64,000 bases of DNA, taken from assembly GCA_015956445.1 (NCBI GenBank), contig WIUZ02000009.1:744001-808000 (forward strand). The letters are read 5' to 3'. Numbering within the stretch: position 1 is the first letter of the stretch; every line of letters starts with the position of its first letter. Below are positions 1-64,000 of this stretch, in pieces. Position numbers and translations under genes: made by a program. This stretch comes from Thelephora terrestris (taxonomy: Eukaryota > Basidiomycota > Agaricomycetes > Thelephorales > Thelephoraceae). The notes below the pieces were generated by a model. The model saw only the letters and a program-made list of their open reading frames with translations, was not told the origin of the DNA and did not search any database.

Positions 1-528
1 TTGTTATTAAGTGTCACGACTTCGGCACTCCGGTAATAATTGAGCCGTTTACCCGGTCTCTCGCGTCTCCCTCCTTACCCCGTATTTTAATTTTCTCTTT
101 GGCTTTCCGGCGCGTAGCTCGCCTCTAAAACGTTCCCTTCTTTTTTTTTTTTTTTTTCACCCTTTTTCTTCCCCTTCGAATCTTTTTTAGTTCCCCGCGT
201 TCGCCGTTCCACGCCCTCCCCGTATTTTATTCTCTCCGGTCTCATTCTAATCTTTTTTCCGCCTACGTCATTTGATTTTTTTTTCCTTTCTTTCTCTCTC
301 CCGGTTTTCCAATCGGCTTTTCCCCTCTTTCCTTTTCTGTCTCCGTTTCTCACGACCGCTACCTCTTCGATCGTAGCTCAGTCTCCTTCGTTTTTTTCGG
401 CCCCTCTCGGTCCCGTTTTTCCCCTACTCTTCCTCCGCCTTCTGCCTCCTCTAGCTATATTTTTTCATTTTTCATTTTTCATTTTTCATTTTTTTTTTCT
501 TTCTCTCCCTCCCGCCCACCCCTTGCTT

Positions 529-560
<32 letters not shown>

Positions 561-621
561 CTTTCTGTTTGCTGTGGGTACCTGTAGGTACAGGTGAAAT
601 AAAAATCTTTATTTTCCCACC
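1..621. other. Pyrimidine-rich leader upstream of Gypsy pol
   Basis: No convincing gene. The plus strand is strongly C/T-rich with long T runs (about 138-157 and 533-560) and a short tandem of the word cattttt near 460-495. It ends just before the pol start codon in the context cccaccATG. Its composition is unlike the rest of the window. It is probably the internal leader or degraded 5' part of the Gypsy element whose 5' LTR and gag would lie left of the window. The short purine-rich ORFs on the opposite strand only reflect the skew. Confidence 0.5.
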
Positions 622-3600
622 ATGTCCCACAGACCCGTTAAAACGATGAATAGGGCTAGGAAAGTTTGGGTACGACCCATCTCTCCCTCTGTTCCCCCTC
701 ACTCCGTCACCTCCTGCAGGCCTCAATCGGACTCAGAATGGGATGTCCAATCTGAACAGAGCTGTTCTGACCAAGAATCTTGGAATGAACTACCCAGCTT
801 AATGCATAAGTACGATAGCTTGGATTCTGAGGAAGATTGTGATACGCCTGCAACCCCTCAAAACCCCCCTTATGCAGTATTCAAGTATAGGAAGGTTCAG
901 GACAGGGTAAAGCCTGTGGCAATGCCAATTCCTGAACATCAGAAGCCTCGACGTAGCTTCCCTCAAGACCCTCTCCTCAACCTCCCTAAGTTACCCTACC
1001 ACCCCCCTACCTTTTCCCCTACTACTAGGATTACATCTGAACGGATGAAAGAGCTTGATATTGATAACCATGAGGAGTTGTCAACTGAGGAACGTAAATT
1101 GTTGCAATATGTTTTGTGCCTCAATGAAAGGAGTATAGCCTTTGATGAGGACGAAAGAGGAACATTTCGTAATGATTACTTCTCTGATTACATCATTCCT
1201 ACTATTGAGCACGAACCATGGACTGAGAAGAACATACCCTTAGGTCTAAGTCACAAGGATGAAGTTCTACGTCTCCTTAAGGAAAAGATCAAGGCTGGAG
1301 TCTACGAGAGAGCCCAAACAGCTTATAGATCCAGATGGTTCTATGTTCTTAAGAAGGACGGTGGTTTAAGGTTAGTCCATGACCTTAGACGTCTTAATAG
1401 TGTAACAATCAGGGACTCAGCTGTTCCTCCCATCATTGAAGAATTTGTTGAAGCATATGCTGGACGTAGTGTTTATACTGTATTGGATATGTACTGGGGC
1501 TTCCATGCCAGAGTCCTAGATGTCCATAGTAGAGATCTTACTGCCTTCCAGACCCCTATAGGAGTTTTCCGACTTACGTCACTGCCAATGGGATACGTTA
1601 ATGCCCCAGCAGAATTCCAGGATACTATGATGTTCATCCTCCATGATGAAGTCCCAGACGTTGCAGGAGTCTTTATAGACGACATACCAATCAAGGGACC
1701 AGCTTCAAAGTACCTTGGACCAGATGGCAAGGAGGAAACCCTCAAAGAGAACCCAGGTATCAGAAGATACATATGGGAGCATATCAGCGACGTTCATAGA
1801 ATTCTTCATAGAATCGGAGAAGCAGGTGGTACAATATCGGCCAAGAAGATGCAGCTCTGCCGTGCAGAAGTAGAAATAGTAGGTCATAAGTGCAGTGCTA
1901 AAGGAAGAGAGCCAGTAGATTGTCGTGCTCAGAAGGTTGAAAATTGGCCAGTACCTCGTAACCTCAAAGAGCTCAGAGGATTCTTAGGCTTATGTGGAAC
2001 AGTCCGGATTTGGATTGAAGGTTTCAGCCTATTGGCTAAACCTTTGGTTGATCTAACCAGAAAAGACGTAGAATACTGTTGGAGCCCAGAACGCCAAGAA
2101 ACCTTTGAGAAGCTCAAGAAGCTAGTATCAAGTGCACCAGCACTACGGTCAATAGATTACACTAGTGACAGGCCAGTCTACTTCTCTGTAGACACAAGTG
2201 TGCATGGTATAGGCATGGTTTTGTCCCAAGAAGATGAAGAAGGCCACCGTACTCCAGCGAGATATGGATCCATCCCCTTCAGTGGGTATAGTGAACGCTA
2301 CGGACAATCTAAGCTGGAACTCTACGGTTTGTATCGAGCCTTACACAAGTTCAGAGCCTACCTATACGGTGTAAAGAACCTCATTGTTGAAGTGGATGCC
2401 TCAAGCATAGGAGGAATGTTGAAGAACCCAGATACGATTCCAGGAGCCCCTATGAATCGGTGGGTAAAAGCAATCCTACAGTTCACTTTCAAGTTAGTTC
2501 ACACCCCTGCGCATAAGCACAAGGCCCCTGATGCTCTATCAAGAAGAAGACAAGCTAGTGATGAAGAAGATCTATCCCAGGAATCTGACCCAGAGGAATG
2601 GATAGATAACATTGCTCTAGCTGTTCAGGTTCATGATGAGCCCTCCCCTCCTTTACCAGTCATCACCTCCCCAGTTCAGTCAGACCCTGAACCCCTTGCT
2701 TACCCCCATTTGGAAGATGCCACCTTTTTGGATGACAGCGTTAAAGCCTCTTACGCAGTAGCATCAGGCCATCAATATTCTGATGATGACCTCGTTGCCA
2801 TCCTACGGTTCCTGATTACCAAGAAAGTACCAGAATTCCGGTTTGCCAAGCACAGGAAGGCTTTCCTAAACAAAGCCAAACCATTCTATATGAAGGAAGC
2901 TCATATGTACAAGAAACGTTTAGGCTATCCTTCCCAAGTCGTGATTTTCCCTAAAGAACGAAGAAAGGAAATACTATGGGAAGCCCATGAGAACATAGGT
3001 CACCATGGAGTTTGGGCCGTAGAACAACTTCTAACCCTCCGGTACTTTTGGCCAGGAATGAGGAACCAGATCAAGGAACACGTACAGAGCTGTCATACTT
3101 GTCAACTCAGAAGTACCAAGAAGATGCATATTCCTGTCACAATTTCCCACCCGCCAAGTCTGTTCAGTAAGGTATACGTGGATGTAATGAGCATGCCCTT
3201 AGCCAGAGGCAAGCGTTGGTTGATTAATTGTAGAGATGACCTGTCTGGTGTAACGGAATGCAAAGCAATAGCAAGAGACAAAGCCAAAGTCATGGCTAGG
3301 TTTTTCCTTAAGAAGATCATCCTACGTTATGGGATAGTCCAGGAAGTGGTCACAGATAACGGACCTTCTTTTGGAAAGGAATTCTCTGAGCTACTGACCA
3401 AATATGGAATATGTCACATCAAGATCTCTCCCTACAATTCTCAAGCCAATGGACCAGTCGAACGTGGACACTACAACATCCGAGAAGCCTTAGTAAAGTT
3501 GTGCAAAGGAGACTTGTCCAAATGGCCTCTGTATGTTTCAGCTGCTAATTACGCTGACAGGATCACAGTACGCAAATCCACAGGATACAGCCCTTATTAC

Positions 3601-4167
3601 CTCCTACACGGTGTACATCCCTTGCTGCCAGGAGATCTCGCTGATGCAACATTTTTAGTTAACGACTTCAGACCAGGCATGACCAGAGACGAACTAGTGC
3701 AAACTAGGGCACGTCAACTCCTTAGGCTTCCAGAAGACATAGCCAAAGCAAAGAAAATTCTCCAGAAATCAAGGTTCAGATCCAAGCAAGCCTACGAAAA
3801 GAAGTTTGCTAGACGACTCAAAATAGGAGCTTATCAGTCAGGTGACTTAGTCTTAGTACGAAACAACCGGATTGAGAACAGTGTATCTATCGAAAGGAAG
3901 ACTGCAGATAGATACATGGGCCCTTATCGTGTCATCAGAAGGACTCAAGGAGGATCATATGTCCTGGAAGAAATGGATAGCAGTGAACTAACGGAGCATG
4001 TGGCCGCCTATAGGCTAATCCCTTACGTTAAAAGACAGGATCTAGACCATTGGGCCACACTAGTTGGCACTGATAACGAAGTTGAACACGAGATCTCTCA
4101 GGAACAATCAGACGAAGGTACGCAAGATTCTCAGTCAGGAAACGACTCAGAATCGTCCTCTCCCTAA
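622..4167 (+). CDS. Ty3/Gypsy-type Pol polyprotein (RT-RNase H-integrase)
   Basis: An open frame of 1,181 codons with no internal stop. The first ~200 residues are acidic, low complexity and not recognised. Reverse transcriptase follows (SRWFYVLKKDGG about residue 238, TSLPMGYVNAP about 318), with the catalytic motif FIDD at 351-354 instead of YxDD, a variant usual in basidiomycete Gypsy elements. RNase H starts near 520 (Asp 524). The integrase has an HHCC zinc finger from about residue 790 (HENIGHHG...CHTC) and catalytic residues at about Asp854, Asp912 and Glu947 (34 residues between the last two). A GPY/F-like motif (MGPYRVIRR) lies near the C-terminus and no chromodomain is visible. Gag and protease are absent, so they are either upstream of the window or supplied in trans. 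The intact frame suggests a recent copy. The ATG has a good Kozak-like context. Family assignment is firm; function is inferred. Confidence 0.93.
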   Translation: MSHRPVKTMNRARKVWVRPISPSVPPHSVTSCRPQSDSEWDVQSEQSCSDQESWNELPSLMHKYDSLDSEEDCDTPATPQNPPYAVFKYRKVQDRVKPVAMPIPEHQKPRRSFPQDPLLNLPKLPYHPPTFSPTTRITSERMKELDIDNHEELSTEERKLLQYVLCLNERSIAFDEDERGTFRNDYFSDYIIPTIEHEPWTEKNIPLGLSHKDEVLRLLKEKIKAGVYERAQTAYRSRWFYVLKKDGGLRLVHDLRRLNSVTIRDSAVPPIIEEFVEAYAGRSVYTVLDMYWGFHARVLDVHSRDLTAFQTPIGVFRLTSLPMGYVNAPAEFQDTMMFILHDEVPDVAGVFIDDIPIKGPASKYLGPDGKEETLKENPGIRRYIWEHISDVHRILHRIGEAGGTISAKKMQLCRAEVEIVGHKCSAKGREPVDCRAQKVENWPVPRNLKELRGFLGLCGTVRIWIEGFSLLAKPLVDLTRKDVEYCWSPERQETFEKLKKLVSSAPALRSIDYTSDRPVYFSVDTSVHGIGMVLSQEDEEGHRTPARYGSIPFSGYSERYGQSKLELYGLYRALHKFRAYLYGVKNLIVEVDASSIGGMLKNPDTIPGAPMNRWVKAILQFTFKLVHTPAHKHKAPDALSRRRQASDEEDLSQESDPEEWIDNIALAVQVHDEPSPPLPVITSPVQSDPEPLAYPHLEDATFLDDSVKASYAVASGHQYSDDDLVAILRFLITKKVPEFRFAKHRKAFLNKAKPFYMKEAHMYKKRLGYPSQVVIFPKERRKEILWEAHENIGHHGVWAVEQLLTLRYFWPGMRNQIKEHVQSCHTCQLRSTKKMHIPVTISHPPSLFSKVYVDVMSMPLARGKRWLINCRDDLSGVTECKAIARDKAKVMARFFLKKIILRYGIVQEVVTDNGPSFGKEFSELLTKYGICHIKISPYNSQANGPVERGHYNIREALVKLCKGDLSKWPLYVSAANYADRITVRKSTGYSPYYLLHGVHPLLPGDLADATFLVNDFRPGMTRDELVQTRARQLLRLPEDIAKAKKILQKSRFRSKQAYEKKFARRLKIGAYQSGDLVLVRNNRIENSVSIERKTADRYMGPYRVIRRTQGGSYVLEEMDSSELTEHVAAYRLIPYVKRQDLDHWATLVGTDNEVEHEISQEQSDEGTQDSQSGNDSESSSP

Positions 4168-4632
4168 AAAACCCATTCCCCACAGTCATTATCCTATCCC
4201 ATTCGCCCCAATTGCCCCCCTCTCCCCATCGACTGAAAAGGAAAGCACGGTCGGGCAGGAAGAAGAATGCCATAGAAACGTAGGGAACCATCAATGATTA
4301 TGTTAGCAACGCCAGTCGCGCTAACTTAGTTATGGAAGGATTACCCGATCACGAAACCTTATTCAAGAACGGAGCGCCCACAAGAACAAAAATACTCTCA
4401 CGGAGCAGCGAACTGGGCCCCACTATTCCTCTTTCTCTCCCCACTTCCACCCAACATACTTAACTGTCTGAAGGGTAGAAACACGTTCGTTAGCCCTCCT
4501 ACATCCCTGAATTTGGTCCTAAGGTGCGACCTCCTATCTGTTTCAGTATCTACGACTCTTATCCCACGCTTACCCCTGTTCAGTCAACCCAGCATTTTAA
4601 CACCACCCCCTCCCCTTCCTTCGCTCTCAACA

Positions 4633-4962
4633 ATGGACTTCAGCTTCACAGAAGGAAACTGCGTCTGGATCGTCCTCTCCCCTGAGACCCACCTCAAAAC
4701 ACCGCCCCTCCTACTCAAATTCCTCCGCGACAACAAGGACGTTCGTGAGAAAATTCGCCAGGCAGCAACAGAACACCGTTTTAGCACCTGGGAAGCAGTG
4801 TGGGTAGATCACAAATTTTTCCAGTACCCCTTCCTCCTCGAAAAGAACACGCCCGACGATGTGTTCGTTGAAGACATAAACAACCAATTCCGTGCCAGCA
4901 GCCCCTTGGACGAAGACGAAGTTATTTTGCATTCAGACGAATATATTAACCTCGGCTTCTAA
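4633..4962 (+). CDS. Small orphan ORF downstream of Gypsy pol (109 aa)
   Basis: It starts at an ATG in the context caacaATGGAC and encodes an acidic 109-residue protein beginning MDFSFTEGNCVWIVLSPE. I do not recognise it. It has no signal peptide, membrane segment or zinc motif. It lies 466 bp after pol, in a stretch of about 2.4 kb that holds three further short ORFs on the same strand before LTR C begins. If 4301 (TGTTAGC) is the 5' end of this element's 3' LTR, this gene would lie inside the LTR, as in families A and B further right. It could also be a chance ORF: there is no second copy in the window to test conservation. Confidence 0.35.
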   Translation: MDFSFTEGNCVWIVLSPETHLKTPPLLLKFLRDNKDVREKIRQAATEHRFSTWEAVWVDHKFFQYPFLLEKNTPDDVFVEDINNQFRASSPLDEDEVILHSDEYINLGF

Positions 4963-5131
4963 CTTGTCAAGTCGTTAGGAAGACATTCCTACATCTTATC
5001 TTTTCTCCATCGTTTTTAATTTACTATTGTATCATTAAAAAGATAAGAAGTATTTTGACTCGTTGCCTCCGACAGATAAGGACAGAATTCGGAAAGCTGA
5101 GCCCATCGAGAAGACGCCACGTCACGATTTA

Positions 5132-5380
5132 ATGAATTTACGATTTACAACTCATTTACGAATCACGACTCTTACGACCTCTCCCTCACCAACACCCCCT
5201 ATCCCTACCAACATCTCTATTGCCATGCAGATTTCCCGACGCTACCGAAAGCAGAAGGATATGACGCTCTACATGAGACGGTACGTTCAACAGCGCCAAA
5301 GCCGGATGAACACTGAACTTTTGGCTAAGGCACTACAACCTAAGAACTGTCCCTTTAACCCCCATATCCGAGCGTATTGA
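5132..5380 (+). CDS. Small orphan ORF (82 aa), doubtful
   Basis: First ATG in its frame at 5132; the frame is open further upstream without an ATG. The product is basic, with a proline/threonine-rich N-terminus and an RRYRKQKDMTLYMRRYVQQR segment. No family is recognised. It is followed 25 bp later by another ORF in a different frame (5406-5648). The two could be exons of one gene, but no clear donor/acceptor pair was found. Low confidence. Confidence 0.22.
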   Translation: MNLRFTTHLRITTLTTSPSPTPPIPTNISIAMQISRRYRKQKDMTLYMRRYVQQRQSRMNTELLAKALQPKNCPFNPHIRAY

Positions 5381-5405
5381 AGACCACATCATAATCAAGA
5401 ACTAC

Positions 5406-5648
5406 ATGGGGGAATTGTGGAGTTCTGCGTACAACGTACTAAGTTATCTACTCAAGAACAAAGGTCTGCGTCACTATCTACGAATGAAAGCTCAGAGGAA
5501 GAAAGTATTTTCGGGTTGCCCCGGATGGCTGACTCACCCCCTCCTCTATTCTTACATTAGTCTAAAGTTCGTAGAAAGCGATAGGGACTTCGTCAAGGTA
5601 ATCAAGAAGCACCTTCACGATAAGCCCCGTTCAGTCCTTAAACTCTAA
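5406..5648 (+). CDS. Small orphan ORF (80 aa), doubtful
   Basis: Begins MGELWSSAYNVLSYLLKNKG and is basic overall, with no recognised domain. Same strand as pol, and part of the run of short ORFs between pol and LTR C. It could be a separate gene, an exon joined to 5132-5380, or chance. Confidence 0.22.
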   Translation: MGELWSSAYNVLSYLLKNKGLRHYLRMKAQRKKVFSGCPGWLTHPLLYSYISLKFVESDRDFVKVIKKHLHDKPRSVLKL

Positions 5649-6288
5649 AGCTAGATACCGCTCTCGTAGTTCGCAAATTCTGCCTCTTCGTAGCACGTAT
5701 CCCCTCGCTCCCCCCATATAACAACTTCCTTGCTGTTTCCTCCTGCACGACCACACCTCCGGCTCGTTTTCGCCGGCAGGCGTCGTACTCTTCACACATT
5801 TCACCTATTTATCATTTCACCTTCCCACAGAGCCACCTCCCCTTATTAATTTGTATGTAATCTTCTCCGATCGACACCTTTGATGGCGCTCGATCGAATC
5901 GAATGAGTATTTGACATCTGCCTAGACCTTACCTAACGGCCTTTTCCTCATTCGGTTAATTCTATTGTTATTTGTATTCAAGTTCCCTTCCTTCCCCGAC
6001 ATCACAGACACTAACCATATTAGGCCATGACACTCCAACCCTTAGCCTTCCGCCCGTTTACGTTCCGCCCTTTTACGTTTCATTCAGTCTAAGATGTTCC
6101 GCCCCTCCGACGCCCGGCTGTCAAAAATCTATATTAAGTCTAGAACCCATCACGTGTTTGTCGCCTTGTTACCTCCCTCCTTACATGAGGTGAGCATGAA
6201 TAAAAAGAATTAAGGCGTGGTCACGAATGGAACTGCCAGCTCATCGCTTCCCACGGCAAACCCCTATCACCACCACATCCCCTTCCCA

Positions 6289-6576
6289 ATGAGAATCATC
6301 TACTACTCCCCAGATCCAAAAGGGATAGACATGTATTGGACGACCCCTCTTGAACTTTACTGCTATCTCTACTTCACCCCTTGGGAACAGGCCCGCATAC
6401 AAGCGTTCGTCAACCAGAAGGGAAGCTTTGACGGCGAATACTTCCACATTTATCACCAATGTGATCGGTATCATCTCCGTATCAGGAAGGGACAAACCGA
6501 CGACAAATTCCAGCGTCACCTTGCCTGTCTCTTCTATTTGATTGGAGTCGAAATGATCGTAGATCATCTCGTTTAA
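6289..6576 (+). CDS. Small orphan ORF (95 aa) ahead of LTR C copy 1
   Basis: The ATG at 6289 gives 95 residues starting MRIIYYSPDPKGIDMYW; the same frame is open upstream to about 6217. It is rich in aromatic residues. The layout (a hydrophobic strand with tryptophan, then a helical stretch ending in FVNQ) loosely recalls the 207-aa family A protein (ILWWDIPTELPY...FVQQLNQF), but the similarity is too weak to claim homology. Stop codon 109 bp before LTR C. Function unknown. Confidence 0.35.
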   Translation: MRIIYYSPDPKGIDMYWTTPLELYCYLYFTPWEQARIQAFVNQKGSFDGEYFHIYHQCDRYHLRIRKGQTDDKFQRHLACLFYLIGVEMIVDHLV

Positions 6577-6685
6577 TGTACGTCCACCTTTCTATTGTGC
6601 TTCCAATCAGCAAATAATAAACTGATAATCCTAGACTAGTTGGGATAGTTGCGATCAGGGACGATCGTTTAAAGTTCCCCGCGGA

Positions 6686-8052
6686 TGTCGGACCCCTGGA
6701 TTAATCATGATTTATTTACTATTTTTCGCACAATTAATAGTGTACTTACAGCCCAAGCAGGAATATTTTATGGATAATTGTTTATTCATTTGATAAGATA
6801 AGGACAATAGATAAGATAAGAGATAAGATAAGCCTGGAAAAATCATGGAAAATCATGGAATTCCTTGGAGCCTACTGGAGAACACCGGAACGTATTAGAA
6901 GGTAATGGAACATTCTAGAAGGTGACGGAATGTCACAGATGTGACCACTGGTCACCCAAAGGAACAAGACAGAATGCCATGGAACATGATGGAATGTTAT
7001 GGAATAATGTGGAGTGCGTTGGAATGTTCTGGGACATTCTCCTGTAAATTAGTATATATAGACCTCAACCACACTTCTAAGGGACAATCAGTTCACCCCA
7101 CAAGGACAGCAGCTCACCCACTACTCAGGGAGAATCACCAACAGCTCAGTCTTCACCTAGACTGAGGCTCTCTTTGCTAGTTTTCCCCCACAACTTTTCA
7201 TCTACCCCCTACCCCTTAGGACTGATTGGTTGAGTGATTTTGAGTAATCACATACCACTTCCAGCCTCATCCTCTGTGTGAAGAAGCACTAAGTCAGAAG
7301 TACTGATCAAGCCTAGCACACTTGTGACGTTGGAGTTTTTGGTGTCTGTATTGCTGAAGTCTGATACTTTAGGCAGATAGCCCTCCACTTCAGAAGAGTG
7401 TTTGTCTAGGTAACAGCCAGATTTAGCAGGTACCACAAAGGTCTCCGACATATTCTACGACATATCATTTTATCCCAAGTTTATTTGAAGTTATATTTGT
7501 TTGACGCACTAGACGTCATCTGTAGCAAGTTTAAGGTATCTGACATACCTCTATAAGCTCTACGACATATCTTGTCACTTTTACGACATATCAAGCACAG
7601 CCTCAGGTGTAAGCGTACACCTTCCTTATTTGGTTTAGCTTCACGACACAGCCTCGACACAGCTTTAGGTACAGCCTAAGGACAGGACTATTACACAGCA
7701 TCAAGCACAGCCTCAAGGCCCATCCTTGAGTCAGGAACCCCATTCCTATCAGAACATAGATTCCCACGGTGAAGTTAGGTGTCTAATCAGAGTGTACAGA
7801 GCCCCTGAGTGATAACATTACTGATTCCCTAGAATAATTACTGAGGGACACACTACTAGTAGATCCCCAGCGAACTCATCAGGACCAAGAGCCGGAAAGA
7901 GGAACCCCGCTCTACCCTGTGGAGTTGTTAGTCGAGTTCATTGACTAATCAACCAGCCTGCTTGGTTTCTATACTCTAGTCTCTAAGCAAACCAAAGGGT
8001 GTTAGTTATCTTCTGTATAGGAAATAACACTACACTCCCCACGAACCCGACA
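6686..8052 (+). repeat. LTR family C, copy 1 (1,367 bp)
   Basis: Begins TGTCGGACCCC and ends CGAACCCGACA, so the termini are a 6-bp inverted repeat TGTCGG/CCGACA. The sum of the two parts of copy 2 is exactly the same length and nearly the same sequence. It has a TATA box at about 7053-7060 (TATATATA) followed by a probable transcription start region, AT-rich GATAAGATAA repeats near 6795-6835, and repeated words TACGACATAT and CACAGCCT in the 3' half. Unlike copies 2 and 3 it has no target duplication (CGGA before, CCGT after). It therefore is either one LTR of a larger element or a recombinant. Confidence 0.85.
7053..7060 (+). promoter_or_regulatory. TATA box of LTR family C copy 1
   Basis: TATATATA followed by GACCTCAACC; conserved at the same place in copies 2 and 3 (near 46510 and 57350). 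Position and orientation fit an LTR U3 promoter. Confidence 0.55.
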
Positions 8053-8931
8053 CCGTGCGAAAAGACCGGAACCTGAAGGTTGATTCCTACGTGTTGAACC
8101 GATTGGACCTGGGCATTGTTGGTGGTGATCGAGAACGTGAGGCGAACGGGGAACTGGCGACGCTTCATTTGGAAGGAAAAGTTGGCTTCGTCTTCTGTTG
8201 GCGTGAGCGTTATTCAAGGGATGAATTCGGTCCTGCCGCAACAACAGCTGGGAGGTGTGAACGGTGAACGACATACCTCGGGTGTCTCTTCTTTGCTGCG
8301 ACATGGTGCCGGGGGCCTGAGCCTGGATCCAGACTGGCCATCCTCGTCATGAAGCTGGGGTGGAGGTCAGACTTTGTTGACCCCGCTGCTAATGAGAGGC
8401 GTGAACGACACTTACCGCCGCTCGGCGCCACCGAGGAACGTTGACGCTCTTGGGCTCATCTCCGAGGCGGGAGCGTCATCAATGTTAGCCGTGAGATTCA
8501 GCTCGAGGCATGAGAGGGAGGTTAGAAACTACATGTATTACTGGTTCACATCTCCTTGTGCCCGATGGTACTGCGCTGGGTCACCCTGCCCCGCTGGGTG
8601 TACAGGGGTTCAGGGGACCCCCTTCATCTCTGTTTAGAGGGAGTCCTTCTGGGCGCAAGCCCGGGCCTGACGGCTTGAGAGCCAGGCCAGCTCATGCCTG
8701 TGACTCTCAAATAGGCCTCTCCTCACCCAGGTTCGCGGGGGACACGTCGTGGACGACGACCGAGCGGTGGTCAAAGTCGTGACGTCAACCGTTGAGTCGC
8801 ACGCAACGCGTGTCTATCGTTGGCCCCACCCGCTTTGCCGTTTTCGGCTTTCCCGGAGCTCTGAGCCAATGGGCGACCGACTTAAGCGGGCCAATCATCG
8901 GTTAGATTCGTAGTCATCCGTCATTTGTATA
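8053..8931. other. No recognised gene
   Basis: GC-rich sequence after LTR C. Overlapping open frames exist on both strands but none shows a known domain or a convincing splice structure. It may be the internal part of a degraded element belonging to LTR C copy 1, or diverged intergenic DNA. No primer-binding site that I recognise follows the LTR. Confidence 0.4.
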
Positions 8932-10693
8932 TTATGATTCCATATATTCCATATACTCGTCCTCGTGGAAATCCACTGCACCAACCCACCGCCTCAGCTC
9001 TTCTTCTATCTCTCCAGGAATCCACTCCATGTGGACCGTCACACGTTCAAAGGGTATTGCCAACGCATGCTGTGACTTCGCAAGTTTCAAGATGGCACTC
9101 GCGCATTCCATCTCGTCAACTTCCATCGACAAGTGCAAGATTGTGAGCTCCTTGGTCCGTAGGAACACAATAGGTTTCTCCAATTCGTCAGGCCATGAAG
9201 AGTCGAGGAAGTGGGGAAGGAAAACCCGCAGATCACAGCCACGGATGGTCAACTCGTCCAAGGGCCCTAAGGATTCAAACAACTCCCGAATTCCATGCGC
9301 CACGTCTGTCAGGTAGGCATTCGGCACTGCAGCTTTATACTTGATGTGGAGCCGTTTGACATTGGAAAGTAGGGGATGATCCCGGATGGTTATGAGGGCT
9401 TGAGAGAAAATCTTCCAGCCCATTTCAACAAGGCTCATGTCTAACTCGTCCTCGTCTACATCTGTTCTGTCAACGTTGAAGCCCAATCTGAAGATAGTCG
9501 CATCGGAGGACTGGAAGGTAAGGAGACTCTCGATTTCTTCCTCCTCGAGGCCTTTTATCTCGAGGGTGACTTCCTCGATCGGGCTTGCCATATACCGGTG
9601 AATGATCGTGTCCCACAAAATAGGGGCGGGGAATACACCCAGGCTGTCAGCCACGTTGCCGTCATCCATGTTGTGCATGAGCGACGTGTCCCTGGAGAAG
9701 GGACAAGATATGTGGGCTGCGATATTGTAAACCTCTGACGTGGGGTCTTCAGCTAGGTGCAGAGAGAAGGTTTCGACGTTGGGAAGGAGGACGACCATTT
9801 CCTGTGGGACGCCCCTCAGCACGACCGCTGCGGAGATTTTCAATTTGACGGTGTTCAACAGGGGTGAAGCTTTCAGGAACTCGAGTAGGTGCAGAGCATT
9901 GCACTCGCTATCCGGGGTTGAACATAGTTCGAACGTGGTGAGCTTTGGAAAGACCAAATGGCCCAACAAGGACAACGTCCCAGAAGTGAAGACAAATTCT
10001 TCCAGGTTGGCGAAACCCCTGAAGGAGGTAGGCGAGGGAGGGGTTACAACGGTGGGACTGTACCAATCGAAGGTTCTAAGACAATTGATTTTGAGGGTGC
10101 GGAGTAACGGAAGTTGCCCAGAGTTGAATTCAGAAACCGCTATAATGTCCAGCCAGTTTCTGTTTCTGAATTCGAGGCTCCTTATTTGCTGAGCACGAGG
10201 GGAAATCAGTGCAATGGTGCCGATGGGGTCGTGTCGATGAACAATGATATCCAGCGGGGACCCTTTCGCACGTTCGAGGAGGATTGACACGCACTCCTCG
10301 CCCATTCGAAGGAATATCTGCGACCATAGCGCGCCGTGCATGAGGAAGACTCCACGCCAATGGCGGCACACCGAGGCAACGCGGAAACGGTCCCTCTGAG
10401 AGATGAAGTGGGCAGGGATGAGGGTAAGGACATCCATCGGGATGCGGTTGACGCAGGCGAAGGAGTTTCTCCACTCGCGAATTGTTGCCAACGCGAGCGA
10501 AGCATCCCGGTTGAGTTGAGAGACTGCCTCCAAAGTGAAGCTGCAGGGGTAATCAGCATATCATTCCTCCATGTTTGAAATGTCCCTTTGCGACGTACGG
10601 TGGTGAATAAGCCACACGCTTCAACTCTTCGTTAAGAGCAAAGATGAGCTGGGAAACCGATAGGCCCCTTCCGGGGTATGTGTGTGAGTCCAT
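8932..10693 (-). CDS. F-box protein, cluster member 1 (567 aa)
   Basis: Two exons: 10693-10599 (31 codons plus 2 bases) and 10540-8932. The 58-bp intron (10598-10541) begins GTACGT, has a TGCTGATTAC branch site and ends CTGCAG. Exon 1 encodes the family's conserved leader, MDSHTYPGRGLSVSQL followed by IFALNEELKRVAYSPP. An F-box follows at about residues 57-105 (NRIPMDVLTLIPAHF...VCRHWRGVF), then a ~450-residue leucine-rich region that probably forms LRR-like substrate-binding repeats. F-box proteins act as substrate adaptors of SCF ubiquitin ligases; the target is unknown. It is a close inverted duplicate of the gene at 16449-18206, including about 450 bp upstream of the start. The frame is intact. 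The splice model rests on the same intron in every family member. Confidence 0.85.
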
Positions 10694-11165
10694 CGGAAGT
10701 GAAGTGCGTGGCAGACTGCGGGAGATCGGGTTTACCCAGCCCCTGGGCACGGGCTTACTTAAGTTTGCTTGGCAGCACCGCCGCGTGGGAAATCCCATCA
10801 TGATCAAGGAAACTGGACGGAGGCTACACCCTCCTGTCTGTGCCCCATCCAGTACAGTCACTTTCGACACTCGCAGGTCGCATAGGGATTCTACGATCCT
10901 GAAGGATATTACACATCCGCTACTTGGAGCTTCAGGCCACACTCAAAATTCAAAAACCGGAAATTTCTTGGTAATCGAGAACGTCGTTTTTGAGGACACA
11001 GGGCGTTGGAAATTCAGAGTTCGTCGATTGGCACTTGTCGGGACCAGGAGCGCAGTCCACCCATCTCAAAACGGGGTTTCTCGACATTGTAGGAGGATGG
11101 TTTGGTGTCACCCCAGATGACATGATCAAACGCAAGGTGCGGTTGGTGAACTCGGCCGTCTTGGG
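10694..11165 (-). repeat. Duplicated promoter region (inverted copy of 15945-16448)
   Basis: The 470 bp upstream of F-box gene 1 matches, in reverse complement, the region upstream of F-box gene 3. Shared landmarks include the pyrimidine/purine tract near 10820-10860 and the stretch reading ctcaaaacgggg near 11070. The duplication therefore covered gene plus promoter, and the two copies now face in opposite directions. Confidence 0.7.
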
Positions 11166-11211
11166 GTCCAGGTCGAGTATTCGTGGCACAACCAGGACTC
11201 GCTTGCAACGG

Positions 11212-12000
11212 TTATTTCAATTCCGTATAGGTCGACAGACGTCGCCTTGCCCAGGGGAACACAAGCTCGCAGGTCATACGATCCGTCCGCGGGTATCTCC
11301 CATTGGGCGGCAACGGATTCATGGAGGGACGCACTGTTAGGAGGGCAAAAAACAGGAGGAAACAGCGAACGAGAGAAAATCGACTCAAACTCTGGGTTGC
11401 AGCGCGCCACAGCTTGAACGCCTCTACCCATTTCCATCGAGCGACAGCTGTGTAGCGTTTCAAATATCGGCGTGAGAGGTAGAGCAGTACCTCAAAGGGG
11501 AGCCGCTCGGTCATTGTAGCATCAAACCCACGGCTTTCATCCGTTTCGACTCTGGAGGGAAGGGCCGCAAGACGTACCCACTCACGCTCAACTTGGTAAC
11601 AGGTCGACAAAATTTTCCGTCGCGGGTAGCAGCTGTTGGGGTGACCACCCGAGTTTCAATGATTCCTCCCGAAGCTGGTTGATTTCTTCTGGACGTTTCT
11701 CAAGATTAAAACCATGGCAGATTGGTCCGCTTGATCCAGCTGGAGTGGATACGATCGTCTGGATTAGCGGGGTCCCTGGTTGCCTCCAAGCGGAAGGGTA
11801 CGCGCAGCGCCTGGAGGCGAGCTCGATGGCGACTTGGAGCACAGTACCAGGCTGTAGTTTGAGGGACCGTGTGGAAAGCGGGACCTAGGATGAACTGGAG
11901 TTGGTTTTCAACTACGAGCCGGCCTCGCGGGGAGTGGGGAAAAACCTGGTAGAAAATTAGGGGTGGGGAGCTATCGTCATCCATAGAGTTCACCGGGGCC
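11212..12000 (-). pseudogene. Unrecognised coding-like stretch, probably decayed
   Basis: On the minus strand, successive frames show protein-like sequence without a single intact ORF: about 12000-11720 (SSPPLIFYQVFPHSPRGR), 11842-11588 (LQVAIELASRRCAYPSAW) and 11610-11212 (ERLPFEVLLYLSRRYLKR). They may be exons of one gene interrupted by frameshifts. I recognise no family. It could also be chance open frame in GC-rich DNA. Confidence 0.25.
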
Positions 12001-12395
12001 CAAGAATATTCATTTTTTTTGAGTGGTCCAGGTGGCAAAAAATGAAGACATGCGTTTCGGGTGCACACTCGTCACTCGATCGTCCATGGATTCATGGAGG
12101 GCTTGGGGGTCAATGTGGGGTCGATGGTGTCGATGAACGTTTGATAGAACAGTTAACGCATGGATGACATCGTATGACATCACGTTGGGTCGTCTGGTCA
12201 GAACCTGCATGAGTGCATCGGGTCGTGGCGCCACAAAGCCATCCCCTTTCAGTTTTGGGTTTTGGGCGGAGCAGCCCACTCGATCACGCGACTTTCAACA
12301 CTGTTCCGTTGGGCCGCCACGTCCTCGCTCCTCCTCGTCACTTACTTAACCCCACCAGCTCACAAAACCGATCTTTACCACTCTCCTCTCTATCG

Positions 12396-13643
12396 ATGCC
12401 TTTCTGGAGCAATCGCAAAAGAATCGACACCGTTTCCACAACGCGTCGAGGTATGTCGCCCAATCATACATCCCGGATCCGATTCTTTGAGGAAGTCGTT
12501 GACCGAGGGTTCTTTGCGCCAGAAAATTCGCTAGTGGCTTCGATAACGCAAGACGAGCAAGATGCCATCTGGAGGGAAACCCGAGATTCCCTGCGAGAGA
12601 TCTACTTTTCTTACCAGGCTCGTGCAGCACGCTGGACCAAGGTCGCGGGGAAAATGGGCGAAATACTCTCCCTTATGGATATTGCCCAAGAAACTTTTGG
12701 GAAGCACCCAGGAAGGACGGCGGAGGCGGGTACCCGGGAGCGATTGTAGGATATCCCATTAATCCCCCTATGAGCATAATGTTAATTTGTTTCCAGCGGT
12801 TTCTTGGTTCGTTCGTAATCGCGACACTGCTAACGACGCTGACGAGCAAACCTGACAGATAGACCAAATGTCACACTACTTGGAGGTCAACATCCTGATG
12901 ACTGGAATGAAAGTGAGTGCCCCTATCTCGTGTTTGGATGAACGAAGTAACCTTTTCCGACAGTTCGAAGGTCAGAACATATCTCACTTTTTGGGACAGG
13001 TCCCTGACACGAAGCCCTGATAGTCGACATGACTGCACTCGGTTATATATGGGAGGCCTCCCTTCAGCCCGGCGATACTAGGGTCTGCGGCGAGGGAACC
13101 CGCGATGGTGCCCTCCTCGGGATCCAGCTCTGGGCGCAGGACCCCAAAGGGCCATCCATCTGCTGGTTGACAGGTTTCGGTCGGGCGGGGAAGAGCACCA
13201 TCGCACGGAGCATCGCAGAGAAGATGTCCGAGGATGAAACTCTCGGGGCGTCCTTCTTCTGCTCTCGTTACTCCAAAGACCAGAGTAACCTCTTGTCGAT
13301 CATTCCTACCCTCGCTTTCCAACTCGCGCGCAAGTACCACCTGTTTCGCTCAGCCCTGGAAATCCGGAAGGAATACGCGTCCTTCGAAGACCAGGTGAAC
13401 TACCTATTCGTCCAGCCCCTGAAGAAGTCCGCCATTTCGACCGTGATTGTCATCGACGCTCTAGACGAATGCAGAGGCGGGGAGCGGCTTCTGTCTTTCC
13501 TGGGGCAAATTGTATCCGAGGCCCCGGGAGTCAAGTTCTTCATCACCAGCCGTCCAGGTTCAAGGATCCAACGCGAGATGGATGTTTTAGGCGGATCAAG
13601 GGTACACGGGTTTGACCTCAGACGCGAACTGGATACGTGTTAG
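12396..13643 (+). CDS. STAND/NACHT-type NTPase, fragmentary
   Basis: The first exon (ATG 12396, to about 12730) encodes an alpha-helical stretch (MPFWSNRKR...), probably the N-terminal domain. Small exons with good splice signals appear to follow (for example an intron from GTACCC near 12730 to TTTCCAG near 12795). The open frame 13029-13643 carries a P-loop, LTGFGRAGKSTIARSIAE, where GRAGKST replaces the usual GxxGxGKST/S spacing, and a Walker B motif, TVIVIDALDEC. This is the core of fungal NLR-like proteins, used in non-self recognition and programmed cell death in other fungi. The frame stops soon after Walker B (FFITSRPGSRI), so the rest of the NACHT domain and the usual WD40, TPR or ankyrin repeats are missing. 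A decayed or truncated gene is likely. The link between exons is not fully resolved. Confidence 0.55.
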
Positions 13644-13909
13644 ATACTACCGAGTCGCATCACCTCCTTGGCGCGCGAAGTGCCCATGTTTTTTGTTGTA
13701 CGATATGACTGGTTGGCTCCTATCGGTAAAAAGTTGAGATGAACGATTGTGAATAGACCGTTGATGTGGCTTCGACAACGAAACAGGGTTTGTAACGATA
13801 TAGGAATCTGACATTGCGTGCTCTCACAGGCGGGTTTTCTTGCCAATTGATGGCCTCGTGCACGAGACCTAAGTCAACCCGCCACACTCTCCACGAGTCC
13901 ATCTTGCTA

Positions 13910-15656
13910 ATGGACACACACGATTACCCTGGAAGAGGCCTGTCGCTCTCGCAGCTCATCTTCGCCCTCAATGAAGAGCTGAAGCGCGTTACATACTCAC
14001 CGATGTATGTTGAAAAACGACATCGAAGGGCAACTTGTCCTGATTACACCCTGCAGCTACACTTTGGACGCGGCCTCCCAACTCGAGCGGGATGCTTCAA
14101 TCGCGCTAATAAATCTTCGCGAGTGGAGGAACTCTTTCGTTCGCTTCAACCGCATCCCGGCGGATATTATTTCCCTCATCGCCACCAACCTCTCCTCTCA
14201 GGTGGACCGTTTCCATGCCGCTTCCGTTTCTCGTCGTTGGCGCGGAGTCCTCCTCAATCGTGGCACGCTATGGTCACAGCTGTTCCTCAGAAAAGGTGAG
14301 GAGTACGTGTCAACCCTCCTCGAACGCGCAAAAGGGTCTCTGCTAGACATCATCGCCGATCACGGTGCTCCTCTTGGCACGTACACAACACTGATTCACC
14401 CTCACGCTCGGCAAATCAGGCGCCTAGAATTCGTCGAAAACAGCTGGCAGGACGTCGTAACGTTCTCTGAAGCCAACTCGGGGAAACTCCCGCTCCTCCG
14501 CACCCTCGAGATCATAGATCCTGATCTCTATCGCTCACGATTTCCCCAAGACATCGTGACCGCTGCCTCACTTCCCCTCTTCAGAGGCTCTATCGGTCTG
14601 GAAGAATTCGTTATCCGTTCGAGAAGGCTTTCCCTACTGAGCTGTTTCCGCTTTCCGAACCTCACCACGTTCGAACTGTCGTCAGGCCCGGAAAACGAGT
14701 TTACTGCTTCACACCTGCTCGACTTTCTGAAAGCATCACCCATGTTACAAACGGTCGATTTGAAGATCACTGTCACAGTCGAGCCGAGGAACGTTCCGCA
14801 GGAAACGATTGTCGTCCTTCCCAATGTCAAGACCTTCTCACTGCGCGTAGCCGATAGACGTGGGACACGCATCTACGACATTGCCGCTCGCATATCGTGC
14901 CCTTTCGCCAAGTACACATCACTGACGCACCATACGTGTGAATCCTACTTGAGTGCCGACCTGGAGGCATTCACCACCCCTGTTCTGTGGAATACAATCC
15001 TCCACCAGTATACGGCGAGCCCAATCGAGAGAGTCAAACTCGAGATAAAATACTCCGAGGACGAGGACATCACCTGTTTTCTCACCTTCCTCTCCTCCGA
15101 CGCGACCGTCGTTGATTTGAACTTCGAAGTTGCCAGCTTGGGTCTAGACGAGGCCGATTTACACATGCCTCGCGTGGAGATGGGGTGGAGGTTTTTCGCT
15201 CAGGCCCTCAAGACCATCCAGCACCGCCACCTGCTGTCCCACGTCAAACGACTACACATCGAACATAGAGCCGCCATGTCGGATGCCCCCGAGATGCTAC
15301 GTGCGGCGGAACAGGTTCCGATACTGTTCAACTTATTGGGGCCGTTGGACAAGTTGACCATCCGCGGCTGCGATTTACATTTATTCATCGACGCCTTCCT
15401 GGACCGTCAGAGGCTTCGCAACTCGCAACCCGTTGCATTCCCGCATATCGAGACGCTCGTGATCTTGAATCCATTGATGGTAATCGATGAGACGGAATGC
15501 CTGAAGGCGATTGTGAAACTCGCAAAGTTGCAGCATTCGCTGGGGAAACCCTTCTGGTGTGTCAAGGTTCGCTTGTGGAATATTCCTGCAGGGATGGCAG
15601 AGGAGTTGGGTCAGTGGGTCAATGCAGTTTATTGCGATGAGGAAGGCAATGTGTAG
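13910..15656 (+). CDS. F-box protein, cluster member 2 (564 aa)
   Basis: Exon 1 is 13910-14004 (MDTHDYPGRGLSLSQL...). The intron is 14005-14056 (GTATGT, CCTGATTAC branch, CTGCAG). Exon 2 is 14057-15656. The F-box is at about residues 57-103 (NRIPADIISLIATNLSS...VSRRWRGVL). The C-terminal ~450 residues are leucine-rich and LRR-like, with no other domain. Expected role: substrate receptor of an SCF ubiquitin ligase, target unknown. Very close to the pseudogene at 34179-35920; the similarity continues about 270 bp past the stop codon, so the pair arose by a segmental duplication. All splice signals and the frame are intact. Confidence 0.85.
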
Positions 15657-15935
15657 AGTAACCACATTGTGTACCAGGTAACTTCGATGTTACTCATAGA
15701 TGATTGAGAGTTCTCGATACAGATTTACTCTCTGATACCGCCCCGCGATGCGCTTGTAATGAAGGTTGCACAAAAAAATCCTTGGATTTGATAACTCGTT
15801 CTTAAACATAGGAAATACTGAATTGCACGTCCACAGCACGGAAAACCGTGATCACCGCTTACATCAACGACCACAGGTGCAGACCCCCCAAGCGAATAAA
15901 GCCAAACCGATCTTCGCTTCGGTTAACGAGTTCAA
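15657..15935 (+). repeat. Duplicated 3' flank of F-box gene 2 (matches 35921-36195)
   Basis: The sequence after the stop (accacattgtgtaccagg, later ccacagcacggaaaaccgtg) recurs downstream of the pseudogene at 34179-35920 with point differences and small indels. The match ends near the word ttcggtt in both places, marking the edge of the duplicated segment. Confidence 0.7.
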
Positions 15936-16448
15936 ACGTTCACCAACCGCACCTTGCGCTTGATCATATCGTCTGGGAGGACACCAAACCACCCTCCTAC
16001 AACTTTGCCGAGAAACCCCGTTTTGAGGTGGGTGGGCTGCGCTCCTGGTCTCGACGAGTGCCGGTCGACGAACTCTCAATTTCCAACGCCGTGTATCCTC
16101 AAAAACGACGTTCTCGATGATACCAATAATTTTCCGGATTTTGAGCTTTGAATGTGGCCTCAAGCTTCAAGCAGCGGATGTGATATCCTTCAGGACCGTG
16201 GGATCCTTATGCAACCCGCGAGTGTCGGAAGTGACTGTACTGGATGGGACACAGACAAGAGGGTGTAGCCTCCCTTGATTAGGCTGGAATCCAGCCTCGA
16301 ATTTCAGAGCGAATTCGGAGGAGGATTTGAGGGGGGGGGGACTGCTGTTGAGTGCTGTTGGGGGGACGCTCTCTTGATGGGATTTCCCACACGGCGGTGC
16401 TGCGCCGTGAACCCGATCTGCCACAGTCTGCCACGCACTCCACTTCCA

Positions 16449-18206
16449 ATGGACACACACACCTACCCCGGAAGGGGCCTATCGCTTTCCCAGCTCATAT
16501 TTGCTCTTAACGAAGAGCTGAAGCGCGCGGCGTATTCACCGCCGTACGTCGCAAAGGGTCAGACAAACATCGAGGAATGATATGTTGATTACCCCTGCAG
16601 CTTCACTTTGAAGGCAGTCTCTCAACTCGACCGGGATGCTTCGCTCGCGTTGGCAACCGTTCGCGAGTGGAGAAACTCCTTCGCCCGCGTCAACCGCATC
16701 CCGATGGATATCCTTACCCTCATCCCTGCCTACCTCCCCACCCAAAAGGACCGTTTCGATGCGGCTTCTGTGTGTTGTCATTGGCGTGGGGTACTCCTTA
16801 AACACGGCCCACTGTGGTCACAGCTATACCTCATCAAGGGCGAGGAATGCGTGTCGACCCTCCTCGAGCGCGCCAGAGGGTCCGCGCTAGACGTCATCAC
16901 CCGTCGTGATATCCCCATCAGCACCATCAGACTAATTTCCTCTCGCGCTGAGCGAATCAGACACCTCGAAATCATCAGAACCGACTGGGAGGATGTTATA
17001 ACGTTCTCTGGATTTAACTCCGGGCAACTTCCCCTCCTCCGCACTCTCAAAATCGATTTCCCCGATCTCTCAAAATTGCGCGACCAACCAAATGTTGTGA
17101 TCCCTCCCTCACCTCACATCTTCGGAGGTTCTATCGATTTGGAAGAATTCGTCTTCAATTCCTGGAAATTGTCCTTTTTGGGTCATTTTGTCTTTCCGAG
17201 GCTCACCACGTTCGTACTACGGGCAAGCCAGACGAGCGAGTGTAGTGCTTTGTACCTACTCGAATTTCTGAAAGCTTTGCCCATGTTGCAAACCGTCAAA
17301 GTGAACCTCGGCGCGGGGGTCGTGCCGAGGGGCGTCCCGGAGGAATTAGTCGTCGTTCTTCCCAATGTCGAGACCTTCTCCCTGCACATAGCAGATGACC
17401 TAACGACACAGGTGTACAATATTGCAGCCCACATTCTGTGTCCTCGCGCTAGGTACGCGTCGCTGGCGTACAGCGTGGACGACGACGACATGAGTGCCAT
17501 CCTGGAGGCGTTCCCCACCTCTGTTCCATGGAACACAATCGTTCACCAGTACATTACAAGCCCAATCGATGAAGTCGCGCTCGAGGTGAAGCGCGCTGAT
17601 GGCGCGGATATCGAGAGTTCCCTCACCTTCCGGTCCTCCGACGCGACTGCCATTAGTTTTGGGTTCAACGTTGACGATACGGGCATAGCCAAGGTCGACT
17701 TAGACATGCCCCGTGCAGAGATGGGTTGGGAGATTTTCTCTAAAGGTCTCACGACCATCCGGGATCACCCCTTATTGACCCACGCCAAACAGCTCTGCCT
17801 CGAACACAGAGCTATTATCTCAGATCCCTACATGATGCTGCGTATGGCGGAGGAGGTTCGGGAACTGTTCGGTTCACTGGGACCCTTGGACAAGTTGACC
17901 ATCTCCGGGTGCGACTTGCATATATTCGTCGCCAATTTCCTTGATCATCCGGTGCTTGACAACTTGGAGTCACCCATAGTGTTCCCACAGATCAACGAAC
18001 TCATTATCTTGCACCCCTTGATGGAAGAGGATAGGGTGGAATGCATGGATGCTATTGTGGAACTTACAAGCTCACAGCATGCGCGAGGGATACCCTTCGA
18101 CCGTGTGGCAATCCGGATGTTGGATATTCCTGCGGGGATGGAGGAGGCGTTGAAGCGATGGGTTGGTGTCGTGGATTGTTTTGAGAAGTGGTACTGGCAA
18201 GAATGA
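16449..18206 (+). CDS. F-box protein, cluster member 3 (566 aa)
   Basis: Exon 1 is 16449-16543 (MDTHTYPGRGLSLSQL...), the intron 16544-16600 (GTACGT...TTGATTAC...CTGCAG, 57 bp) and exon 2 16601-18206. Without splicing, the first exon would hit a stop shortly after the leader, so splicing is required. The F-box is at about residues 57-105 (NRIPMDILTLIPAYL...VCCHWRGVL), followed by leucine-rich repeats to the end. Close paralogue of member 1 in inverted orientation, with shared promoter sequence. Intact. SCF substrate adaptor by family; substrate unknown. Confidence 0.85.
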
Positions 18207-19616
18207 GACATGTGGAAGGTCCTTATTACGCACCTTATAACTTGATAATCAGTGGGCCTCTAGCGCTCTTGTCGAATGGCGTGAGATCGTTCGGGGTGAG
18301 GTATACGTAGAAAAATCTGCTGGATTCCGAAATTTGAATCCTCTGATTCCTCAAGGCCTCAAGTCAGGGTCACGTGTTCACAAAATCGTCAGCGGCCCGG
18401 GCCATACTGATTTAATACTGCCAGCGCCGGTGCTGAGGCGCTGACGCGCCACGCCCAGGTATTATAAGCGTCGTGGTGGCCACACGATAGCAAGTGAACC
18501 TGATTTTCCACACCTGTCCTACGTTCTCCACATCTCCAATGGACGCACATAACTACCCTGGAAGGGGCCTATCGCTTTCCCAACTCGTCTTTGCCCTCAA
18601 CGAAGAGCTGAAGCGTGTGGCACCTTCTCCACTGTGCGTTGAGAAATCTCATTTTGGAGATTGAAGAACTTCATGCTGACTACCTCTGTAGAATCACTTT
18701 GGAGGCTTTCAGTCAGCTCGACCGAGATGCTTCCAATGCGCTGGCGACGATTCGCGAGTGGACACTGGGGGCAAGGGGTGGTGTTCCAGTCCAGAACGTT
18801 GCAAGTTCATTGCAAGGAAATGGTCGATGTACCTGGCAAAAACCGACCCAGTACATTGCAAACACATTTTGAAATTTCCAGGCCAATTTCCTTGCAGTGT
18901 TCTGGGACAGAAAATGGTCAGTACATTCACAATGTTCCAGTGATGTTCCCATTAGGTAATCCATGGGTGCGTTCAGGGTTTTGCCAAAGAAAGTAACCTC
19001 GACATCGACGATCGGCACATTTACAATTTTCTTGGTCAGGAAAATTCAAGGTGCGCCCAACAGTGTTTTTGCAGTGTTCTGGGGTGGTACATCCAGAATG
19101 TACTGGTACCGTCGACTGCAATGTACTGAGTTTGGCAAACACCAGGAACACTGCAAGGAAACTGGAAAAACTGGGAACATTTTGAATGAACTTGTGATGT
19201 TCCTGGTTTTTCCAGTTTCCTTGCAGTGTTCCTGTGGTTTTCCTGATGTTTGCCGAGCTCAGTACATTGCAGTCGACAGCACCAGTACATTCTGAATTTA
19301 CCAACCCAGAACACTACAAAGACACTGTTTGAGTGCATTTTGAATTTTGCTGACCAGGAACATTGTAAATGCGCTGATCGTTGACGTCGAGGTTACATTC
19401 TTTGGGAAAATTCTGAATGTACCCATGGATTACCTAATGGGACCGTCACCAGAACATTGTGAATGTACTGACCATTTTCTGTCCCCGAACACTGCAAGGA
19501 AATCAGCTTGGAAATTTCAAAATGTGTTTGCAATGTACTGGGTGGGTTTTTGCCAGGTAGATCGTCCATTTCCTTGCAATGAACTTACAATGTTCTGGAC
19601 CGTAACACCACCCCTT

Positions 19617-19966
19617 TCTTGAGCAGGCAGAGTATAATATTATACTACTACATGGATACTCTAATCCTTACCTGAAGGGGAGAGGCTTTATAGTTGCTAG
19701 TGGGAGAGAGAGAGAAGCGATTGATTGATCTATGGACACATGAGGGGTATATATACTATCTACTCTATTAACGTCACATCTATACAGTGTGACTGATGCA
19801 TGGTCCGTGCGGCGGCTTAAGGCACGCGCGCGTTATACCGATCGATCGGGTCACTGATGTGACACCGTCCCTTCGGGTCGCTTATTCAGCGCTCTCCGGC
19901 ATCGGCTCTCGCACGAAGCGGTAGAGCCGGTTGACCCGTTGCCGGACACAGACCTTCGGTTCAACA
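19617..19966 (-). repeat. Copia LTR (3' LTR relative to pol), 350 bp
   Basis: Reads TGTTGAACCGAAGG...CTCAAGA on the minus strand and appears identical by eye to 25634-25983. The element is flanked by CCCTT (19612-19616 and 25984-25988). The 3' end is AGA, not the usual CA. Placing the boundary here is what yields a perfect 5-bp target duplication. Confidence 0.85.
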
Positions 19967-19978
19967 CTCCCCCTTACT
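19967..19978 (-). other. Copia polypurine tract
   Basis: AGTAAGGGGGAG on the minus strand, directly adjacent to the 3' LTR; the expected plus-strand primer site. Confidence 0.7.
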
Positions 19979-20042
19979 AAGTACAGCTCCCTATATAACT
20001 TCATTGGTGGGAACTGGACTGTAGTAAGTTGGAGGTATGTGC

Positions 20043-23000
20043 TCAGAAGAATTCAAGGCCTAAGGCATCTCTAAATTTTCTGAGTTTGACGACTCCTAGG
20101 TTCTTCGTCAGGAGATCCGCGGGATTGTCATCTCCGGGAATGAAATACACTACCACGCGTCCATCATTGATGACTTCGCGAATATAATGATAGCGGATGT
20201 CAATGTGTTTCGACCTCTTTTCAGTGACCGGGTTTGAGGCGATAAAGATCGAGCCTTGGTTATCTCCGCAGATTGGGATGGCTTTAAGGTTATAGCCGAG
20301 CTCCCCCAGTAGGGTATGCATCCAGACTACTTGGCGGCTACAATCGGAAAGCGCCATGTATTCAGCCTCAGTGGACGACAGCGCAATGGTTCTCTGCGCT
20401 CTTGAGGTCCATGAGATGAGTCCTTTTGCCATTCGGACAAAGTATCCACTTTGGGATCGTCTCTGAGTGGGGTCTGAGGCCCAGTCTGAGTCGGTACAGG
20501 CTGAGATACCTTCCCGTGAATCTCCGTCGTAGGTTAATCGATATTTGGAAGTCCCGATTAAATAGCGGCAGATATACAGCGCTTTCTCGACGTGCTCTTT
20601 TGATGGGTTTGCAGCATATTGCGCAAGTTTGGTGACCGCGAAGGCGATATCAGGTCGGGTACCCAGCATTAGGTACAGTAAGGAACCGATTATGGTCTGG
20701 AACCTGCTTCGTCTTTCCGGGCATGCTACCTCTGTTGATGGAGTTGGTACATACCCGGCTGGAAGGGGGGTTGGAGCAATTTTTGCATTTTGCATCCCAC
20801 ATCGCTCGAGGACTGTCTGGAGGTAGGCGCATTGATCTATAGAAATCTTGCTGCCATGTCGAGTGATCCTCATGCGGAGGAAATCGGTTAGGTCTCCTAG
20901 ATCCCTAGTTTCCCATATCTTCATGAACTCCCCCTTGAGCTGCTCCGTAAGCGCTGTGTGGGGTCCGGTAAAAATGGCATCGTCTACATAGATTAACGCA
21001 ATTACGAATTTTCCATCTTTATCCTGGTAAATGAAGATCCCGGCATCTGAGCTCAAGGATTTGAATCCGAGCTTTTCCATGGACCGTTTCAGAGCTCGCC
21101 ACCATGCGAGTCCGGCTTGTTTCAGTCCGTAGAGGGCACGCTTTAAGCGGAGAACATGAGTCTCTTTTCCAGGAGCTACGAATCCCTCTGGTTGTTCCAT
21201 GTAGATCTCCTCGTCGAGTTCGCCGTATAGGTACGCATTTCGAACATCAAGTCCTTTAAGGACCCATCCTCCGAGGGCGGCCATTGCAAATATTAGGCGC
21301 ACTGTCTCGAATCGGACAACGGGGGAGAACACGGCATCGTAGTCCATTCCCTCAACCTGTGAGAAGCCTTTCGCTACTAAGCGGGCTTTCTTGCGACCAT
21401 CTGGTTTCTGGTCGAATACCCAGCGGTTTTTAATAACCTTGCGGCCTCGGGGGCGCTCCACCAGGTCGTATACGTTACGCTTGCGAAGAGCTTCCAACTC
21501 TTCATTGCAAGCTGTCCTCCATTCCTCGAGCTCAGCCTGTGGTAGTGTGGCGATGTCTCGGTATTTCCATTCTTTTGGAGTTTTTCCGTCGGCGGTTGGT
21601 GAGACAGCCTTCGAAATCAAGAGGTTTTGGAGTTCTACTCCCCCTTCCCGGCATAGCCTAGCTAGAAGGGCGTCAGTGTCCTCCTCAGGGGTGGTAAACC
21701 CGGATGGTTCAACGGATTTCTCAACCTCATCTTCGGACTCCGACACCACTTCAGTCTCTTCCTCGGCGGAGGATTCTCTCTCAGGAAGTGGCTGTGTGCT
21801 AGGTCCGGGAATCGTTCCTGAACTTCGCCCGCGCCTAGGTGCCACGGAAAAATCTCCGACAACCTTCTTCCAATCCTTCATTCGCCGGGTAGACTTAATT
21901 ATTTCTACCGGGTGTTTACTACCGTAAACATTGCCGGGCTTGGCCGGTACTTTCCGCTCACGCTGAGGCCTCCGAGTTTTAACAGGTGATGGAGGCATAA
22001 CCGCTGGCGGAGCGGGTGGTGCATCCTCAGGGCCGGAATCAGAGCTAGAGCTGGGCGTAGGCGATCTCGGCGGCTCTGGACTGGGCGCTCTAGATTGCAC
22101 CGGCGTTTGTGGCTGTGGTGCGGGCTCAATAGCACGTTCCTTGCCTTTTGAGGAAGGCTTGGGGGTAGGTTTGGGACGCGCTGAGGGTGTTGCGTCATCC
22201 TCCTCTTGTCCTCCTGGAAGGGGACACTGGCAGTCACCGTCTTTATGACAGTGATGACTGGGTAAGGGTGGCGCAGCAGATTGCAGCCGTGTGTTGCGCC
22301 GTGTACTGGCAGTTGGGCACTTTGGAAAGTGCAACTCATCGAAGGTGGCTTGTGCGGCGGAGAAGATAATGTTATTTGGTCCGCGCATAAAGATCCATCC
22401 TTTTCCTCCCGGGTGGGTCCCTAGGTAGGTCATCAACTCCGACCGGGGTGCGAGTTTATTTACCCGTACTTCTTCCGGGATGAAGACGTATGCTCCGCAA
22501 CCGAGGACCCGAAGATGATCAATTGATGGCTTACTTCCATTCAATAGCTGGAATGGGGTCTGCCAGTTTAGGCGACGATTCGGCGTTCGATTGTAAACGT
22601 GAGTTGCGTGGTCAATGGCGAATTCCCACCAGGATTGAGGGAGGCAAGCCTGCAATCTCATGGATTCTGCCTTATCCATCAATGTTCGAATGATCCTTTC
22701 CGCGCGGCCATTTTGCTGGTGTGCGTGCGGGATAGACTGGAGGATCTCGATTCCCTTTTCCTTGAGCATCGTTGTAAATGTTAGGGACGTGTATTCTCCC
22801 CCGGCATCGGACATCCATCGGCGTACTCTCTTCTGGTACTTAGTTTCAACCATAGCCAGGAAATGCCTGGTAGCCACGAGTGCAGCGTCCTTAGTGCGCA
22901 AATTCATGGTCCAGGCGTGTGAGGTATAGTCGTCATAGAAGACGATTGAGTACTTGTATTTGCGATAGGATTCAATGGGGAAGGTCTTCAGGTCCGAGTG

Positions 23001-24932
23001 GATCAGCTCGAAAGGGGCAGTTGCTCTGGTGCTGGAAGGGGGAAAGGTTTTATTGGTCATCTTTCCTTGCGCGCATCCAGTACAGAGGTGCTCTCTTGGG
23101 ATTTCGACATGAGGAAAATCCTTGACATGTTTCCCGGCTTTTTGGATCACTTCTTTAGAGGGGTGAGCCAGTCGGCGGTGCATGATCTCAAAATCAGCAT
23201 CGTATATGGTTTCAATTTTGGCAGCAGTAAGTTGCGCCCCGAGGAGAGTTCTGATGATGTAAATACTATCATCCTCGGTTCGAGGGTGGAAGGTAAGAAA
23301 CTTAATTTCTTCTTCGTAGAGTGAAATTTCGCGAGCACTCCCCCTCGAGAAGAGTCCGCTTTTGAGGAACTGGCCAAGGGATAATAGCCTATGGGATATT
23401 TCAGGAACAAAATAGACAGGGTTTAGCCTAACAGCCCTTTCGTCTACGTAGAGGATCACTGTTCCTTTACCGATGATCGTTGTGAAAGTAGTCGCAGTCC
23501 TTAGAGGAATGGGCTCGATTGCCTCGTATTCAACAAAATCATTCATATCGAAGGTAAAGTGCCGGGATGCACCAGAGTCGAGCATCCACACGGCTTCAGT
23601 TTCACTCAGGGCGGACAAGGTCAAACAAGTGTATTCGGAAGCTACTACTGAAGAATTACGTTTATCTTCAGCTGCTGTGGAGTCGTTAGTATCGTTACTC
23701 AACACTTGAATACTTGTTTCATACCTTCCGCCAGACGGGCCGGCAACCGACACGGGGGATCCAACAACCATCTCATCACCCGACCATCCCAGGCTCACTT
23801 CATCCTCGCTTGGCGGGGTACGCGCCTTTTTGCGAGGTCGAGGATCGACCGTCTGCTCGCAGGAGCGCTCCAGTCGTTTGAGGGTCTCAATCGTGGGCGT
23901 GACGCCTAGTCGTGCTGAGAGATCTCTTGCCTTCTGAACGGAGGGGTAGAAGGAAGGGGTCCCTGCACCTTCACGATGGACCGGGAGGGAGCGTGTGGGA
24001 AAGGCTGCCATGGAGGCGAAGCCGTAGTCAGTGGCTGACATACCGGAGCTAGACGCAACTGGAGGTTGAGGGGGGATGGGAGAGGGTATGGGGGGCTCCT
24101 CAGACTGTTGTGCCTGTTGTTGGAACCTTCCTCGGCCTCCTCTGGTTCCTCGTCGGTTACGTCCGCGTCCACCTTGGCCCTGGGGTTGATCCCCGCTGTA
24201 CTGCTGCTGTTGTTGGAAATTGGGGTTTCCAGGAGTGCGCTGTACATTGGACAGCCTATGCGCCTGCTGTCTACTTTTGCCGTTGGACGTCTGCTCCCAT
24301 GCGAGGAGGATTGACCGCCGAAGACCATCCACATCAAGCTTGGTTAGATCCTCCGTCTGGCAAATTGCCTGTGGAATGTTATTGTATGACGGAGGAAGCT
24401 TTGACATGAGCATCATTGCTTTGATGAAAGGGGGGATGACGGCGTCTTCCCCGTTGCTCTCAAGTCGGCCGATATGGGAAGCAAACTTGTCTAAGGCGGG
24501 CGTGGGGTCTTGTCCCTCGAGGATCTTGACCTCCATCGCATGTTTGAACTCCAGGTAGATTCCGATGATCCCTGGCTTTCCATACTCCTTCTCGATTGCT
24601 TTGAGAAGGGCGGCAGCGCTGGTTTCAGCTCGGTACTTGTACTGGATATCCGGGACAAGGCGCAGGAGGATGTTGCCGAGGGCTTTATCATTTGCCTCAG
24701 CCCATGCGTCTACTTCGTCTTGGTTGTCAGTGCCTTCCTGTGCCTGAGTCAATAGGTTGTTCTCGGCATCATAGGTGGCTTCTGTTTTTGGCCATACCTC
24801 GAGGGTAGGTTCCTTTTTCTGGATCGTCCTCCATTGTCCTTGCGACATTAGGTATGAACGCATTGGCCCAGCCCACTGTTGGTAGTTCGGGCCGGAGAGG
24901 ACGGGGACGAGGGAGGTGAGTTGAGAAGACAT
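20043..24932 (-). CDS. Ty1/Copia-type Gag-Pol polyprotein (about 1,629 aa)
   Basis: One uninterrupted frame from the ATG at 24932 (MSSQLTSLVPVLSG); a longer frame upstream lacks an ATG. Order of domains: UBN2-type Gag (LSGPNYQQWAG), a Gln/Gly/Arg-rich linker that replaces a CCHC knuckle, aspartic protease (MLDSGASRHF), the GAG-pre-integrase zinc motif (HRRLAHPSKE...CTGCAQGK), integrase core (HSDLKTFP, SDAGGEYTS, HQQNGRAERIIRT), reverse transcriptase with YVDD at about residue 1315 of this start, and RNase H (TDSDWASDP, LSSTEAEYMAL). The Copia domain order (integrase before RT) is clear. With identical LTRs, PBS and PPT, the element looks complete and potentially active. No stop or frameshift was seen. 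Confidence 0.95.
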   Translation of the reverse strand: MSSQLTSLVPVLSGPNYQQWAGPMRSYLMSQGQWRTIQKKEPTLEVWPKTEATYDAENNLLTQAQEGTDNQDEVDAWAEANDKALGNILLRLVPDIQYKYRAETSAAALLKAIEKEYGKPGIIGIYLEFKHAMEVKILEGQDPTPALDKFASHIGRLESNGEDAVIPPFIKAMMLMSKLPPSYNNIPQAICQTEDLTKLDVDGLRRSILLAWEQTSNGKSRQQAHRLSNVQRTPGNPNFQQQQQYSGDQPQGQGGRGRNRRGTRGGRGRFQQQAQQSEEPPIPSPIPPQPPVASSSGMSATDYGFASMAAFPTRSLPVHREGAGTPSFYPSVQKARDLSARLGVTPTIETLKRLERSCEQTVDPRPRKKARTPPSEDEVSLGWSGDEMVVGSPVSVAGPSGGRYETSIQVLSNDTNDSTAAEDKRNSSVVASEYTCLTLSALSETEAVWMLDSGASRHFTFDMNDFVEYEAIEPIPLRTATTFTTIIGKGTVILYVDERAVRLNPVYFVPEISHRLLSLGQFLKSGLFSRGSAREISLYEEEIKFLTFHPRTEDDSIYIIRTLLGAQLTAAKIETIYDADFEIMHRRLAHPSKEVIQKAGKHVKDFPHVEIPREHLCTGCAQGKMTNKTFPPSSTRATAPFELIHSDLKTFPIESYRKYKYSIVFYDDYTSHAWTMNLRTKDAALVATRHFLAMVETKYQKRVRRWMSDAGGEYTSLTFTTMLKEKGIEILQSIPHAHQQNGRAERIIRTLMDKAESMRLQACLPQSWWEFAIDHATHVYNRTPNRRLNWQTPFQLLNGSKPSIDHLRVLGCGAYVFIPEEVRVNKLAPRSELMTYLGTHPGGKGWIFMRGPNNIIFSAAQATFDELHFPKCPTASTRRNTRLQSAAPPLPSHHCHKDGDCQCPLPGGQEEDDATPSARPKPTPKPSSKGKERAIEPAPQPQTPVQSRAPSPEPPRSPTPSSSSDSGPEDAPPAPPAVMPPSPVKTRRPQRERKVPAKPGNVYGSKHPVEIIKSTRRMKDWKKVVGDFSVAPRRGRSSGTIPGPSTQPLPERESSAEEETEVVSESEDEVEKSVEPSGFTTPEEDTDALLARLCREGGVELQNLLISKAVSPTADGKTPKEWKYRDIATLPQAELEEWRTACNEELEALRKRNVYDLVERPRGRKVIKNRWVFDQKPDGRKKARLVAKGFSQVEGMDYDAVFSPVVRFETVRLIFAMAALGGWVLKGLDVRNAYLYGELDEEIYMEQPEGFVAPGKETHVLRLKRALYGLKQAGLAWWRALKRSMEKLGFKSLSSDAGIFIYQDKDGKFVIALIYVDDAIFTGPHTALTEQLKGEFMKIWETRDLGDLTDFLRMRITRHGSKISIDQCAYLQTVLERCGMQNAKIAPTPLPAGYVPTPSTEVACPERRSRFQTIIGSLLYLMLGTRPDIAFAVTKLAQYAANPSKEHVEKALYICRYLIGTSKYRLTYDGDSREGISACTDSDWASDPTQRRSQSGYFVRMAKGLISWTSRAQRTIALSSTEAEYMALSDCSRQVVWMHTLLGELGYNLKAIPICGDNQGSIFIASNPVTEKRSKHIDIRYHYIREVINDGRVVVYFIPGDDNPADLLTKNLGVVKLRKFRDALGLEFF

Positions 24933-25254
24933 TTGTTTTGGGAGGTGGAAGTCCTGCAACCAATAACAAGTTTCATCAGTTTATCGTACGCTTTTCTTTT
25001 GGTGCCAGAAGCAAATGAAAGGGGGGAGAAGCAGTCTTTCCTTTCAAGGATTACTTTAGTGAGAAGCTTTATCGCATATTGCCTCATTCCACACCGTCGG
25101 CAGATGTTAATCGACTACCCTCCCCTGTGGGGTCTACGAATGTGTGTTGTGCTCAGCTTTGGCTAGTCACTGTTTCATCCCTTCTTGGGGTTTTTGACTT
25201 TTTGTTCTAAGTCCCCTTCCTACGCAGTGGATAGGCGAAGGTTTATTGACATGT

Positions 25255-25440
25255 CTAAAAGAAGTACTGCTTAGGGACGCGACGTATGACTCGTCGTGGT
25301 CCGCCTTCTTGGGCGCGCTTTGTCATCTCCTCTAGTACGTATCTAATACGCATTCTGAGGTTATCCCCTTTCCCCAAGTCCAGCGCTCTAAGCTCCTTTG
25401 GAGGTGGCGTTTGGTCGATGAGGGTAGGTTCGTTTTCCAT
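25255..25440 (-). CDS. Short ORF in the Copia leader (61 aa), doubtful
   Basis: Lies between the 5' LTR and gag on the coding strand, starting MENEPTLIDQTPPPKELR. It is charged, with no known domain. It could be an upstream ORF that limits translation of Gag-Pol, a leader exon, or chance. The leader between LTR and gag is about 700 nt, long for Copia. Confidence 0.3.
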   Translation of the reverse strand: MENEPTLIDQTPPPKELRALDLGKGDNLRMRIRYVLEEMTKRAQEGGPRRVIRRVPKQYFF

Positions 25441-25621
25441 ATTCTTTTGATGAGGGGTAAGCCTACAAATCAAAAAGAACATGGTGAATAGTGCTTTCTA
25501 AGCAGGTAGACAGTCAAGCCTGGATAGCGCAGTGGCAGCCACAGAGGGCGCACTAAGGTAAGATTAGAGCCTGTTCACAGCGCAGCCACAGAGGCGCAGC
25601 TTGGAACACAGGGCATAGCCC

Positions 25622-25633
25622 GGGCTCATAACC
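25622..25633 (-). other. Copia primer-binding site: initiator tRNA-Met anticodon region
   Basis: GGTTATGAGCCC directly after the 5' LTR on the minus strand. Its complement, GGGCTCATAACC, is the anticodon stem-loop of eukaryotic initiator tRNA-Met (CAT in the centre). Drosophila copia and yeast Ty5 prime in this way with a half-tRNA. The match to the family is from memory of the tRNA sequence. Confidence 0.7.
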
Positions 25634-25983
25634 TCTTGAGCAGGCAGAGTATAATATTATACTACTACATGGATACTCTAATCCTTACCTGAAGGGGAGA
25701 GGCTTTATAGTTGCTAGTGGGAGAGAGAGAGAAGCGATTGATTGATCTATGGACACATGAGGGGTATATATACTATCTACTCTATTAACGTCACATCTAT
25801 ACAGTGTGACTGATGCATGGTCCGTGCGGCGGCTTAAGGCACGCGCGCGTTATACCGATCGATCGGGTCACTGATGTGACACCGTCCCTTCGGGTCGCTT
25901 ATTCAGCGCTCTCCGGCATCGGCTCTCGCACGAAGCGGTAGAGCCGGTTGACCCGTTGCCGGACACAGACCTTCGGTTCAACA
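25634..25983 (-). repeat. Copia LTR (5' LTR relative to pol), 350 bp
   Basis: Same sequence as 19617-19966 with no difference seen by eye, which indicates very recent insertion. Contains TATA-like TATATATAC on the minus strand around 25766-25776. Confidence 0.85.
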
Positions 25984-27521
25984 CCCTTGCCCCCAGTGGG
26001 AGGAACTCCTTCGCTCGTGTCAACCGCATCCCGATTGATATCCTTTCCCTCATCCCTACCCACTTCATCTCTCAGAGGGACCGTTTCCGCGTTGCCTCGG
26101 TGTGCCGCCATTGGCGTGGAGTCTTCCTCAAGCACGGCGCGCTATGGTCACAGATATTCCTTAAAAGGGGCGAGGAATACGTGTCAACCCTCCTCAAACG
26201 TGCAAAAGGGTCCCCGCTGGATATCATTGTTCATCGACACGACCCCATCGGCACCATTGCACTGATTTCCCCTCGTGCTCAGCAAATAAGGAGCCTCGAA
26301 TTCAGAAACAGAAACTGGCTGGATATTATAGCGGTTTCTGAATTCAACTCTGGGCAACTTCCGTTACTCCGCACCCTCAAAATCAATGATCCCATAACCT
26401 TCGATTTGAACAGTCCCACTGTTGCAACCCCTCCCTCGCCTACCTCCTTCAGGGGTTTCGCCAACTCGGAAGAATTTGTCTTTGCTTCCCAGACATTGTC
26501 CTTGTTGGGCCATTTTGTCTTTCCGAAGCTCACCACGTTCAAACTATGTTCAATCTCGGATAGCAAGTGTAATGCTCTGTACCTACTCGACTTCCTGAAA
26601 GCCTCACCCCTGTTGAAAACCGTCAAATTGAAAATCTCCGCAGAGGTCGTGCTGAGGGACGTCCCACAGGAAATGGTTGTCGTCCTTCCCAACGTCGAAA
26701 CCTTCTCTCTGCACCTAGCTGAAGACCCCACGTCAGAGGTTTACAATATCGCAGCCCAAATATCTTGTCCCTTCTCCAGGGACACGTCGCTCATGCACAA
26801 CGTGGATGACGACAACGTGGCTGGCAGCCTGGGTGTATTCCCCACCCCTGTTTTGTGGGACACGATCATTCACCAGTATATGGCAAGCCCGATTGAGGAA
26901 GTCACCCTCGAGATAAAAGGCCTCGAGGAGGAAGAAATCGAGAGTCTCCTTACCTTCCAGTCCTCCGATGCGACTATCTTCAGATTGGGCTTCAACGTTG
27001 ACAGAACGGATGTAGACGAGGACAAGTTAGACATGAGCCTTGTTGAAATGGGCTGGAAGATTTTCTCTCAAGCCCTCATAACCATCCGGGATCATCCCCT
27101 ACTTTCCAATGTCAAATGGTTCCACATCAAGTATAAAGCTGCAGTGGCGAATGACTACCTGACAGACGTGGCGCACAGAATTCGGGAGCTGTTTGAATCA
27201 TTAGGGCCCTTGGACGAGTTGACCATCCGTGGCTGTGATCTGCGGGTTTTCCTTCCCCACTTCCTCGACTCTTTGTGGTCGGATTTGGAGAAACCTATTT
27301 TGTTCCCACAAACCAAGGAGCTCACAATCTTGCACCAATCGATGGAAGACGTAACGGAATGCGCGAATGCCATATTGGAACTTGCGAAGTTACAGCATGC
27401 GTTGGCTATACCCTTTGAACGTGTGACGATCCACATGGAGTGGATTCCTGAAGAGATAGAGGAGGAGTTGAGGCTGTGGGTTGGTGCATTGGATTTCCGA
27501 GGAGTAATTGGAATAAGATGA

Positions 27522-27879
27522 TTTGTACAAGGCCCATATAGAGCACCATATGACTGGTTACCCACCAAGCTATTGATTCTGTTGTGGAAGCCATTTGTTG
27601 TGAGTTGTGTACGTGAATCTCACTCTCAAGCTTTCAGAATTTTATCCTGGGGGTGACCAATCAATTGGGGAAGATGCTTCTGGTGTATGCACGATGGGAA
27701 AATCCGACTCACCTACAAGAATGATCCAGGTGCCTACGTGCAGCGGATCATCGGTACACCATGACCATGTCAGTGAACTATGGCCTAGCCTTGGCTGATC
27801 TGCGAGGCGACATATTGAGTTCAATAGGGAACGCTGCCGCTTCATTTTCCAGATTTCTGCGTTCCGATCGAATCATGGC
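27522..27879. other. No recognised gene
   Basis: Intergenic stretch between the split F-box gene and the relic. No domain or splice structure seen on either strand. Confidence 0.4.
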
Positions 27880-28400
27880 ACGAAGATTTGTATGGTGGGA
27901 GAAGTGAGTAAGGCCATCGTTCTGGCGGGAATTCCGAGATCGACGACGATACCTAGCGTGGCCCTTTCGCGCGTTCGAGCAAAGTCTTTACATAACCTTC
28001 CACATTGAGAGCGACAACTCGGACAATAATTCGTCGCATCGATGGAACGTCCTGCGCCAGTAGCGGCATACAAAGCTAGCGCAGTGACGCTGCTTTTGGG
28101 AAAATAGATGGGCGGCGATGAGGGAAAAGATTTCTAGCGGGTTACGGTTTATGGGAATCAACGGGCTTCTCCGTTCGCGTATAGTCGCCGACGTGGCAGA
28201 GGCATGCAGATCAAGTTGAGAAACCTGGTCAGAGGTTCACCTACGGGGGTAGTCAACACATCTTCCACCAAAACATCAACGATCTTTTGCACACGACGGA
28301 GAATACGCAGTGCACTTCGGCCCCTCGCTGAGATTGAAGTGGAGCTGTGAAAGGGACAAATGCTTTCCAGGAGAATTCTGTGCGCTCGCCGAGAGGACGG
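27880..28400 (-). pseudogene. Relic of an F-box family gene
   Basis: On the minus strand the family leader survives in altered form (SPGKHLSLSQLHFNLSEGPK near 28385-28320). After the place of the conserved intron (acceptor CCCGTAG), a frame with NRNPLEIFSLIAAHLFSQK-like sequence corresponds to the F-box (NRIPxDILSLIPxHL). Stops and frameshifts interrupt it, and the leucine-rich C-terminus is gone. It is older than the other pseudogenes of the cluster. Assigned by leader plus F-box order, not by length. Confidence 0.65.
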
Positions 28401-28643
28401 GGGGTGTTGGAAATGCAGTCGATTCTGGTCGTTGAAGCTCACAGAGAGAGTAAGAAAGTTGATCGAGTGCGCAGGCACCCGTGAGTGTCGGCGGAGGTGG
28501 CTGTGCTAAATGGGTGCAGCTGCAGGTAAAAGCCTGCCACCCTGAGTGGTGGAGTTTCCCGAATGGCCCGGTTTCTTTCACGGCCAGCTTATAAGCCTCG
28601 TGCGCAAGGGCCACCTTGATCTTTCACGCTCTCCATCTCTCCA

Positions 28644-30401
28644 ATGAACGCTCATACTTACCCTGGAAGGGGCCTATCTCTTTCGCAGCTCATCTTCGCT
28701 CTCAACGAAGAGTTGAAGCGTGTGGCATATTCTCCACTGTACGTTGCAAACGGCCATTTTAGATCCATCGAAGAGCGACACGCTGATTGCCTCTGCAGCT
28801 CGACTTTGGAGGAGGTCTCTCAACTCGACCAAGACGCCTCGCATGCGTTGGCAACAATTCGCGAGTGGAGGAACTCTTTCATTCCGGTCAACCGCATCCC
28901 GATCGATGTCCTTTCACTTATCCCCACCCACCTCCCTTGCCAGAAGGTCCATTTCCGTGTCGCGTCGGTGTGCCGTCATTGGCGCAGGGTCTTCCTCAAG
29001 CACGGCGCGTTATGGTCACAGTTATTCCTCAGAAAGGGCGAGGAGTATGTGTCCACCCTCCTCGAACGGGCGAAGGGATCCGCTTTGGATATCATTGCCC
29101 ATCGTGATATTCCCAGCAGCACAATTGCACTGGTATCCCCTCGCGCTCAGCAAATCAGGAACCTCGATCTCGGATACGGCCCCTGGCAAGACATTATAAC
29201 GTTCTCTGAATTCGATCTCTCCCTCCGCACCCTGAAAATATTTTCCCCCCTGCTCGGCAGATCGCACGGTCAACCCGACGTTGTGATCCCGCCTTCGTCT
29301 ACCTTCTTCAGAAGTTCTGTCGGCTTGGAATCATTTGTCTTCCATTCCAGGAAACCTTCCTTGTTGGGCCATTTTGTCTTCCCGAACCTCACCACATTCG
29401 AACTATCGTCAGAGCCGCTGGTGGAGTATAGTGTCTCATACCTACTCGACTTTCTGAAAGCTTCGCCAATGTTGCAAACCGTCGATGTGAAGATTTCTGC
29501 GCCTGTCACGCTGTGGAATGTCCCCGAGGAAATGGTCGTCGTCCTTCCCAATGCCGAGACCTTCTCCCTGCGCGTAACCAATGACCCAGCGGCACAGGTA
29601 TACAATATTGCAGCCCACATATCGTGTCCTCATGCGAGGTCCACGCTGCTCACGCACCAGATTTTCGAGGACCACATGAGTAACGGCCTGGTGCTATTCC
29701 CCACCCCTGTTTCGTGGGATACAATTGTTCCCCGGTACATGGCAAGTTCAATCGAAGAAGTCACGCTCGAGATCAAACGATATTCAATGGATGACCTCGA
29801 AAGTCTCCTCACCTTCCAGTCCCCCGACGCGACTATCTGTAGACTGGGTTTCAACGTTATCGAAACGGATGCCACCGCAGACGAGTTGACCATGCCCCGC
29901 GCAGAAATGGGGTGGGAGGTTCTTTGTCAAGCACTCACAACCATCCGGGATCATCCCCTACTATCCCATGTCAAACGACTCCGCATTGAATTCAAAGCCG
30001 CTGTACCGAACACCTACTACGAGATGCGTACCGCGCAAACGGTCCGGAAACTTTTCAGTTCATTGGGGCCCTTGGACGGGTTGACCATCAGCGGCTGCGA
30101 TCTATGTGTCTTCCTTCCCCACTTCTTTGACGGTCCGTGGCTTAACGACTTGGAGAAGCCGATCGTGTTCCTGCACACCAAGGAGCTCACGATTTTGCAC
30201 CCGCCGATGGAAGATAATGAGGTGGAATGCGCGAGTGCCGTCATGGGACTCGCGAAGTTACAGCATGCGCTGGCGATTCCCTTTGAACGGTTGACGGTCC
30301 GCATGGGGTGGTTTCCTGTGCAGATAGAGGAGGAGTTGAAGCGGTGGGTTGGCACAGTGGATTGCCGTGAGGAGGAGTACGTGGAAGAAGATGATATGTA
30401 G
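28644..30401 (+). CDS. F-box protein, cluster member 5 (565 aa spliced)
   Basis: Exon 1 is 28644-28738 (MNAHTYPGRGLSLSQL...), the intron 28739-28798 (GTACGT, ACGCTGATTG branch, CTGCAG) and exon 2 28799-30401. The F-box (NRIPIDVLSLIPTHL...VCRHWRRVF) is followed by leucine-rich sequence and an acidic tail (EEEYVEEDDM). Here the intron is 60 bp with no stop, so an unspliced message would also be open and give 585 aa. The splice signals and the family pattern favour the spliced form. Probable SCF substrate receptor. Intact. Confidence 0.85.
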   Translation: MNAHTYPGRGLSLSQLIFALNEELKRVAYSPLYVANGHFRSIEERHADCLCSSTLEEVSQLDQDASHALATIREWRNSFIPVNRIPIDVLSLIPTHLPCQKVHFRVASVCRHWRRVFLKHGALWSQLFLRKGEEYVSTLLERAKGSALDIIAHRDIPSSTIALVSPRAQQIRNLDLGYGPWQDIITFSEFDLSLRTLKIFSPLLGRSHGQPDVVIPPSSTFFRSSVGLESFVFHSRKPSLLGHFVFPNLTTFELSSEPLVEYSVSYLLDFLKASPMLQTVDVKISAPVTLWNVPEEMVVVLPNAETFSLRVTNDPAAQVYNIAAHISCPHARSTLLTHQIFEDHMSNGLVLFPTPVSWDTIVPRYMASSIEEVTLEIKRYSMDDLESLLTFQSPDATICRLGFNVIETDATADELTMPRAEMGWEVLCQALTTIRDHPLLSHVKRLRIEFKAAVPNTYYEMRTAQTVRKLFSSLGPLDGLTISGCDLCVFLPHFFDGPWLNDLEKPIVFLHTKELTILHPPMEDNEVECASAVMGLAKLQHALAIPFERLTVRMGWFPVQIEEELKRWVGTVDCREEEYVEEDDM

Positions 30402-30609
30402 AAGGTCCGAAGAAGGTCCATATATGTACAGTACCATATGACGGGTTTCTCCTCGATGCTCTTGCTTGTTGTTGTAGTTGTGTACAGTACCCAATCCGAA
30501 CCAGGATCGTTTTCCCTATTTTTCCGGCACCTTAGTATATCTGGAAGACGATCGAATCACCATCACTGTCGATGATCCTCAATGATCACAGTGCGACGCG
30601 TGTTTTGCC

Positions 30610-32224
30610 ATGGACGCGACCGTCGCCGCCCTTCCCAACCTTACAGGTTCCAACGCCGCTTCTAACGACAGGGACGAACACGATCTCATCGGCGGGCCGT
30701 TCGCCGTCATCGAATCCGACCCCGGCGTGTTCACCACTCTCGTCCGTAGTCTCGGCGTGCAGAGTCTCCAAGTTGTCGAACTCTACGACATAGAACCATG
30801 GGCATCCGACCACCTCCATCCGATCCACGGCTTAGTCTTTTGTTTCTTGTGGAAGAAAGATAGCGATGGGCTGCCGAAGAAGGAATCATGCGGTCTGGAG
30901 GACGGAGAAGATGATTCGGCCAAGCTGTGGTTTGCGAATCAGTTGAGCGACGACGCTTGTGCATCGATGGCGATTTTGAACGTCCTTCTGAACGTCCAAG
31001 AGGTCGACATTGGAGAGAGGTTAAGGGTGTTCAGGAACGAGACGGAAAGGATGTCGTCCCCCGTACGTCGTGCACTCATCCCTTCGCTGACGGCCTACCT
31101 AAATCTCTCAGCTGTAGATGAAGGGTCTGGCTGTCTCAAATGCACATTTCATCAGACAAGCGCATAACGACCTTGCTCGGTATGCCAACACCGCACCCCG
31201 GTCCCTGTCTGTCTAATGTCCTAAATCTATCACAGACCCGCTGATATACGGGGAGCAACGAACGTACTGGCGATCAAAACGCTGGAGGATGCCGCGAAAG
31301 CAGAACGCTCAATGAACGCTCCTCCTGCCAAACGTCGAAAGCTCGCCGCCAAAAGGAAGAAATTCATGAACCCCGAAGCAACCGATGCGAACCAAGAAGA
31401 GGCCTACCACTTCATCGGTTACATACCATTCCGAGGTAAGGTCTGGGAATTAGACGGGTTGAAGTCCGGACCTGTCGAGGTTGGGGAGTTGCATTCGTCC
31501 CCTTCACCTTCAGGATCTGGTTCGACTGTTCACTCAAGTTGGATGGACATCGTCCGCCCCGTGTTGAGGATGAAGATGCGCAAATATGGTGGGGGTGACG
31601 AAGAGACCGGGAGCATCAGATTCAACCTGCTCGCGATCGTCGAGGACCAGTTTTGCAGGGCATCTGATCAACTTGAGCTCCTCAAGAGGGAACGAGACAA
31701 GCTGGAGACCCGGCTCAACAGTGTTTATCCGGGTGGGTGGGGAGATAAGGCTGGTTATTTCTCGTTCACCTCCGTCGGGAAACACTGTTAACGCGTAATA
31801 TTTGACACTAGATCGACTCTACGTTGCTAAATAGTTCAAGGGATGTCTTCACGACCTCAGCTTCGTTTCAGAACCCCACCCCTCCGATTTTCGCACCAGA
31901 CTTTGGTGCGCAGAGGATGGCGAGAGACCTCCAGATCATGAACATGTCGCCGGAGGAGCTGCTCAGCGCATGGAATCGGTGTATCGAAACCGCGCTTTCG
32001 GTCAAGACCACGGTCGAAGACGAGCTCGAAAAGCCTCGGCTGGCAAACGTAAGTGCCTTTTGACGACCCTTGGCATTATCGTTCACAATGGTCATTAGAC
32101 GGAGAATATCAAGCGGACGTTCGACTACGAACCGTTCATCAAGGAATTTGTAAGGCGTTGCCAGATGGAGGGGAAGCTTGCTCCCTTGCTGAACAGGAGG
32201 AAACCGCGGGCCGGAGCACAGTGA
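30610..32224 (+). CDS. UCH37/UCHL5-like ubiquitin C-terminal hydrolase
   Basis: Exons: 30610-31062, 31118-31179, 31236 to about 31732, about 31861-32049 and 32098-32224. Introns 1, 2 and 4 have clean GT...AG signals; the 3/4 junction is less certain (GTGGGT donor assumed). The protein has the C12 peptidase core: VIESDPGVFTTLVRSLGV at the start, catalytic Cys in SDDACASMAILNVLLN, the crossover/SNAHFIRQAHNDLAR segment, catalytic His in AYHFIGYIP and Asp in WELDGLK. The C-terminus carries the helical UCH37 tail (KRTFDYEPFIKEFVRRC), which in other eukaryotes binds the proteasome subunit Rpn13 or chromatin remodellers. Expected function: trimming ubiquitin chains in nucleus and proteasome. Orthologous in type to fission yeast uch2. 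A conserved single host gene inside a repeat-rich region. Confidence 0.88.
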
Positions 32225-32668
32225 GATCTCGAGCCGTGGTTTCCTTTGGCTAGCAGGATTCTATGCGGTGCCCCCGGATGGTGTGTACCCTTGTGTACCG
32301 TCTGAGCCGTTTTTGTTTGGTGTGTATTGGTCCTTACCAAAACCTTTGCAATACACAAGTACAAGAGTTTAAGTCGTGGTACTCCACCTCCTTACCCCCG
32401 CAGTTGAGCTCGAGCTGAGATGCGATCATACAATGCGGCAGTATGCCCACGATGAAGTCACATAACCTGGCAAGGTTGTCGGATGGTGGGAGCTTCATCG
32501 GTTGGCGAGGAACACAGGACGCTGCGGCTAGGTCAAACGGCAAGGCAATGCGAACAATGTGGACCCAGAAATTTGTTTGAGATGGATGGGATTGAGATGG
32601 CGCAGATTTCAACGAAACGAGAGAAGTACATGGGCGAGTCGGCGGTGTCCTAGAGACTACGAGAGAGG
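32225..32668. other. Intergenic, nothing recognised
   Basis: The 3' flanks of the converging UCH37-like and orphan genes. No ORF with a domain. Confidence 0.4.
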
Positions 32669-33985
32669 TTACATCTTTTCAATTGAACACTCATTTATTA
32701 GGTAGTCCCGTCCGATGTTCTTCCAGTTCCTGAAGAAGTCCTTTGAGTGTTTCTCGTACCTCAGGTTTTTACTCCAAACCGGGGCAGAATAAGGTCGGGC
32801 CGTGCCGTCCTTAATCCCCTGAAGACGTTTCTGGAACCACCGTTCACAGAGCGGGGTCCAACACCCAACATTGAGGTTACTTGCTTCCCAGATCGAAACC
32901 TTGGGCCACCACGACATGCCCCTCTTCTGGTCGCCATTGCCTGTTCTGGAATGAGCGAAGTACGGTTCGTGAGAAGAGAATTCACCAACCGGTCGGTACC
33001 TCGTACCCCCCAACGAGGTAGAACCACTCGCCCTCGTGCAGCTTATGATACCATAAAGACTTTCCCCTCACAATCACGGAGGAGCCCTGGTCGGGATGGG
33101 CGTCGCGAAAGGTGTCGAGGGATCCCTCAATCCCGAGCACCTCGCGAGCAATTCTCGAGGCAATGCCCCCGCGGGAAAATGCCGCAGCTGCAATGTGTGG
33201 ACGTTCGTGGAACAACGTCCTGACCCTCAACATGTAGGCCCGGAAGTCTTCTTGGTCTGGCTCCCAGGCTGCGTCTCGAAAGGGAATTGCGGGAATGTTG
33301 GAGCTCGGTGGGACCAAGGGCCAAGTCCTTGGGTATAAGAGCGTGAACCGAGACCCGCTGAGCAAGAGGTAATTCAATTGGGCCTCGAGCTTCAGTGCGG
33401 TCCCAGCTCGTGCAACCTCAAGGATGGTCAAAGGATCGTGGACCACCAGCATCCGGGAGTTGCTGTCAGTGCTAGTGAATGTGAATAGCACGTCTTCAGA
33501 AAGTTCGGGGAATTCCGAGAAGGCCACGGTGTGGTGTATCGACTGTTTGTAGCTCTGTTGGAACATCTTTTCGGGCGGTGAGGTTTTGCTGAGGTCGCAG
33601 TGGTCGTTGGGAATCTGTCCGGAGAGAGTGCTGGAAATAAAATGATTGAGGTGTTTTACATCTTCTCCGGAATCTTCTGGTACCAAACCAACGGTGCGAT
33701 ACGAGGATTGCGCCGAGAGGGGAATGATGGTCAGATTGGGGGTAGCGGCGGGACCGATATCGATTGAGAGATATCCATATCGACGGTACAAAAACTCCAG
33801 CGGTAAAGGGTTGGTCTTGGGGAGGGTGGCGGGCATCAGCGAAGTCATAGGTACTCCAGAGATCGTTGGCAACGTTGAAGTCGCGACACATGCGCCCGGG
33901 ACGTGGTACTGGTGGACGTCGTCTGGTACGATCAGAGCATCCGAGCGCCCAACTTGGCCGCAATCGCACGAGAATCGGCGTGCTC
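32669..33985 (-). CDS. Orphan gene of unknown function
   Basis: Two clear coding blocks on the minus strand: about 33985-33007 and 32945-32669, joined by a 61-bp intron (33006-32946, GTACGA...ATTCCAG). Splicing replaces the premature end VGGYEVPTGW with VGGTGNGDQKRGMSWWPK and adds about 90 residues. Features: a Cys-containing start (SCDCGQVGRSDALIVPDD), PLEFLYRRYGYLSIDIGP, and AAAFSRGGIASRIAREVLG. No signal peptide, membrane segment or known domain was recognised. The first exon or start codon is not resolved; the frame is open upstream of 33872 without an ATG. Tandem genes of this kind are common as lineage-specific proteins in mushroom-forming fungi, but that is impression, not evidence. 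Confidence 0.55.
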
Positions 33986-34178
33986 GATGCTTCGTCTTCC
34001 TTGAGGCTTAGGCCGGAATATGAGTAAAGGTTCGTGAGTTGCTGAGGTTCCGTGCAAAGTGGAGAGATGAGTTTGAGCGGGAGCACTAGGATGCGATAGA
34101 AGTATACATATAACTAAAGCCTCTCTGTAGTAAGCCTCGTCGGGAAATCCCGAGGGAAGTTCACCTTGCGTCAGCCCA

Positions 34179-35920
34179 ATGGAAACACACGATTACCCCG
34201 GAAGGGGCCTGTCGCTCTCGCAGCTCATCTTCGCCCTCAATGAAGAGCTGAAGCGCTTTGCATACTCACCGATGTATGTTGAAACAATGACATCCAAGGA
34301 CAATATCCTGATTACACCCTGCAGCTCCACTTTGGACGCGGCCTCCCAACTCGAGCGGGATGCCACAACTGCGTTGGCAAATATTCGCGAGTGGAGAACC
34401 TCTTTCGTTCACTTCAACCGCATCCCGGCGGATATCCTTTCCCTCATCGCCACCAACCTCTCCTCCCAGGTGGACCGTTTCCATGCCGCTTCCGTTTCTC
34501 GTCGTTGGCGTGGAGTCCTTCTCAATCATGGAACGCTATGGTCATAGCTGTTCCTCAGAAAGGGCGAGGCGTACGCGTCAACCCTCCTCGAACGCGCAAA
34601 AGGATCCGCACTGGACGTATTCATTCATCGCGATGTTCCTCTTGGCACTACAACATTGATTCATCCTCACGCTCAGCAAATCAGGTACCTCGAATTCAGC
34701 GGAAACCGCTGGCAGGACGTGGAAACATTCTCTGAAGCCAACTCGAGGCAACTCCCGCTCCTCCGCACCCTCACGATCAATAATTCCAATTTCTCCAATT
34801 TGCGAAACCACCTAGACATCGTGACCGCTCCCTCACCTCCCCTCTTCAGAAGTTCTATCGATCTGGAAGAATTTGACATTCGTTTGGGGATGCTTTCCTT
34901 ATTGAGCTGTTTCCTCTTTCCGAACCTCCCACGTTCAAACTATCATCAGGCCCGGAAAACCAATGTACTGCTTCACACCTACTCAACTTTCTGAGAGCAT
35001 CACCCACGTTGCAAACGGTCGATGTGCACATTTTTGTCACAGTCGAGCTGAGGAGCGTTCCGCAGGAAACAATCGTCGTCCTCCCCAATGTCAAGACCTC
35101 CTCACTGCACGTAGCCGATAGCTATGCGAAGCGCATCTACGACGTTGCAGCTTGCATATCGTGCCCTGTCGCTAGGTCCACGTCGCTGACGCACGATACG
35201 TATGAATGCCACATGAATCCAGACATGGAGGTATTCACCACCCCTGTTTTGTGGAATACAATCCTCCACCAGTATACGGCGAGCCCAATTGAGAGAGTCA
35301 AACTCGAGATAAAATACTCCGAGGACGAGGATATCACCTGTTTTCTCACCTTCCGCTCCTCCGACGCGACCTTCGTTTATTCGAACTTCAAACTTACCAG
35401 CATGGGTATGGACGACGCCGATTTACCCATGCCTCATGAGGAGATGGCGTGGAAGGTTTTCACTCAGGCCCTCAAGATCATCCAGTACCGCCACCTGCTG
35501 TCCCACGTCAAGCGACTCCACATCGAAAATAGAGTCGCCATGTCGGATGCCCCCGAGATGCTACGTGCGGCGGAACAGGTTCCGATACTGTTCAACTTAT
35601 TGGGGCCCTTGGACGAGTTGACCATCCACGGCTGCGATTTACATACATTCATCAACGCCTTCCTGGACCGTCCGAGGCTTGGCAACTCGAAACCCATCGT
35701 ATTCCCGCATATCGAGACGCTCGTGATCTTAAACCCATCGATGGAAATCGATGAGACGGAGTGCCTAAAGGCGATTGTGGAACTCGCATAGTCGCAGCAT
35801 TTGCTGGGGATACCCTTCGGGTATGTTCGAGTCCGCATGCGGAAGATTCCTGCAGGGATGGCAGAGGAGTTGAGTCAGTGGGTCAATGCAGTGGATTGCG
35901 ATGAGGAAGACGATATGTAA
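34179..35920 (+). pseudogene. F-box pseudogene, duplicate of member 2
   Basis: Exon 1 is 34179-34273 (METHDYPGRGLSLSQL...) and the intron 34274-34324 (GTATGT...CCTGATTAC...CTGCAG); both are intact. Exon 2 has a stop at 34545-34547 where relatives have Gln (LWSQLFLRK), a 1-bp deletion near 34926 (ccgaacctccc against ccgaacctcacc) that shifts the frame, and a second stop near 35790 (TAG for Lys). The terminal part matches member 2 closely. Three lesions and otherwise high identity point to a recent loss. The two remaining open parts (34179-34547, 35009-35791) are fragments, not genes. Confidence 0.88.
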
Positions 35921-36195
35921 AATGACCACATTGTGTACCAGGTAACTTCGATGTTGCTCAGAGATGATTTAGAGGTCTCGATACGGTTTTACTCTCTGTA
36001 CCGCCCTACCATGTGCTTGTAATGAAGATTGCACAAAGAAAAACCCTAGGGTTCGATAGCTCGTGCTTAAACATCAGGAGATGCTGAATCACAAGTCCAC
36101 AGCACGGAAAACCGTGAACACCGCTTACATCGCCGACCACAGGTGCAGACCCCCCAAGTGAATAAAGCCAAACGAATCTTTGTTTCGGTTGACAT

Positions 36196-37262
36196 CCCCT
36201 CGCTTATGTTAGCTACTTGGTGCTCGTCTACCACCTGAGAGGTAGGGTACGGAAAAACCACGACCCTGGCTGCCACCTGACAAGACGACGGAGAGCCTGG
36301 GGAGCTGGGTCCACGAGAATGATGCAGGAGGCCCTGTCATTCTGGGGGTTGAGGTAGGGTGAGCAAGTCAGGACATCGAGGAGATATAACATAAGCTCTG
36401 GCGTGCGCAGGTCCGGCCCTGCATTAACAGATGTTGAGGGGCATGAGGGAGGAGGAATGATAACCGATGTTCGCAGCCAGGGCGCTGGTGCAAATGGGAA
36501 TTGTGAGCACCAGCAACGTCGTGCATCGGCACTAAGCCTTGAGAGTGACAGCAAATTGAGAGGTTGCCGTGAGCCTCAGTTTAACTTTTGCTCCGAGGGC
36601 TGGAACAGTGGAACTTGAAGTTGAAGGCTCTTGACTCCGGAGCACGTGCTTGCGCGCCACACCCAAGCTACTTAGTCTAGGTCACCAAAGCGTCCCAAAT
36701 CCCTCAGGCTCAGCTCCAACCCCGCATAGCACGTATGCCGGGCAAGATTACGGAGAGGACGACCCGAGATACCGGACGCTGAAGTAGTTGAACAAAAAAC
36801 CAAGCGAAGGCCTGCTAAGGATAGGGAAGGAAACGTGAAGTCAAGAACCAATTGTCCCACTGAGGACGACAAGCAAACCGACAATAGGGAGTCTGGGGGC
36901 TATCACCTGCTTGCAGACAAGAACAAGGGTCACTCACGACTCCCGGCTAGGGTCAGACGCTCTTGCATCTACCATAGTCGCAACAAAAGGCGCATGGCTG
37001 AGAGCGTCCAAAACATCATGTGAGGTGGGATTGAGTAAAACTAGTGTCGCTGCCGTGTTGTAAGGAGGCAGGGTTGTGATAGCGAGATCTTGGGTGAAAA
37101 GATGCGGATCGAAGTCGTCGATCAATTTTCTCGTCCCTCGATCACAGAGTCGACAGGCGTACCCTGAGCAACGAGAAAGACGTAGTTCGAGATATCTATA
37201 ATATACAGGAAGAGTGCTACAACGAATAGAAAATGACCGCCGAGTTGCCAGTACTATACTAC
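36196..37262. other. No recognised gene
   Basis: Short open frames on both strands without a domain. The minus-strand frames near 36554-36228 and 37266-36934 could be remnants or downstream exons of the kinase locus, but no splice path links them. Confidence 0.35.
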
Positions 37263-38716
37263 TCACGTCGAACCTGGTAGGTACGCCGAAAAAGAACTAG
37301 ATGAATCTAAACCGAAGATACTAGAGGAACCGGCCACAACAGCAAGATGAACCGGAGGAGGATTCCATGTGTGAGTCACAGAAGAAAGGTGATCATGCAG
37401 TCCACAGGCAGTCGGTCGACTTGAGCTCATCTCGCTCCAACACAACTGCGCCAATCCCCAAAGGGTGTCAGAGAAGCCCAAATATTGGGCACGAGAAGGT
37501 TTCTCTGGGTGTACCCCTCTTAGTATAGCTATAGCTGGAATCGGCGTGACAGCATATACGTGATGGAACGGTCGCAGACCGGTCAAGACCTAGGACGCGT
37601 AAGCGAGCGACCACCCTGCTTATGCAACTGACTAACCTCGTATATCACCAATCCGAGCGCATAGCAGTTGGACTCGCAGGTCGGACGACCATTGGAACCG
37701 AAACTGCTCGGGTCCAACAGCTCTGGGCTCATCTGACAACCCGTCCCACCAAATGAACCACCAATTTCAGATAAAAATGTCATAATTACATCGGTCATCG
37801 TCATCAGACCGAAATCCGCAACGCGAGCGGAACCCATGTCGTCAACTAAAATGTTTGCCTGCCTCACTTGTCCATAAGGAGTAAGAGCACCAGAAGGTTA
37901 TTGGACACACCCCTTTGAGATCTGCATGGACAATCCTGAGGTCGTGAAGGTATGCCACTCCGGACATGACCTCAGAAAGCTCAAGGTTCCTGATAAGGAA
38001 GAGGAAAATTGTGAGAGAATAAGAAGGGGACTCACCAACTTTAAATGGTTTGCTGCGGGATTGGACATTGTGTACTGCATGATGTTTCCGTTGCGCATCC
38101 ACTCAGTCAAGATGTGGAAGCAGTGTGATTTGGCGGAGATGGAAACCCCTAGCAGGGGTGAGACGTTCAGATGGGATAGATGTTTCCAAGCAATAATCTC
38201 CCGGCACAACCGCTGGGGCAAAACTGAGCAATGGTGACTCCCGGCATTGATTGGAAATACCTTGAAAATCCTATCTGGGTCTGCTTTGTTCATCCTGAGA
38301 TGTTTAATAGCTACGGTGCGTCCCTGGTACTCCCCATCGCTCACGTCTGCAAATCCCCCATGGTATTGGATGTCCCCAACGCGTATATGCTCCTCCTGCA
38401 GGACATATGATGAAGGTATGATCCTGCGTGCCTCGCAGATCTTGTGAATGAGCCGCAAGCTCCTCTGCCGGAGCTTTGTATCAAGACCTGACTGCATAAG
38501 GACCTGTATTTGGCAGGATGAGTTGTTTGTCCGACGGTCATGGGGAGCACAATAGACTCACTTGGTTGAGGAAATCAATAAATTCCTGTGCCTCCCTTCC
38601 CCGGAAGCTTCTCGCGAGGGCGATCTTGGATAGGCAGGTTAGCAAGGACTGGACTTCGGAGAGGCATTCGCGTGAAGTGATCTCCACCGAACGGAGGTTA
38701 GACCAGAACCGAGTGT
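37263..38716 (-). CDS. Protein kinase-like protein (basidiomycete HADLK type)
   Basis: Exons on the minus strand, about: 38716-38562, 38503-38261, 38212 to about 38047, a catalytic exon ending near 37910, about 37873-37640, and 37586-37263. Short introns with GT...AG signals join them in frame. Visible kinase motifs: VAIKHLR (subdomain II Lys), CREIIAWKHLSH (helix C Glu), IVHADLKGANILVDD (catalytic loop, with HAD in place of HRD) and VADFGLM (DFG). The activation segment ends in a GTxxxxSPE motif (GTGCQMSPELL). The N-terminal helical part (FWSNLRSVEITSRE) resembles the segment that precedes the kinase domain in Agaricomycete TKL-like families. HAD replaces the Arg, not the catalytic Asp, so activity is possible. 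The N-terminus is incomplete: an acceptor at 38717 implies an upstream exon, now separated by or lost near the MULE that begins 127 bp away. Confidence 0.75.
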
Positions 38717-38834
38717 CTAGAGAATGTCAACTAGTAGTCAGCATCCACTGTGGGAGAGCAACGACCCGCTTTGCGAGTCGCGTCCGCCGTGAAGTAGGCC
38801 GGGTGTGCAAGTGACTACAACCATACACCCACGG

Positions 38835-38843
38835 ATCACTATG
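38835..38843. other. 9-bp target-site duplication, left (MULE)
   Basis: ATCACTATG, repeated exactly at 45698-45706. Nine bp is the typical MULE length. Confidence 0.85.
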
Positions 38844-39048
38844 GGACAGACGGCGGTCGCTCATGATGACGCAACAAAAGAAGACTTTTTGATGTCATCC
38901 GTCGTCCGAGGGCTCCGTTCGATGTCCATCCCTCCCGTCTCTGCTTCAACACGTCTCTCGTTCCGCTCTAATCTACTGCTTGAGGAGGAAATACCACTTC
39001 CCCCATGGTCTACCTTTCAACTTGTTTTTTTAATTATAACGCAGAATT
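38844..39048 (+). repeat. MULE terminal inverted repeat, left
   Basis: Pairs with 45493-45697. It is followed by AT-rich sequence and probably contains the transposase promoter. Confidence 0.85.
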
Positions 39049-40699
39049 ATAACACGGATAATGAAAATCATGGCAATTTTTTGTGGTTCGTTTTTGGGGG
39101 TCGTTGCCAACCTTTGCTTCAGATGGCTGCGCCTGTGCTCATGAGCACATACTCACCTTCACGAAGAGACACAAAGGTGAAGATCTTGAATTTCAATCAG
39201 AATCATACTCACCGTGCCAAATGTGACTCCAGCCATCAATAGGTCACCTGTTCATCAACGAGAAACAGGCGTCGGCTATCGAGAAACTTTACAAAGAGTC
39301 CATGACCGTCTACCACGAGTTCACAGCAAGCCCAGAATCACAGCAACACGCAGAAAAATTCCTCAAGCTCCATGCTTTGACAACTGATACACTTGCCAAC
39401 CTTGAGAGTCGTTGGACTTCAGTGCGGACCAATTCTTGGGCGAAAAAATGCAGGAAATTATATCAATGGTAAGAGCCAACAGTGTTGTTTGCAGCATCCC
39501 TATTTGACGTGGCTGCTGGCAGTTCGTGTGGTTACAGCACCGAGGCGAGACAGAAGCGATCGTCTTCGCAGTCAAAGGATCAGTGGTCACGCCAGGCACC
39601 ATACGATTTCACTGGGTGCTGGGCGCATGCAGATATTACATACGACAAATCTAGTCTCAATGTCTTGAGGATAATCGGCTACTTCGAACACAATGACGAG
39701 TGCCAGAATGCGACGCTCGTCAGGTATCCATCAATCCCCCTCCATGAACACGTCTATGAGGTTGCCCTTGAGCAACTATCCCAGGGCGCCAGGTACGTCC
39801 CTAAGATACTGTCGTTGTTCCCTGCTGCCTAACATCTTCATCAGCATCACCGCTATTCAGGCCGAGAACGTTTGGCGGGTCGAGCATGGACGGTACCGGG
39901 ATATTAGCGAACGTTCAAACCACCGCTACGCACTTCTTCGTTCGGACTTCAGCCGCTTGTACCGCCATTACTACCGTTTGCAAGGTATCAATGTCGATGT
40001 CAAGCCTGAAGCAAATGTCAACAATTGGATGAAAGGCACGAGCCCGACCTTCAACCCAACGATTGCAGAGGCCGTCTTCCACTATGCTCCCCGGGTGGAA
40101 GCAGGTGAACGGTTCGAGTTATGTATATCGACACCCGAGATGCGGTCTGCCGCGGTCCAATTCGTCCACAAAAGGCAGCTCATCCTCGATGGAACGTTCG
40201 GTTTAAGTGCCTCTAGGCTCCTCGTATGGATCGCGATGGGAGTAAACGAGGGGAACCATGGTGTTCCTGTTGCAATATTTCTGTTTTCGGCTCCCTCTGG
40301 TGCAAAGGCGACGCATGCCGGTTACGACACCGCGATTCTCACGAAACTTCTCAGCAAGTGGAAAGGTTCATTCGCGCCAGGTAAACTGGAGCCCACAGTT
40401 GCAACCACAGACACGGATACCAAGGAACGAGGTGTCTTGATCAGTGTCTGGCCGGAAATCACCCTCCTTCTATGTCGGTTTCACCTGCGGCAGTGTTGGA
40501 CCAATAAGCGGAACAACCTCTTCGGCGCAAAGAATGAGACTAGTTTTTTCAAGGAAAAGGCTCTTGGCTGTGTCCGTAGTCTGGATACATTGTATGTCAC
40601 AAACGCGTGACTTAGTAGCCAAGATCTCACAAATAATTCAAGACATTGGTCTCATTCGCAGTAATAATGATACAAAGGTGACTAAAAGGAACTACAAAC

Positions 40700-41603
40700 T
40701 TAGACAAGAACAAACGGGTCGACATCACATGAACAGTTCTGAGGAAGGGGGCAACGATGAGCGAAGTGGTGAGGGTTGTGAATACTTTCAGGACAGTAAG
40801 ACCACTCTCGCGTCACCGGATCCTGCCAGCACTCCCTACACCCCAACACGTCATGAGATAAACTATCATACATCTCTCGCCGCACGTCCAACAAGGCCTC
40901 GCTCACTAATGCGAACCCATAGCGGTCTTGGAGACCCGCCACCTCCACCTTCAACTTCATCCTCACCTGCCGTGACTTGTCGGAGGGACAACAACGTTGA
41001 CCAGAACGAGTCATCGGACTCTTGCGGGCCTTCTTCCTCTGGGACCTCTCCACCATCTGGCGAACTGGGGCAGGACTCCAGGGAGAGGATGGAGGGAGAG
41101 GAACGCCCTGATCCTGGCGGTGGCGAAGGGACGACTGGGGACTTGCAAGGGGGGTCGGTGCAATAAGCCCCGTGACATTGGTGTCCGAAATATCGGAAGA
41201 GAGATGCCTGGAAAGGTCCCCAATGTTCCAAAGCAAAGTGAGAGAAGTCATCATTTAAGCTGTTCATGATGACGTACATGAGGTCCACCCGCTTCTCCAA
41301 TTTCGCGATCCTATCCTCCCTATCCCTCTCCATGACGTCCAATAACTGAACGGCTCCAGGGTGTAGAGCCCGGACCACAGGCCCAGAAAGTCTGGGATCT
41401 TCGTAACCAGCCTGTTCCCAGAACTCGGCAGGAGCGTTATGGGCGGAAAGGAAGTCGACGGCGACCTGATTGTCGTGGGCGATGTTGGCGGGAGTGTCAT
41501 ACAAGTGTTGCTCCACGTTGTAGGGAGCATCCGTCTCAAAGGACGGAGTGAAGGGAGTGGCGGCAGCGTTGAGGACGACATTGGCGGCAGCGAAAGTAGA
41601 CAT
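40700..41603 (-). CDS. Family A left gene, copy 1 (unknown; needs a frame switch)
   Basis: The ATG at 41603 opens a 245-codon frame (MSTFAAANVVLNAAATPFTP...) ending at 40866. A second frame, +1 to the first, is open from 41254 to 40700 and ends in a Cys/His-rich tail (CRECWQDP, HNPHHFAHRCPLPQ, CSC). All three copies keep both frames. Across the overlap after SPDGG, copies 1 and 3 differ by 11 residues in frame 1 but 4 in frame 2 (counted by eye), and only frame 2 continues past the frame 1 stop. The likely product joins the frame 1 N-terminus to the frame 2 C-terminus, through a short intron or a +1 shift near a run of AAG/GAA codons. There is a coiled segment around VMERDREDRIAKLEKR. No family is recognised; the Cys/His tail could bind nucleic acid. 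A TATTTAAG-type promoter element lies about 80 bp upstream. Confidence 0.6.
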
Positions 41604-42022
41604 AGTAGCAGAGGATGAGAGAAGATAGTACTGGTGTTTGGTGGGAGTGGAAAAGAGACGATGAGGGAAACGATCATTAATCCCCCTGACTTAAATACAT
41701 CCTGACTCAAGGAAAACCAGAAAGGGAAAACAAAAACCCATTATCCATTAACGTCCCCATTAGCGCAAACGAACCCTCAACCCCAATCGAGATCCCATCA
41801 ATCCAGAGAAATCCCCATCACGCTTCTATTGCTACCACGAAACACGAGAAATCCCTGAATGCTTCCATTGACCCGCGCCCCTATTGTTCCTGTATGAGTA
41901 ATTATTATTGGTCGTCCTAAGTCCCCTCATTCTGACTCATCTACCCTACCCTAAACTACGCACAGACCATGTTGACTCTTGTTTGACTCGTTGTAAAATA
42001 ATGACTCCTGTAGAGGATTGGG

Positions 42023-42030
42023 TATATAAG
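42023..42030 (+). promoter_or_regulatory. TATA box, family A right gene
   Basis: TATATAAG preceded by GAGGATTGGG, about 145 bp before the right-gene ATG; conserved in copy 2 (53747-53754) and in copy 3. Confidence 0.6.
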
Positions 42031-42174
42031 GGAGAGCGTCCGCTCCTTCTTTTCCCCATTCTCAATCTCTTCTGTACCTCTCTACCCACAACTCGAATAT
42101 AAAAGTAAGCTGGGGAATTCTCCTCACGCCTTACCTTTTCTAACTCATCTCAGCAGGAGTCCTCCTGCTAGTGT

Positions 42175-42798
42175 ATGTTCAGCGCTCCCAATCCTTTCCC
42201 CTCTACAAGTCCAGTCCAACGACCAGTCGTTCCTGACGCCAGGAGATCTATCTGGGAGTATAAACTCATCAGGAGTCTTCAAGTAAACCGAACCGCCGGT
42301 TTACTCACCCATTTTCCTTACTATCGACCCTTTGCAGCTCTCGACGCCGGAGTCACAACTCCCCCATTTCTCCTAGGAGCAGATCATCAATTCCTTTGGA
42401 ATTCGGATCTCACTGAGAGCGTCCTTGCGACCGTCTACTTCAGTATCAGCCCGGCCTTCTATTTTCCTTCTCCGCGAGTCCATCTTACCACTAACATCCA
42501 TACCCATTCCCCCGCTATCATTGTCCTTTGGTGGGAAGTCCCAACTGAATTACCTTATTCGGTTATAGAATACCTCGTCAACTTCGAACGTCTTAGCGAC
42601 CAAGACTTCGAACCCTTTGTGCAGCAACTCAATCAGTTCTGCCAGGACTACCACTCACCCATTCACCCTTATCAGACAGAGTCACCCCTCTCTCTGGATA
42701 TTCCTCCTCCCCTCGTCTCTACACCCGGAACCCCCTTTAAAACCAGACCCGACACTCCTCACCCTTCCGCTAATCCTCTAGCGCCCCACAAACAGTAA
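42175..42798 (+). CDS. Family A right gene, copy 1 (207 aa, unknown)
   Basis: Starts MFSAPNPFPSTSPVQRPVVP after the context ctagtgtATG. Single exon, 207 aa, conserved in all three copies with few replacements. The middle region looks like mixed beta strands (FLLGADHQFLWNSDLTESV, IIVLWWEVPTELPY), followed by an acidic/aromatic helix (QDFEPFVQQLNQFCQDY) and a proline-rich tail ending PLAPHKQ. No signal peptide or transmembrane helix, and no recognised family. It lies between the TATA box and the right terminus, so it would be at the 5' end of any transcript started in this LTR-like unit. Confidence 0.65.
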   Translation: MFSAPNPFPSTSPVQRPVVPDARRSIWEYKLIRSLQVNRTAGLLTHFPYYRPFAALDAGVTTPPFLLGADHQFLWNSDLTESVLATVYFSISPAFYFPSPRVHLTTNIHTHSPAIIVLWWEVPTELPYSVIEYLVNFERLSDQDFEPFVQQLNQFCQDYHSPIHPYQTESPLSLDIPPPLVSTPGTPFKTRPDTPHPSANPLAPHKQ

Positions 42799-44484
42799 GC
42801 AGGCCTACAACCCTGACATTGTACGTCTATTTTATATTTCATTTATCGGAGAACTGCTGCTGAATGACATGCTACATAGCCTCCTGTCATGCACGACTCG
42901 TGACGCCGCCCTGAAGGAGCTTCGTTCCGAATGCAAGAAGTTTGAGGATATGTTGACTGACCCCAAGAGTGAGAGTAGTGGGCGAGCTGGCCTCAAGTAC
43001 ATCGACTACCTTATGGCAACTTGGATGCCACAATCGCTCTGGAACAGCTGGTCAGAGGAGGGAAGGAGCCGTGCAGCAGAGGTCCTGGGCGTCAACATTG
43101 GTGATGTTCTCCCGACAACGAACCACCTCGAATCATTCAACGGAGTCCTCAAGCGAAAACACATAAGCCAATGGCAACGGTCGGGACGAAAACTCCGCTT
43201 TGACGTCCTTGTGTTTCGCCTCATCCTGTACATCATGCCCAACATCTATGCACAGTTCCGCCTCAATCACTCATTCGAGACATGGAAGAAGGAACGGTTC
43301 GCGAATGTTGCGGGTGTCCATGGACTTTCGCGACAGCTTCGTGCGGCAGAGAGGACCACCCAGGTTTCGCCCGTTGCCATTGCGTGGTATTCTCCCGACC
43401 CCATCCGGGACGGCTTTTCGAAGGACATCATTCGCTTGCGCCTCATCACGCCAATCCCAAGTATGAAGCCATTCGAATTATGGGCGACTTGTGCCTCTAC
43501 AAGTGCCAATGTCAGTGATCCAGGCCACCTTCGCTATTGGCTGACTGCACACCCATCTGGTCATGCCACATGTACCTGCGCTGACTGGTTGAACCGAGGT
43601 GGAGCCTGCAAGCACCTTCGAGCCTTTTGTGACCTGATTACTTTATGGGCGAAAGGCGGTCAAATTACACACGAGTTCTACTTTCCTGGTAGCGAGTCAG
43701 ATGCCTGCCATGTATTGGAAAAGAATAAGCGTTGGTACGGGCATTACTACGACCACTCTGTAACAGCACCTGCCAGCCGAGATACTTTGTCCGCGACCTG
43801 CCCACCAACCCTCCATAAATCATCAACACACATACCACTCCCCCCTCCGAATCATCCTGACATTTCACTCATCCCAACAATCGACCAAGAGGCTGAGCTT
43901 GAGGAGAGTGTCACTGCACTCGAGGACCCAGAAATTCCCGAGTTGACCCCGGCCGTCGAATCAGATACAACGCTCAAGGATAACCGCAATGCGATTGAGA
44001 TTCAAAACCAACAACGCCTTGATCACTTCATCAAGAATTCCCTCCCAAACCTCTACGGAATCTCAAATCTTCTTCAAGATTTCAGACCGAAGGTTATGGA
44101 CGTTGAATTTTCAGGTCTCATCTCCATGCTTTCTCATCAACTCGAGTCGATGACATTCACATCGGGTCCACCTCCAAGTACCATGGTGCCAGATGCCGGT
44201 CATCAGCGTGCTACTCAGACTCTTGATCCACCAAAATCCCGGATGTGTACCCCCTCGCCTCCCCGAACGCCCACAAAACGGTTTGCTCTCTTGCCTCCCT
44301 CCCCCGAAACTAAAAAAAGTACAAAGCGTATCAAGTCATATAGTACTCTTTAACTTAGAATGAAATTGACCCCTCCTTCGATGTGCCGTGTCTTCTTAAA
44401 CTGAAACATCACTCGGGCACTAAATTTTGTTCAAAACATAATGGTGATATATTTGTCAAGACACGTCAACAGGTGTGGTAAGAT

Positions 44485-45497
44485 CTACTTCATGAGTATA
44501 AACTCCAGGTCATCATCTAGCTCAGAGTTGTCATCAACTTCGATGACACACTGAGAATGCGGGATACGGCTGACACGGTTGCACTTCGGGCAGATCACGA
44601 ACAACGCGTCAAATTCGCCACGAGAAATTCCCATGCGGCTGAACAGCTTGGAGATCAGGTCAAACTGATTGACAACGGGGATGACTCCAGATGCACGCGC
44701 TTCCCAGCTTGGGATTCTAGTTTTGCGCTTCTTCCCGGATGACTGGGGCAATGCAATCGCTAGTGAAAAATAAAGTTAGTAGCTGTTCCATGTTATTAAG
44801 GTTGGCATCCTTACCATCGTCCTCAACGCTAAGAAGGGTTTGGCGGGTCTCTGCATTGTTGTACATTTCTTGAATATTTACTGTACGTATGTTGTCAGTG
44901 AACATTCTGAAATTTGAAAAGGACGAAATATACCATAATAAGGGCACTCAGACTCGGGGCAAACGAGGCTCATCTGACTGTAGGCTGGGGAAGATATTTT
45001 TCTCGGGACATAGAGGGCCACAACTCGTTCTTGATCCCGGATGGAACAGAAGCAATTGGGATTAGTATCCCAGCCATTGCTCTCGACATGATCTATCAGC
45101 TTTGCCGGGGGGACCGGTTCTCCATCACTGTTGCGAGGGCTGTTGTCGGGAATCAGTAAAGATTGTAATGGAGACCATCAAGAGCTTACTAGGGAATCGG
45201 AACAAGTTTTCCTTGGCAATGGCGGGACTTGTAGACGAATGTGACGAGAGTTTTGGCCTCTCGCAGGGCAATCCTGAATGGGACGAAAATTTTGTCATCT
45301 CGCAACGGCTGTCTTGCACCGAACTGAACCGGGTTCAGCGGACAACGAGAGGCTGTGCGGCTTGGGGTCCTGGGGGATACCGGGTTGGAACGAAACGTTG
45401 GCGTGGGTGTGTCGGGGGCAAGTGAGACCTGGCGAGAGGAAGACATGGCGACACAGGTGCACTGCCATATGTCTTTTCTTTTATCCATCATTGTCAT
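44485..45497 (-). CDS. MULE accessory gene with zinc-finger-like motifs
   Basis: Four exons on the minus strand: 45497-45190, 45139-44934, a middle exon ending at GAGGACGATG near 44827, and one from about 44767 to 44485. All introns have GT...CTRAY...AG signals (50-55 bp) and join in frame. The N-terminal region is Pro/Ser/Arg-rich (MSSSRQVSLAPDTPTPTF). The second exon has CFC...LVCPESECPYY, a CxC...CxxxxC pattern like a GRF zinc finger but without the GRxFY core. The last exon has a nuclear-localisation-like SGKKRKTRIP, then CPKC and an acidic end. It lies between the transposase and the right TIR and runs towards the transposase, so it probably travels with the MULE. A DNA-binding partner of the transposase is a guess. 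Confidence 0.65.
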
Positions 45498-45697
45498 GAA
45501 TTCTCTGCGTTATATTTAAAAAAAACTAAGTTAAAAGGTAAGGGTGAGGGAAGTGGTATTTCCCCCTCAAACGAGCAGAATCAGACACGTGTTGAAGCAG
45601 AGACGGGAGGGAGGGACATCGCGCGGAGCCCTCGGACGACGGATGACATCAAAAAGTCTTCTTTTAGTGCGTCATCATGGGCGACCGCCGTCTGTCC
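45493..45697 (-). repeat. MULE terminal inverted repeat, right
   Basis: Reverse complement of 38844-39048 with scattered mismatches; ends CCGCCGTCTGTCC, followed by the ATCACTATG duplication. Confidence 0.85.
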
Positions 45698-45706
45698 ATC
45701 ACTATG

Positions 45707-46140
45707 CAGGATTGCAACAAGTTCAACCAGTGCCAGCACTGTCCTGACTTACCAACTCTGTGGTAGCGAGCCCCATTCGATTGGCTCTCGATAATTCCTG
45801 TGATCCTCGTCCTCTTGACAGATGCTAGAATGCGAACCGCGATGAGAGACGTGACAGGACGAGGTTGAAGTACATTTGCTGACGGTATGAGCTGGCCGGG
45901 TTGAGAGTTCTGCCATCACCAGTGGCCCATTTGTATCCTAGGAATGTTCATGAGCAGTGAAAGTTTGCGAGGTGGGACGCAAACCTGAACGCCTCGGCTC
46001 TTTCCGTACTGGTGATGGTGTCTGTCAATGTGTGCGCTGATTGTAATATTCCAGAAACTCTCAGTTTATACCACAAACTAGATAAACCACAAACCTTCTT
46101 TCGGTTTGAACGGCGCATACGAACTTTCCCTTCGTAGCGA
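45707..46140. other. Flank between MULE and LTR C copy 2, nothing recognised
   Basis: A minus-strand frame (RYEGKVRMRRSNRKKVCGLS, ending about 45948) may be coding sequence cut by LTR C copy 2, since the frame runs into the LTR boundary. No family recognised. Confidence 0.3.
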
Positions 46141-47920
46141 TGTCGGACCCCTGGATTAATCATGATTTATTTACGATTTTTCGCACAATTAATAGTGTAC
46201 TTACAGCCCAAGCAAGAATAGTTTATGGATAATTGTTTATTCATTTGATAAGATAAGGACAATAGATAAGATAAGAGATAAGATAAACCTGGAAAATCAT
46301 GGAAAATCATGGAATTCCTTGGAGCCTACTGGAGAACACTGGAACATATTAGAAGGTAATGGAACATTCTAGAAGGTGATGGAATGTCACAGATGTGACC
46401 ACTGGTCACCCAAAGGAACAAGACGGAATGCCATGGAACATGATGGAATGTTATGGAATAATGTGGAATGCGTTGGAATGTTCTGGGACATTCTCCTGTA
46501 AATTAGTATATATAGACCTCAACCACACTTCTAAGGGAAAAAGCAGTTCACCCCACCAGGACAGCAGCTCACCCACTACTCAGGGAGAATCACCAACAGC
46601 TCAGTCTTCACCTAGACTGAGGCTCTCTTTGCTAGTTTTCCCCCACAACTTTTTATCTACCCCCTACCCCTTAGGACTGATTGGTTGAGTGATTTTGAGT
46701 AATCACATACCACTTTCAGCCTCATCCTCTGTGTGAAGAAGCACTAAGTCAGAAGTACTGATCAAGCCTAGCACACTTGTGACGTTGGAGTTTTTGGTGT
46801 CTGTATTGCTGAAGTCTGATACTTTAGGCAGATAGCCCTCCACTTCAGAAGAGTGTTTGTCTAGGTAACAGCCAGATTTAGCAGGTACCACAAAGGTCTC
46901 TGACATATTCTACGACATATCATTTTATCCCAAGTTTATTTGAAGTTATATTTGTTTGACGCACTAGGCGTCATCTGTAGCAAGTTTAAGGTATCTGACA
47001 TACCTCTATAAGCTCTATGACATATCTTGTCACTTTTACGACATATTAAGCACAGCCTCAGGTGTAAGCGTACACCTTCCTTATTTGGTTTAGCTTCACG
47101 ACACAGCCTCAACACAGCTTTAGGTACAGCCTAAGGACAGGACTATTACACAGCCTCAAGCACAGCCTCAAGGCCCATCTTTGAGTCAGGAACTCCATTC
47201 CTATCAGAACATAGATTCCCACGGTGAAGTTAGGTGTCTAATCAGAGTGTACAGAGCCCCTGAGTGATAACATTACTGATTCCCTAGAATAATTACTGAG
47301 GGACATACTACTAGTAGATCTCCAGCGAACTCATCAGGACCAAGAGCCGGAAAGAGGAACCCCGCTCTACCCTGTGGAGTTGTTAGTCGAGTTCATTGAC
47401 TAATCAACCAGCCTGCTTGGTTTCTATACTCTAGTCTCTAAGCAAACCAAAGGGTGTTATGTGATGATTTCGCCGTTTACCCCCTTTTATTCCCCTTTAT
47501 TTAACGCCTCATCACCACTAAGTCAGTTGGTGCCCTGCCCTAAACACGGCGGTAAACTGTTTATTATGCAATATGCCCTATGCTTAACGATTCAAAGTCC
47601 AATACGTGGAACGTGCTACTAGTCAAGATACCCCAGAAGACCCGAGGTATAATACGTGAACATGTACCGGCGGACCTTCATATGAAGATTCCCCCTACCT
47701 GGCCCTCCGTTGCCCCTGGACGATTAGTAGATATTCAGGCTACCGATAACAAGGGATGTATTAATAAGCGTCGCGCGCTGACCTCTCGCAGAAGTCAACC
47801 GGCTTATTAATCTGACCCTTGGATTGGACTTATGAAAACCATTATGCTTTACGACTCATGGATCACGCGCAATAGACAAGAAAGGAGATTCATTGGAAGC
47901 CAACAGTACAAAAGAGTTAT

Positions 47921-49181
47921 CTAATCAATATCTCTGCGGATCCATTGTACTACTTCCAATGCCGATCTCACCAACTCCTCATTCAACCAGTTCTGCTCCC
48001 GGATCTCGTTTGGGTCCACGTCCGACAAGTCATCGTAATCTGGAAGCTCCGTATCAGAGTTTGGTTCACTATCGGGAACGAACTCGGCGTACGGATCATA
48101 CTCCAGAGCAGGCCATTGACGGCGACTACCCCAAGGAGTAGAAACGAACTCAGGACGAGGAGTGTCCCTACGGACGACTCCTACGTTCTGGTAGAATTCG
48201 TCGCTCCCAATCTCGATGACCTCATCATCAATGGGAACCAACCTGTTCTCATGACGGACCAACAAACGAGCGGGCGGCGACTCAGCCCGGTTAGGGACTA
48301 TCGGCGACCCGGCCCGATACGGAACCTCCAGCTCCTCTTCTTCGACTTGGACCTCCGGCTCGTTGCACTTCCTCTGGAGATCCCGGACTTCTCCGGTCAA
48401 CTCGGAGACACGACGAGTAAGGCGGACCTAAAAGGAACAGGGTTAGAAGACGACAATTGTCTTCGATCCCAGTCCCCGTACCTTATCGTCTTCCAATTCT
48501 CCGGTCTTCGCAACAAGACTCCGAACCAAGTCCTTCAAGGTGATCACTTCTCCCTAAAAGAAAGTTTGAGTTAGAAAGGTCAATTACTCCGGACCCAAAC
48601 TTTCTTACCTTCAACCTATCGATCGCCATACCCTGCTGCTCCTGTTCATCTTCAATCTTCAAAATGCCTTCATGGCATCCAAGGAACTCCTTCTCCAACT
48701 TCTCGATCTCTTCGCGACGACCATCAACTCGCTCATTGACATGAGCATCTCATCCATCAACATGGACCCAACGTTACCCGTATGGATAACGCTGGCCTCC
48801 AACACTGAGTTGAAGGTCTCGTTGGTCTCAGTGACGAACTCGACACCCCTATTAAGGAGTTCGGTCGCATAAGGGTTTGTCTCGATGCGCGCCAACTTGC
48901 GCCGAGACACCCTACGAGAAGCCTGGATGAAATCCCTAAATCCTAAAGCGGAACGTCAGCAGACATGCTAAATATGTCAACCGGCATCCCGAACCTAAGT
49001 CAGTAAAACCCTCATTAGGGTCGGCGGTGGCGGTCCGGTCCATGACGTTTCCCAAAGTGGGATAAGGGCGGGAAGCATCCCGACGAGCATGAGAGAAGTG
49101 GTCGATATTGAAGTTGTTCTCCTGGACAGGAGAGTAGGAGGAAGAACGACGAGTGGGAACACGAGTTTGAGCACGAGGCAT
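47921..49181 (-). pseudogene. Family B gene, outer copy, frameshifted and promoterless
   Basis: Minus-strand copy of the gene at 49855-51118. Exon 1 starts at 49181; all four exons are recognisable. A 1-bp loss in exon 2 (gagatgctcatg instead of gagattgctcatg) changes DEIAHVNERVDGRR to an unrelated reading. The inner family B copy is inserted directly before the ATG, and its 5-bp duplication CATAT includes the start codon in reverse, so the old promoter now lies 2.4 kb away. Confidence 0.85.
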
Positions 49182-49416
49182 ATTGTCAGGCCGACGCGAC
49201 CTCTACAGTTCAAATCACACTCAGGGGTCAAACACACAGTTATAACCCTGTTGCAAACCCAGGGATATCGGAAGTCTCTTCACAGACTAGATTGGATAAG
49301 AGGAGAAAGAAGGAGACAAGGGTCTTCAGGCACTCTTGCTCTAAGCACACAGCAGTAGAGGTCACGGAGAGTCTGATGATAACAAATCTAAGGAGTACAG
49401 GCTAAACTACTCTGAG

Positions 49417-49426
49417 TATATATACT
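49417..49426 (-). promoter_or_regulatory. Antisense TATA box in family B
   Basis: TATATATACTC on the minus strand, about 240 bp from the TGTCAGG end; present at the matching place in the outer copy near 52015. A candidate LTR promoter opposed to the gene promoter. Confidence 0.45.
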
Positions 49427-49787
49427 ACTTAGATTTGTGATGTGACCGTCACATGTAACTATACTATGGATACAAACACAGACAAACATGGTCCGTGCAC
49501 AGCACTGCATGGTCTGTGCGTTACGTGGTGACTAATGCTACAAATTATCAGCTGATAAACGAAAGTGTGGCGGCCAGTAGCAATTTGAGAGCATTACAAA
49601 GCAGTTACAAAACATGACGTAGCCTGGGAATGTTCGGAAGGAATGTGGGTATGACTGACTAACAGCCAATGGCAAAAGGGGAGCATATGACTAAAGATAG
49701 GGGCATATGATGTCATGTGGGTCATGCGCAGTAAACAATAGAAAGGATGACTCAACTCCTGAGTCGTGGAAGGGGCGTGGCATTTGG

Positions 49788-49795
49788 TATATAAC
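49788..49795 (+). promoter_or_regulatory. TATA box of the family B gene
   Basis: TATATAAC about 67 bp upstream of the ATG at 49855; the same box is present in the promoter of the outer copy near 51640. Confidence 0.55.
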
Positions 49796-49854
49796 CAAAG
49801 GGGGTTGGATGACTGGGTCTCTCAACAAACCTCCCTTTGTTACACACAGCCAAC

Positions 49855-51118
49855 ATGCCTCGTGCTCAAACTCGTGTTCCCACTCGCCGCTCTTCTTCCT
49901 ACTCTCCTGTTCAGGAGAACAACTTTAACATTGACCGCTTTTCTCATGCTCGTCGGGATGCTTCCCGCCCTTATCCCACTTTGGGAAATGTCATGGACCG
50001 GACCGCCACCGCCGACCCTAATGAAGGTTTCACCGACTTAGGTTCGGGATGTCGGTTGACATATTTGGCGTGTCTACTGACGTTCCGCTTTTAGGTTTCA
50101 GGGATTTCATCCAGGCTTCTCGTAGGGTGTCTCGGCGCAAGTTGGCGCGTATCGAGACGAACCCTTATGCGACCGAACTCCTTAACAGGGGTGTCGAGTT
50201 CGTTACTGAGACCAATGAGACCTTCAACTCCGTGTTGGAGGCCAGCGTTATCCATACGGGTAACGTTGGGTCCATGTTGATGGATGAGATTGCTCATGTA
50301 AATGAGCGAGTTGATGGTCGTCGAGAAGAGGTCGAGAAGCTGGAGAAGGAGTTCCTCGGATGTCATGAGGGCATCTTGAAGATTGAAGATGAGCAGGAGC
50401 AGCATGGTATGGCGATCGATAGGTTGAAGGTAAATGTGGGGTCGGGAGATATTTGACATCTCTAACCTAACATTTCCTTTAGGGAGAGGTGATCACTCTG
50501 AAGGACTTGGTCCGGAGTCTTGTTGCCAAGACTGGAGAATTGGAAGACGATAAGGTACTGGGACTGGGATCGAAGATAGTTGTCATCTTCTAACCCTGTT
50601 CCTGTTAGGTCCGCCTTACTCGCCGTGTCTCCGAGTTGACCGGAGAAGTCCGGGATCTCCAGAGGCGTTGTGTTGAGCCGGAGGTCCGAGTCGAAGAGGA
50701 GGAGGGGGAAGAAATTCTGCATCGGGCCGGGTCGCCGATCATTCCTAATCGGGCCGAGTCGCCGCCTGCTCGTTTATTGGTCCGTCACGAGAACAGGTTA
50801 GTTCCTGTTGACGATGAGGTCATTGAGATCGGGAGCGACGAATTCTATCAGAACGTGGGAGTTGTCCGTAGGGACACTCCTCGTCCTGAGTTCGTGTCTA
50901 CTCCTTGGGGTAGTCGCCGTCAATGGCCTGCTCTGGAGTATGATCCGTACGCCGAGTTCGTTCCTGATAGTGAACCAAACTCTGATACGGAGCTTCCAGA
51001 TTACGATGACTTGTCGGACGTGGACCCGAACGAGATCCGGGAGCAGAACTGGTTGAATGAGGAGTTGGTGAGATCGGCATTGGAAGTAGTACAAAGGATC
51101 CGAAGAGATATTGATTAG
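49855..51118 (+). CDS. Family B gene, inner copy (367 aa, coiled coil, unknown)
   Basis: Exons 49855-50041, 50095-50429, 50483-50554 and 50609-51118; introns of 53-54 bp with GT...AG and good branch sites. 1,104 bp of CDS, 367 aa. N-terminus basic and Ser/Arg-rich (MPRAQTRVPTRRSSSYSP). Residues about 150-235 are heptad-like (EEVEKLEKEFLGCHEG, LTRRVSELTGEVRDLQRR), predicting a coiled coil. The tail is acidic (EPNSDTELPDYDDLSDVD). There is no catalytic or zinc motif. It could be a Gag-like or structural protein of the element, or a captured gene; nothing recognised. Intact, whereas the outer copy is frameshifted. Confidence 0.75.
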
Positions 51119-52343
51119 ATAACTCTTTTGTACTGTTGGCTTCCAATGAATCTTCTTTCTTGTCTATTGCGCGTGATCCATGAGTCGTAAAACATAATGG
51201 TTTTCATAAGTCCAATCCAAAGGTCAGATTAATAAGCCGGTTGACTTCTGCGAGAGGTCAGCGCGCGACGCTTATTAATACATCCCTTGTTGTCGGTAGC
51301 CTGAATATCTACTAGTCGTCCAGGGGCAACGGAGGGCCAGGTAGGGGGGATCTTCGTATGAAGGTCCGCCGGTACATGTTCACGTATTATACCTCGGGTC
51401 TTCTGGGGTATCTTGACTAGTAGCACGTTCCACGTATTGGACTTTGAGTCGTTAAGCATAGGGCATACTGCATAATAAACAGTTTACCGCCGTGTTTAGG
51501 GCAGGGCACCAACTGACTTAGTGGTGATGAGGCGTTAAATAAAGGAAATGAAAGGGGGTAAACGGCGAAATCATCACACATATTGGTTGAATGTAACAAA
51601 GGGAGGTTTGTTGAGAGACCCAGTCATCCAACCCCCTTTGGTTATATACCAAATGCCACGCCCCTTCCACGACTCAGGAGTTGAGTCATCATTTCTATTG
51701 TTTACTGCGCATGACCCACATGACATCATATGCCCCTATTTCTTAGTCATATGCTCCCCTTTTGCCATTGGCTGTTAGTCAGTCATACCCACATTCCTTC
51801 CGAACATTCCCAGGCTACGTCATGCTTTGTAACTGCTTTGTAATGCTCTCAAATTGCTACTGGCCGCCACACTTTCGTTTATCAGCTGATAATTTGTAGC
51901 ATTAGTCACCACGTAACGCACAGACCATGCAGTGCTGTGCACGGACCATGTTTGTCTGTGTTTGTATCCATAGTGTAGTTACATGTCACTGTCACGTCAC
52001 AAATCTAAGTAGTATATATACTCAGAGTAGTTTAGCCTGTACTCCTTAGATTTGTTATCATCAGACTCTCCGTGACCTCTATTGCTGTGTGCTTAGAGCA
52101 AGAGTGCCTGAAGACCCTTGTCTCCTTCTTCTCCTCTTCTCCAATCTAGTCTGTGAAGAGATTTCCGATATCCCTGGGTTTGCAACAGGGCTATAACTGT
52201 GTGTTTGATCCTTGTGTGCGATAGGTTTGGATAGCAAGTGTCACGAACGCGTGACATAGTAGCCAAGATTTCACAAATAATTCAAGACATTGGTCGCATT
52301 TGTGGTAATAATAATACAAGAGTGGCTAAAAGGGACTACAAAC

Positions 52344-53247
52344 TTAGACAAGAACAAACGGGTCGATATCACATGAACAGTTCTGAGGAAGGGGGCAACG
52401 ATGAGCGAAGTGGTGAGGGTTATGGATACTCTCAGGACAGTAAGACCACACTCGCGTCGCCGGATCCTGCCAACACTCCCTACACCCCAACACGTCATGA
52501 GATAGACTATCATACATCTCTCGTCGCATGTCCGACAAGGCCTCGCTCACTAATGCGAACCCATAGCGGTCTTGGAGACCCGCCACCTCCACCTTCAACT
52601 TCATCCTCACCTGACGTGACTTGTCGGAGGGACAACAGCGTTGACCAGAACGAGTCATCGGACTCTTGCGGGTCTTCTTCTTCTGGGACCTCTCCACCAT
52701 CTGGCGAGCTGGGGCAGGACTCCAGGGAGGGGATGGAGGGAGAGGAACGCCCCGATCCTGGCGGTGGCGAAGGGACGACTGGGGACTTGCAAGGGGGGTC
52801 GGTGCAATAAGCTCCCCCACATTGGTGTCCGAAATATTGGAAGAGAGACGCCTGGAAAGGTCCCCAATGTTCCAGAGCAAAGTGAGAGAAGTCATCATTC
52901 AAACTGTTCATGATGACGTACATGAGATCCACCCGCTTCTCCAACTTCGTAATTCGATCCTCCCTCTCCCTCTCCATGACGTCCAACAAACGAACGGCTC
53001 CAGGGTGTTGAGCTCGAACCACAGGCCCAGAAAGCCTGGGGTCTTCAAACCCAGCCTGCTCCCAGAATTTGGCGGGGGCGTTATGGGCGGTGAGGAAATC
53101 AATGGCAACCTGGTTGTCATGGGCGATGTTGGCAGGGGAGTCATATAGATGTTGCTCCACGTTGTAAGGAGCATCCGTCTCGAAGGACGGGGTGAAGGGG
53201 GTGGCAGCAGCATTGAGCACAGCGTTGTTGGCAACGAAAGAAGACAT
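52344..53247 (-). CDS. Family A left gene, copy 2
   Basis: Frame 1: ATG 53247 to 52510 (MSSFVANNAVLNAAATPFTP...). Frame 2 (+1): 52898-52344, with the Cys/His tail CRECWQDPATRVWSYCPES. Same two-frame organisation as copy 1, with no stops in either conserved part. Differences from copy 1 are mostly conservative. Product and role unknown. Confidence 0.58.
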
Positions 53248-53830
53248 AGCAGGATAGATGATTGAAGGTGGTACTGGGGTTTGGTGGGAGTGGAAAAGAG
53301 ACGATGAGGGAAACGATCATTAATCCCCCTGACTTAAATACACCCTGACTCAAAGAAAGCCGAAAAAGGAAAACAAAACCCATTATCCATTAACGTCCCC
53401 ATTAGGGTAAACGAACCCTCAGCCCCAATCGCGATCCCATCAAATCAGAGAAATCCCCATCGATCGCGGGAAATCCCCATCCGTCTTCTACTACTACCGC
53501 GAAACGAGAGAAATCCCCACCGATCATGAGAAGTCCCCATCAGTCTTCTATCACCGCCATCGATCATGAGAAATCCCCATTGTGCTCCTAGCGACTCCTT
53601 TACTATTGTTCCCCTATTTCATTTCGCTATCTGTCGTTCCAAAGTCTCACTCCCCGGACTCGTTCACCCTGCCCTAAAACTACGCACAGACCATGTTGAT
53701 TCCTGTTTGGCTCGTTGTAGAATAATGACTCCTGTAGAGGATTGGGTATATAAGGAAGAGCGTTCGCTCCTTTCTTTCCCCATTCTCAATCTCTTCTGTA
53801 CTCCTCTACCCACAACCTGAATACAAGTAA

Positions 53831-54192
53831 CACAGTGGGCAATGGGGTCCAATCCGATCCGGATTATCCCCTGTCTATGTTTTGATTAGGATAAATATTC
53901 CGTGTATTTTCTAATCTAGTATATATCTGAAAATCCAAGAATAATCCAACAAGGATTATTGTTTGAATATTTTTCGGATTATCTAAAATATTTTGCTGTG
54001 CTAGCCAATCAGCTGGCTCCAATCACAATATTCCGACACGGAATATTTTACAAGTTTCCCAACATTTTCTTAGCAATATTACCAATAATTTTCCAGTACT
54101 AAACTAATACAGAAAATGTAAGTAATATTTATCCTAATCAGAATATAAACAAGGGAAAATCCGGATGGGATTGGACCCCATTGCCCACTGTG
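53831..54192. mobile_element. 362-bp MITE with CACAGTGGGC ends
   Basis: Terminal inverted repeats of about 25 bp (CACAGTGGGCAATGGGGTCC...), extended with one mismatch to about 35 bp, flanked by TAA (53828-53830 and 54193-54195). Absent from the same place in family A copy 1, which proves insertion. The interior is AT-rich with no ORF. CAC ends with a 3-bp duplication fit CACTA-like elements; TAA would also fit PIF/Harbinger. Confidence 0.85.
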
Positions 54193-54262
54193 TAAGCTGA
54201 GGAATTCTCCTCACGTCTTACCCCTTTCTGACTCATTTTAGCAGGAATCCTCCTGCTAGTGT

Positions 54263-54886
54263 ATGTTCAGCGCCCCTAATCCTTTCCCCTCTGCAAGTCC
54301 CGTTCAGCGACCAGTTGTCCCTGACGCTAGGAGATCTATCTGGGAGAATAAACTCATCAGAAGTCTTCAAGTAAACCGAACCGCCGGTTTACTCACCCAT
54401 TTTCCTTATTATCGTCCCTTTGCAGCTCTCGACGCCGGAGTCACTACTCCTCCGTTCCTTCTAGGCGCAGACCATCAGTTCCTTTGGAACTCAGACCTCA
54501 CTAAGAGTGTCCTAGCAACCGTCTATTTCAGTGTTAGCCCTGCCTTTTACTTCCCTTCTCCCAAAGTCCATCTAACCACCAACGTTCACACTCACTCCCC
54601 CGCCCTCATCATCCTTTGGTGGGATATCCCAACTGAACTACCTTATTCGATTATAGAATATCTCGTTCACTTCGAACAACTCAGCGGTCAAGACTTCGAG
54701 CCGTTCGTTCAGCAATTGAACCAGTTTTGCCAAGACTACAACTCGCCCGTCCACCCTTATCAGACAGAGTCGCCACTCTCGCTTGATATCCCTCCTCCTC
54801 TCACCTCTACACCCGGAACCCCCTTCAAAGCTCGACCCGACACCCGACACCCCTCCGCTAATCCTCTAGCGCCCCACAGACAGTAA
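54263..54886 (+). CDS. Family A right gene, copy 2 (207 aa)
   Basis: Starts MFSAPNPFPSASPVQRPVVP. Full length and without stops; about 15-20 residue changes from copy 1 by eye. The MITE sits 70 bp upstream of the ATG, between the TATA box (53747-53754) and the start, so it lengthens the leader by 365 bp and may alter expression. Confidence 0.63.
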   Translation: MFSAPNPFPSASPVQRPVVPDARRSIWENKLIRSLQVNRTAGLLTHFPYYRPFAALDAGVTTPPFLLGADHQFLWNSDLTKSVLATVYFSVSPAFYFPSPKVHLTTNVHTHSPALIILWWDIPTELPYSIIEYLVHFEQLSGQDFEPFVQQLNQFCQDYNSPVHPYQTESPLSLDIPPPLTSTPGTPFKARPDTRHPSANPLAPHRQ

Positions 54887-55001
54887 GCAGGCCCACAACC
54901 CTGACAGCAAAAGTGCTATTGAACTGTAGAGGTCGCGTCAGCCTGACATGTTAGTTATCTTCTGTATAGGAAATAACACTACACTCCCAACGAACCCGAC
55001 A

Positions 55002-56170
55002 GCGAGAGCGTGCATGCTTTACGCCGTCACACTTCTGTGAGACATACGCCCGAATAAGTTTCAGCATGACCTTGATCACATCGGGGAAAGATACAGACTA
55101 CTCGGTGGTCTCTGGGTGTACACATCAATGATAACACATCAGCAAGATGGCAAAGAACTTATTTTTGTACATGACTTTTCACTTCTTTTCCTTCGCTTAT
55201 CGGACACTTATTACCATATTTGGAAGCCCAACTTTTATTTATTCACGACATGGCTTCTATAAGTACGTACTTTTCTCTTTTTTTCACCTTTTCTTACAGA
55301 AAAGCTTCGAAAAAGGCACAGAAAAGTCTTTTTCCTTGACTCTGATGCATGGGTTGGGCTATTTCTGATTGTTGTCAGAACTCCAATAGATTGGCCTGAT
55401 GAGGTTGGACTGTTAGGAGGAGGGAACGAAGAGAGCGGGGAGGGACCGGATGCACCCAAGCTGAAGCCTGTTGGAGGCCGTAGGCAAGGTGGGTGGTAGA
55501 AAGGTCAGTGGACAACTCGGGTGCAATGAAGGAAGGGTGAAATGGGCTCTGGTAGGGGCACATAGGTGATAATCTGGTAGGGGGTTATATACTGCATTGT
55601 GGTTGACCGAACACCAGAACCGAACTGAAAGTGGTTAATGCAAGGTCTATGCGGTACGTACCTGACCAGGTCGGAGTTCCGGTCAACGAGAAAGCAACAT
55701 CTGGGCAGCCCGACATCCGCGCAAAAACCACGGTCGAAATTTTTCTCTGACCCAATGAACAGGCAAGGAAATTTTCTACTCAAGCTGAAGCGGTCTACGA
55801 GATCCGCCAGACTTACTTCCCCCAAGGATTAGTAAGTTTGACAGATGTGCTTCTCCCGCACACACTCTTCGTGTCAGAAATTTGGAAAATAAAGATTTTG
55901 AAATGCTCGACCTCCCTCCTCTTCCTATTCGGTATGGCGACACCTGAACAGGACGCACGCCATGTACTCGGTACTGCCGCTCACTCGGGATTCCCAATTC
56001 CATCTGGATTCTTTGCAATCGTGTAGGATTCGGCTTGCCAACGACCAAGATTTCTGCCAAGAATACGGCGTGCGCAGGCACTGAAGATCATCAGTTCGTC
56101 AACAAACTTATTCCAAGGACCTCTTTTTTCCCCTTGAGTACCAAGAAAGCGTAGATCAAACATCTCTCTC
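55002..56170. other. Flank between LTR C copy 2 and family A copy 3, no gene recognised
   Basis: Open frames on both strands (for example 55147-55368 plus, 56081-55776 minus) have no known domain. Host sequence into which the repeats inserted, possibly a broken gene that continued at 45948-46140. Confidence 0.35.
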
Positions 56171-56190
56171 TGTCAGGGTTGTAGGCCTGC

Positions 56191-56814
56191 TTACTGTTTG
56201 TGGGGCGCTAGAGGATTAGCGGAGGGGTATGGGGTGTCGGGTCGAGTTTGGAAGGGGGTTCCGGGCGTAGAGGTGAGAGGAGGAGGGATATCGAGGGAGA
56301 GTGGTGACTCTGTTTGATAAGGGTGAACGGGTGAGTTATAGTCTTGACAAAACTGGTTCAATTGCTGAACGAACGGTTCGAAGTCTTGACCGCTGAGTTG
56401 TTCGAAGTGAACGAGATATTCTATAATCGAATAAGGTAGTTCAGCAGGGATGTCCCACCAAAGGATGATGAGAGCAGGACAATGAGTGTGAACGTTGGTG
56501 GTTAAATGAACTTTGGGAGACGGGAAATAAAAGGCGGGGCTAACGCTGAAATAGACGGTTGCTAGGACACTCTTAGTGAGGTCTGAGTTCCAAAGGAATT
56601 GATGGTCCGCGCCTAGAAGGAAAGGGGGAGTAGTGACTCCGGCGTCGAGAGCTGCAAAGGGACGATAGTAAGGGAAGTGGGTGAGTAAACCGGCGGTTCG
56701 GTTTACTTGAAGACTTCTGATGAGTTTATACTCCCAGATAGATCTCCTAGCGTCTGGGACGACTGGTCGTTGAACGGGACTTGTAGATGGGAAAGGGTTA
56801 GGGGCGTTGAACAT
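56191..56814 (-). CDS. Family A right gene, copy 3 (207 aa)
   Basis: Starts MFNAPNPFPSTSPVQRPVVP and ends PLAPHKQ 20 bp from the unit's end. Very close to copy 2 in the central region. The reading frame is intact, but its promoter (TATA on the far side of the LTR C insertion, near 58525) is separated from it by 1.56 kb. Confidence 0.62.
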   Translation of the reverse strand: MFNAPNPFPSTSPVQRPVVPDARRSIWEYKLIRSLQVNRTAGLLTHFPYYRPFAALDAGVTTPPFLLGADHQFLWNSDLTKSVLATVYFSVSPAFYFPSPKVHLTTNVHTHCPALIILWWDIPAELPYSIIEYLVHFEQLSGQDFEPFVQQLNQFCQDYNSPVHPYQTESPLSLDIPPPLTSTPGTPFQTRPDTPYPSANPLAPHKQ

Positions 56815-56951
56815 ACACTGGCAGGAGGATTCCTGCTGAAATGAGTTAGAAAGGGCAAGACGTGAGGAGAATTCCTCAGCTTACTTGTATTCAGGTTATG
56901 GGTAGGGGAGTACAGAAGAGATTGAGAATGGGGAAAAGAAGGAGCGAACGC

Positions 56952-58512
56952 TGTCGGACCCCAGGATTATCATTATTTATTTTACGATTTTACGCACAAT
57001 TTATACTCAACAGACTGGTCAATGGGTTATTTAAATGATTTAAATATTGTTTAATCCAGATAAGATTAGATAACAGAAATCTAATTATAATCCATTGTAG
57101 ATAAGATAAGATAAGGATCCTACAGATTAGATCAAGAGATCAGATAGCCATGGAAAGCCCTAGAACATCATGGAACTTCCTGGAACATGCTGGAAAGTGC
57201 TGGAACATTCTAGAAGGTGACGGAACGTCACAAATGTGATAACTTGTCACACCAAGAATGCTGTGGAAGCAGATGGAACATGACGGAATATTATGGAACA
57301 TTGTGGAAAGTGCTGGAATGTTCTAGAACATTCTTGTGTAAAATAGTATATATAGACCTCAACCCCACTTCTAAGAGAAAAACAGGTACCTACTGCTCAG
57401 GAGAAAAGCACAGTTTGCTCTATCCTCACATCAGCTGAGCATCCTTTTGCTCAGTGTCTCTCTTCCCCCCCCCCACTTTACATCTACCCCCTCTCTCTCT
57501 ACATCTACCCCCTAAAGTATCTACCTCAATTCCCTTAGGACTGATTGGTTGAGTGATTTGAGCAATCACATACCATATTTTAGCCCTACCCTCTGTGAGA
57601 AGAAGTTCTAAGTCAGAAGAACTGAATAAGCTTAGTACACTTGAGACGTTGGAATCTTGGTATCTGTAGTACTAAAGTCTGAAACTTTAGGCAGATAACC
57701 CCACCTCAGAGAAGTGACTGACTGAGTGACAGCCAGATTTAGCAGTACCACAAGGACTTACGACATATTTTACGACATAGGTTTATTATCTGAAGATTAT
57801 TGAAGACATATCAGTTAGACGTACTAGACGTCATCTGCAGCAAAGTTTAGGGTATCAGTTATACCCTCCCAGTTTTACGACATATCTTGTCACCTTTACA
57901 ACATATCTAGCACAGCCCCAGGTGTAAGTGTACACCTTCCCTTTTAGGTCTAGTCACACGACACAGCCTCAACACAGCCTTAGGCACAGCCCTAAGCACA
58001 GCCCTAAGCACAGCCCTAAGCACAGCCCTAAGCACAGCCCTAAGCACAGCATCAAAGCACAGCATCAAAGCACAGCCTTAGGAATTCAGCCTCAAACACA
58101 CCCTTTGAGCATCCCCCTCTTTCCCCCTCCCCTTTGGTCTACCCCAGTAGATCATCCCCTCCACTCTTGATCTCCCCTTAGATCAGGAACTCCATTCCCA
58201 TCAAATCACCACCAAACCCCCACACACCAGATAAGCGTCTAATCAAGGAACAGGAACAACTGAGTGATATAGTACGTCTGATTCCCTTGGAATAATACTG
58301 AAGGACACACTCACAGAGTAGATCCCTCAGCGAACTCATCAGGTCCGAGAGCCGGAAAGAGGAACCCCGCTCACCCTGTGGAGTTGTTAGTCGAGTTCAT
58401 AGACTACTCAACCAGCCTGCTTAGCTTCTATACACTTAGTCTCTAAGCGAACCAACTGGGTCTAGTTATCTTCTGTATAGAACATAACACTACACCACCC
58501 ACGAGCACGACA
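56952..58512 (+). repeat. LTR family C, copy 3 (1,561 bp, diverged)
   Basis: TGTCGGACCCCAGGATT at the start, CGAGCACGACA at the end. Flanked by ACGC on both sides (56948-56951 and 58513-58516), a 4-bp duplication as in copy 2. Inserted between TATA box and right gene of family A copy 3. Longer than copies 1 and 2, partly through a 12-bp tandem array, and clearly more diverged. Confidence 0.85.
57983..58050 (+). repeat. 12-bp tandem repeat in LTR C copy 3
   Basis: About five to six copies of GCACAGCCCTAA. Copies 1 and 2 have only scattered CACAGCCT words here, so the array expanded in this copy. Confidence 0.8.
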
Positions 58513-59028
58513 ACGCTCTTCCTTATATACCCAATCCTCTACAGGAGTCATTATTCTACAACGAGTCAAACAAGAGTCAACATGGTCTGTGCGTAGTTTA
58601 GGGTAGGGTAGAAGAATCAGAATGAAGGGACTTAGGACGACCGATAGTAATTTCGCATACGGGAACAATAGGGGCGCGGGTTAATGGAAGCGTTCAGGGA
58701 TTTCTCGTGTTTCATGGCAGCAATAGAAGCGTGATGGGGATTTCTCGCGATCGATGGGGATTTCTCTGGATTCATGGTAGCAATAGAAGCGTGGTGGGGA
58801 TTTCCCATGATCGATGGGGATTTCTCTGAATTGATGGAATCTTGATTGGGGTTGAGGGTTCGTTTACCCTAATGGAGACGTTAATGGATAATGGGGTTTT
58901 GTTTTCCCTTTCTGGTTTTCCTTGAGTCAGGATGTATTTAAGTCAGGGGGGATTAATGATCGTTTCCCCCATCGTCTCTTTTCCACTCCCATCACATACC
59001 AGTGCCATTCCTCTCATCCTCTGCTACT

Positions 59029-59932
59029 ATGTCTACTTTCGCTGCCACCAACGCCGTTCTCAACGCCGCCGCCACCCCCTTCACTCCGTCCTTTGAGACG
59101 GATGCTCCTTACAATGTGGAGCAACACTTGTACGATACCCCCGCCAACATCGCCCACGACAATCAGGTTGCCGTCGACTTCCTTACCGCTCATAACGCTC
59201 CTGCCGAGTTCTGGGCACAAGCCGGTTACGAAGATCCCCGACTTTCTGGGCCTGTGGTCCGCGCTCTACACCCTGGAGCCGTTCAGTTATTGGACGTCAT
59301 GGAGAGGGATAGGGAGGATAGGATTGCGAAATTGGAGAAGCGGGTGGACCTCATGTACGTCATCATGAACAGCTTGAATGATGACTTTTCTCACTTTGCC
59401 TTGGAACATTGGGGACCTTTCCAGGCATCTCTCTTCCGATATTTCGGACACCAATGTCGCGGGGCTTATTGCACCGACCCCCCTTGCAAGTCCCCAGTCA
59501 TCCCTTCGCCACCGCCAGGATCAGGGCGTTCCTCTCCCTCCATCCCCTCCCTGGAGTCCTGCCCCAGTTCGCCAGATGGTGGAGAGGTCCCAGAAGAAGA
59601 AGAACCGCAAGAGTCCGATGACTCGTTCTGGACAACGTTGTCGTCCGTCCGACAAGTCACGTCAGGTTCGGATGAAGCTGAAAGTGGAGGTGGCGGGTCT
59701 CCAAGACCGCTATGGGTTCGCCTTAGTGAGCGAGGCCTTGTCGGACGTGCGACGGGAGATGTATGATAGTCTATCTCATGATGTGTTGGGGTGTAGGCAG
59801 TGTTGGCAGGATCCGGTGACGCGAGAGTGGTCGTACTGTCCTGAGAGTATTCATAATCCTCACCACTTCGCTCATCGTTGCCCTCTTCCTCAGAAGTGTT
59901 CATGCGATGTTGACCCGTTTGTTCTTGTCTGA
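59029..59932 (+). CDS. Family A left gene, copy 3
   Basis: ATG at 59029 (MSTFAATNAVLNAAATPFTP...). Frame 1 is open to 59766 and frame 2 (+1) from 59378 to 59932, ending in CRQCWQDPVTREWSYCPES and CSCDVDP. In this copy the overlap reads AGAAGAAGAAGAACC near 59595, a repetitive stretch where the frame could change. No stop interrupts the inferred hybrid product. Function unknown. Confidence 0.58.
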
Positions 59933-60175
59933 GTTTGTAATTCCTTTTAGCTACTCCTGTACTATTATTACTGCGAATGAGACCAATGTCTTGAATTACT
60001 TGTGCGATCTTGGCTACTATGTCACGCGTTCGTGACACTCTCTCTCTTATTTACACCCCCGCTCACTCTACGGAAACCTACAAGGCCACTCTTGCTCTTG
60101 TGGCATATGGACTAGAGCCAGAGACATACTATCGAATGATGGCACACACAAAACGATTGCTCTTTTGTTGATTAT

Positions 60176-60676
60176 CACTGGGGGCAGGGGCACCTGGAAT
60201 CACTGATTACATCTTGATTACATGGTGAGTTCATGTGCACTTTTCGATAATTGTAACTGCTGATTCCAGGTTGATTACATTTCAAATGTTACCTTGACAT
60301 GTAATCCAACTGTTGCCACCAGCTCCATTTGAAATTTCCTCAAGATGTTCCCAAGCAATGTTTCCTGAATGTGCCCAGTGGGTACATTGTGAAAACATCT
60401 CATGTTTTTGAGCGCATTTAGATTACATCTCGAACGATTGAAGAACATGCTGATTACATTGCAGTATCATTTTTGCCAACAGGTCAAAAGCATCCCAGAA
60501 ACATTTGTCGAGAACATTTCAAATGGAATTGGTGGACATTGATTGGATTACATGTCAAGGTAACATTTGAAATGTAATCAACCTGGAATCGGTGATTACA
60601 ATTATTGAAAAGTGCACATGAACTCACCATGTAATCAAGATGTAATCACGAATTACAGGTGCCCCTGCCCCCAGTG
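60176..60676. mobile_element. 501-bp foldback MITE with CACTGGGGGCA ends
   Basis: CACTGGGGGCAGGGGCACCT at the left, its reverse complement at the right, flanked by TAT on both sides (60173-60175 and 60677-60679). The two halves are near-perfect inverted repeats, for example gattacatttcaaatgtta near 60274 and its complement near 60560. No ORF. Shares the first 11 bp and the 3-bp duplication size with the foldback element at 18763. Confidence 0.88.
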
Positions 60677-61162
60677 TATGGCCCTCCAGACCGCGGCTCG
60701 CTTGAAGGCGTTTTCGAAGAAAAAAAAAAAAAAAAACTCAAGTGCGGGGATGGTATTCATCACCCTTTTATCCCTGTTATGGCGCTGTTCACCTATTTCA
60801 GGACAATGCCCTCAAGATGCTGCGAAATGCCTCTCGCAAGCCTCTAGAAACCCAACCTACAGAACTCATGAACTACCGCGACGGAAACACGGTCATGTGG
60901 TTGCCAATGTCTCCCGCCAGAGTCTGGCTTGTTAACGAAAATAACCATCGATGCAGTCGGCCTACGTCCGCAGGATCCGTGGCCATGGGCTTGAGCGAAT
61001 TACGCAGTTGTTACGGCTCCCACGAAACAAACAGCGTGAATTAAGTTAGTGATTATGATGAGCGTATTAGATAGGACATGCGCTGAACAAGTGTATTCAA
61101 GAAATTCCCTGGTGCACAATCACGAATCAAGAATTACATAGCTAATGCCAAGGTTAAACGTT
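60677..61162. other. No recognised gene; contains an A-run
   Basis: A run of about 17 A lies near 60720-60736. Plus-strand frames are open (for example 60742-61044) but have no known domain. This is the 3' flank of the oxidoreductase gene. Confidence 0.35.
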
Positions 61163-63204
61163 TTAGACTCTGCAAACGAGATCCGCATCCCACCCATCCG
61201 ACCCAATGCCCTCGTACACGAGGAAGAGGGAGTTGGGGTCGTATTTTTGCTTGATGGCTAAAAGCTCTTCGTAGTGAGAGCCGAAGAAAGATTTTTTCCA
61301 GTCGAATTCATATCTGGAAGCCTGCAAGCGTGCGCGCACGACGAAGTGAAAAGGAGAGAAGCCATGTGAGCAAAACATCGTAAAGGCGTGGGCGTGGAAG
61401 CGGTACCTCGTTGAGATACGCTCCGGAATCCGGGGCTATGCTTTCGAGGATCTTCATGTCTTGAATGAGGCCCTGACGAGCAGTTTGAATCGCGGTCTCG
61501 TTGGCACCGTCTTGCCAGCCTGTGCCGATGGTCGTGTACACCAGGCTATTTCGCCAGGCGGGATTGAGCCCCGTAGAGGAGGGGTCCGCGCGGGAAACCT
61601 GGCCTCCCGTGACGAGGCTAGACGGTAAAAAGTTTCTCAGCACCTGAATCCACTTTGCCATGGATTACAATAACGAAAACTCACTAGTACCCGAACCCGG
61701 AGATTTTGAGCAGTTCACCGGCTAGATCTTCCGGTTTATCGGTCTGGATGACATCTTTGGGAAGTAACCAAGAGGAAATCTCGCTTGGGACCCCAACCTG
61801 ACCATCGGTGCTGTTGAAAAGTAGGTTATAAAACTCCCAGAAATCCTGGAACTGCACGGTTTCGTTCTGGACCGAGAAACCTGGTTGAGAAGCTGCGAGT
61901 TCGAAAAGCGGCAAGAAAGTTGCTTGGGTCTGGTTTATTGTGACGTTTGGTGAAAGGACGAAGAACTGAAACTGCTCTGTATTCCCGCCACCGTATCCAC
62001 CATAACCTTGCTCAACGAGGGAAGGAGTGAGGCGGATGATCTCCTCGAGCAGGTTCTGGGTAGAGTCGGCGTTGGTGGAGTTGACTGTAATAAGGGCAGC
62101 AGCGAATGGAGTAGAAGGGTGCGTCTTGTAAGTGACTGAAGTGACGACGCCCCAGGTGCCTCCACCTCCACCCCGAAGAGCCCAGAACAAATCCTGATTC
62201 TGGTATGGGTTGGCGATGACGTGATTGCCATCTGCAGTGACAATGGTGATCTCCAAAACATTGTCCACACCTACGAAACTGTCATGAAAACTAGTCGGTC
62301 AGACCGAGAAAACTCTGCGTACCGAGTCCATAGTTCGGAGCGAGCGCGCTGTGACCGCCACCTGCAAGCCATCCGCCAGCAGCGCCAACGCTTCCTCTTG
62401 CACTAAGACCACCGACGAGGAGCACGCTGTGTTCTCTGGCCGCTTCATAGGCTTCAAACCATTGGACACCGGCTCCAAAGGTAAAGACTGCCGTCGGGGT
62501 TAGCAAGGATTTGAAAGTTGAACAAGGTCGGGAAGAGCAAACCGTTTTGGTATTTGACCGAGTCTGTTGCACCCGTGGGAGAGAATGAATCGTGGAAAGT
62601 GATATTCTTCATATGGTGAGTCCATATCAAGAACGAATCCCTGCCCGAGCTCCTTCCGAGATAATCGTGTCTGGGTGCAAAAAAAAGTCGGCGTACACCC
62701 TCAAACTCGGAGGAAATGAGAAATCAAAAGGGAAGCTCACCCCGTGTTCTTGATGACAAGGCGCAGATTGTGGCTCCCCGCAAACTTGACGGCTTCCTGG
62801 ATATCGCTTGGCGTTCTAGCATCGACGCCGATTACGGGCACGCTCCCTTGCTGACACGAAAACCCGAGTGAAGTGTTGAGGTAGCAGCCTTGGATCGTGC
62901 CATTGGGGAAGGTGTACGTCTCCCAGTTGGTGTGTTCAGCAGCGCCAGACTGATCGGAACGCCAAACTCCGTTGTACCAACCAGCTTGAACCTCAGTGCA
63001 GTTCCCCGCGGCAGAATTGTAGCATGGAGTGGCCGGTGGGATCGGGTGGATCAGCGGCTGGGAGACCTTCGACGCGAGAGTTTGAAAGTCGGAATCAGAT
63101 GGCCAACATGCAGAATCCGATGTACAACGGCAGTTATTGGTCGGGATCGAGGACACCGACGTCAAGCCGAGAGCGATGGTCAGCAGACGGGTGAGAGGAA
63201 GCAT
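61163..63204 (-). CDS. Secreted FAD-linked oxidoreductase (berberine-bridge-like)
   Basis: ATG at 63204 followed by a signal peptide (MLPLTRLLTIALGLTSVSS); a longer frame from 63252 is less likely. Coding blocks: 63204 to about 62743, about 62660-62580, about 62515-62335, 62270 to about 61684, about 61645 to 61410, and 61321-61163; inner boundaries are approximate. Domains: PCMH-type FAD-binding (VIGVDARTPSDIQEAVKFAG, NTGHDYLGRSSG with the expected flavin-linking His, FGAGVQWFEAYEAA, AAGGWLAGGGHSAL) and a BBE C-terminus (KQKYDPNSLFLVYEGIGSD). The second flavin linkage in plant berberine bridge enzymes uses Cys; here the matching loop (GGLSARGSVG) has none, so single covalent attachment is likely. 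Several N-glycosylation sites (NTS, NGT, NVT, NQT). Oxidises an alcohol, sugar or alkaloid-like substrate; the substrate cannot be told. Confidence 0.85.
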
Positions 63205-63611
63205 AGCTGTAAATGGGGTCCAGTACACTTCGGTTGGGGGATGGCAAAGCATATTTTTACGGGTATATATAGCCCATCATGAACTGCCGTGCAAACCCTA
63301 CTATTGGTAGGGCATGACGCGGGGTTTGGGAGTGACCGTCATCAATTCGCCGACGAAACGACTGCGGGTCGACCAATGTCTTGTGTTTGGGTTGCTGCGG
63401 TGAATTCCTATTGGTCCCAAGACTGGAGGCAGGCTGAAGCGCGGCTGGGGTTCCGAGATCCGTGAAGAGAGCCGCAGAACAAGCACTGGGATACGGATGC
63501 AGTGCCACACTTCTTGGTCGATTACATAATCGGCAAGCGAGAAAACCAAGGCACCTGTTGGAGCTTGCCTCCCAATCTTCAGAGAAAACCACCTCCTAGC
63601 GTTTCAGCCTG
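63205..63611. promoter_or_regulatory. Divergent promoter region of the oxidoreductase and SnoaL-like genes
   Basis: About 400 bp between the two start codons. A TATA-like TATATATA at about 63263-63270 lies some 60 bp upstream of the oxidoreductase ATG. The genes may share control, as is common for divergent fungal metabolic genes; no operator is recognised. Confidence 0.4.
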
Positions 63612-64000
63612 ATGTCTGGGCAAGAGAACTCCGAATCCCCGAACGTCAAACTCATGCACGAATGGGGTCGTGGATTCGTGGAGAAAGATATAGACCTTAT
63701 CGCGTCGCATTTGCACAGGGACTATCGTCATATCACGTACCCCCGATCTCTCGGTATGCCAGAGGAGGGCAAAGAGCAGTACCTCCAACACATGAAGGGG
63801 GTATTCACTCTTTGGATCGATAATGAGGTGAACCATCAACTTTTGTCCAAGCTCTGTATTCCTGATTATGAAACGCCCTCCGCAGTCGACCGTCAATTCC
63901 ATCATAGAAGCTCCAGGAAAGGTCATCGTTCACGTTCGCACTCAAAACTCGTTGAGATTAGGAACTGCGCCCAATTGATGCGGTGCATTCACAGGTCACC
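63612..64000 (+). CDS. SnoaL/NTF2-like protein, 5' part
   Basis: Exon 1 is 63612-63827 (MSGQENSESPNVKLMHEWGR...), the intron 63828-63885 (GTGAAC...CCTGATTATG...CCGCAG). Exon 2 starts at 63886 (STVNSIIEAPGKVIVHVRTQ). A further intron, GTTGAG (about 63950) to TTCACAG (about 63994), avoids an in-frame stop, and the gene then leaves the window. The product has the layout of fungal SnoaL-like NTF2-fold proteins: a helix (FVEKDIDLIASHLHRDYRH), a loop (YPRSLGMPEEGKEQYLQHM) and paired strands. These small proteins are often polyketide-cyclase-like or binding proteins of unknown role. Start chosen at the first ATG; no signal peptide. Confidence 0.7.
   Translation, partial: MSGQENSESPNVKLMHEWGRGFVEKDIDLIASHLHRDYRHITYPRSLGMPEEGKEQYLQHMKGVFTLWIDNEVNHQLLSKLCIPDYETPSAVDRQFHHRSSRKGHRSRSHSKLVEIRNCAQLMRCIHRS

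Follow-up and report, generated by a model that had tools for sequence, protein, structure and literature searches.

Can the leftover end of a retrotransposon carry genes of its own? This question was raised by three repeat units in the 64,000-nucleotide stretch analysed here (the window; C60:744001-808000), which belongs to the genome of the ectomycorrhizal fungus Thelephora terrestris (40.6 Mb in 60 contigs). The usual view is that LTRs are regulatory DNA and that solo LTRs are no more than dead scars, normally without genes. The units of the window, here called family A, are unusual because they look like such leftover ends and carry two divergent genes. Re-reading of the window confirmed that the three copies lie where the first-pass annotation had placed them (Table 1) and that they have TGTCA...TGACA ends, and mutual alignment indicated that they form a single family. 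The 5-bp duplication that had been ascribed to each copy was exact for A1 and A3 and agreed at four of five bases in A2. The empty site of A2 was found in locus L019, where it precedes the unit, and showed that the insertion was clean; A2 also contains a short nested insert with inverted ends (judged by eye). The two genes were said to fill the unit to within 105 and 20 bp of its ends, and both distances hold in A1, the 105 bp separating the end of the leftward gene (gene 1) from the unit end opposite the rightward gene (gene 2). Gene 2, described as common to the three copies, is intact in 3/3.

Table 1. Family-A units of the window and their genes (window positions)
Feature	Position	Strand	Remarks
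A1, family-A unit	40595..42818	+	2224 bp; TGTCA...TGACA ends; target duplication TTGTA/TTGTA
Gene 1 of A1	40700..41603	-	277 aa if spliced as predicted (stop 40700), 245 aa if unspliced (stop 40866); leftward TATTTAAG at 41697
Predicted intron, gene 1 of A1	41208..41277	-	70 nt, GTACGT...CAG; removal switches frame
Gene 1 stretch open in two overlapping frames (A1)	40866..41207	-	pS falls in both frames
Gene 2 of A1	42175..42798	+	sense gene of 207 aa, downstream of TATATAAG at 42023; ends 20 bp before unit end
A2, family-A unit	52239..54906	+	2668 bp; duplication GCAAG/GCAAA (4/5 bases); empty site known
Gene 1 of A2	52344..53247	-	predicted intron 52852-52921
Gene 2 of A2	54263..54886	+	207 aa
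A3, family-A unit	56171..60037	-	3867 bp including nested insert; duplication CTCTC/CTCTC on + strand
Insert nested in A3, not part of the unit itself	56953..58512	.	TGTCG...CGACA ends; 1.56 kb
Gene 1 of A3	59029..59932	+	predicted intron 59355-59424
Gene 2 of A3	56191..56814	-	207 aa

Family A comprises about 315 units in the genome. When up to 3 mismatches were allowed, the left-end pattern gave 314 matches and the right-end pattern 321, compared with 4 and 0, respectively, for control patterns read backwards, which is more than chance would produce. An exact 5-bp duplication of its own was present in 47 of the 54 units with both ends read, a count that leaves out three truncated pieces and the units with one end not found; the chance expectation for such a repeat is 1 in 1024 units. 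By batch, the exact duplications amounted to 2/3 in the window and to 5/5, 15/16, 12/15 (L018 and L023 included), 5/5, 2/2, and 6/8 (L021 included) elsewhere. The seven units without one were A2, L019, L018, L058, L073, and two at C12:3266329-3272562. Thus, family A shows the TG...CA ends and the target duplication of constant length by which solo LTRs are recognized. The units occupy many different sites, some being nested in one another and some broken by other elements.

Gene 2 starts, in A1, about 150 bp after the TATATAAG box, a candidate TATA motif for the sense direction that was present in 56/56 units. A search of the genome with the 207-aa protein yielded 413 candidates and, among the best 150, which were scored, 141 had no stop in the matched part. 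The gene was intact (207 aa) in 54 units of the 56-unit sample, which is biased to well-kept copies; of the other two, L070 was counted as non-intact only because it had not been cut at the unit end, and the second has a stop. In 35 copies, a set biased because the 150 scored matches had been chosen by protein score, diversity at the three codon positions was 0.032, 0.010, and 0.254; mean dN divided by mean dS gave 0.033 (median dS 0.53). Relatives of equal length, with 71-89% identity, were found in JGI sequences. In a simulation, 5% neutral change left 27% of gene 2 copies with their start codon and without a stop.

A further 12 units, none of them among the best 150 matches, were picked solely by their right end. 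Gene 2 was intact in six of them; L099 had one stop, L092 was shifted near the start, and L091, L093, L094, and L096 were otherwise broken. The pN/pS ratio to the nearest relative was 0.06-0.14 for seven of the 12 (the six intact ones and the one with a single stop). On contigs C1-C11, 43 of the 93 listed right ends fall in the best-150 list (hand tally), from which roughly 70% of the family-A units, a rough figure, may hold an intact gene 2.

In a tree of 54 intact copies, again biased to well-kept ones, omega for gene 2 was about 0.069 on terminal and about 0.054 on internal branches, with a median terminal dS of about 0.1. At least five synonymous changes were found on 47 of the 54 terminal branches, and the ratio exceeded 0.5 on none of these. 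Such a low omega on terminal branches would also be expected if the host used the genes at their present places, as a domesticated dispersed gene pair. However, this is most improbable in view of the many sites of the units, their nesting in each other, their disruption by other elements, and the broken gene 2 in half of the units picked by their right end outside the best 150.

Gene 1 had been described as needing a frame switch. The switch fits a predicted 70-nt intron (GTACGT...CAG), whose removal would fuse frame a (245 aa) to frame b and generate a 277-aa product with a Cys/His tail in all three window copies. The intron motif was present in 47/56 units, and the joined frames were recognized by eye in five public gene models (P0032, P0040, P0041, P0042, and P0044). 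Frame a was complete without a stop in 45/53 units and frame b in 45/52. Exon 1 had a pN/pS ratio of 0.22 and the Cys/His tail one of 0.17, and for the intron codons, when read in frame a, the ratio was 0.09. In the stretch open in both frames, pS fell to about 0.12 (frame a) and about 0.10 (frame b), whereas outside the overlap it was 0.50 and 0.36, respectively. Use of both frames would produce such a fall; pN/pS inside the overlap was only about 0.6. This pattern of pS suggests that both the spliced and the unspliced product may be made.

Searches with the family-A frames disclosed no known domain above the cut-off and no known fold, and a catalytic domain was found in neither protein. This result would be compatible with chance open frames in a repeat. 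However, that explanation has a negligible probability and is refuted by the selection tests, in particular the codon-position diversity and the dN/dS ratio of gene 2, and it does not account for the equally long homologs in JGI sources. The dN/dS check proposed in the first-pass annotation came out against chance frames, with a ratio of 0.033 for gene 2 and, for gene 1, a pN/pS of 0.22 in exon 1 and 0.17 in the tail.

Further evidence on the nature of family A came from two other repeat families. Three family-A units of 5.5-5.6 kb contain a 3.3-kb insert of family C, which has TGTCAGGAAC...CCCTGACA ends and 5-bp duplications (exact in 2/3). In one family-C element (C4:70589-82281), which has the duplication ATCAC, a pair of 3.3-kb LTRs (99.97% identity across 3281 bp) encloses about 5.1 kb of internal sequence, in which matches to zf-CCHC, protease, RT, RNase H, integrase, and Chromo were obtained. 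Family C is a Ty3/gypsy chromovirus, as RT, RNase H, an integrase located after RT, a chromodomain, and an LTR pair with a duplication were all present. Its integrase occurs in eight copies that are 99-100% identical. Three further integrases, 71-72% identical to that of family C over about 220 aa, define family D, of which an element on C12 has 2934-bp LTRs (99.93% identical) and the duplication GTTTT. Families C and D show that units of A-like build are real LTRs of Ty3/gypsy elements, D being a candidate chromovirus by its LTR pair, duplication, and integrase. The left end of family C gave 423 matches (control, 2) versus eight integrase copies, indicating that in this family, too, most units lack an internal region; it seems that there are roughly 400 such units, of which three were read, versus eight with an internal region.

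Antisense frames are present in the LTRs of both C and D. One of them is homologous between the two families (34% identity, 110 columns, BLASTP E 2e-10), and blastn of the C against the D LTRs gave a single 22-bp match only. Other antisense frames of the C LTR form a two-frame overlap that resembles gene 1, with a weaker synonymous fall (from 0.28 to 0.17 and from 0.20 to 0.13) measured on seven sequences, two of which have stops in some frames. The last 8 bases, CCCTGACA, are identical in A, C, and D. Comparison of gene 1 of A with a C antisense frame by hhalign revealed no link, and no counterpart of gene 2 was noticed on inspection of the lists of C and D LTR frames.

A direct pair of family-A units around gag-pol was not found in the parts of the assembly examined. 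LTR-internal junctions of the C/D type were observed at 10 places, eight belonging to C, two to D, and none to A. Three of 147 integrase places lay between same-strand family-A ends, compared with a mean of 2.92 under random strands, and all three have a flanking A unit, or two, with a duplication of its own. For this test, family A was represented by 150 gene-2 places and another 70 right ends; 100 of the left ends were listed ones and the remainder were estimated. The downstream flanks of 30 family-A units had no common internal start. Flank matches adjacent to the unit were those of the segmental duplication L012/L013 and of L015 (163 bp in common), which are explained by the fact that these units sit reversed inside other A units, and the flanks of L004 and L018 share 284 bp beginning 40-50 bp from the unit.

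Ginger DNA transposons have TGT...ACA ends and a retroviral-type integrase, and the first of these features is common to family A. A Ginger-like DNA transposon, mobilized by a transposase of retroviral type and bounded by TGTCA...TGACA as its short inverted repeats, would also explain self-contained units with their own duplications. This is nevertheless very unlikely, because the inverted identity at the unit ends is limited to about 5 bp, with no long inverted repeats, no integrase or transposase match was obtained in the family-A frames scanned, and integrase copies are no more frequent near A units than by chance, although an autonomous copy not linked to these units might exist.

With C and D as precedents for LTRs that contain genes, we consider it probable that the family-A units are the solo LTRs (U3-R-U5) of a chromovirus-like Ty3/gypsy lineage of Thelephora with gene-carrying LTRs. 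The solo-LTR proposal of the first-pass annotation is partly supported: the unit ends and the 5-bp duplications agree with it, and the strongest argument is provided by the C and D LTR pairs of the same build, although no family-A pair was found in the parts of the assembly examined. For this last reason, we do not assign family A to a named element and say only that it works like a solo LTR. The position of the sense TATA-like box, the end of gene 2 so close to the unit end, and the location of the antisense gene upstream of the box would fit a U3-R-U5 structure.

In such an element, gene 1 would lie antisense in U3, with its own leftward TATA-like box and the 70-nt intron, and its spliced and unspliced transcripts would give two proteins with a common stretch read in two frames. 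Gene 2 would lie in the sense direction near the RNA start and, in a full element containing an internal region, would precede all other frames of the genomic RNA. The integrase of the element would insert the family-A element, creating the 5-bp duplication, and LTR-LTR recombination would then remove the internal gag-pol and leave both LTR genes behind. By analogy with the antisense genes of Retand and Grande and with retroviral accessory genes, the family-A proteins may have a regulatory role.

Two observations do not fit well with the solo-LTR reading, namely the lack of an A pair in the parts examined and the constraint on terminal branches. Dead solo LTRs should decay neutrally, yet gene 2 is about as constrained on terminal as on internal branches. 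Two explanations offer themselves: very young insertions, with full-length A elements living elsewhere within the species, or a solo unit that can propagate by itself. The second possibility would mean that the unit itself is mobile and replicates without an internal region; a chromoviral integrase would act in trans on its ends, and its genes would act in cis or for the unit. The presence of about 315 units with no internal region found, the constraint on gene 2 even on terminal branches, and the 8 right-end bases common to A, C, and D all speak for this mechanism. We think it unlikely, however, since we know of no route that yields integration-ready cDNA from a solo LTR, neither protein has a catalytic domain that we could find, the other families with this build have ordinary LTR pairs, and C also has an excess of units without an internal region. 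That gene-carrying solo LTRs are a selected, propagating unit, a new class of selfish elements that maintain two genes by purifying selection although they lack an internal region and that live off related chromoviruses with similar LTR genes, is likewise unlikely.

Under the preferred solo-LTR reading, a solo LTR keeps its genes after the loss of gag-pol, so that many copies of the genes of an element can persist in the genome. In this one fungus, antisense genes with overlapping reading frames occur in LTR families, accompanied in family A by a sense gene, and these genes have been under past purifying selection. This makes it testable whether LTR genes regulate, silence, or help their parent element, and whether a solo LTR can be more than a scar.

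A protein gene inside a retroviral LTR is known from mouse mammary tumour virus, whose sag is a single sense gene in a full provirus, whereas family A has two divergent genes, with overlapping frames, that persist in solo units. No description of such gene-carrying fungal LTRs was recognized in the open-access literature searched, most subscription papers lying outside the scope of the search, and the available excerpts of PMC3248453 (fungal LTR elements) and PMC3411680 (Laccaria) gave no passage on genes inside LTRs. T. terrestris is named among mycorrhizal genomes in PMC7550596, the excerpts of which do not mention the feature. Solo LTRs of rotifers accumulate through LTR-LTR recombination, according to excerpts of PMC5408684. 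Fungal Ty3/gypsy chromoviruses of the Tcn1 type resemble A, C, and D in their TG...CA ends and 5-bp duplication, as described for SM-Tcn1 in the portion of PMC2864245 available. However, the LTRs of SM-Tcn1 measure 440 bp there, whereas those described here are 2.2-3.3 kb long and contain conserved antisense genes, plus a sense gene in A, for which, unlike the Tcn1-like elements, no internal region was seen.

A further likeness is with the plant Ty3/gypsy elements Retand, Grande, and RIRE2, which also have conserved antisense genes without an assigned function, supposed to be regulatory (PMC11963269, PMC7264820, in part). The antisense genes of Retand mostly have, in these excerpts, a TRP28 domain, whereas the frames described here gave no Pfam match over the cut-off, and TRP28 (PF04195) itself matched neither the A frames at E <= 1 nor the C frames at E <= 0.01. 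We therefore rejected a Retand-type antisense ORF as an identification of the A genes, which moreover lie inside the unit. In the plant elements, as far as these excerpts go, the antisense genes are internal, between pol and the 3' LTR, whereas in the fungus they are located inside the LTR itself.

A1, one of the three two-gene units of family A in the window, has split a MULE transposase-like gene, its insertion point lying near a GTACGT site. The left part of this gene matched the Pfam profile PF10551 (E 2.3e-7). No Pfam match was obtained for the right part, which contains a Cys/His pattern of the SWIM-like type. The second unit, A2, sits within one copy of the repeat family B, near a CCTGACA end; antisense open frames are also present in this repeat family. 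As read by eye in the alignment, A2 itself carries a MITE-like insert (at about 53840-54190) whose inverted ends are about 25 bp long. Elsewhere in the genome, a family-A unit on contig C1 (locus L080, C1:183501-190050) holds a 4.1-kb insert with inverted ends.

Coordinates of features in the window
Feature	Position	Description
Ty3/gypsy pol frame, then 1.3-kb repeat	622-8052	frame of 1181 aa
Second copy of the 1.3-kb repeat	46139-47459	98%
Long-frame cluster	8932-36190	related long frames, both orientations
Ty1/copia element	19617-25984	351-bp direct repeats with 100% identity; one 1638-aa frame
MULE transposase-like gene, left part	39693-40610
MULE transposase-like gene, right part	42869-44353
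Family B repeat	47460-52222 and 54907-54950	inverted pair; 93-97% identity

The 1.3-kb repeat also occurs as a diverged copy within the insert inside the third unit, A3. The Ty1/copia element is young. An F-box-like match (PF12937) was found in the one frame scanned from the long-frame cluster.

On contig C12, three adjacent family-A units without matching duplications (C12:3261918-3272562) perhaps represent a rearranged cluster. Two LTR-internal junctions of family C, whose LTRs are paired around a Ty3/gypsy internal region, lie 9.3 kb apart on the same strand (C23:1032748 and C23:1042058), and are possibly a tandem with a common LTR.
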